This document shows, piece after piece, positions 1 to 38,733 of a DNA stretch of 38,733 nucleotides. Every line of letters begins with the position of its first letter. The stretch's first letter is position 1. The position numbers were made by a program, and so were the translations under genes. The stretch covers positions 1-38,733 of the IMG/VR virus record IMGVR_UViG_3300006176_000007; one strand, given 5' to 3'. This stretch comes from a virus. The notes under the pieces are model-generated. The model was not told the origin of the DNA. It did no database searches and was given only the letters and a program-made list of their open reading frames with translations.

Positions 1-1050
1 CGACAGGTAGGCGTACCCGATAGGCGTGGAGGCGGCCAGGCCGATACTGGCCCCGAGGGTGGGTTGGACGCCGCCCAACCAGGTGACGGTCGGGAAGTTC
101 AGGTCGCCGGACACGATGTAGCCACCGCCACGGCCCTTCACGATGAAGAGCTCACTGGCCGAGATGGAGCCCCACGCCCCTGCCCCCACCGGCCACTCCT
201 GCACGAACACCACGTCCTGAGCCAGGGAGTCGCCGGCACCGTTGCCCGGGACCGTGTTCGGGGGGTCGGTGTAGAACCACTGGTCGTAGGGCCCACCGAG
301 GCTGGCCGTCGAGACCGTCCAGGGATAGGAGTTTCCCTGGAGCAGGATGATGCGGTTCTGGTGGCAGAGCAGCACGAAGCCAGGGCCTGCCGGAAGATCG
401 GCCGAGTAATCCTTGGGGGTGGCCGTGCCGCCGGGGTTGGTCGGGTCGGGGTAGATCCCGAGGTAGGTGGGGGACCCGGCGTTGTCGACGAACTGGGTCG
501 TCATGGCCACGACGGCGGTCCCGGTGGCCGCCCCGGTGGGGTCGGAGGCGTTCACCATCGTCATCCCGGCCGTGAAAGGAGCGACCACCCCGAGGAAGTT
601 GGAAGTGCTCGTCGGGCCCTTGGAGACGAGGACCCGGTTCCAGGCCCCCGCCGTCTGGGTGGCGCAGATGGCCTGGAGGCGGTTGTTGGAGCCGTTGATC
701 GAGTCGATGCAGTAGAGCAACTCGTCGCCCTGGCCCGACGCTGTGCCGATAGGGCCGTAGACCAGGACCCCGGTGATGTAGTTGTTGAAGCCGTCCTGGA
801 AGGCGGCCGACGGCCCGGTGACCGTCCCCACCGGCCCCGGCATGGGCGCCAGGCCCCCGTTGGCCAGCGCTATGCAGCCATAGGTGCCGTCAGGCTGGGC
901 AGCGGCCGGTTGGCTGCCGGCGCCGGCCAGGAAGGGGACGGGGGCGGCGTTGTCAGAGGAGCCGTAGGAGAAGCGGGCCTGGGAGATGATGCCGGGGCGG
1001 AAGTCGGTCCACCTCTCCCACTTCATGGGCGGCTCGCGGGCGTCAGGCAT
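1..1050 (-). CDS. Tail hub/nozzle-like protein, N-terminal 350 codons (continues at 38733)
   Basis: The frame opens at ATG 1050 (AGG four bases upstream), 21 bases after the preceding gene's stop, and stays open to base 1. Codon phase at base 1 matches the open frame at base 38733, so on a circular molecule the two parts make one 567-residue protein. The sequence is rich in Gly, Thr, Pro and aromatics, with recurring beta-strand-like blocks and no signal peptide or membrane segment. From base 1 it passes into a typical WLWNG...NWVYDT...GGWWKL pattern that I associate with beta-propeller tail nozzle or stabilisation proteins of podoviruses (compare P22 gp10, T7 gp12). Its place between capsid genes and the adaptor fits a tail structural role. 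The family assignment is inference; the reading frame is clear. Confidence 0.75.
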   Translation of the reverse strand, partial: MPDAREPPMKWERWTDFRPGIISQARFSYGSSDNAAPVPFLAGAGSQPAAAQPDGTYGCIALANGGLAPMPGPVGTVTGPSAAFQDGFNNYITGVLVYGPIGTASGQGDELLYCIDSINGSNNRLQAICATQTAGAWNRVLVSKGPTSTSNFLGVVAPFTAGMTMVNASDPTGAATGTAVVAMTTQFVDNAGSPTYLGIYPDPTNPGGTATPKDYSADLPAGPGFVLLCHQNRIILLQGNSYPWTVSTASLGGPYDQWFYTDPPNTVPGNGAGDSLAQDVVFVQEWPVGAGAWGSISASELFIVKGRGGGYIVSGDLNFPTVTWLGGVQPTLGASIGLAASTPIGYAYLS

Positions 1051-1071
1051 GACCTAGCGCCTGTGAGCGGT

Positions 1072-1797
1072 TCAGTCTTCGATGCCCTGTTGGGCCTGAA
1101 GGATCCTGTCGATGCGGGCCTCGAGCTCGGAGATCCGGCGCTCCTTGTCGGTGTTCTCGGCCTGGAGCTCGTCCAGGGCCCGGCTCACGTCGGAGGTGAC
1201 TGAATTCGCCTTGGTGGAGACGAGGGGGAAGGCCATCATCTCGGGGTCGTAGGCGGGGAACTGGATGGGGTAGCCCTCCAGGGTGGTGATCTGGCACTTG
1301 GGGGCGAGGGAGGTGAGACCCTTGATGTTCTCGCCCTTCCTCGGCCCCTCGGCGATGGTGAAGTCCTTGAGGGTCTCCATCTGCACGCCGTACAGGGCGA
1401 AGAGGCGCTTCAGTTCGGTGTAGCGCTCCAGCACGATCCCTCGGCCGCCCTGGCCGTCGTCGAAGCGGATCTGCTCGCCGTCCACCGCCCGTGGGTCCCC
1501 CAGCTTGTTCACCACGGCCTGGAAGATGACGGCCTTGGCCTCGCCCGGGGCGAGGATCCAGCGCTTCTTGGCCCAGCCGAACTCGATGGGCATGGAGTCG
1601 ATGTTCGTCACCCACAGGAAATCGTCGTCCATCAGGAACGGCTTGTCCTTGCGGACGCTAGTGGTGACGTGGCGGTCCTCGGGCTGGGCGTCACCCGGCC
1701 TGGGCATCCTCGTCACGTCGACCATCGGGTGCGGCGGAGGGGCGAACTGCGGTCCGGGGAGAGGGCCTGCCTTGGGGGAGAAATCCTTGGAGGGCAT
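1072..1797 (-). CDS. Virion-region protein with C-terminal coiled coil, function unknown
   Basis: 241 residues from ATG 1797, eight bases after the preceding stop, with AAGG in the ribosome-binding position. Residues 1-35 are proline-rich, including FAPPPHP. The middle part (about 50-190) looks folded, with many Trp, Phe and charged residues. The last 40 residues are strongly heptad-like and charged (DELQAEN, ERRISELEARIDRIL), a predicted coiled coil that could drive oligomerisation. It lies in the late operon between capsid and tail hub genes, so a virion component or assembly factor is likely. I do not recognise a family. Confidence 0.7.
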   Translation of the reverse strand: MPSKDFSPKAGPLPGPQFAPPPHPMVDVTRMPRPGDAQPEDRHVTTSVRKDKPFLMDDDFLWVTNIDSMPIEFGWAKKRWILAPGEAKAVIFQAVVNKLGDPRAVDGEQIRFDDGQGGRGIVLERYTELKRLFALYGVQMETLKDFTIAEGPRKGENIKGLTSLAPKCQITTLEGYPIQFPAYDPEMMAFPLVSTKANSVTSDVSRALDELQAENTDKERRISELEARIDRILQAQQGIED

Positions 1798-1805
1798 GGG
1801 CAACC

Positions 1806-2585
1806 TTACGTCAGGTAGAAGTAGGGGACGTCGGCACTCGCCGTGATGGCCCCGGCCACGGCCGGGATGGCCGTCGGTGTGGTTAGGCTGCCCGTCGAGG
1901 CGCCGGAGTTGATGGGTACCACCGTGTTGGCCGCCACGACGGCGGCCGAGGCGGTGAAGGTGGGTGCGTTCCCCGTGGCGATCATCAGGCCGATGTAGTA
2001 GCGCCCCGTGTAGTAGGTGGTGAACGAGGTGGCTGCCGCCGCTGACCCCGACGCCGGGGCGCCCGGGTTGTTGTTGATGTTGGCCACCGGGTAGGTGGCC
2101 ACCACCGACGCCGTGATGGCGGTCGAGGTGGCGTCGGCCGAGATGGCAAGCAGGTTGCGGGCGTTGTCGTAGAGGGCCATCCACTGGTGTGTCGGCCCGG
2201 CGTCACCGGTGGTCCCCGCCAGGAAGTTGAAGTTGGAGATCTTGGTGTTGATGGGGACATGCGTCTGAACCAGTTGCAGCACCCCCGTTCCAGGGAAGGC
2301 CATGGCGGCAACCGTCAGCTCCTGGCGCAGAGCGGTAGCCGACAACGTTCCAGTCGGTGCGGTGATCCCGGCATATCCCGCACCGGCCGCCCTGAACTGG
2401 AACAGGGCCTGATCGAGTTGGGCGATGATCGTCCCCATCTCGCTGATGTCGATGGAGCCCAGCCCACCGAGGCCGGTGGTCGCCGTGGACCCGCCGCCCG
2501 TGTAGCCCAAGTCCATGATGAGGTTGCGCCAAAGCTCGCCCTCGGTGACTCCGGTGGGGTTGTTCCCCTGCGTCGGGCCCGGCAT
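1806..2585 (-). CDS. Putative virion protein rich in Ala, Thr and Gly
   Basis: 259 residues. ATG 2585 overlaps the upstream stop as TAATG, so translation is probably coupled; longer in-frame openings would lie inside the upstream gene. The protein begins MPGPTQGNN. From about residue 85 it is a low-charge, beta-prone sequence with repeated Ala/Thr/Val stretches, ending VPYFYLT. Phrases such as HQWMALYDNARNLLA and YYIGLMIATG resemble short beta-sandwich domains of phage structural proteins. It follows the decoration-like gene and could be a head-fibre or tail component. No specific family recognised. Confidence 0.68.
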   Translation of the reverse strand: MPGPTQGNNPTGVTEGELWRNLIMDLGYTGGGSTATTGLGGLGSIDISEMGTIIAQLDQALFQFRAAGAGYAGITAPTGTLSATALRQELTVAAMAFPGTGVLQLVQTHVPINTKISNFNFLAGTTGDAGPTHQWMALYDNARNLLAISADATSTAITASVVATYPVANINNNPGAPASGSAAAATSFTTYYTGRYYIGLMIATGNAPTFTASAAVVAANTVVPINSGASTGSLTTPTAIPAVAGAITASADVPYFYLT

Positions 2586-3232
2586 TACGGCATGTTGATG
2601 TGGGCCCAGCACAGAAGCGGGCCGGCCGAGATCGTGACCGCCTGGAGGGCCACGCCGATGGTGGTTCCGTAGGTGCGGGTGGCGCCGCCCGAGTCCGACG
2701 CCTGTCCGGTGTGACCGGAGGTCGTCGAGCAGATGAGCGTGTGGCCGACCGTGGTGGTGTTGTCCACCAGCACCTGCATGATGCCCCGCTTGCCCACCTG
2801 GCAGATCTGCGACGCCTGGGTGGACGACACCGACGTGTTCGCCGGGTTGGTGGCGTTCTGCGGCGTGGCCGGCCCGCTGGTGCCGAATCCGAGCGCCACC
2901 CCGGCCAGGTAGGTGGTCGAGGTCGTGGACGACAGGTCCACGTACTGCACGGTCCAGTTGTACGGGAACGTCGGGTTGCCCGAGCCGCCCGAGTCACCAC
3001 CGGGGTTGGCCGTGGTCGGGCCCAGCGGTGGGTACGAACCGACACCGGCGGGTGTGCCGGTGAGGCCGTACATCATCAGGGCCCCGGGCACGAGGGCTCC
3101 CGCCCCGGCCGCCGCCGGGAAGGTCAGAGCGGCTACCGAAGCGGGGTTCAGGGCGATGGGCTCCCACAACGCCTGCCAATACGGCTGTTCGTTGTTCTGA
3201 GCGAGGACGTTGTATGCAGCTCCGATAGGCAC
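2585..3232 (-). CDS. Probable head decoration (capsid cement) protein
   Basis: 215 residues from GTG 3232, with GGAG six bases upstream, directly after the capsid gene. The N-terminal 60 residues are hydrophobic (PAAAGAGALVPGALMMYG). The C-terminal half has the pattern GIMQVLVDN...VGHTLICST...GATRTYGTTIGVALQA, like small phage beta-barrel decoration proteins in which a value is passed through G.VxVxG...IGVALxA strands. Position immediately downstream of the major capsid protein supports a capsid-surface role. The family match is recalled by pattern only. An alternative is a second minor capsid protein. Confidence 0.7.
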   Translation of the reverse strand: MPIGAAYNVLAQNNEQPYWQALWEPIALNPASVAALTFPAAAGAGALVPGALMMYGLTGTPAGVGSYPPLGPTTANPGGDSGGSGNPTFPYNWTVQYVDLSSTTSTTYLAGVALGFGTSGPATPQNATNPANTSVSSTQASQICQVGKRGIMQVLVDNTTTVGHTLICSTTSGHTGQASDSGGATRTYGTTIGVALQAVTISAGPLLCWAHINMP

Positions 3233-3241
3233 GATGACTCC

Positions 3242-4213
3242 TTACGCCGCCAGGACGGTGAACTTGCCGTTGGTCTGCGGGTTCGTGTTGACCAGGGCCC
3301 CGGCGAAGTAGATGAGGGACACGATGACGAACTGGTTCGTCGGCTGCTGGAAGTCCCCGACCTCGAAGTCGCCGTTCTGGTTGACGACGAGCTCGAAGTA
3401 GTTCTCGTTCAGGAAGAACAGCAGGCCTTCGGTCCCGGTGGGGTTGATGTGCTCGTCCACCAGGAAGGGCTGGTTGCGGTACCAGCCACCGGAGAAGCCT
3501 CCGTTGGCGAAGGTCTGGTCGACCACCGACGTCGGCTGCGTGTATTGCACCTGCGCCTGGAGGAGGTTCTCGTACCGGGTCAGGTTGGCCCGGGTGCCGA
3601 CGGTGAGCGTCGGAGCCCTGGCCCCCTTGGACGACAGGTCCCAGAGGCTGTTCATGGCGTTCATGCCCAGCGTCGTGGTGGCGGCGTCCACATTGGCCTT
3701 CAGGAACGGGTACGACGACCGAGACAGCCCGGCGTAGGTGGACTGGCCACCGTGGCTGCCGTCGTCCACGATGTCGAACATGCCGTCGAGGGCCTTGTAG
3801 TTCGACCCGTCGGACCAGATGCCGTAGGCGATCTTGTCCTGCATGTCCATCTTGGCCAACTCGCACTGCTCCACGACGTAGTTGGCCACGGCGTACTCGG
3901 AGTCGGCCCGGATGAGCGAGCGCTGATCCAGGGTGACGTTGGAGTAGTACTCCTTCCAGTCCCAGGCTCCCGAGATCTCGTTGTCGGAGGGCTCGACGTT
4001 CAGCACCTCGGGACCGTAGAAGGCCCCGCCGGTCGACCAGCCCTGGTAGATGAAGCGGCTCTCGATGTGGAGCCCGCCCCGTCGCACCACCCGGTTCTGG
4101 CGGAACAGCCGGTAGGTGAAGGGGGAACCGAGATAGAAGACGTCGGTCGCCTCCTCGCGGATCACCCGTCGAGAGATCGACGTGATTGTGTCTACTCCTG
4201 TGGGTGTGACCAT
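3242..4213 (-). CDS. Major capsid protein, HK97-fold type
   Basis: 323 residues from ATG 4213, preceded by a strong AGGAG. It follows scaffold and portal in standard head-gene order. The N-terminal third has ITSISRRVIREEATDVFYLG and a Gly/aromatic loop (HIESRFIYQGW). The central part carries helix-rich text with DMQDKIAYGIWSDG and ALDGMFDIVDDG, typical of the spine helix and P-domain of HK97-like shells. The C-terminus is beta-rich (FVIVSLIYFAGALVNTNP). Length is normal for the family, with no N-terminal delta domain, consistent with a separate scaffold gene. It should be the main shell protein of the virion. Confidence 0.85.
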   Translation of the reverse strand: MVTPTGVDTITSISRRVIREEATDVFYLGSPFTYRLFRQNRVVRRGGLHIESRFIYQGWSTGGAFYGPEVLNVEPSDNEISGAWDWKEYYSNVTLDQRSLIRADSEYAVANYVVEQCELAKMDMQDKIAYGIWSDGSNYKALDGMFDIVDDGSHGGQSTYAGLSRSSYPFLKANVDAATTTLGMNAMNSLWDLSSKGARAPTLTVGTRANLTRYENLLQAQVQYTQPTSVVDQTFANGGFSGGWYRNQPFLVDEHINPTGTEGLLFFLNENYFELVVNQNGDFEVGDFQQPTNQFVIVSLIYFAGALVNTNPQTNGKFTVLAA

Positions 4214-4223
4214 GGTCTCCTAC

Positions 4224-5189
4224 TCACTTGTAGCCGCTGTTGCGAAGATCGGCTGCCAGTTGATCTACCAGTAGCCCCCGGGACTCAGGGGTGAAACGAC
4301 CGTCTCCTCGGGTCTCCAGCGGCGCCCGGGCGGGCGGGGGCCCGGCCACGGGAACTGCTCCGGTAGAGAGGGCGTGCAGGACACGCTTGTTCTCCTGGTT
4401 CTGGGGAGGGGGTCCGGTCACTGGTGGAGTAGGAGCGGGCTGATATGCCCGAGATGAGTTCTTCCACAGGGTGTATTCGAGGGCCTCTTCGTAGCCCGCC
4501 ACCGGGTCCACGCCCGGTCGGCGGACGAAGGCGTCGGCGAAGCCCGCCTGGCTGGCGTAGCCCGCCATGGTAGTGAGGTCGTCGTCGCCGAGGTCGGGGT
4601 GCCGGGTGCGGAAGTTGGCCACGGCCTGGCCGGCGGCGGTCTGGAGACGGGTCTGCTCGGCCGTCTGCTGCTGCGTCTCCCGCTGGGTGCGCTCCTGCTC
4701 GTCCATCCGGCGCAGGATCTCCTGGTTCTGCTGCCACAGCTGCGCTTCCATCGACTCGGGGTCGACGTGCTCGGGGATCTTCGGCTCGGGCCTCGGGGGC
4801 TCAGGCTTGCGCAGCGCCTCGTACACCCGGTCGACCGCCCCCGGCGTGGTCGACATGATCTGGTCGAGGGCGAGAAGGCTGGCCCGGCGCTCGGGCGGGA
4901 GGTTCAGGAGGGGGTCAGAGGGCGGGGCGAACTGCGGAGGCTCGACAACCGGGGCGGAGACGGGCTCATCCCCGGCGTCGAGGTCTCCGTCGCCCGCTTC
5001 CCCTGACGGGACGGGGTCGGCCGTGGGAGGAAGGAGGTCTCCCTCGGCCGCAGGCGGGTTGCCGCCGAGGGCGTACTGCCGGGCTGGACTCCCGGTGGCT
5101 GCCTCGTCGGCCTCGCGCAAGAAGTCATCGAGATTGAAGTCGGGGTTGTCCGCCTCGGGGGGCAGGAACATGGAGCGGATCGAGGGCAT
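4224..5189 (-). CDS. Capsid scaffolding protein
   Basis: 321 residues. ATG 5189 overlaps the upstream stop as TAATG. The composition is typical of scaffolds: acidic and Pro-rich N-terminus, Gln/Glu/Arg-rich helical centre around residues 145-185 (QNQEILRRMDEQERTQRET, a coiled coil), and a mixed C-terminus. No protease motif is seen, so it is probably expelled or dismantled rather than acting as a prohead protease. It sits eleven bases upstream of the major capsid gene and after portal. The call rests on composition and order. Confidence 0.75.
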   Translation of the reverse strand: MPSIRSMFLPPEADNPDFNLDDFLREADEAATGSPARQYALGGNPPAAEGDLLPPTADPVPSGEAGDGDLDAGDEPVSAPVVEPPQFAPPSDPLLNLPPERRASLLALDQIMSTTPGAVDRVYEALRKPEPPRPEPKIPEHVDPESMEAQLWQQNQEILRRMDEQERTQRETQQQTAEQTRLQTAAGQAVANFRTRHPDLGDDDLTTMAGYASQAGFADAFVRRPGVDPVAGYEEALEYTLWKNSSRAYQPAPTPPVTGPPPQNQENKRVLHALSTGAVPVAGPPPARAPLETRGDGRFTPESRGLLVDQLAADLRNSGYK

Positions 5190-5557
5190 TACGACGCCTG
5201 GTCAGCCATCGAGGAGCGCATGTCCTCGGCCGACATGCCGGTCGAGGTGGGCCCACCGCCCATTCCCGCTGAAGGTCCCGAAGGTTGCCCGCCCATCAAT
5301 TGGCGAAGGTTAGTACCTCCACCCTGCATGGCGGGGGGTTGGCCGCCGGGGGCCTGCTGGGGCTGGGCCGGGGGCTTGCCCTGGCCGCTGGCCGTGGCCT
5401 TGGCTCCGAGGGTGGCCTTCTGGAGGTTCATCAGCATCTCGTGGATGTCGGGGCGCATGGCCTCGGGGGTCAGCATGGCAGCCGTGACGGCCATGGCCAC
5501 GTTGTCGAGGGCCTCGTTGATGTTCGACGGGCCCTGCTGCTTGGTCGACCCCGCCAT
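5189..5557 (-). CDS. Small head-region protein, Gln/Gly/Pro-rich, unknown
   Basis: 122 residues from ATG 5557, three bases after the previous stop. Residues 10-55 look helical (NEALDNVAMAVTAAMLTPEA, then EMLMNLQKATLGAKA). Residues 58-110 are low complexity with many Gly, Pro, Gln and Met. Lying between portal and scaffold, it may be a capsid accessory or scaffold-assisting factor. No recognised family. Confidence 0.65.
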   Translation of the reverse strand: MAGSTKQQGPSNINEALDNVAMAVTAAMLTPEAMRPDIHEMLMNLQKATLGAKATASGQGKPPAQPQQAPGGQPPAMQGGGTNLRQLMGGQPSGPSAGMGGGPTSTGMSAEDMRSSMADQAS

Positions 5558-5560
5558 GGA

Positions 5561-5728
5561 TCAGGCGCCGGCGCCCAGGTTCGAATTGTCCTTCACCGGA
5601 CCGATGTTGCCCGTGGCTCCAGGATCTTGTCCGTACGCATCATTCTCAGTTTGCCCTTGGCGCATGATGTTCGCCTTGCCCCTCGGGTGCGCTCCGTAGT
5701 TGGGGCGGACCTGATTCTGATCGGCCAT
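5561..5728 (-). CDS. 55-residue hydrophilic head-operon protein, unknown
   Basis: Small gene with a near-consensus ribosome-binding site (GAGGAGG, five bases before ATG 5728), which is the main evidence for it. The product starts MADQNQVRPNYG, is rich in Asn, Gly and Gln, and ends LGAGA, with no Cys or hydrophobic segment. Its stop lies three bases from the next start, as expected for a coupled operon. A hairpin lies just upstream at 5766-5798. Confidence 0.65.
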   Translation of the reverse strand: MADQNQVRPNYGAHPRGKANIMRQGQTENDAYGQDPGATGNIGPVKDNSNLGAGA

Positions 5729-5765
5729 GGTGACCTCCTCGGTCGTCTGGCGGGGATCGTAGCGC

Positions 5766-5798
5766 GAAGAAGGGGCCCAACGGAGGAGCCCCTTCTTC
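5766..5798 (-). terminator. Perfect 11-bp hairpin inside the head operon
   Basis: GAAGAAGGGGC at 5766-5776 pairs with its exact complement at 5788-5798 around an 11-base loop. On the minus strand the descending arm ends CCTTCTTC but no U-run follows. It may act as a weak terminator, attenuator or RNA stabiliser between the small basic peptide gene and the genes leading to scaffold and capsid. Confidence 0.5.
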
Positions 5799-5823
5799 TG
5801 GTGGTTCGGATGGTGGAGGCGGG

Positions 5824-5895
5824 TTACCGCCCGTGACGCCCCTTCCGCCCCTTGTGGCGTCCCTTACGGGCGCGACCGGCTTCGATCTTGTCCAC
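5824..5895 (-). CDS. 23-residue highly basic peptide
   Basis: Tiny ORF from GTG 5895, preceded by a full GGAGGTGA Shine-Dalgarno sequence at six-base spacing. The stop of the upstream gene lies inside that site, so the two are tightly coupled. The peptide (MDKIEAGRARKGRHKGRKGR, then HGR) is over half Lys, Arg or His. A basic peptide expressed with head genes could bind DNA or RNA or neutralise charge in the capsid; this is inference. The ribosome-binding site argues strongly for translation. Confidence 0.55.
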   Translation of the reverse strand: MDKIEAGRARKGRHKGRKGRHGR

Positions 5896-5900
5896 GGCAA

Positions 5901-6077
5901 TCACCTCCGTCCTGACCTAGATGAACTGCGACTCTTGCGGCGACTCTTGCGCTTGCCCTGTCGGCTGGCCGACTCACGCTTGCCGGTGACCGACGACTTG
6001 CCGTGCGCCCAGGCGTGAGCGATGTTGGGGTGTTCGGCCCACAGGAAACGCCGCTGCTTCTCACTCTTGAACGGCAT
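5901..6077 (-). CDS. MPFKSEKQRRF-type small phage protein with Arg/Ser-rich tail
   Basis: 58 residues from ATG 6077, overlapping the end of the upstream gene by 17 bases. The N-terminus (MPFKSEKQRRFLWAEHP, then IAHAWAHG) matches a widespread family of very small phage proteins of unknown function, often encoded beside portal or head genes. Here the family core of about 30 residues is followed by an unusual basic Arg/Lys/Ser-rich extension (residues 34-58, RKSRRKSRSSSRSGRR). The tail suggests nucleic-acid binding. Confidence 0.75.
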   Translation of the reverse strand: MPFKSEKQRRFLWAEHPNIAHAWAHGKSSVTGKRESASRQGKRKSRRKSRSSSRSGRR

Positions 6078-6267
6078 TTCGCAGGCGGGCCGCCTCTTCG
6101 GCCACGATACGTTCCCGCTCGTCGGGGTCGAACCCGTTGGTGTGGATGCGCAGGTGCCCGTCGGGGCGGACCTCATCACGGGGACCGACGGTCGACTTGT
6201 GCAGTTCCGAGGACTCCTCCACTCGGCGGCGGAAGTCTCCGAGAGGCAGGTTGGGGCGCTCAGGCAT
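6061..6267 (-). CDS. 68-residue protein, unknown
   Basis: ATG 6267 overlaps the upstream stop by eight bases and has GAGG in the binding-site position. The product is charged and mostly helical (DPDERERIVAEEAARLRNAV at the C-terminus), with no Cys or hydrophobic segment. The 3' end overlaps the next start. No family recognised. Confidence 0.6.
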   Translation of the reverse strand: MPERPNLPLGDFRRRVEESSELHKSTVGPRDEVRPDGHLRIHTNGFDPDERERIVAEEAARLRNAVQE

Positions 6268-6478
6268 CGTCGTCCTCGGGCATGATCATGTCCCCGCACA
6301 CGCCCACCCCGACGTCCTCGTTCGGGCCCATGGTGAACTCCGAGGGCTCCCGGTAGGCGGCCCGCCCCTTGCGTCCCTCCACGGCGGTGACGCTCCACGC
6401 CTGCGGGAGAATGTGGCCGACGTTCTCGGTGGACATCTCCGGGCTCATGTTGGAGCGATGCGTCCGTGCTTCTCTCAT
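6260..6478 (-). CDS. 72-residue protein downstream of portal, unknown
   Basis: ATG 6478 lies 14 bases after the portal stop, with AGGT about 11 bases upstream. Text such as GHILPQAWSVTAVEGRKGRA and the acidic tail MPEDDDA look like a small folded protein. Both ends fit the operon exactly (eight-base overlap with the next gene). An internal ATG (MSPEMSTENVG) is an alternative start. Confidence 0.55.
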   Translation of the reverse strand: MREARTHRSNMSPEMSTENVGHILPQAWSVTAVEGRKGRAAYREPSEFTMGPNEDVGVGVCGDMIMPEDDDA

Positions 6479-6492
6479 GCCGAAACGCTACC

Positions 6493-8343
6493 TCACTGCG
6501 GGCGGGGTTGGTCGGAATGAGGCCGAGGGCTGCGGTTGTCCTTCTTGGCGGCACCTGCCTGGGCGGCGGCCGCCGCCATCTCGAGCTGCTTCTGCTCCTG
6601 TTGCTGCTGGCGCTCCATGATCGTCTGGGCGTGGGAGACCTGGCAGGCCTGGAGCACGTACAGGTTGTCGACCACCCCGAGCTGCTTGAGCTTGAAGGCC
6701 TCGGACACCCGGGCGGCCCGGGACGTGGGCTTGGCCGATCCCGAGTTCACGGTGAGGACGAAGCGCATGGGGACGGGCCGATATTTCTTCGTCTCGGTGT
6801 CCAGGGTGGGGACCATGAAATGCTGGCCGGCCAGGCGCACGGAGGTGTTCTCGCCTTCCTGGCCCACGATGGCCACGAACCGGGGGGTGTCGTAGTAGAG
6901 GATGATGAGGTTGGCGACGAGCTCCCCCGCCTTCCTCAGCGTCTCTTCCAGGTTACGGAGCGCCGAGCGGATACGGATGAACCCGGCCTCCTGGGTGGCC
7001 TGCACCTGCTTGTCGGTGGCCCGGCCCGACTGCATCTCGCCCTTCTGGGAGCCCGAGAGCCCGGCGATGCGCTCCATCTCGTCCCGCAGGAACATGATCG
7101 TCTCCATGGCCGCCTGCGGGATCTGCGGGGGCTGCATCCACCGGGGGTCCTGGGACCCACCGCCCGGTGACGGGTTCACGTCGAAGATCCGGCCCGGGCC
7201 GATGACGACCGACGAGCGGTCGGCCCCCGAGCCCTTGGTGGTGGACAGCATCGGGTTGCCGGTGTAGACGATGTTGTTCACCGTCATGGCCAGGATGGTG
7301 TTCAGGTTCTGCTGGCAGGGCGCCAGGTCACGGACTATCGGGTCCCCCCAGAACTCGCCCGTCTCGACGTCGACGTATCGGACGTAAGGATGGCGATCAG
7401 TTCCAAACAGGTTCTCAGCGATCTCGTCCAGTAGGACTCGCCCGCCAGAGTGAACGACCACCCGCCATTGATCCACGACGGCTGTGTGGTACTCGCCGGG
7501 ACCGTCGACTTCCTCCGCATAGTTCTCCTTGATCCAGCACTCATACACGCTCACCCCTTCCCGGCTCACGTAGCCCCGGTGTTGCCTGGCCCCGCCCTGT
7601 GCTCCCCATGTCGTCGGCGGGACGGTGGGCCCGGACCCGACCGGGTCGAGGCGACCCACGCCGGTCTGCTTCTGGCGACCCGTGAACTGCGACGGGGGGA
7701 TGTGGTCGGCCGACTGGTCACCGGATCGGACGGCGTCGGCGATGAGGGCCCGGGAGAGTTGCGGGTAGCGCCTCTCCATATCGGCCGCCGTCATGGTGTG
7801 TACCTCGATGATCCAGTTGGCGTCCTCCATGTCGGTGGCGAAGGGGTCGACGTAGAGGCACCAGGGGCTCACCCGCTTGAGCGCCACGTTCCCGAGGCCG
7901 CCGGCGAGGCCGGCGTCCCAAACCACCTTCAGGAATCCGGGGCCGAACATGGCCGAGTCCCACAGCATCTGCACGATCTCGGAGTACCACCCATCGGTGC
8001 GCAGGATGCTGTTCATCACCGACTGGAGTTGCTCGCCCAGGATGTCGTAGAGGATCGACTGCATGGAGAACGGGTCGCTGGCGGGGGTGACCGTGAACTG
8101 GATCTCCTGGTCGGTCATCCACCCGACCCGGGAGTCGATGGTGGGGAACACCTCGTTGGCCCGGGTGCCCGGAGCGGAGGGAACGTTCGGAGCAGAGCGG
8201 TTCTTCGTGATTTTGTAATTTCTAGTCCACTCAGTTCTCATGGCCCCCTTGGTATCTTTGGAGATCGAATACATCTGTGTGAGGCGGTCAATAAGCGCCG
8301 ATTCGCTAACAGCAGGTGGGGTCTCTACTTGAATGTAAGTCAA
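6493..8343 (-). CDS. Portal protein, P22-like family
   Basis: 616 residues if translation starts at TTG 8343, which overlaps the HNH stop as TTGA. The next in-frame ATG is QMYSISK, about 23 residues later. N-terminal text LIDRLTQMYSISKDTK...RTEWTRNYKITKNR is the usual opening of P22-type portals. It continues with DSAMFGPGFLKVVWD, SPWCLYVDPFATD and a long central region. The C-terminal part has SGSQKGEMQSGRATDKQVQ and helical barrel text ending in Ala/Gln-rich helices. The portal forms the dodecameric DNA channel that docks terminase and the adaptor. The first 45 or so codons look less GC-rich than the rest, next to the HNH gene. Confidence 0.85.
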   Translation of the reverse strand: MTYIQVETPPAVSESALIDRLTQMYSISKDTKGAMRTEWTRNYKITKNRSAPNVPSAPGTRANEVFPTIDSRVGWMTDQEIQFTVTPASDPFSMQSILYDILGEQLQSVMNSILRTDGWYSEIVQMLWDSAMFGPGFLKVVWDAGLAGGLGNVALKRVSPWCLYVDPFATDMEDANWIIEVHTMTAADMERRYPQLSRALIADAVRSGDQSADHIPPSQFTGRQKQTGVGRLDPVGSGPTVPPTTWGAQGGARQHRGYVSREGVSVYECWIKENYAEEVDGPGEYHTAVVDQWRVVVHSGGRVLLDEIAENLFGTDRHPYVRYVDVETGEFWGDPIVRDLAPCQQNLNTILAMTVNNIVYTGNPMLSTTKGSGADRSSVVIGPGRIFDVNPSPGGGSQDPRWMQPPQIPQAAMETIMFLRDEMERIAGLSGSQKGEMQSGRATDKQVQATQEAGFIRIRSALRNLEETLRKAGELVANLIILYYDTPRFVAIVGQEGENTSVRLAGQHFMVPTLDTETKKYRPVPMRFVLTVNSGSAKPTSRAARVSEAFKLKQLGVVDNLYVLQACQVSHAQTIMERQQQQEQKQLEMAAAAAQAGAAKKDNRSPRPHSDQPRPQ

Positions 8344-8798
8344 CAGCCCTGTCGCTTTCGATCGGCGTAAGCACGCTTGTGCCCTCGCTGGCAAATACGA
8401 CACATTCGCCCGGTCGCCTTCGACCAGTACGTATTTTCCTCGTCGTAAGGATGCCCGGCCGGGCACTCAGTCTTCTCGGCTTCGTGAGCACCAGCCCGGC
8501 CTCGACGGGTGTTGACCAGATTCGTTGCCGGTTCTAGGTGGGCTGGATTGACGCAGAGTCGATGAGGGCAAGTCCGCCCACCCCGACAGGCCTGATCTCG
8601 GTTATGGCACTGATGATCAAGCTGCATCCCCTTGGGCACTGGTCGGACAAGAGTTTCGTAAACGACAGTGTGCGCCAGCCATCTTCGGCCTTCATAGCGC
8701 AACTGCCCATATCCCTGGGCGGTCGGCGGTCGCTTCCACATCCAACAGCCACCCGGCTGGACGTCTACGTTGCTCATCACTTCTCGGAAGGTCTTCAT
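8340..8798 (-). CDS. HNH homing endonuclease (HNH_3 type)
   Basis: 152 residues from ATG 8798, overlapping the upstream stop as ATGA (a second ATG at 8777 is possible). Order of motifs: CWMWKRPPTAQGYGQLR, then LAHTVVYETLV, LDHQCHNRD (first His of HNH), CVNPAHLEP (Asn and last His), then a C-terminal KTECPAGHPYDEENTY...CRIC zinc-binding part. This is the classic free-standing phage HNH layout. An insertion of about 11 residues (ACRGGRTCPHR) separates the two metal-binding blocks. Base composition is lower in GC than the neighbours, suggesting transfer. No intron flanks are evident; the portal frame begins at its stop. Confidence 0.85.
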   Translation of the reverse strand: MKTFREVMSNVDVQPGGCWMWKRPPTAQGYGQLRYEGRRWLAHTVVYETLVRPVPKGMQLDHQCHNRDQACRGGRTCPHRLCVNPAHLEPATNLVNTRRGRAGAHEAEKTECPAGHPYDEENTYWSKATGRMCRICQRGHKRAYADRKRQGC

Positions 8799-9169
8799 GC
8801 CATCGCCTGGTCATGGTTGGCCCGCTTGGTGGCCTCCAGGTCGGCCTCACGGGCGTCGGACCCCCAGCCGTGCAACTCGCCCAGCGCCTCCCCGTCACGG
8901 GAATCGCAGGTGGCCAGAACGCAGTCCATCCCGAGCTTCTTCGACTCCCGCTCCTGGGCCTCGGCCAGAGCCGACTTGAACTGGCCCTCGTTCTCGACGT
9001 AGCGACCGACCACCGGATCCCAACGGGCATAGCTCTTGAGCGAGGCCTTGTCCACCCGGATCGACCAGTTACGCTTGGCCGTCTGGCCACACCGGCACTG
9101 GACGGTGTCCTGGGCAACGTCCTCGACCTCGACCTCCCCACATCTCGGGCAGCGGTAGCTGAACTTCAT
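8795..9169 (-). CDS. Zinc-ribbon protein (FmdB-like N-terminus)
   Basis: 124 residues from ATG 9169. The upstream gene ends in the same ATGA, which fixes this start over an in-frame GTG at 9199. Residues 5-30 form a zinc ribbon (YRCPRCGEVE...VQCRCGQTAKR, two Cys pairs). The rest is a charged helical domain (ESKKLGMDCVLATCDSRDGEA). The layout resembles small FmdB-like phage proteins with a C-terminal helical tail. Role unknown; it sits between terminase and portal and may be a DNA-packaging accessory. Confidence 0.75.
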   Translation of the reverse strand: MKFSYRCPRCGEVEVEDVAQDTVQCRCGQTAKRNWSIRVDKASLKSYARWDPVVGRYVENEGQFKSALAEAQERESKKLGMDCVLATCDSRDGEALGELHGWGSDAREADLEATKRANHDQAMA

Positions 9170-9306
9170 AGCTTCCGAGCATACGGGCAGTGTCGGCACT
9201 CGACGTAGACCGCCCCCGGGATGATGGTCGTGTAGAGGGTAAATCGGCAGACCGGGCAGTGGGGACTGATGAGTTCCGTCTGCCGCTCAATAGACTTCGT
9301 CGACAC
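9166..9306 (-). CDS. 46-residue Com-like zinc-finger protein
   Basis: Short gene from GTG 9306 with GGAGG nine bases upstream, overlapping the last 20 bases of the terminase gene. It carries CPVC at residues 17-20 and CRHC at 37-40, separated by a beta-rich linker (RFTLYTTIIPGAVYVE). That is the spacing of Com/zinc-ribbon proteins; Mu Com is a translational activator. The ATGA overlap with the next gene supports it. Function is inferred only as zinc-binding. Confidence 0.72.
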   Translation of the reverse strand: MSTKSIERQTELISPHCPVCRFTLYTTIIPGAVYVECRHCPYARKL

Positions 9307-11011
9307 CGACCATCGCCTCCGATCCCCACAGGGCATCGTTGGTGGAGCGGTTCACCCCGGGGATCTCGACAGGCTCACCGATGCCGGGGACGATCACCTT
9401 CTCCCCCGGTCCACGATACGGCCCCGGTGCGGCCAGGGCGCCCCAGGGCATGGTGCCCGCCTCGGTTTGGACGGTCACGATGCCGATGCCGAGCGACATC
9501 ACGGTGTCGTCGTGGCCCGAGCGCCGGGCGGGGCCGAAGGTGCCGTCGTCCTTGATCACCCACCGGGTCATCTCGTAGAAGGTGGCCCGGTGGTGAATGA
9601 GCACCCCCCGGCGCTTCACGCAGCCCTGCATGGTCCCGACGAGGTAGTTCTTCGACTTGAAGGTGGTGTTCCAGCAGTAGCTCTGGGTGAGCTTCTTCGG
9701 GCGGTCGGGCCGGCGGTCCATCCAGATGTGCGGGTAGTCCTTGTCCCGCCACACCTCCAGCACCCGCTGGCCCCCACCCTCCACCTCGGTGTTCAGGATG
9801 GCCTCGGGTCCGTAGAACATGGCCAGGGCCCAGGCGATCTCCCCGATGGTCTCGGGGTCGGCGTGACCGTGCCAGACGGCCACCTGCTCCATCGAGGCCC
9901 GGTCCATCACCTGGATGCAGGCGGGGTCTCCCTCCAGGGTGTAGGTGGGGTCGACAGCCACCACGTAGCGGCGCCGCTTGCGCTGGTCGGGCTCCACGTA
10001 CATCCAGGTGTGACCGTTCGGGTGGTCGAGCCACTGGAAACGGCCGTCGATGATCTGGAGCGACCCCTGTCGGCCGTCCATGGGCTCGTAACAGAGCTTC
10101 AACCGCTCCAGGTCGAAGACGTTCACGCCGGTGGAGAGGAAGGCGTCCTCGGGGTCCATCGGGTAGTTGGCCCGGTACTCGTTCATGTCGTTGTAGGTGG
10201 ACATCTTGCGGCGGCGCCAGGCCAGTTTGGAGATGGTCAGGCCACCCTCGGGGTACTGGTTCTTCGGTCCACCCGGCCCGTACTCGTCCAGGAACTGCCG
10301 CTCCTCGTCGTCCAGGTCTTGGTAGCGCAGATGCGAGTCTCTGATCTGGTACTCGTCGTGCATCCACCACGGGAAGAACATGGGCGTGAAGGGGGAAGCC
10401 CCGGCCACGGCCTTCACCCACTCGTCGTGGAAGTACCCGCCCACGCCGTTGGCGGTGGACTCCAGCACGCAGATGGTCCCGTGGGTGTCGGGAATGGCCT
10501 CCATGAGGGACCCGACGATCTTGTCTTCCTCGGGCCAGAAGGCACACTCCGAACAGTGGGCGGCGCTCACGGTCTTGCCTCGTCCGGGGTCGGCCTTCTT
10601 GGCCGTGTCGGTGAAGATCCACGAACCGTTCTCCCACTCCATGTAGTTCTTGGAGTTGTAATTGGTGCCGTACAGCTCGGAGAAGTCGCTCATCTCCCAG
10701 TAGCGCTTGGTCATCCCCATCAGGTACTCGGAGTCGTCCTTCTCCTTCGACAGCACCACGGCACCGGCCCCGGGGTACAGGAACGACCACAGGAACAGCA
10801 CGGCCTCGGTGATGGTCGAGCACCCGATCTGGCGGCCCTTCAACACGATGATGCGGATGGGAAGGCCGTTGTTGTATTGCCACTCAATCTCCCGCACGAA
10901 CTCCCGCTGCGCCCAGGCGAAGGGGTCGTTGCGGTCGAGCTTGATCAGACGGTTCTCCTTCGTCTTGATCGTGAGCTGCTCGAGCAGAGGCCACAAACTG
11001 AGGTTAGGCAT
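9287..11011 (-). CDS. Terminase large subunit (packaging ATPase and nuclease)
   Basis: 574 residues from ATG 11011, overlapping the upstream small gene by eight bases. ATPase part: Walker A-like VLKGRQIGCSTITEA near residues 56-70, Walker B-like SAAHCSECAFW with the catalytic Glu near 155, and the coupling motif LESTANGVGGYF near 183-194. Nuclease part: RYVVAVDPTY with the first metal-binding Asp, EVEGGGQRVL in the middle, and GHDDTVMSLGIG with the last Asp near the C-terminus. It pumps DNA into the prohead through the portal. Circular permutation of the contig would suit headful packaging, though this motif set does not prove it. Confidence 0.92.
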   Translation of the reverse strand: MPNLSLWPLLEQLTIKTKENRLIKLDRNDPFAWAQREFVREIEWQYNNGLPIRIIVLKGRQIGCSTITEAVLFLWSFLYPGAGAVVLSKEKDDSEYLMGMTKRYWEMSDFSELYGTNYNSKNYMEWENGSWIFTDTAKKADPGRGKTVSAAHCSECAFWPEEDKIVGSLMEAIPDTHGTICVLESTANGVGGYFHDEWVKAVAGASPFTPMFFPWWMHDEYQIRDSHLRYQDLDDEERQFLDEYGPGGPKNQYPEGGLTISKLAWRRRKMSTYNDMNEYRANYPMDPEDAFLSTGVNVFDLERLKLCYEPMDGRQGSLQIIDGRFQWLDHPNGHTWMYVEPDQRKRRRYVVAVDPTYTLEGDPACIQVMDRASMEQVAVWHGHADPETIGEIAWALAMFYGPEAILNTEVEGGGQRVLEVWRDKDYPHIWMDRRPDRPKKLTQSYCWNTTFKSKNYLVGTMQGCVKRRGVLIHHRATFYEMTRWVIKDDGTFGPARRSGHDDTVMSLGIGIVTVQTEAGTMPWGALAAPGPYRGPGEKVIVPGIGEPVEIPGVNRSTNDALWGSEAMVGVDEVY

Positions 11012-11177
11012 CGTGAGTTTCTGGGACGACCACGCTGGTATCGTGCGAGGTGCGCTGTTGCGAACAGTGCGAATCGGAAACGGGCACATATGGGAGCCCG
11101 CAGCGACCACAGACCATGCGTCCCCACTCGTCGCGGGCTCCCAGTCCGTTTGGGACGTGTTGGCAGGGGCTTCTCAT
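11004..11177 (-). CDS. 57-residue Cys-rich (zinc-binding) small protein
   Basis: ATG 11177 overlaps the upstream stop as ATGA, and the stop overlaps the terminase start. Cys residues at 5, 23, 26 and 38 (MRSPCQHVPNG, MVCGRCGLPYV, SHCSQQ) suggest one zinc site. No family name recognised; it belongs to the run of tiny zinc-ribbon genes between the terminase subunits. Confidence 0.68.
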   Translation of the reverse strand: MRSPCQHVPNGLGARDEWGRMVCGRCGLPYVPVSDSHCSQQRTSHDTSVVVPETHDA

Positions 11178-11485
11178 GTCCCCACCTTCGACCTGTCTTC
11201 CCAGACGAACTCACCGTCAGCACCGACAGGGCGGTGCATCTTGCACTGGACACACCAGGTAGCCCCATAGAAGCTCGGGTCGCGGGCGTAGGTCTCCGCC
11301 AGGGCCTCGGCCATCCTCGTGGACACCCCACACACCGTGTGGACGTAGCTGCGCCTGACTGGCCGCACGAAGCCCCTACGACGCTCCTCGTCGGAGAGGA
11401 CCAGGTAGACCTCGGCCATCTCGGTCGGTTCCTTGTCAACCCCGTGGGTTAGTCGTGGGTCGCTGCGGTCGCTGGTGGTGCTCAT
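11174..11485 (-). CDS. Conserved phage protein with CxxC and DPSFYGATWCVQC motif
   Basis: 103 residues from ATG 11485 (ATGA overlap). The core GFVRPVRRSYVHTVCG, ALAETYARDPSFYGATWCV and CKMHRPVGADGEFVWED is a pattern I recall from many phage and environmental hypothetical proteins. Cys at HTVCG and the WCVQC pair may bind zinc. Soluble, with no membrane segment. Function unknown. Confidence 0.78.
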   Translation of the reverse strand: MSTTSDRSDPRLTHGVDKEPTEMAEVYLVLSDEERRRGFVRPVRRSYVHTVCGVSTRMAEALAETYARDPSFYGATWCVQCKMHRPVGADGEFVWEDRSKVGT

Positions 11486-11793
11486 CCGAGATGCACGTTG
11501 TCGGGCAGGTTCAGCTCCGTCCGATAGAACTGCACCTCCCGCTCCATGCCATCAGCGATGGCCTCGGTGTACTCCTCCTCGGTGAAGACGCCCTTGTCGA
11601 TGAGGAGACGAGCCAAAGCACCGTGGTCGCTCATGGCACTGTTGATGCCCACACGGAGGTGCTTGGGTGAGCACTCGCCCCGAGGCACATAACCCTCGTC
11701 CGGGTCGCCCACACCCTCTCGGGTCATCTTCAACTTCACACCACTCTGCATGGCGTGAGCCGCAGCCCTATACCGCTCGTTCGCACTATCCAT
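11482..11793 (-). CDS. Conserved phage hypothetical protein
   Basis: 103 residues from ATG 11793, chosen because AAAGGAG lies seven bases upstream. Recognisable phrases are RYRAAAHAMQSGVKLKM, KHLRVGINSAMSDHGALARL and GVFTEEEYTEAIADGMEREV, a pattern common to small helical proteins in actinobacteriophages and environmental phages. Predominantly helical and soluble. Function unknown. Confidence 0.78.
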   Translation of the reverse strand: MDSANERYRAAAHAMQSGVKLKMTREGVGDPDEGYVPRGECSPKHLRVGINSAMSDHGALARLLIDKGVFTEEEYTEAIADGMEREVQFYRTELNLPDNVHLG

Positions 11794-11965
11794 CTGTGCT
11801 CCTTTCACGTTGCCCGTCCGTCCAGACCATCGGTACGACGGCTTGGTGGCGGTCCCCGGGCTCAGTAACAAGGTGCCGCCAGTACGGATAGCCCGCTGGG
11901 TTGGGCTCGTACACCAACGGTTCGCCGCAGACCTCACACCTTGTCTGGGTCATAAATCCACTCAC
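11786..11965 (-). CDS. 59-residue protein with CEVCG zinc-ribbon-like motif
   Basis: GTG 11965 has an ideal AGGAGG at seven-base spacing; an in-frame ATG at 11953 is the alternative. The product starts SGFMTQTRCEVCGEPLVYEP and continues with PYWRHL and HQAVVPMVW. The single CxxC with nearby His residues suggests zinc binding. It ends in an RERSTDG tail, one of the repeated junction tails of this cluster. Confidence 0.65.
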   Translation of the reverse strand: MSGFMTQTRCEVCGEPLVYEPNPAGYPYWRHLVTEPGDRHQAVVPMVWTDGQRERSTDG

Positions 11966-11983
11966 TACTCCACCTCCTCAGTT

Positions 11984-12055
11984 TCACGGACCTCCACCAG
12001 AGCCGACGCCCAGGAGGTATTCGTGCCGACCTCGCCGGTACTTATCGCGCTGCAT
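11984..12055 (-). CDS. Possible 23-residue peptide
   Basis: ATG 12055 is preceded by GAGGAGG at four-base spacing, and the ORF ends in a junction-repeat TGA. The peptide is basic at the N-terminus (MQRDKYRRGRHEYLLG) and Gly-rich at the end. In a second frame a 10-codon mini-ORF starts at the upstream gene's stop and ends at the TGATG here. Either a true micro-protein or the remnant of a decayed cassette gene. Confidence 0.35.
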   Translation of the reverse strand: MQRDKYRRGRHEYLLGVGSGGGP

Positions 12056-12083
12056 CAGCCCTCCTCTGCTCCGGTAGTTTCAC

Positions 12084-12311
12084 TCATATCTCACTGGCCT
12101 CCCAGATTGACGTGGTGTCGGGTCCGGCGATTCGCCAGCACTGGCCACACCGTTTCCAACCCTCCGTATCGGGGGCCTCGACCTCTCCGATGAACCGGAC
12201 GGGCCCCCGACCACAGAGCGCCATGTCGTCGCCGTTCTTCTGGATGTGGACCGTCTCGGGAGCGCCGACATCGGTCCGGTAAGCCTGGCCATAGCTCTCA
12301 AGAATCGGCAT
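12084..12311 (-). CDS. 75-residue protein with LCGR and CGQC motifs
   Basis: ATG 12311 is chosen for GGAG six bases upstream; the ORF remains open to 12359. The product has ETVHIQKNGDDMALCGRG followed by EGWKRCGQCWRIAG, the layout of small phage and actinobacterial zinc-ribbon proteins that start with a VH...LCGR strand pair. The stop overlaps a following mini-ORF. Function unknown. Confidence 0.68.
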   Translation of the reverse strand: MPILESYGQAYRTDVGAPETVHIQKNGDDMALCGRGPVRFIGEVEAPDTEGWKRCGQCWRIAGPDTTSIWEASEI

Positions 12312-12570
12312 TGTCCGCTCCGGTAGTTTCACGCCCATCAGAACGCCCGCCACCGTCACTGAGACAACGACTCACAGGGACCCTGGCACACTCGACCTCG
12401 GTGTAACCCAGACAACAGCGACGTTCAGGTAGAGCCAGACGCCGTTTCTTCTTCCGACCCCATATCGCCTTGGGTGTCTGCTGAACGCCATTGACTTTGT
12501 CCAATCCTCGGTCATGGCGCTTCAACCGCGCCCGTAACCGTCTGGTTTTCAGTTGCTTTCCCTTATTCAC
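12298..12570 (-). CDS. 90-residue strongly basic protein, unknown
   Basis: Probable GTG start at 12570, overlapping the upstream stop; the ribosome-binding site is weak, so the start is uncertain. The N-terminal 50 residues are very rich in Arg and Lys (KTRRLRARLKRHDRGLDK, GRKKKRRLALPERRCC). The C-terminus ends in the shared junction tail GRETTGADNADS. A nucleic-acid-binding role is possible, but the frame could be spurious apart from the 3' end. Confidence 0.45.
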   Translation of the reverse strand: MNKGKQLKTRRLRARLKRHDRGLDKVNGVQQTPKAIWGRKKKRRLALPERRCCLGYTEVECARVPVSRCLSDGGGRSDGRETTGADNADS

Positions 12571-12751
12571 CAGCGGGCACCGTGATACGCAAATCACCCT
12601 TATAGCCCGGAGCGATGGACAGGCTCACCGATTGGAACTCGTCTTGGCGAGCAGCAACGGCATCGACCTGAACCAGGGCCTGTTCCCAGGTGTCGGCCTC
12701 CTGAACTTCGCCTCCCTCGCCCGTAATGACATAGGGTTTATTCACCGTCAT
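12563..12751 (-). CDS. 62-residue acidic small protein, unknown
   Basis: ATG 12751 overlaps the preceding stop as ATGA and follows GGGGAG. The sequence looks well folded: KPYVITGEGGEVQEADTWEQ, then QSVSLSIAPGYKGDLRITV, suggesting a small beta-alpha-beta domain. No Cys. No family recognised. Confidence 0.65.
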   Translation of the reverse strand: MTVNKPYVITGEGGEVQEADTWEQALVQVDAVAARQDEFQSVSLSIAPGYKGDLRITVPAGE

Positions 12752-12942
12752 TCGCTCCCCGCTGCCCCGGTAGTTTCACGGTCGACTTCCTCGACTGTCC
12801 GGGCGATTTGCAGAGCGTGTGTCAGCACGAACGCTGTCTTGGTACGGTCAGCCATCATCTCTCCCGGTTCGGGCGGGTCACACGGCGGGGCATGGTAGGG
12901 ACCTTTGCCACACTCGCCCCCTTCATGTCGAGTCATCACCAT
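12748..12942 (-). CDS. 64-residue small protein with two Cys, unknown
   Basis: ATG 12942 lies two bases after the upstream stop, with GGGAG about ten bases away. The N-terminal part (GGECGKGPYHAPPCDPPEPG) has two Cys and two His. The C-terminal half is a helix (KTAFVLTHALQIARTVEEV) and ends in the junction tail RETTGAAGSE. A later MMADRT start with GGGAG nearby is possible. Confidence 0.58.
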   Translation of the reverse strand: MVMTRHEGGECGKGPYHAPPCDPPEPGEMMADRTKTAFVLTHALQIARTVEEVDRETTGAAGSE

Positions 12943-12944
12943 GA

Positions 12945-13214
12945 CTATTCGCTCCCTTCTGCCTGTGGAGTTTCACGCCCGGCCATCGGGACGGAGTTGT
13001 CGACGTGCCACTGGACGTGGTCTTCGGCAAGTCGTTGCCCCTCGGCTCCGTCTTTGACTTCACTCCACCAGCCGCACGGACAGACAACGTGTCCATGGCC
13101 TCCGGTGAATGTCCCGAGGGGGCCGACAATCAACATGCCGCCATCGGCTGGGTGAATCGCCAACTTACAGGTCGGACAGACCGGTGGACTCTGCACCAAA
13201 ACAGCGTTAGTCAT
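12945..13214 (-). CDS. 89-residue zinc-ribbon protein
   Basis: ATG 13214 with AAAGGGG upstream, overlapping the previous stop by eight bases. Cys pairs CPTC (about residue 13) and CPCG (about 45) flank a Gly-rich strand region (GMLIVGPLGTFTGGHGHVV). They are followed by WWSEVKDG and a helix with HVQWHVDN. One zinc ribbon plus a short helical tail ending in RETPQAEGSE. Function unknown. Confidence 0.7.
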   Translation of the reverse strand: MTNAVLVQSPPVCPTCKLAIHPADGGMLIVGPLGTFTGGHGHVVCPCGWWSEVKDGAEGQRLAEDHVQWHVDNSVPMAGRETPQAEGSE

Positions 13215-13389
13215 CGTCGCCCCTTTCACGCCCGGCGACCTGGCGACGCAGCTTGGCCTTGTGCTGTTCCCCGGCGATGTGCCGAGTCAGCCAGTTGCAC
13301 GCTTCGATATCGGAGAGAGCGTCAGGTGGCTCGGCACCACAGGCACACTTCACCACGGCGTAATGCAACACTTCCTCACAAACCGCCAT
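13207..13389 (-). CDS. 60-residue Cys/His small protein
   Basis: ATG 13389 has GAGGAGG at six-base spacing, which fixes the start inside a longer open frame. The text AVCEEVLHYAVVKCACGAEP, then DIEACNWLTRHIAGEQHKAK, contains four Cys and three His: a probable C2H2-like or ribbon zinc site. It ends in the RERGDDD junction tail. Confidence 0.65.
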   Translation of the reverse strand: MAVCEEVLHYAVVKCACGAEPPDALSDIEACNWLTRHIAGEQHKAKLRRQVAGRERGDDD

Positions 13390-13406
13390 CGTCTGCCTCC
13401 TCGGCT

Positions 13407-13568
13407 TCACGCCCGTCTCGGGACCTGCGGTGCCACACCGGGCGACATGGCACGGTCGTCCCAGGGAGTCCAACCGATGACGTACGCCCACTCCCGGGCC
13501 TCGTTCAGGCGCTCCCGCTCTCCACGAATACGGTGGACCCACTCGGCGACGTGGTAGGTGTCAGCCAC
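13407..13568 (-). CDS. 53-residue Trp-rich small protein, unknown
   Basis: GTG 13568 has GAGG six bases upstream and overlaps the end of the preceding gene. The sequence (MADTYHVAEWVHRIRGERER, WAYVIGWTPWDDRA) is helical and then aromatic, with no Cys. It ends exactly at the repeated CGTGA junction. No family recognised. Confidence 0.6.
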   Translation of the reverse strand: MADTYHVAEWVHRIRGERERLNEAREWAYVIGWTPWDDRAMSPGVAPQVPRRA

Positions 13569-13989
13569 CTTCGGCCTCGCCGGCCACCACCACGAACCTC
13601 GACCGCTCCTGCTCCGGTGTCCCGCTGGGCGCGCCACTCTTCATGGCCTCCAGCTCCTCGGTCAACCGCTCCCGGCCTTCCTTCACGGAGTCCGACACCC
13701 GCTTGGTACGGGCCCTGATCCTCCCCGACATCACCAGGTTCGTGTAGCGGGCCTTCTCGGTGGTGGTGCCCGTCTTCAGCACGTTTCTCACCACGTCGAT
13801 GGCCTGCCACTCGATCTGCTCCAGGAAGTCCTCCATGTCGGCAGTGCCGTACTTCTCCACCCGCAACTTCTTGCGCTGCTTGTCGACCAGGTCTTCGTCC
13901 AACGAGAACACCCGGGCCACGATGCCGACGGGGACGCCCTCTTGCAGCAGAGCGTTCACGGTGTAGGTCAGATCCTTTTCAGTCCACAT
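13561..13989 (-). CDS. Putative terminase small subunit
   Basis: 142 residues from ATG 13989 with GAGG six bases upstream, overlapping the previous stop. The N-terminal part looks like a helix-turn-helix (VNALLQEGVPVGIVARVFSL, DEDLVDKQRKKLRV). It is followed by KYGTADMEDFLEQIEWQAID and a helix-rich TGTTTEKARYTNLVMSGRI, a pattern I associate with small terminase or DNA-recognition subunits of environmental podoviruses. The C-terminal 40 residues are Glu/Arg-rich then Gly-rich. It lies upstream of large terminase but is separated by a dozen tiny genes, which is unusual. Confidence 0.6.
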   Translation of the reverse strand: MWTEKDLTYTVNALLQEGVPVGIVARVFSLDEDLVDKQRKKLRVEKYGTADMEDFLEQIEWQAIDVVRNVLKTGTTTEKARYTNLVMSGRIRARTKRVSDSVKEGRERLTEELEAMKSGAPSGTPEQERSRFVVVAGEAEGG

Positions 13990-14149
13990 CTTCGTCCTCG
14001 ATTATTGTGAGTTCCATCTTCATGGCCGACTCGGCGAACTTGCCCGCCGCTAGAGCATGGCTGGCTTCACTCGGCGGTACGTGGAACACGATGGCCACTC
14101 CTCCACGGGCCACGGTGGTGACCCGGGCCAGTTGCCCGGTGACCGTCAC
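13979..14149 (-). CDS. 56-residue beta-rich small protein, unknown
   Basis: GTG 14149 is preceded by GAGGAG at five-base spacing, directly after the upstream stop. The text TVTGQLARVTTVARGGVAIV, then FHVPPSEASHALAAGKFAES and an acidic tail (IIEDEDVD), suggests a compact beta-strand pair, helix, strand. No family recognised; the acidic end is reminiscent of small DNA-mimic or SSB-like tails, which is speculative. Confidence 0.62.
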   Translation of the reverse strand: MTVTGQLARVTTVARGGVAIVFHVPPSEASHALAAGKFAESAMKMELTIIEDEDVD

Positions 14150-14151
14150 GT

Positions 14152-14643
14152 CTACTCCTCGGCGCTTGCGCCTTGCCACGGGCCGGGGTCGGAACCGCTC
14201 TGCTCCAGCAGATCCAGGTACTCCTGCTGTTTCTCCCTCAATCTTCCCTGTAAGACGGCGCGCTCCTTCAGCGAACGTTGCACTTCTGTCTCCTCCGCTT
14301 CCCGCCGGGTGACTGCCTCGAGCTCCGGCGACAGCGCCATCTGGTCGTACTCCTGCCAGGGATCGTCTGAGGTCTCCTGTATCGGAGAGGAACCGTTCTG
14401 CGAAGTCGGTGTCGAGATCTGCGGATAGACCAGCCCCAGCACCAGCCTCCTCGTCTCCTGTCTCTCCTCCCGCAGCATCTCCCTCATCATCGTCATCATC
14501 GACATCGGGTCGGGCGCCGGCGAGGTTTCCTGAGTCGTACTCGGAGGGGGGGAAGTATTCGTCGACGTAGGACTCAGTTGACGGGCGAACGCCAGGGCCG
14601 CCTCCGACAGGGCCTGAACCAGCACCTTCCAGGGTGTCGTCAT
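14152..14643 (-). CDS. 163-residue coiled-coil protein, unknown
   Basis: ATG 14643 overlaps the helix-turn-helix gene's stop as ATGA. The N-terminal helix (WKVLVQALSEAALAFARQL) is followed by a Ser/Thr/Pro linker (residues 23-48). A Met/Arg/Glu helix (MSMMTMMREMLREERQETRR) and a long C-terminal coiled coil (residues 105-150, RREAEETEVQRSLKERA) complete it. It lies in the terminase-proximal end of the late operon. A packaging, regulatory or scaffold-like role is possible. Confidence 0.62.
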   Translation of the reverse strand: MTTPWKVLVQALSEAALAFARQLSPTSTNTSPPPSTTQETSPAPDPMSMMTMMREMLREERQETRRLVLGLVYPQISTPTSQNGSSPIQETSDDPWQEYDQMALSPELEAVTRREAEETEVQRSLKERAVLQGRLREKQQEYLDLLEQSGSDPGPWQGASAEE

Positions 14644-14840
14644 CTCGACCCATTCACGTACCTCGCATAGCGGTAGTGGGCGGCCTGTCGGCTCATGCCC
14701 ATGGCGTCGCCGATCTTCGTCCACTCGATGCCCTCGGAGCGGGCCTCCACAATGGCGTGGATCTTCAGCCGCTCGCCCTCGACGGTCATGTCGTTGCAGG
14801 AACGGATCTGCTCCAGCCAGTCGACAACGGTTTCGGCCAT
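14640..14840 (-). CDS. 66-residue helix-turn-helix protein, candidate regulator
   Basis: First gene of the late operon. ATG 14840 lies six bases below a -10-like AAGGAT, so the message is probably leaderless. The C-terminal half is a clear helix-turn-helix (EWTKIGDAMGMSRQAAHYRY) of the sigma-region-4/AsiG-like kind found in short phage and actinobacterial DNA-binding proteins. The N-terminal half is helical. The 14-bp palindrome GCAAGGATCCTTGC touches its start codon, so it may autoregulate and act on the related sites at 17.5, 21.2 and 30.8 kb. This link is inference. Confidence 0.72.
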   Translation of the reverse strand: MAETVVDWLEQIRSCNDMTVEGERLKIHAIVEARSEGIEWTKIGDAMGMSRQAAHYRYARYVNGSR

Positions 14841-14875
14841 GCAAGGATCCTTGCACCTCTCGGCCCGCTAGTCAA
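14841..14875 (-). promoter_or_regulatory. Late-operon promoter with CAAGGATCCTTG operator
   Basis: On the minus strand TTGACT (14875-14870), a 17-base spacer and AAGGAT (14852-14847) form a promoter. The perfect palindrome GCAAGGATCCTTGC covers the -10 and reaches the start codon at 14840. Transcription would begin at or next to the ATG. Its position just after the 14890-14916 terminator supports a new transcription unit. Confidence 0.6.
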
Positions 14876-14889
14876 GACCCCTTGACGAA

Positions 14890-14916
14890 GAACCCCCGGG
14901 GCTGGACCGGGGGTTC
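14890..14916 (-). terminator. Rho-independent-like terminator of the 16.5-14.9 kb operon
   Basis: GAACCCCCGG (14890-14899) pairs perfectly with CCGGGGGTTC (14907-14916), loop of seven bases. On the minus strand the hairpin is followed by TTCGTC, a short pyrimidine-rich stretch rather than a full U-run. It lies 31 bases after the stop at 14947. Confidence 0.6.
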
Positions 14917-14946
14917 GATTCGCTCTTGGACCGGACGATCCTCGAT

Positions 14947-15117
14947 CTATGGGTCCCGCCTCGTCACTCCGATGGGGACGGCGACATCGCCCAGGGCGAG
15001 CCCGATGGCCATGAGCATGAGACCGCAGTAGAGGTAGGTGCCGTCGAGCGCCGTGGTGAAGAACTCCAGGGCGAAGATGACGGCGGCGGCCAGAAGGCAC
15101 AGCAGCCCGATTCTCAT
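14947..15117 (-). CDS. 56-residue protein with two membrane segments
   Basis: ATG 15117 directly follows the upstream TGA (TGAATG). Two hydrophobic stretches are visible: IGLLCLLAAAVIFALEFF (residues 3-20) and CGLMLMAIGLALGDVAVPIG (31-50), with a short polar loop and a charged C-terminus (VTRRDP). It could be a holin-like or envelope protein. It is far from the plus-strand lysis genes and ends its own operon, so the role is open. Confidence 0.68.
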   Translation of the reverse strand: MRIGLLCLLAAAVIFALEFFTTALDGTYLYCGLMLMAIGLALGDVAVPIGVTRRDP

Positions 15118-15423
15118 TCACCCACCTCCGATGGCTTCGGCCTTGGCGATCTGGGTCTCGGCCCAGTCGCACCAGGAGCGGATCCCGGCGATGGAGCGCT
15201 TGGTCTCCACCAGGAACGAGAGGGCGGCGGGGTGAAGCGGATAGCCCGCCAGGGTGGGCTGCCCGGCCGACACGGCGGCGTCGACCTCACGGCGGTCGTG
15301 GAAGCCGTCACGGGGGATGACGGCGGTGGCCACGGGTGGATCGGTGGCCCAACCGGCGGGCACGGACTCCACCGTCTGCTCGACGGCCACACCGCCGGCG
15401 GCGGTGGTGACGGGCTCGCCCAT
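15118..15423 (-). CDS. 101-residue protein, unknown
   Basis: ATG 15423 overlaps the previous stop as TAATG. The N-terminal 40 residues are Ala/Val/Pro-rich. The rest (VSAGQPTLAGYPLHPAALSF, then KRSIAGIRSWCDWAETQIAK) looks like a small helical domain. No transmembrane segment or known motif. It is between two membrane-protein genes. Confidence 0.62.
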   Translation of the reverse strand: MGEPVTTAAGGVAVEQTVESVPAGWATDPPVATAVIPRDGFHDRREVDAAVSAGQPTLAGYPLHPAALSFLVETKRSIAGIRSWCDWAETQIAKAEAIGGG

Positions 15424-15968
15424 TACGCCTGCGGCGTGAAGACGACCGTGGCGGCGGACGAGGCCGAGGCGGTGGTGTTGACGACCAGCGGGCCGCCGAA
15501 GTCGGTGAGGGCCACGCCGTTCACGTTGGCCTGCATCTCGATGGTGGTGGAACCGTCCACATTCAGGCCGGTGACGGTGATGGTGGTCTGGTCGGCCGAC
15601 AGCGCAGCGGCGCACACGGTCCCGTCGGCCACGGTGATGGTGGCGCCGGGGTCGAAGGAGTCGCCGGGGATGATGGTGCCGCTGGCGTCACCGACGGACA
15701 CGCCGACGACAGAAGAGTCGGTCCCGGTGATGGAGATGGAGACCTCGGTGGGGGTGGGCGGGACGGTCATGGGTTCTCCTGTGCTGTCGAGAGGGGTGAA
15801 GACAATGGTAGCGGGACCCCGGAACAAACGGAGGATTAGGACGAGGATGTGGCGGATCTCCCGCAGCAGATGGTCGAGCTCGCTCAGGATGTCGCCCTTC
15901 AATTTCAGCCGCTCGCTGCGAAGCGTCTCCTCGGCCAGCCGCTCGATCGGGTGCTTGCGGGGGCTCAC
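15423..15968 (-). CDS. 181-residue protein: helical N-terminus and Ig-like beta domain
   Basis: GTG 15968 overlaps the upstream stop as GTGA. Residues 1-50 form a charged amphipathic helix ending in a hydrophobic patch (IRHILVLILRLFRG). Residues 67-181 are a Thr/Val/Ala beta domain (VSISITGTDSSVVGVSVGDA, TVTGLNVDGSTTIEMQAN) of bacterial Ig-like character. An internal ATG at 15770, preceded by a strong AGGAG, could give the 115-residue beta domain alone. Either one gene with two starts or a fusion of two genes. Confidence 0.6.
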   Translation of the reverse strand: MSPRKHPIERLAEETLRSERLKLKGDILSELDHLLREIRHILVLILRLFRGPATIVFTPLDSTGEPMTVPPTPTEVSISITGTDSSVVGVSVGDASGTIIPGDSFDPGATITVADGTVCAAALSADQTTITVTGLNVDGSTTIEMQANVNGVALTDFGGPLVVNTTASASSAATVVFTPQA

Positions 15969-16192
15969 TTCTGGGCGCCGGTGGTGACCGACTTGGTGCC
16001 CGTCGTCCCGGTGGTGGTCGTGGTGGTACCGCCGAGCACGTTCCCGGCGATGACCCCCGAGCCCACCAGGATGGCCACCAGGATGGTCTGCACGTCGGTG
16101 CCGGGCAGGATGTTCTCGATGGCGAGCACGCTCACGGCGGCGATGGCGGCCAGAGCGATGGTCACATGGAGCACGACGGTCTGCCAGGTCAT
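15965..16192 (-). CDS. 75-residue membrane protein, holin-like
   Basis: ATG 16192 with AGGAT nine bases upstream. Two transmembrane segments: VVLHVTIALAAIAAVSVLAI (residues 6-25) and TILVAILVGSGVIAGNVLGG (36-55). They are joined by a short loop and followed by a Thr/Gly-rich tail (TTTTTTGTTGTKS). Size and topology suit a class II holin or small envelope protein. There is a competing pair of membrane proteins beside the endolysin candidate, so I leave the function open. Confidence 0.65.
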   Translation of the reverse strand: MTWQTVVLHVTIALAAIAAVSVLAIENILPGTDVQTILVAILVGSGVIAGNVLGGTTTTTTGTTGTKSVTTGAQK

Positions 16193-16206
16193 GGCCGGAT
16201 CCTACG

Positions 16207-16548
16207 TCAGGTGAAACGGATGCCGACGGACACCGAACCCCCGGCGGTGATGGTGAAGGTGGCGGGCACGTTCGGGGTGATGGTGTCGAAACACCAGTAG
16301 GTGGGCGTGCGGGGGTTGATGTAGCCGAGGGACCCGAGCTGCAGGGTGACGGTGCCGCCCGAGGGGGGGATGACCCACACGCCGCCGGCGCCGGGGGGCA
16401 CGGTGACGGTGTTCGACCCGCTCGAGAGTCCCACCACGGTGTCCCACTCGGTAGCGGTGAAGCTGAAGGTGAACGGCCCCAGCCGGTTCTGGCCCTGGTT
16501 CGGCAGCCCCGTCTGGAGCCCCTGCACCGTGAAGGTCCCGTTGGCCAC
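16207..16548 (-). CDS. 113-residue beta-rich protein, unknown
   Basis: First gene of its operon, from GTG 16548, six bases below TAGGCT (a -10-like hexamer), so possibly leaderless. The sequence is almost uncharged and beta-prone: FTVQGLQTGLPNQGQ, FSFTATEWDTVVGLSSGSN, then VTVPPGAGGVWVIPPSGGTV. It may be a small virion or surface beta-sandwich protein. No family recognised. Confidence 0.62.
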   Translation of the reverse strand: MANGTFTVQGLQTGLPNQGQNRLGPFTFSFTATEWDTVVGLSSGSNTVTVPPGAGGVWVIPPSGGTVTLQLGSLGYINPRTPTYWCFDTITPNVPATFTITAGGSVSVGIRFT

Positions 16549-16554
16549 GACGGA

Positions 16555-16560
16555 AGCCTA
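16555..16560 (-). promoter_or_regulatory. -10-like hexamer for a leaderless start at 16548
   Basis: TAGGCT on the minus strand lies six bases from GTG 16548. No convincing -35 is seen; the -35 region falls in the hairpin at 16572-16589. Confidence 0.35.
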
Positions 16561-16571
16561 GACGTCGGAGC

Positions 16572-16589
16572 GACCCCCCGAAGGGGGTC
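16572..16589. other. GACCCCC hairpin with TTCG/CGAA tetraloop
   Basis: GACCCCC (16572-16578) pairs with GGGGGTC (16583-16589). Read on the minus strand the loop is TTCG, a very stable RNA tetraloop; no U-run follows on either strand. It may insulate the divergent region or structure an RNA. A related 9-base complement (GTCTACTCC near 16587 and GGAGTAGAC near 16833) could fold the region further. Confidence 0.4.
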
Positions 16590-16638
16590 TACTCCAAAGC
16601 CCGCACCCGTGACGGAGTGAAGACGGGCAATTCTGGTC

Positions 16639-16707
16639 TGCTACGACCGATTGCATCTTGACACGCCACCCCCGGTGGGTGCAAGGTTTCTTTCATGCTA
16701 CGACCGA
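16639..16707. repeat. 12-bp direct repeats TGCTACGACCGA
   Basis: Identical copies at 16639-16650 and 16696-16707 bracket a TTGACA box and the operator-like GCAAGGTTTCTTTC (16681-16694). They could be protein-binding sites of the control region. Confidence 0.5.
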
Positions 16708-17051
16708 ATCCGGTCCCGTGAGGACCCGCTGGTAGGCCCGAAGCACAGGCCGGAGGCGGCAGGACCCGGGCCGGGTCCGCAGTCCCCTTCGGTGCGGTGC
16801 CATCTCGAGACCCCCACTCCTCCAGCGGGCAACCTGGAGTAGACCGCCTAGCCCACCGGTACGTCCCCCGTCGCAGGGCAGCAGCCCTTGAGCGCTCGGG
16901 AGCGAACGTGCCGGGACGGGCTCCGGCGATAGACGCAAGGCGGAGCCATACCCTTGCGTTCACAAGCGGTGAAGATGCGGGCCAGAAAATGGTCGAGGAT
17001 GATCGGGGAGAGCCAACTCACCGACCAGTGATGGTTCTCTCCCGATACGCA

Positions 17052-17125
17052 GGTAAAAATTCCTGAGGTCGGGTGTTGAAGCTTCAACAGCCTTATCCAC
17101 AGGCCTGAGAGGGCCAAAAAGGCCC
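17052..17125. other. Candidate replication origin with DnaA box
   Basis: A short AT-rich stretch (GGTAAAAATTCC, from 17052) is followed by the 14-bp palindrome GTTGAAGCTTCAAC (17075-17088). Then come TTATCCACA (17093-17101, a perfect DnaA box) and a GGGCC-AAAAA-GGCCC hairpin (17111-17125). With no replication initiator gene recognised, use of host DnaA here is plausible but unproven. Confidence 0.4.
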
Positions 17126-17452
17126 CCTGACCAGGGCTTATGGGGTGGCAACACCGGAACCCCCGGTTGATCTCGACGGACCTTGCGAGGACCCCGGCCC
17201 CCCCCACCCACACGACAGGGCCTGTGCGGTGCACACGACAACGACAACGATCGATTGTCACGATGCGAGCAGAGTCAAGGTCAACAGCCCTGCCGCCCCT
17301 CCGCTTCGCTCCGGGTTGCCGTCAAGGCAGGTGCGGTACGCCGGTGCAGTGCAGCACGTCGGTGGATTGCTCTGGAGTCACAGACAAGATCAAAGGCAAG
17401 AGTCAACCACTACCTGGTTGCGGGTTTCATCGGCGTTCCACTCACTAGAGGC

Positions 17453-17481
17453 TTGACACTGCCGCAAGGAACCTTGACAAT
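17453..17481 (+). promoter_or_regulatory. Promoter of the lysis cassette with CAAGGAACCTTG operator
   Basis: TTGACA (17453-17458), a 17-base spacer and GACAAT (17476-17481) form a plausible promoter. A 12-bp palindrome, CAAGGAACCTTG (17465-17476), fills the spacer. A second TTGACA at 17474 gives an alternative -35. The 16 bases CGCAAGGAACCTTGAC match the site at 21 kb exactly (inverted). Confidence 0.55.
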
Positions 17482-17513
17482 GGACAGAGGAACCCCGACG
17501 AAAGGAACCGGAC

Positions 17514-17843
17514 ATGACCACAGAACCTGCGATCAGCCTGGAGGCCGGCTGCGAGATCCTGGCCCAGCTCTTCGACAAATGGGCCGATCAGGCTGCTGCC
17601 AAGCCACGACTCCAAGACCCTAAGTTTGGGGTCTACCGGACCGGTTGCGACGCCACGGCCAGAACCTGGCGGGAGGCGGCCCGCTACCTGCGCAAGACCC
17701 TGGACGAGAGCAGGCCGGTGCCTGGGGACTTCCAGGCGATGACGCTGGCCGAGTCGAACGCCCTGTTCACCTTCACAGGCGAGGAAGAGGGCTTCGAGCA
17801 CGTCGACGAGGACGAGCTGGCCGACCGCCGGGACATCCTGTGA
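17514..17843 (+). CDS. 109-residue protein, first gene of the plus-strand cassette, unknown
   Basis: ATG 17514 has AAAGGAACC upstream. The product is soluble, helical and acidic at the C-terminus (EEEGFEHVDEDELADRR). The middle reads GCDATARTWREAARYLRKTL. No motif or membrane segment recognised. The next gene overlaps its stop as GTGA, so it is translationally coupled to the small membrane proteins; a regulator of lysis is one possibility. Confidence 0.68.
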   Translation: MTTEPAISLEAGCEILAQLFDKWADQAAAKPRLQDPKFGVYRTGCDATARTWREAARYLRKTLDESRPVPGDFQAMTLAESNALFTFTGEEEGFEHVDEDELADRRDIL

Positions 17844-18037
17844 TCACCGGCCTGACCATGACCGCCGCCGTGGGGATGACGCTCACCGCCCTGGCCTACG
17901 CTCCGAGCCCTCCCGTGTGGCTCTGGGTGCCCGCTCTGGCCCTGTGCGCTCTACTGGCCAGGATGTTCCAGATCGGGGCCAGGAAGGACGCCAGGCGCCT
18001 CTCACGGTGGTCTGAGCCCCTGGAGCGGGTGCGGTGA
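17840..18037 (+). CDS. 65-residue membrane protein, holin candidate
   Basis: GTG 17840 overlaps the previous stop (GTGA). One or two hydrophobic stretches: ITGLTMTAAVGMTLTALAYA (residues 2-21) and VWLWVPALALCALLARMF (27-44). They are joined by a Pro/Ser turn and followed by a basic C-terminal tail (GARKDARRLSRWSEPLERV). Short size, two membrane spans, a charged cytoplasmic-type tail and location just upstream of a lysozyme-fold gene fit a holin. Confidence 0.62.
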   Translation: MITGLTMTAAVGMTLTALAYAPSPPVWLWVPALALCALLARMFQIGARKDARRLSRWSEPLERVR

Positions 18038-18132
18038 CCCTGGCTGCCTGGGGTGTGGGCTGCATGTTGTTCGGATACGGAGTAGGGATGTTCGTCACTT
18101 ATCTACTGATGAAGGATCCGTCGCTAGACTGA
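18034..18132 (+). CDS. 32-residue single-span membrane peptide
   Basis: GTG 18034 overlaps the previous stop as GTGA. The peptide (MTLAAWGVGCMLFGYGVGMF, then VTYLLMKDPSLD) is one hydrophobic helix with a short polar end. Beside a holin candidate it may be an antiholin or pore partner. The coupled start is the main evidence, as the ORF is very short. Confidence 0.55.
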   Translation: MTLAAWGVGCMLFGYGVGMFVTYLLMKDPSLD

Positions 18133-18164
18133 ATCCACCCTCGCAGCCGACGTACACCGACGAG

Positions 18165-18185
18165 AGCCCCCTCCGGGGGGCTTTT
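18165..18185 (+). terminator. Rho-independent terminator
   Basis: AGCCCCC (18165-18171) pairs with GGGGGCT (18176-18182), four-base loop, followed by TTTT. The best terminator in the window; it ends the first three plus-strand genes. Confidence 0.75.
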
Positions 18186-18189
18186 GTCG

Positions 18190-18195
18190 TACCAT
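18190..18195 (+). promoter_or_regulatory. -10-like TACCAT for the endolysin candidate
   Basis: TACCAT ends eight bases before GTG 18204, right after the terminator and with no ribosome-binding site between, suggesting a leaderless transcript. No good -35 is visible because the terminator occupies that position. Confidence 0.35.
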
Positions 18196-18203
18196 CGTCA
18201 ATT

Positions 18204-18644
18204 GTGACGACCTACGGTGAATTCGCCAGCCTGATGGCATTGGCCTTCGGTCCGCAGCGCATCGCTTTCACCAAGCAGAACGAACTGGCCATCGTCACCT
18301 GGGCCACCTTCGAAGGGTCGCCGGCGCTGTGCAATCCGCTGGACGACACGCAGCCCATGCCCGGGTCGTGGCCGCTCAAGGGGAATTCTGCTCACGTCCA
18401 GAACTACACGAGCGTGGCCGAGGCGATCGACGCCTACAAGATGACGCTGTCGTTCAACGGTGACGGCTACCCGGCCGTCATGGCGGCCTTTGCCAAGGGG
18501 GACTGCGCCTGTGAGGTCACCGAGGCCATCGCCAACAGCGAGTGGGGTACCTGGTTCCACAACCCGGCCGCCGCCGTGCGGGCCGTCGAGCAGGTGAACG
18601 CCAATTTCAGCGCCTACGCCAACCGGCGCATCAACGGCAGCTAG
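18204..18644 (+). CDS. Lysozyme/transglycosylase-fold protein, endolysin candidate
   Basis: 146 residues from GTG 18204. The pattern NELAIVTWATFEGSPALCNP, LDDTQPMPGS, HVQNYTSVAEAIDAYKMTL and NSEWGTWF matches a lysozyme-like domain that I recall from actinobacteriophage tail and lysis proteins. There a W..EG.GA.NPLNTT block carries the catalytic Glu (here Glu37) and WGT closes the fold. The protein is one domain with no signal peptide or wall-binding part, so it would need a holin. Position after two small membrane proteins supports a lysis role. Its end overlaps the convergent Rad52-like gene by 14 bases. Confidence 0.7.
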   Translation: MTTYGEFASLMALAFGPQRIAFTKQNELAIVTWATFEGSPALCNPLDDTQPMPGSWPLKGNSAHVQNYTSVAEAIDAYKMTLSFNGDGYPAVMAAFAKGDCACEVTEAIANSEWGTWFHNPAAAVRAVEQVNANFSAYANRRINGS

Positions 18645-19173
18645 TCGGACAGGAGTCGTTCCACCAGGGCGAGGCTGGCGCTTCTGGGCTGGCGTTCGTT
18701 GTGCCCTCGTAGATGACCACTCGGCCGAGGCAGGAGTCCTTCGACCCTCCGTTGTAGAGGCTGAGCCCAAACTGGTCGCCGAGGTCCTTGGCGCAGCGCT
18801 TGAGCGCCCCTGAGACAGCCGACTTCATGGCCAGATCGTGGGCGTCAGATCGGCTCGGCTGATTGATGGCGTCGCCCGTCGAGGCATCGTCCTTTACGGT
18901 GACGACGTGGCCTTGGGGGTCACGGATGGTGAGGCGCATATCGCAGCGGTATCCGACCGTCCACCGTGACTTGTTGTCGCCCACGCCTGGCGTCTCGGTC
19001 TCAAAGATGGGCCCCAAGTGGATGATCTCCTTGTCCCAACCCTCAAAACCAAAGATGTGGGTGAGAAACGCTATGACGTCCCAGGCCTCCAGGTAGGCGT
19101 TGCCCTGGGTCTGTTGCACCCGGGTCGTCTGGATGGGCTTGAGCAGAGCATCCCGCTGGATCTGAGTCAGCAC
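18631..19173 (-). CDS. Rad52-type single-strand annealing protein
   Basis: 180 residues from GTG 19173, with GGAGGAG upstream inside the preceding gene's end. Characteristic Rad52/22 text: YLEAWDVIAFLTHIFGFEGW near residues 27-46, RWTVGYRCDMRLTIRDPQGH, then KDDASTGDAI, SDAHDLAMKSAVSGALKRCA and LGDQFGLSLYNGG near 140. This is the DNA-binding annealing domain without a long C-terminal tail. It would anneal complementary strands during phage recombination or concatemer formation. It pairs with the nuclease at 20223-21152 in the same operon, a usual exonuclease/annealing module. Confidence 0.85.
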   Translation of the reverse strand: MLTQIQRDALLKPIQTTRVQQTQGNAYLEAWDVIAFLTHIFGFEGWDKEIIHLGPIFETETPGVGDNKSRWTVGYRCDMRLTIRDPQGHVVTVKDDASTGDAINQPSRSDAHDLAMKSAVSGALKRCAKDLGDQFGLSLYNGGSKDSCLGRVVIYEGTTNASPEAPASPWWNDSCPTSCR

Positions 19174-19928
19174 AGCTCCTCCACGATAAGGCGCTTGAGC
19201 GAGGCGATCTTGTCGCCCTCACGCTGGACCGGCTCGAATAGCGCCACGACCCACCAGCGATCACCCTTCCACTGGCTCGGCGACGTAGTGCCGTGGAGAG
19301 CGTTGGCTGTACAGATCTGGAGCGGTCCCGGGATCTCCTGGAGGAGCCCCGGGCGGGCAGGTTCTCCCTTTCGACCACCGTTGGTCGGGTGGCCGTCCTT
19401 GTCGGAACGCCACAGAGCGAGGACGAGATCCTGGTCCGTCGGCACGTTGGGATGGCTCTTGAACGCGTCCGCCAGGAGTTCGCCGGAGCCGGAGCCGTCG
19501 CCGTAGCCGGAGCCGTCGCCGTAGCCGTAGCCGTAGCCGGAGCCGTCGCCGGAGCCGTCGCCGGAGCCGTCGCCGTCGCCGTCGCCGTAGCCGGAGCCGT
19601 AGCCGGAGCCGTAGCCGGAGCCGTCGCCGGAGCCGTCGCCGTCGCCGTAGCCGGAGCCGTCGCCGTCGCCGTAGCCGGAGCCGTCGCCGGAGCCGTCGCC
19701 GTCGCCGTAGCCGTCGCCGTCGCCGTCGCCGTAGCCGTCGCCGTAGCCGTCGCCGGAGCCGTCGCCGTAGCCGTAGCCGGAGCCGTAGCCGTCGCCGTCG
19801 CCGTCGCCGTAGCCGTCGCCGTAGCCGGAGCCGTCGCCGTAGCCGTCGCCGTAGCCGTCGCCGTAGCCGGAGCCGTCGCCGTCGCCGGAGCCGGGCAGCT
19901 CGCCTACGACCAGGGTCGACTCTGCCAT
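19167..19928 (-). CDS. Gly-X dipeptide repeat protein with conserved C-terminal domain
   Basis: 253 residues from ATG 19928 (GGTGAAGG upstream). After 12 residues (MAESTLVVGELP) come about 68 uninterrupted Gly-Asp, Gly-Ser or Gly-Tyr dipeptides (residues 13-149). A globular end of about 105 residues follows: KSHPNVPTDQDLVLALW, ANALHGTTSPSQWKGDRWWV and VALFEPVQREGDKIASLKRL. I recall that C-terminal pattern after similar GYGDGSG repeats in other phage genomes. Its function is unknown. It is located between a DUF6948-like gene and the Rad52-like gene, in the recombination operon. Confidence 0.75.
   Translation of the reverse strand: MAESTLVVGELPGSGDGDGSGYGDGYGDGYGDGSGYGDGYGDGDGDGYGSGYGYGDGSGDGYGDGYGDGDGDGYGDGDGSGDGSGYGDGDGSGYGDGDGSGDGSGYGSGYGSGYGDGDGDGSGDGSGDGSGYGYGYGDGSGYGDGSGSGELLADAFKSHPNVPTDQDLVLALWRSDKDGHPTNGGRKGEPARPGLLQEIPGPLQICTANALHGTTSPSQWKGDRWWVVALFEPVQREGDKIASLKRLIVEELC
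19482..19892 (-). repeat. Hexanucleotide-type tandem repeat encoding (Gly-Asp/Ser/Tyr)n
   Basis: About 68 units of GGC followed by GAC, TCC or TAC on the minus strand, with no other codon used. The three unit types are shuffled rather than periodic, with some higher-order blocks. The region is prone to slippage and likely varies in length between isolates. It is not a CRISPR array: there are no spacers. Confidence 0.9.
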
Positions 19929-20200
19929 GCCTTCACCGCCTCTTCTGTCGCATCCATGACCGAAGTCACTGACTGGAGAACGATGCGAGGAACACTGGGG
20001 GTGACCTTCGCTCCCTTCGTAGGGCCAGTCGACGCCAGCCCGAGGATTCCCTTGGTCGACGTGGGCCAGTAGACGCACATCTGAGCGTCGGTGATGGCCA
20101 GCGTCTTCTCGGTGTCGACCTGGCCGTCGAGGAACCCGAAGAACACGCCTCGGTGCTCCGTGGTCACAACGACAGGACGGAGCTTCTGCTTCGTTGGCAT
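19904..20200 (-). CDS. Conserved phage protein, DUF6948-like
   Basis: 98 residues from ATG 20200, with AAGGAG upstream. Features: LRPVVVTTEHRGVFFGFLDG, KTLAITDAQMCVYWPTSTKG, then LGLASTGPTKGAKVTPSVPR and a C-terminal SVTSVMDATEEAVKAW ending in PWS. I associate the RGVF.G...A....YW...G..GLA..GP series with DUF6948 phage proteins; the family number is recalled, not checked. A small beta domain of unknown role, next to recombination genes. Confidence 0.75.
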   Translation of the reverse strand: MPTKQKLRPVVVTTEHRGVFFGFLDGQVDTEKTLAITDAQMCVYWPTSTKGILGLASTGPTKGAKVTPSVPRIVLQSVTSVMDATEEAVKAWQSRPWS

Positions 20201-20222
20201 GTATTTCTCCTTCTCTGGTGGA

Positions 20223-21152
20223 TTATCCGGTCGCTTCGATGAGAGATTCAATTTGGACGATGCCGGGCCCGATGCGCACGCAGGCGTCCCGGCAGCGACA
20301 GTAGGCACAATTCCACTGCTTCGGGACGCCTGTGTCGCTCTGGACGTTCTCGGGAGTGAGGGCGATGGACTCCATCTCGTCGCCCACGGCGATGCGGGGC
20401 GGCAGGACCCCGGCCAGCAGTTCCTTGTCGATCATCTCGGCCCGCTCGAGCTCGGCGGTCGCCCAGGGCATGAACTCGGCCCTGGAGTAGTGCCACTCCC
20501 CGCAGATGCGGTCCAGGTCCGTCATATCGACCTTCTCGGCCAGTTGGATCGATACCGCCTCCATGGAGATCAGGCCGATGATGAGCGTGTCGCAGTCGTT
20601 GGCCACGGCGTTGAGCGCCCCCTGCAGCTTGGCGGCGGCCTTGGGCCCGTGCGGGTGGCCCCGCTGGTAGGCCCTGCGGTTGAGCCCCACGGCCTGGTCG
20701 AAGGCGAAGGCGCCCACCGTCTTCAACTCGAAGCAGATGCGGCCCAGTTCGGTGGCGTCGATCACCCCCACCCAGTCGGCGTGGCCCGCCGCCAGGGCAT
20801 CGTCGGCATCGCCTGTGCGGGCGCAGGACACCCCCAGTTGCGAGGTCTTCTCGGCCGTGCCGCCGTAGGTCTCGATGATGGCCGACTGGACGTGATCGTG
20901 GATGAGCGAGCCCAGCCACATGCGGAATTCCCCCGCCACATCGATCGAGGCAGGGTCCTCGGACTCGGGCAGGATGCGCTCCAGGGCGATGGCCCGGGCG
21001 CACTTCCCGGCGTCGGAGTAGCGCACCAGAGTGGGGAAGGCGGTGTCTCTCCGACCTTGTGCGAATGACTCGGCGGCCACGATCTTGGCCAGCACGCCTG
21101 TGAGCACGGGATTCTGGACCGGATAGTCGGTGGGCTTCGTGTACGAAGGCAT
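20223..21152 (-). CDS. PD-(D/E)XK exonuclease with Fe-S cluster (RecB/Cas4-like)
   Basis: 309 residues from ATG 21152, eight bases below a TATACG -10, so probably leaderless. Nuclease core: HADWVGVIDATELGRICFEL KT gives His124, Asp132, Glu142 and Lys144, followed by the helix KAAAKLQGALNAVA with Lys and Gln. Cys51 (SDAGKCARAIAL) and a C-terminal CAYCRCRDAC group (282, 285, 287, 291) look like the four-Cys iron-sulfur site of Cas4/AddB-type nucleases. In a phage with a Rad52-like partner this is expected to resect DNA ends. First gene of the recombination operon. Confidence 0.82.
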   Translation of the reverse strand: MPSYTKPTDYPVQNPVLTGVLAKIVAAESFAQGRRDTAFPTLVRYSDAGKCARAIALERILPESEDPASIDVAGEFRMWLGSLIHDHVQSAIIETYGGTAEKTSQLGVSCARTGDADDALAAGHADWVGVIDATELGRICFELKTVGAFAFDQAVGLNRRAYQRGHPHGPKAAAKLQGALNAVANDCDTLIIGLISMEAVSIQLAEKVDMTDLDRICGEWHYSRAEFMPWATAELERAEMIDKELLAGVLPPRIAVGDEMESIALTPENVQSDTGVPKQWNCAYCRCRDACVRIGPGIVQIESLIEATG

Positions 21153-21160
21153 GTGTTCAG

Positions 21161-21197
21161 CGTATACAGCCGGTGTGACAGCGGTCAAGGTTCCTTG
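21161..21197 (-). promoter_or_regulatory. Recombination-operon promoter with CAAGGAACCTTG operator
   Basis: On the minus strand the palindrome CGCAAGGAACCTTGAC ends in the -35 TTGACC (21188-21183). A 16-base spacer leads to TATACG (21166-21161), eight bases from ATG 21152. The operator covers the -35. Confidence 0.62.
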
Positions 21198-21199
21198 CG

Positions 21200-21778
21200 T
21201 CAGAACTTCCCGTGGGTGGCAGCACCGATGGCGATGGTGATGAACGGCGAGAGGGCGGCGATGGCCCCGACGAGGTAGAGCCGCCCGTCGGAGGTGTCAC
21301 GCTTCGTCTCGACTGCCCCCGCCTTCTGGCCTTGCTGTTCGTACTGGACCCGACGCAGGTCGGCGATGTCCTTCTGGATGGGTTCCAGAGCGGCCGACAG
21401 AGCGACGGATGCCGCCGTGGCCGCTGCCGCCACCTGAGTCCGCAGGGTCTCGGCCGACGTGGCCACCTGGGCGGCCAGGGTGGACGCCTGCGTGGCCGAC
21501 ACCTCGGCCGCCCGGCTCACGGCTCCAGTGTCCACGGCCCGGATGGCGTCGATGCGGGCCGACTCGGCCTTCCGCAACTCTCCCTCATAGAACGCCCGGA
21601 GAGTTGCCAACTCGTTCACTCGTTGGGCCTCGGCCTCTCGCAGATCGTCCTGCCGTGTGATGGCTGCTGCCACCAGATCGAGCACGTTGGCCGTGGGGTC
21701 GAGCACGGCCCGGCCGAACGAATCGGTCGCCGCTCCGGCCTGCCCGCCCGGATCGTTCTGCCCGCCACCCATGACCAC
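21200..21778 (-). CDS. Coiled-coil protein with C-terminal membrane anchor
   Basis: 192 residues from GTG 21778 (ATG 21772 is an alternative). Phrases DPTANVLDLVAAAITRQDDL, REAEAQRVNELATLRAFYEG, ESARIDAIRAVDTGAVSRAA and ATSAETLRTQVA belong to a pattern I recall from many phage genomes, a long Ala-rich coiled coil. The C-terminus holds a hydrophobic segment (LYLVGAIAALSPFITIAIGA). A membrane-tethered coiled coil could be a spanin-like, holin-like or virion protein. Function not established. Confidence 0.75.
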   Translation of the reverse strand: MVMGGGQNDPGGQAGAATDSFGRAVLDPTANVLDLVAAAITRQDDLREAEAQRVNELATLRAFYEGELRKAESARIDAIRAVDTGAVSRAAEVSATQASTLAAQVATSAETLRTQVAAAATAASVALSAALEPIQKDIADLRRVQYEQQGQKAGAVETKRDTSDGRLYLVGAIAALSPFITIAIGAATHGKF

Positions 21779-21787
21779 AAATCTACG

Positions 21788-23254
21788 TCAGGGCACTGCC
21801 GAGCACAGAGCCTTGGACCCGTTGAAGAAGCCTGTCAGCGAGCCCATCGGCGGCGGGTAGGGCGTGTTCACGGGCGTGTAGGTGGAGGCTGATCCCACGA
21901 CTCCACCATAGGGCGGGGAGGACAGGTTGGAGATGAATCCGGCGAAGCAGTCGGTGGACAGGTAGAGGTTCGCCCCGTAGACGGTGCCACCGATGGTGTT
22001 GTTGGTCACGTCGAAGGCCCGCTGCGTGTTGGAGACGCTCGAGCCCAGGGTGAAGACGGAGCTGGACACCGACAGGGTGAAGGGTCCCTGCACCACCGTG
22101 CAGGCACTGCTCGAGCTGAAGCACTTGAACGTGTCGTTGGTGAACCGGAAGTTGCCGGCGGGCAGCGTTCCGCTGTTCGATCCCTCGGGGACGACCTTGA
22201 TGGCGGTGCCCGAGGAGTTGGACCGGGGCGAGACGGCCGTCTGCTGGCAGTCGTTCATCCTGATGTTGCCCGTCCGGGCCACGTTGCTGTTCACCTGGAC
22301 GAAGCCCACGAAGGTGCAGCCCGAGGCGGGGATGCCGTTGAAGTTGCAGGGGCGCCCCGTCACCAGCACGTTGATCGAGCCCATGTTGGCGCCCTCGGAG
22401 TCGTCCTCCCAGTTCCACGATTCCGGCTCACCGGGTGGCCCGAAGGATGTCCCGCAGAAGGTGGCCCCGTTCACCGACTCGAAGCTCACGCTGTCCCGCC
22501 CGCAGCCCGGCGTGTTGCCGGGGATGTTGTGCTCGGCCCCGCTGAAGTTCTCGACCACCAGGTTGGTGGTGCGCACCTGGAAATGTTGGACGTCGGGGTT
22601 GACGGTCAGGCAGTCGCCGTAGGTGTTGTCCACCGACACGTCGTTGATGAAGGTCCCGGCCGTGCCGTTCAGCAGGATGCCGGAGGCGTAGGCCATGGGC
22701 TGGTCGGAGGCCGGGTAGTTGCCCGAGTGGTTGTTGCCCTGGATCTGAAGATCCTCGATGGTGATGGGCACGTTGTTGGACGGGTTCATGGGGAACTGCT
22801 CGGTGAGCACCGGCGGGCCCACGATGTTGCCGTTCTGGTCGGTCCCGTGGCAGTCGGTCCCGGCGGTGTGGTTCTGGCAGGCGTTGTAGAGCTCGGCGTT
22901 CTGGCCGGGGGTGCCCAGGGGATTGCCCTCGTAGGAGATAGGAGCGGTGGACTGCACCTGGTTGATGCCCCCGTTGATCTCGTAGCAGCCATCGGTGGCG
23001 AAGGTGACGATGGTGCCGGCGGCCAGACCTCGGACCACCGATGTGAGCGAGGGGGTGAGGGCGTTGCCGTCTGTCCACAAGAGCGGATTGGCCACGCACT
23101 GGGCGCACTGGTTGGACGCCACGCAGCCGGTGGAGCGGTACATGGTGGGCACGTTGTAGATGGGCAGCCCCGCCCGCACGATCAGCGCCACCGCCACGGA
23201 TGTCACCAGGACGGTGGCGGCGGCGGCCAGCCCGACCTTGCGCTTGGTCGTCAC
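21788..23254 (-). CDS. Membrane-anchored, Cys-rich beta-helix-like protein
   Basis: 488 residues from GTG 23254 (GTGA overlap). A signal anchor follows a basic start: KRKVGLAAAATVLVTSVAVA (residues 4-23). The rest appears exported or displayed: many Cys, Asn and Gly, and repeated beta-helix-like phrases (ITIEDLQIQGNNHSGNYP, INDVSVDNTYGDCLTV, GSINVLVTGRPCNFNG, RFTNDTFKCFSS, TNNTIGGTVYG), typical of parallel beta-helix pectate-lyase-fold proteins. Paired Cys suggest disulfides, hence an extracellular location. A tail fibre would not need a signal anchor, so it may be displayed on the infected cell or be a modified tailspike. Confidence 0.7.
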   Translation of the reverse strand: MTTKRKVGLAAAATVLVTSVAVALIVRAGLPIYNVPTMYRSTGCVASNQCAQCVANPLLWTDGNALTPSLTSVVRGLAAGTIVTFATDGCYEINGGINQVQSTAPISYEGNPLGTPGQNAELYNACQNHTAGTDCHGTDQNGNIVGPPVLTEQFPMNPSNNVPITIEDLQIQGNNHSGNYPASDQPMAYASGILLNGTAGTFINDVSVDNTYGDCLTVNPDVQHFQVRTTNLVVENFSGAEHNIPGNTPGCGRDSVSFESVNGATFCGTSFGPPGEPESWNWEDDSEGANMGSINVLVTGRPCNFNGIPASGCTFVGFVQVNSNVARTGNIRMNDCQQTAVSPRSNSSGTAIKVVPEGSNSGTLPAGNFRFTNDTFKCFSSSSACTVVQGPFTLSVSSSVFTLGSSVSNTQRAFDVTNNTIGGTVYGANLYLSTDCFAGFISNLSSPPYGGVVGSASTYTPVNTPYPPPMGSLTGFFNGSKALCSAVP

Positions 23255-23973
23255 CCGACCCCCCCGGGCAGGGCCTTGATGGCGGTCTCAAGGGCCTGGC
23301 GGTCGAGGGTGTCGTCCCAGTGCGTGACCACCACCACGACCTCCTCGGTGCATTCGGCCTCCCACTGGAGGCTGGCGTCCTGCTGCGATCCCCAGGTCAC
23401 GAAGCGCCTCGAGGCGGGCGTCCAGCCCGACAGGGCCACGAAGTGCCCGAGGTTCTGGTCAGGCTGGACCGAGTCGGTGCCCCAGTCGACCCCCTGCTCG
23501 AACTCACGGGCGTCGGAGTCGGTCAGGTTGACGCCGTAGCCCACGCCGTGGCCGAGGGTGGCGTAGGCCAGCGCCTCCGACAGCGGGCAGGTCCCGTACC
23601 CGAGGCACAGGCCGAGGCTGAAGAGCAGTTGGAACCAGGTCCCGAGGATCACCCCGTCGTCGGCCCCGCCGTTGTAGAGGTCGCAATACTGCGTGTAGGG
23701 CTGGAGCACCTTGTCCAGCGGGAAGGAGACCAGGCAGCGGTTGGAGGCGGCCTCCATGGCCTGGAGGTGGTAGAACCCGGCGTCGGCGCAGTCCGAGTGG
23801 ACGTCGTTGCCGAGCATCCCCCACACGATGGGCAGGCCGTTGGTCAGGTCGGCCGACGGAGCAGGGGTGGGCAGCGGGGCCTTCAGGAAGTCGCCCATGC
23901 GGGGCAGCGGAGCCCCCGTGTGCGGAGGCTTGCGGCCGAGCAGTCCGGCTTGGCGGGGCACAGGCGGGGGCAT
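23251..23973 (-). CDS. Papain/C39-like cysteine-peptidase-fold protein
   Basis: 240 residues from ATG 23973, with GGAGG four bases upstream. After a Pro-rich start comes LPIVWGMLGNDVHSDCADAG, a pattern (W.mlGND..gDC) I recall from actinobacterial phage proteins of papain-like fold. The DC Cys is the candidate nucleophile. GHFVALSGW supplies His, and FVTWGSQQ follows. Middle text has DDGVILGTWFQLLFSLGL. Activity is not certain: it may be a peptidase, an amidase-like cell-wall enzyme or only a structural fold. Placed among tail-fibre genes. Confidence 0.62.
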   Translation of the reverse strand: MPPPVPRQAGLLGRKPPHTGAPLPRMGDFLKAPLPTPAPSADLTNGLPIVWGMLGNDVHSDCADAGFYHLQAMEAASNRCLVSFPLDKVLQPYTQYCDLYNGGADDGVILGTWFQLLFSLGLCLGYGTCPLSEALAYATLGHGVGYGVNLTDSDAREFEQGVDWGTDSVQPDQNLGHFVALSGWTPASRRFVTWGSQQDASLQWEAECTEEVVVVVTHWDDTLDRQALETAIKALPGGVG

Positions 23974-23982
23974 ATGTCCTCC

Positions 23983-26403
23983 TCACACCCCCCACGCCGC
24001 AGTGTAGGCGGCGGCGTAGGTGGCATTTCCGACGTCTTCCAGGTTGTTCGTGGCCCCACCGTCGTCGCTCGACCAGTAGGACTGGTAGAGGGCCGGTGCG
24101 AACGGCGTGTAGTTGTTGGACGGGTTGGCCGGGTCGACCACGTTCTGGCCCTTGATGAGGGTGGACAACTGCGAGATGAAGTTCGGCCCGGTGCTGCCCG
24201 ACGCCCCGGTGCCGGTGCCCCATTCCGGCACGGCCCAGTGCTTGCCGTGCAGCTTGGCCAGGTCGATCCAGGGAGTGAGCTGCTCGAACCAGGCTGTGGG
24301 AAAGCTGTGGTTCATGTACGTGTCGCAGGAGATGATGTCCACCGAGGAGTAGGGGCACCACTGGTCGATGGTGCCGCCGTCCTGGAACAACTGCCCGTTC
24401 GGGCCCTGGTTCTGCACGTTGAAGTCCATCAGGGCGCCCGGGTCCACCGACTTGATGGCGGCCACGATGGCGGTGTAGGCGGAGGCGAAGTCGGCCCCCG
24501 TGGTCTGCGTCCACTCGTTGCCGCCGGAGAAGCCGCCGGGGAAGTTGCCGTTCGCCTCCCACCCGATGCGGTAGATGGTGTTGCCCGCCCCCATCATGTT
24601 CAGACAGGTGGTGGCCACCTCGGAGAACTCGGCGATGTTGGCGTTGACCACCGCCGTGAGTCCGCCGTGCGAGATGGTGCCCGAGAGCATCGGCAACGAC
24701 ATGAGCAGCTTCCAGTTGGCAGGGGGCGCCACGCCGTTCAGCGGGATGAAGTCGCCCAGGGCGGCCCAGGAGCTGCTCGCTCCGTAGGTGGTGGTGGCCT
24801 GAGCGGTGACGGTCTTCCCGCCCGTCGACAGGAACGAGGCCAGCGCCTGGGAGTCCTGGCCGGTGGCGTGGCCCGAGGGGTTGTAGTAGAAGCCGAGCAG
24901 AGGCGACGGCAGGTTGGGCGTGCCGGCCACGGTGATGCCGGTGGCGTTGGCGAAGCCGCCCTCGTCGGTCACCTGGGCCACGAATCCCGAGACGGGGCTG
25001 TAGCAGGCCAGGTCGTACTGGGTGGGGGAGCCGGGCTGGGCCACGCCCGTCACCGACCCGACCACGTAGTTCTGGTTGCCCGTCTGGGCGCAGGGCTTGG
25101 AGTTGATGGCGGCGGCCTGGGCGGCGGCCAGCGACCCGGTGGCGCTGTCGGGGACCAGGAAGATGCTGATGTCCCCGATGCCCGACTGGGTGAACACGGC
25201 CTCGCCCGAGACCTGGGTGGCCCCGGAGATGGTCCGGTTGGCCAGGACGGTGACCGTGTTGGCGGCGACGGTGACGGGAGCCGTGATCCAGGAGCTGGAG
25301 ACCGCGAAGCCCCCACCACCTCCACCCCCGCCGCCGTTGGCCCCTTGCGGTCCCTGGGCACCAGCCGTCCCCTGTGACCCCTGAGCGCCCTGAGCGCCGC
25401 CAGAGGGGCCCTGAGCACCCTGGGCGCCCTGAGCCCCCTGGGTGCCCGCTCCCTGGACCCCCTGGGCGCCCTGAGGGCCCTGGGTGCCAGTAGAGCCCTG
25501 AGAGCCTTGGGCCCCCTGCGCCCCTTGGGCGCCACCGGAGGGGCCCTGGGGACCCTGGGGACCCGCCGGGCCGGTTACTCCCGCCTGGGCCAACGTGACC
25601 CAGTTGCCGCCCCCCCGGTCCCAGATGATGGCCGATGCCTTGGCGGCGACGGTGGCGTAGTCGATGGAGGTCGACGGGGTCAGCGTGAGGGTGGCCGTCC
25701 CGTTGTTGTTGATGAACAGGAGCTGGGCGCTCGTATCGGTCAGGGTCCAGGTGTGCGGGGAGGCGCTGGTGTGCTCCAGGACGAGGTCGGTGGCGAGCGT
25801 CGTGTAGTTCGTGTTCTGGATGGAGGACTTGTCGAGCAGCAACGACCCGAGGAGGTTGAGCGCCCCGCCGATGTTCAGCCCGAGGCCGAAGTCGCTCCCG
25901 TCCTTTGACACAGTGAGCCAGGTGGTGGACGTGGTGGCGATGGCCACGACCATCTGGAACTGTCCGCTGTACTCACCTGTCGGAACGAGGGTGGCCGAGG
26001 AGCCGTTGAGGGTCTGCCCGGCGTTGGGGGCGACCGATCCGGGGTTGGACCCGTTCGTGCCCACCGCCACCATCTGCCCCGGCGTGGGCAAGGTGGGCAG
26101 CGTGACCGTGATGGGCGCCGTGGGCAGCACCATGTCGAAGGCGTTGGCGGTGTAGTCGATGCCCTTGGCGATGGGGTTGAAGGTCATGCCCCCTCCACCC
26201 GACCCCGCCGTCAAGTCGATGATGCCGCCCGGGTAGCCGGTGACGGTGAGGAAGCCATCGGTCGACTCGATGGTGATGGACGCCATGGTCGCCTCGGCGA
26301 AGGCCAGCATGAGCGCCCGCAGCGTGGAATCCGCCGCTGGGGTCCCGCCGATCTGGGCCGTCATCTGGGCCCAGACTTCCTCCAGGCTGATGGGAGTGGC
26401 CAT
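23983..26403 (-). CDS. Collagen-stalked tail fibre with glycosidase-like tip
   Basis: 806 residues from ATG 26403. N-terminal about 270 residues are beta-rich, probably trimeric and virion-attaching. Residues 277-365 are Gly-x-y collagen-like repeats (AGPQGPQGPSGGAQGAQG) ending in nine Gly. The C-terminal 440 residues hold a glycoside hydrolase-like (beta/alpha) barrel of GH26/GH5 type. IYRIGWEANGNFPGG carries Glu616 as the likely acid/base, VDIISCDTYMN follows, and AVPEWGTGTG carries Glu727 as the likely nucleophile. Suggested role: host binding and cutting of surface polysaccharide (depolymerase). The glycosidase call is by motif only. Confidence 0.75.
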   Translation of the reverse strand: MATPISLEEVWAQMTAQIGGTPAADSTLRALMLAFAEATMASITIESTDGFLTVTGYPGGIIDLTAGSGGGGMTFNPIAKGIDYTANAFDMVLPTAPITVTLPTLPTPGQMVAVGTNGSNPGSVAPNAGQTLNGSSATLVPTGEYSGQFQMVVAIATTSTTWLTVSKDGSDFGLGLNIGGALNLLGSLLLDKSSIQNTNYTTLATDLVLEHTSASPHTWTLTDTSAQLLFINNNGTATLTLTPSTSIDYATVAAKASAIIWDRGGGNWVTLAQAGVTGPAGPQGPQGPSGGAQGAQGAQGSQGSTGTQGPQGAQGVQGAGTQGAQGAQGAQGPSGGAQGAQGSQGTAGAQGPQGANGGGGGGGGGFAVSSSWITAPVTVAANTVTVLANRTISGATQVSGEAVFTQSGIGDISIFLVPDSATGSLAAAQAAAINSKPCAQTGNQNYVVGSVTGVAQPGSPTQYDLACYSPVSGFVAQVTDEGGFANATGITVAGTPNLPSPLLGFYYNPSGHATGQDSQALASFLSTGGKTVTAQATTTYGASSSWAALGDFIPLNGVAPPANWKLLMSLPMLSGTISHGGLTAVVNANIAEFSEVATTCLNMMGAGNTIYRIGWEANGNFPGGFSGGNEWTQTTGADFASAYTAIVAAIKSVDPGALMDFNVQNQGPNGQLFQDGGTIDQWCPYSSVDIISCDTYMNHSFPTAWFEQLTPWIDLAKLHGKHWAVPEWGTGTGASGSTGPNFISQLSTLIKGQNVVDPANPSNNYTPFAPALYQSYWSSDDGGATNNLEDVGNATYAAAYTAAWGV
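25309..25575 (-). repeat. Collagen-like Gly-x-y repeat in fibre gene
   Basis: Triplet repeats of Gly-Ala-Gln, Gly-Pro-Gln and similar (residues about 277-365) predict a collagen-type triple helix stalk between attachment domain and enzymatic tip. The sequence resembles the second collagen gene at 28628-29107, so the two may exchange DNA. Confidence 0.85.
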
Positions 26404-26423
26404 CAATACGTCGGCTAAGAGAT

Positions 26424-27992
26424 TTACTGGCCTTCAACGACCCAGGTGGGAGCGTTGGTGTATGTCGGCGTTACTGTTTTATTCGCAGGAACGAAGACCG
26501 AGGCGAACGAGGTCGCCGGGATCACCACGCTGGGTCCATTCTGAATGGCCATCGTGCAGCCGAGAGCACCATCGGTCACGTAGAACATGCGGTCATACGG
26601 CTGGGCCGCTACAGCCACGGTGGAGGCAGGAACGGCGGGGGTCACCACGCCCACCGGGTTGTACGGCACGTTGTTCCGGGCAACATGACCCACGGCGGCG
26701 GCGACGGTCATGGCTCCGCCACCCCAGGTGCCGACGACATTGTTCCCCGAGACCAGGACATTTGAGGCCGTTCCCCGGATGGAGATCCCCACGCTGGCCG
26801 CGGTGGTCACGCCCGTCTTCACGTAGTTTCCTGTGACGATAGCGGCGGCACTCTGCACGGCGATCCCGTCGTTGCCGGTGTCGGTCGTCTGGTACACGAA
26901 GTTGTTGGAGATGAGGCTATCCACATCGCCGAAGGTGCCGATCGAGAAACTGTTATTGGCGTAGATCGAATTGCCCGATACGACACCCTGGTTGCCGTGA
27001 AGGAAGATCCCGTTCAGGCCGCCGGAGGCGGCGCTCGTGATCTTGTTGTTGAGGACGTGGCTGCGGTTGGACTGGCCAGTGGGAGCGAAGGTGTCACCGC
27101 CCGAGTTGCCCTGAGCGATGCCGTAGATCCTCATCTGGGTGATCTGGTTGTGCTCGATGATGGAGTCGTTCCCCAGGTCCATGATGCCCGTGGCGTTGCG
27201 CCCCATCAGGTTGCCGAAGATGTTGGCTCTCGCAACGCCCGCCGAGATGAGGATGCCGTCTGCTCCGCAGTCGGTCACGATGCACGACCGGACGGTCGGA
27301 TTAATGCAGGCGGTGCCGAACTTGACGCCGAAGCCTGCCACGCACTCGATAAACGTGTCCATGATGTAGGGAGAGTCGGAGGAGATGTCGATGGCGTTGT
27401 TCATTCCGTAGAAGTAGCAGCGGAAAATGCGGATAGTGTCGTCGGCGGTGGCGCTGTCGGCGGGCTCGTCATAGATGCCCGTGCCCGTGTTGTTGATCCC
27501 TCCGAAAGTGATCGAGTCGATCTGGATGCCGTGGAGTCGCCCGTTTTGGTCGGGGAACTGCGTCCGGTCGAAGGTGATCCAGTTAGCCCCCGGCGTGGTC
27601 TGCCACAGTTTGGAGATGCCTTGACCGAGCGTGTAGTAGAGGGTGTTAGCAGCCAGGGCGGAGCTCGTCTGAGTCCCGTTCCAAGCCCCGAAGCCGGCGC
27701 CCAGGAGCGTGACGTTCGAGTGCCGCCAGTAGAGCGACGAAGTGAGGAGATAGAGCCCGGCGGGCAGGAAAACGGTCCCCCCGGTCGGGAGGGATCCCAC
27801 ATAATCGAGGGCTGCCTGGATGGCCGCCGTGTCATCGGTCGTACCGTCGCCCGCCGCCCCGAACGTGGGATGTTTAACGTTGTAAACGGCCCCGCCGAAG
27901 TCAACAACGGGCCCCGTGTGCTGGACAGGATAGAGGTCGGTGGTGAGAGGGGGTTCGGTCCCGACCCCGAACCACGTTCCCATGTTCGTCAT
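26424..27992 (-). CDS. Tailspike, pectate lyase-like right-handed beta-helix
   Basis: 522 residues from ATG 27992, immediately after the upstream TAA. Residues about 40-85 carry the Pectate_lyase_3 signature (FGAAGDGTTDDTAAIQAALD, GGTVFLPAGLYLLTSS). This is followed by a long run of beta-helix rungs (FGGINNTGTGIYDEP, SCIVTDCGADGILIS, NSIYANNSFSIGTFG, VLVSGNNVVGTWGG). The C-terminal 80 residues form a separate beta domain. It is expected to bind or degrade host surface glycans. Composition is less GC-rich by eye than neighbouring genes, hinting at acquisition by transfer. Confidence 0.82.
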   Translation of the reverse strand: MTNMGTWFGVGTEPPLTTDLYPVQHTGPVVDFGGAVYNVKHPTFGAAGDGTTDDTAAIQAALDYVGSLPTGGTVFLPAGLYLLTSSLYWRHSNVTLLGAGFGAWNGTQTSSALAANTLYYTLGQGISKLWQTTPGANWITFDRTQFPDQNGRLHGIQIDSITFGGINNTGTGIYDEPADSATADDTIRIFRCYFYGMNNAIDISSDSPYIMDTFIECVAGFGVKFGTACINPTVRSCIVTDCGADGILISAGVARANIFGNLMGRNATGIMDLGNDSIIEHNQITQMRIYGIAQGNSGGDTFAPTGQSNRSHVLNNKITSAASGGLNGIFLHGNQGVVSGNSIYANNSFSIGTFGDVDSLISNNFVYQTTDTGNDGIAVQSAAAIVTGNYVKTGVTTAASVGISIRGTASNVLVSGNNVVGTWGGGAMTVAAAVGHVARNNVPYNPVGVVTPAVPASTVAVAAQPYDRMFYVTDGALGCTMAIQNGPSVVIPATSFASVFVPANKTVTPTYTNAPTWVVEGQ

Positions 27993-28616
27993 TTAGAAGT
28001 CCCCACCAAACGCAGTCAGGGTGGCCAATTGGCTATTCACGGTGCTCGTGGCGTAGAGGGTGTCGGTGCTCGCCAGGAGAAGCATCGGGTACCGCTTGGT
28101 CTGCTGCCACGGAGTGTTCAGATAGAGCACGGTCTGGCCGGTGATGGTCCCCGCCCCGCCCGTCTGGCTGATGAAGCTCGTCGTCAACGTGGTGGCCGAG
28201 GCGATCGAGTAACTGTAGGTGGCGATCCCGAGACTCGTCGTCGCATAGATGAGGCCGTTATAAGGCAGGCCCGTGACGTTCGTCACGGTGAAGGTGGTGA
28301 TGCCGGCGGCGGCGGCCCCGGCGTTGTTCGACGTCAGGGTGACGGCGGGAGTGACGGCGGGGACGAGGAAGTTGTCGAAGGGGAACGAGGTCGTCCCGTT
28401 GTATCTCCACAGAACGATGCTTCCCCCGACGGTTGGATTGCCGCCCTGGGCCGTGATGACAGCCACACGACTCCCCGATGCCCCCGCCACGAAAAGAGAC
28501 TGTGCGGCATTGGGCGTACCGGACACCTGACTCCACCCCGCCGTTGATGCCGTCCCAGAAAAGGCGGCTGTGGATGACGTTCTAGGAGTTGCTGCATAAC
28601 CAGCTTGGGTGGCCAT
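27993..28616 (-). CDS. Virion-associated Ala/Thr-rich beta protein, unknown
   Basis: 207 residues from ATG 28616, with AAAGGA upstream. Low charge and beta-prone, with phrases GSRVAVITAQGGNPTVGG, IVLWRYNGTTSFPF and TFTVTNVTGLPYNGL. It resembles short beta-sandwich domains encoded beside phage fibres. It may be a fibre adaptor or baseplate-like component. Confidence 0.65.
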   Translation of the reverse strand: MATQAGYAATPRTSSTAAFSGTASTAGWSQVSGTPNAAQSLFVAGASGSRVAVITAQGGNPTVGGSIVLWRYNGTTSFPFDNFLVPAVTPAVTLTSNNAGAAAAGITTFTVTNVTGLPYNGLIYATTSLGIATYSYSIASATTLTTSFISQTGGAGTITGQTVLYLNTPWQQTKRYPMLLLASTDTLYATSTVNSQLATLTAFGGDF

Positions 28617-28627
28617 GATTTATCCTT

Positions 28628-29107
28628 TCACCCGGCACTCAACCACTGGCCAAAGCCGGCTTGTTGTAGAAGTCCATGGTCGTGATCCTGACGGGCATAG
28701 TTGGTCGACGTGCCGACAACGGATGCCGTGGCAGGGAGGTCAGGCCCCGTCACCGAGGAAGCAGGGGTCTGAGGAGCTCCCGCCACTCCCTGGGTTCCCT
28801 GGTTACCCTGTGTCCCCTGATTGCCTTGAGCCCCCTGCGGTCCCTGAGTACCGGTGGCGCCCTGTGCCCCGGTGGTGCCTTGGGTCCCTTGCGCCCCGGT
28901 CGCTCCCTGAGCCCCTTGGGCCCCGGTGGTGCCCTGATTCCCCTGGGTGCCTTGAGCGCCGGTAGCGCCTTGAGCGCCCTGAGCCCCTTGCACTCCACCC
29001 TGCGGACCTTGGGCGCCCTGATTCCCCTGGTTACCCTGCGGGCCCTGAGCGCCCCCCCCGCTTCCGCCGCCTGAGCCGCCGGCCCACCCACCGCTTCCGA
29101 GAGGCAC
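28628..29107 (-). CDS. Collagen-like short fibre protein
   Basis: 159 residues from GTG 29107, two bases after the preceding stop. Residues about 20-112 are Gly-x-y repeats ([18 protein letters not shown] and similar). The C-terminal 40 residues ([18 protein letters not shown]) are a small head typical of phage short-fibre ends. Probably a trimeric stalk on the virion surface. Confidence 0.75.
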
Positions 29108-29109
29108 AG

Positions 29110-29445
29110 CTACTGCCGCATGGTGAGGAGTTGGACCGCCAGGGTCGAGGAGGCCACGATGCCGTAGAGGGAGTCCGGGGCAGCGGAGTTGTAGTAGATG
29201 ATCTGGCTGGCGCAGGTGACGAGCGCCCCGATCCCCGTCGAGGAGGACGTGACGCCGGAACCGCCCAGGTAGAGCAATCCCGAGGCAGGCATGATCAGCA
29301 TGAACGGGACCGGGTCGTCAGGCGTCCCCGACTTGAAGACGTTGGCGGCCGGTGAGGTCAGAGCGGCGTAGTCGAAGCCGGTCACGCACTGGAACAACAG
29401 GGTCGGGGTCGTGCCGACGGTGATGACCTGGCCCTTGGCTGCCAT
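29110..29445 (-). CDS. 111-residue beta-rich protein, unknown
   Basis: ATG 29445 with GAGGGG upstream. The sequence [37 protein letters not shown] and [18 protein letters not shown] looks like a compact beta-sandwich. Such small proteins often cap or attach fibres. Function unknown. Confidence 0.68.
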
Positions 29446-29454
29446 GCAGGGATG

Positions 29455-29943
29455 CTACCCCTCAGGCGCCTCCGGGTCCTGCTCTGCCCGCTCACGCAAG
29501 CGCTGCTGGACTTCCCTGGCCTCCCGGTTGGCCCGCCGCTGCTCCGCCGTCCCCCACTTCTGCTCGTACTCCTTGAGACGCCGTTCCATGTCGGCCGCCC
29601 GTTCCTCCTCGGTCCAGGGCCCCAGGTAGGTCGCCCACAGGTAGCGGTCGGCCCAGGTGTCGAAGTCCCGGCGGACGGCCAGCTCCCAGCGCTCCAGGGG
29701 ATGGTTCTTGTCCAGCCACGCCCGCACCTGGCACTTGTGCTGGGACGAGACCCGGGCCGTCTCGGACACCTTCGGGTGGCGGAAGAAGCCGATCTTGCAG
29801 CCCACGCCCGGATGCTCCCGGGCGATGTCCAGGTTGGCCTTGTACCGGAACGGTGGCCCGGTGTAACGGCTCTTCTCCACGGCCTCCGGGGGTACGACCC
29901 CGAACTCAGGCCGGGCGAGCGGCCTGGCGGTGCCCTTCGGCAT
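29455..29943 (-). CDS. 162-residue charged helical protein, unknown
   Basis: ATG 29943 with GAGGGG four bases away, overlapping the previous gene by 38 bases. Text such as IAREHPGVGCKIGFFRHPKV, CQVRAWLDKNHPLERWELAV and a long Arg/Glu helix at the C-terminus (MERRLKEYEQKWGTAEQRRA) suggests a nucleic-acid-binding or regulatory protein. No family recognised. Confidence 0.62.
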   Translation of the reverse strand: MPKGTARPLARPEFGVVPPEAVEKSRYTGPPFRYKANLDIAREHPGVGCKIGFFRHPKVSETARVSSQHKCQVRAWLDKNHPLERWELAVRRDFDTWADRYLWATYLGPWTEEERAADMERRLKEYEQKWGTAEQRRANREAREVQQRLRERAEQDPEAPEG

Positions 29944-30217
29944 TGATCCCCTCGAATCCGTCTTTGGTGAGCACGGCCAGGCAACCCTGGGCGTAGAAGT
30001 TCTTGTCCTTCTGGAACTCTTCCTCGGTGTAGATGAACGACCACTTGCGGCCGAGCTCGGAGATGATCAGTTGTCTGGCCTCGAGTTCGTCGATGGCTCG
30101 GACCTCGACCCATCCCTCATGGCTGACGGTGATGGGATCGAAGCGTCGGTGTCCGGGGCCGAAGGTGACGAAGAACCGTTTGACCTCTCTGCCTTCTCCT
30201 GCTCGATCATGGCCCAC
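29906..30217 (-). CDS. Conserved small protein with KRFFVTFG core; start uncertain
   Basis: The core (KRFFVTFGPGHRRFDPI, HEGWVEVRAIDELEARQLII, GRKWSFIYTEEEF, FYAQGCLAVL) is a pattern I recall from phage hypothetical proteins usually beginning near this Lys-Arg-Phe-Phe. No ATG lies directly before it. GTG 30217 is used here, giving 103 residues. ATG 30277 has a better AGGAG and would add a CDHPGCTLPVGH segment, but it overlaps the ribbon-helix-helix gene in another frame. Function unknown. Confidence 0.6.
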   Translation of the reverse strand: MGHDRAGEGREVKRFFVTFGPGHRRFDPITVSHEGWVEVRAIDELEARQLIISELGRKWSFIYTEEEFQKDKNFYAQGCLAVLTKDGFEGINAEGHRQAARPA

Positions 30218-38083: not shown

Positions 38084-38733
38084 GTCACGTTCAAGGGGTT
38101 GCCGTCCTCGTAGCCAATGGACAGGCCGTAGAGGATGGGGGCTGGGCCGCTCGATACTCCCACCGACTGCACGATCACCGTCAGATCCTGATAGGCCGAG
38201 GCGTAGGCGCCGACGATGAACCGCTGCGACACGGGCTGGGTCTCGCCGGTCAGGGTCATGGTCACCGGCACCGAGGCGGTAACAGCCCCGGCGATGCCCT
38301 GGAGGGTCACGGTGACGGTCCCATTTCCCTGAGCCCGGACGACGACCTCCATGGGCTTCACCGTCATGTTGGTCGACACCTGGAGCGGGTAACTCGTCCA
38401 CTGCCAGGTGGTGGCCGGGGCCGTCTTGGAATACTTGTAGGCGATGGGTTGGGTGTGTGCCGTCACCAGCGCCGGGAAGGCATAGAGCAGTTCGGTGTTG
38501 TTGGACGCCCCGATCCCGTACCAGGTGTAGGAGACGGCCTGGTTGTCGAGCTTCCACCAGCCCCCGTTGAGGGTGTCGTAGACCCAGTTGTTGGAGACCA
38601 GTAGCAACTCGTCCCAGGCAATGGCCTGGAGATAAGGACCGAAGGACGGGACCCGGGGATTGGGAAAGTAGAAGTCGTCGTTCAGTTGCTGCGAGATCTT
38701 CTGGGCTTGGCTGGTGCCGTTCCACAACCAGCA
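38080..38733 (-). CDS. Tail hub/nozzle-like protein, C-terminal 217 residues (starts at 1050 across the junction)
   Basis: Open from base 38733 to the stop at 38080, in phase with the frame leaving base 1. It contains NDDFYFPNPRVPSFGP, WDELLLVSNNWVYDTLNGGW and LELLYAFP-like beta-propeller text, then an Ig-like end (VVVRAQGNGTVTVTLQGIAG). A TTG near 38727 is not a likely real start, since the upstream half exists at 1-1050. No ribosome-binding site is present at the left limit. Confidence 0.78.
   Translation of the reverse strand, partial: CWLWNGTSQAQKISQQLNDDFYFPNPRVPSFGPYLQAIAWDELLLVSNNWVYDTLNGGWWKLDNQAVSYTWYGIGASNNTELLYAFPALVTAHTQPIAYKYSKTAPATTWQWTSYPLQVSTNMTVKPMEVVVRAQGNGTVTVTLQGIAGAVTASVPVTMTLTGETQPVSQRFIVGAYASAYQDLTVIVQSVGVSSGPAPILYGLSIGYEDGNPLNVT

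Follow-up and report, generated by a model that had tools for sequence, protein, structure and literature searches.

Ltp of TP-J34 is a phage-encoded surface exclusion lipoprotein (PMC3952083); few papers on exported exclusion factors were found in the literature. In a survey of Gordonia phage lysis cassettes, Amok gp23 is predicted to be secreted through an N-terminal signal (PMC9671378). Beta-helix tail spikes (PF12708/PF13229) form a further group, of which the genome analyzed here encodes a member at 26424-27992.

The ORF at 21788-23254 has features in common with all three. Like Ltp, its product is phage-encoded and has a predicted surface-exposed domain with an N-terminal anchor; unlike Ltp, it has no lipobox Cys and is encoded among late genes, and no library gave any similarity. 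Amok gp23 is likewise encoded in a lysis region and has a hydrophobic N-terminal signal, which is a likeness of description. Like the beta-helix tail spikes, it is rich in Asn, Gly, Ser and Thr and is encoded in the same late region, but it differs from them in its predicted export signal and 16 Cys and in lacking a profile match or rung enrichment.

The window, that is, the whole stretch of 38,733 bases that was analyzed, is a virus record from environmental DNA and represents an uncultivated phage. It contains head genes of podovirus type:

3242-4213: major capsid protein
6493-8466: portal
9287-11110: terminase
36689-37390: SU10-type adaptor

The capsid protein has 20 relatives with 74-100% identity, and a search with it against genomes found no relatives. 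The contig of one capsid relative (L002) matches window positions 1-14213 at 99.98% identity and stops short of the 21788-23254 gene. Elsewhere in the window, a minus-strand ORF at 19167-20078 (303 aa) is of low complexity, with GYGDGDGS-type repeats, and is either a gene or a repeat array. ARAGORN calls a tRNA-Asn(GTT) at 19082-19165 on the plus strand, antisense to the start of a Rad52-like gene (18631-19173); this call is likely false.

The stretch at 21788-23254 is a genuine ORF, with 488 codons open on the minus strand from 23254 to 21788 and a GTG start. The start codon is preceded by a G-run (CCCGGGGGGGTCGG-GTG) and overlaps by 4 bases (GTGA) with the stop of the 23251-23973 gene. The ORF and its surroundings are as follows:

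20223..21188, minus strand: Cas4-like nuclease (PHROG 1706, E 1.7e-4), the conserved flank of a variable slot
21200..21778, minus strand: p192 (192 aa), with a coiled coil and a C-terminal transmembrane segment; lysis-region marker with 23 relatives
21788..23254, minus strand: Cys-rich ORF (488 aa), predicted to be Sec-exported or anchored, homologue-less in the searches
21791..23170, minus strand: predicted extracytoplasmic domain of this ORF, about 460 residues, 16 Cys and 3 Lys, N/S/T/G-rich
23171..23254, minus strand: predicted signal or anchor of this ORF, residues 1-28, with a basic start followed by 20 hydrophobic residues (half G/A/S/T)
23251..23973, minus strand: putative papain-like (C..H..) peptidase, 240 aa, from motifs; PHROG 19005 (unknown function), E 7e-9
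23983..26406, minus strand: collagen-like fibre with a C-terminal GH26-like glycosidase domain, matching tail fibre PHROGs; last gene of the fibre cluster
26424..27992, minus strand: beta-helix tail spike with profile matches (Pect-lyase_RHGA_epim, Beta_helix), used as positive control

The protein begins with MTTKRK followed by VGLAAAATVLVTSVAVALIV. Its Kyte-Doolittle peak (19-residue span) lies at residue 7 with a value of 2.37. No other gene among the 30 plausible ones checked reaches as high, and this N-terminal value was equalled by 1 of 5000 shuffles. The next peak beyond the first 40 residues is 1.23, with no second hydrophobic segment. Hydropathy and shuffles together reveal the basic n-region, hydrophobic h-region and polar remainder of a Sec-exported or signal-anchored protein, bearing out the basic start and hydrophobic anchor that had been predicted originally. 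Reading by eye suggested two candidate signal peptidase I sites, AVA|L after residue 23 and VRA|G after residue 28. Because the basic-then-hydrophobic N-terminus is the strongest of the 30 genes, is not followed by a second segment and is so rarely matched by shuffles, we accept export or anchoring of this protein, with a remainder of about 460 residues presumably outside, as well supported at the level of sequence.

The 16 Cys lie at residues 44, 50, 53, 90, 126, 135, 215, 251, 267, 303, 313, 336, 378, 385, 436 and 484. They make up 3.3% of the protein, compared with 0.96% (84/8775) across the other phage ORFs (binomial P(>=16) = 2.8e-5). Two small ORFs, 8340-8798 and 8795-9199, have a higher percentage, so the Cys content, while unusual among late genes, has parallels elsewhere in the genome. 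The excess fits an extracytoplasmic protein in which disulfides may form. Thus, the exported Cys-rich domain of the original prediction is well supported as a reading of the N-terminus and the Cys excess; its description of the Cys as paired was generous, with only 50/53, 126/135, 303/313 and 378/385 lying close together.

Beta-helix-like rungs had also been proposed for this domain, and they are not supported. Pfam and NCBIfam profiles gave no match to the protein, sequence searches of the PDB found none, and a search with PF13229 and PF12708 matched the 26424-27992 spike only. Self-alignment revealed no internal repeats. The spike shows enrichment of the IxxNxI rung motif (15 vs 6.6, p=0.001); the 21788-23254 protein does not (6 vs 5.5, p=0.48). 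AlphaFold2 run without relatives gave a pLDDT of 31 for the whole protein and again for residues 150-440, too low to speak for or against a beta-helix. A second, ad hoc motif reached p=0.04 in the 21788-23254 protein; it failed on the positive control and therefore carries no weight.

No relative of the protein was found in IMG/VR contigs, cultured phages or plasmids, in GTDB species genomes (a search for close relatives only), or in the fetched records of related phages, nor did phmmer find one among any of the ORFs of the retrieved loci. Relatives retrieved via the collagen repeats of the fibre were left out as low-complexity matches. The gene is thus a genuine orphan with a definable position, and we infer its biochemical function, since no homologue turned up in any collection.

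The position differs from the one first assigned. The original prediction placed the gene in the phage fibre cluster; the fibre genes stop at 23983, and the ORF lies beyond them, between the putative peptidase gene and p192. The 240-aa peptidase-like protein has a sole relative among those found (L047:9698-10375, 29% identity), which retains the LGND..DC..AG..H, LGH-V and VTWG motifs and is also encoded near p192; from these motifs, the 23251-23973 product is a putative papain-like peptidase. The GH26-like part of the neighbouring fibre occupies 23986-25194 (minus strand) and shares 34% identity with a stand-alone GH26 protein adjoining p192 in contig L052; WE.NGN and EWG motifs are common to both.

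The flanking genes p192 and nuclease connect this locus with the lysis regions of other phages. p192, with its motif DPTxNVxDLVxAAIxRQDDLR, is a widespread phage protein for which the searched libraries gave no firm match; tblastn with p192 against 50,697 phage records returned no match. Near its relatives, Pfam matches over the cut-off comprise GH25 (L048, L064), C39 with Rv2525c-like (L049), NlpC/P60 (L050), Amidase_2 (L054), GH26 (L052), PG_binding (L062) and Rv2525c-like (L068); an Rv2525c-like match in L051 is below the cut-off. The remaining p192-relative neighbours have no Pfam hit or fell outside the scan, so the association with lysins is a tendency and not a rule.

Relatives of the Cas4-like nuclease occur in 3 capsid-related phages and 11 further contigs. 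Read by eye, among the capsid-related phages, the gene right before the nuclease in L025 resembles an actinophage lysin with a DUF346 repeat (DUF346 being below the cut-off), and in L027 two small membrane-protein genes before the nuclease flank a GH25-type lysin-like gene; Pfam found no lysin domain in either lysin-like gene. Amidase-like and small membrane genes lie close by in further nuclease contigs, again by eye. Through p192 and the nuclease, the relative-less 21788-23254 gene therefore shares a neighbourhood that tends to hold lysis-type genes in related phages, and it occupies the spot directly before p192 that is often held by a lysin. Taken together, the gene looks to be situated in a lysis region. 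The peptidase assignment of the 240-aa gene is itself putative, and Pfam found no endolysin among the scanned window ORFs; we therefore infer a lysis cassette here and do not regard it as proven.

Exported genes in such neighbourhoods are not confined to this phage. Near p192 relatives, L046:6054-6800 encodes a GDSL esterase with an N-terminal signal, and L050:9308-10162 encodes a DUF1996 protein that has 8 Cys and an anchor at its N-terminus. Both resemble the 21788-23254 gene in their N-terminal signal and p192-type lysis neighbourhood, and the DUF1996 protein also in being Cys-rich; unlike it, they have recognised domains, and there is no sequence similarity between them and it. These two genes and the Gordonia phage protein make an exported accessory in the lysis region plausible and not unheard of.

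We therefore tentatively favor the reading that the 21788-23254 gene, as part of the lysis region, provides an exported late accessory protein whose role is to bind or cleave a polymer of the envelope; we rate this at a little under an even chance. Late in infection, the host Sec machinery would carry the protein through the inner membrane. The basic N-terminus would stay inside, with the hydrophobic stretch serving as a signal anchor or a cleavable signal, while the Cys-rich domain of about 460 residues would reach the outside, where it could form disulfides. There it would most likely bind or cleave a polymer other than peptidoglycan (a cell-wall or capsular glycan) and so, together with the putative peptidase of the upstream gene, help weaken or free the surface of the cell as lysis and release take place. 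As the searches found no homologue, domain or catalytic motif, it is only the location of the gene that points to an envelope polymer. The glycan modification suggested originally is compatible with this reading.

The original prediction also offered receptor masking, in which the anchored ectodomain would decorate the cell surface and block adsorption of further phages or of released progeny (superinfection exclusion). A large outer domain behind a predicted membrane anchor suits such a function, and phage exclusion surface proteins such as Ltp exist (PMC3952083). Against it, the signal carries no lipobox Cys, the first Cys being residue 44, 18 residues beyond the hydrophobic stretch. Moreover, the ORF overlaps a gene of the late region that has genes of lysis type next to it. 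Exclusion, by contrast, is useful chiefly at early times or in lysogens, and we noticed no lysogeny gene in the window. We consider masking unlikely; the overlap with the putative peptidase gene and the occurrence of p192 relatives in lysis cassettes make an envelope role around lysis or release the likelier of the two.

An auxiliary gene of host origin, whose secreted product would be carbohydrate-active or a stress accessory and would work on polysaccharide outside the infected cell without taking part in lysis, would account for the secreted-type composition. It would also agree with the GH26-like domain on the neighbouring fibre and with the genes for exported GDSL and DUF1996 proteins in similar positions of other phage genomes. 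However, Pfam and NCBIfam detected no carbohydrate-active domain. The close-relative search returned no bacterial relative, and GC by codon position (0.53/0.52/0.93) matches that of the neighbouring phage genes and thus gives no sign of recent capture. We regard an auxiliary gene of this kind as improbable.

The preferred reading of an exported accessory also has to be weighed against a place in the virion, as a minor spike or tail component whose hydrophobic stretch does not serve for export, or is lost because translation begins at Met38. The ORF follows the fibre genes on the same strand, and its low-Lys, N/S/T/G-rich composition also suits fibres. Initiation at Met38 would drop the hydrophobic anchor, but no Shine-Dalgarno-like sequence lies upstream of this codon, in contrast to GTG1 with its G-run and gene overlap. 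The other tail-type genes have 0-6 Cys each against 16 here, and PHROGs gave nothing credible (best E 0.24), with no tail or spike match. The predicted export signal and the cysteines thus make a virion component less likely, and we consider it quite improbable. A signal-arrest-release lysis enzyme, tethered inactive by the 20-residue segment and freed at membrane collapse, is very improbable: the segment is rich in Ala, Ser, Thr and Gly and the gene precedes p192, the place of the endolysin in several relatives, but ordinary signal peptides of high-GC bacteria often have such a composition too, and Pfam and NCBIfam found no muralytic domain in the protein.

The exported accessory favored here may, in a more speculative extension that we think has a rather low chance of being correct, represent a new family of disulfide-stabilised envelope-glycan enzymes that phages of an uncultivated host export via the host Sec machinery, as a third lysis activity beside a peptidase and membrane proteins. 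Receptor masking, if that is what the protein does, would instead make it a novel exclusion factor. The genes for exported GDSL and DUF1996 proteins in similar surroundings suggest a broader class of exported late phage proteins that has received little study. If the 21788-23254 product acts on an envelope polymer at lysis, this would extend the idea that exit from complex-walled hosts takes more than peptidoglycan hydrolases.
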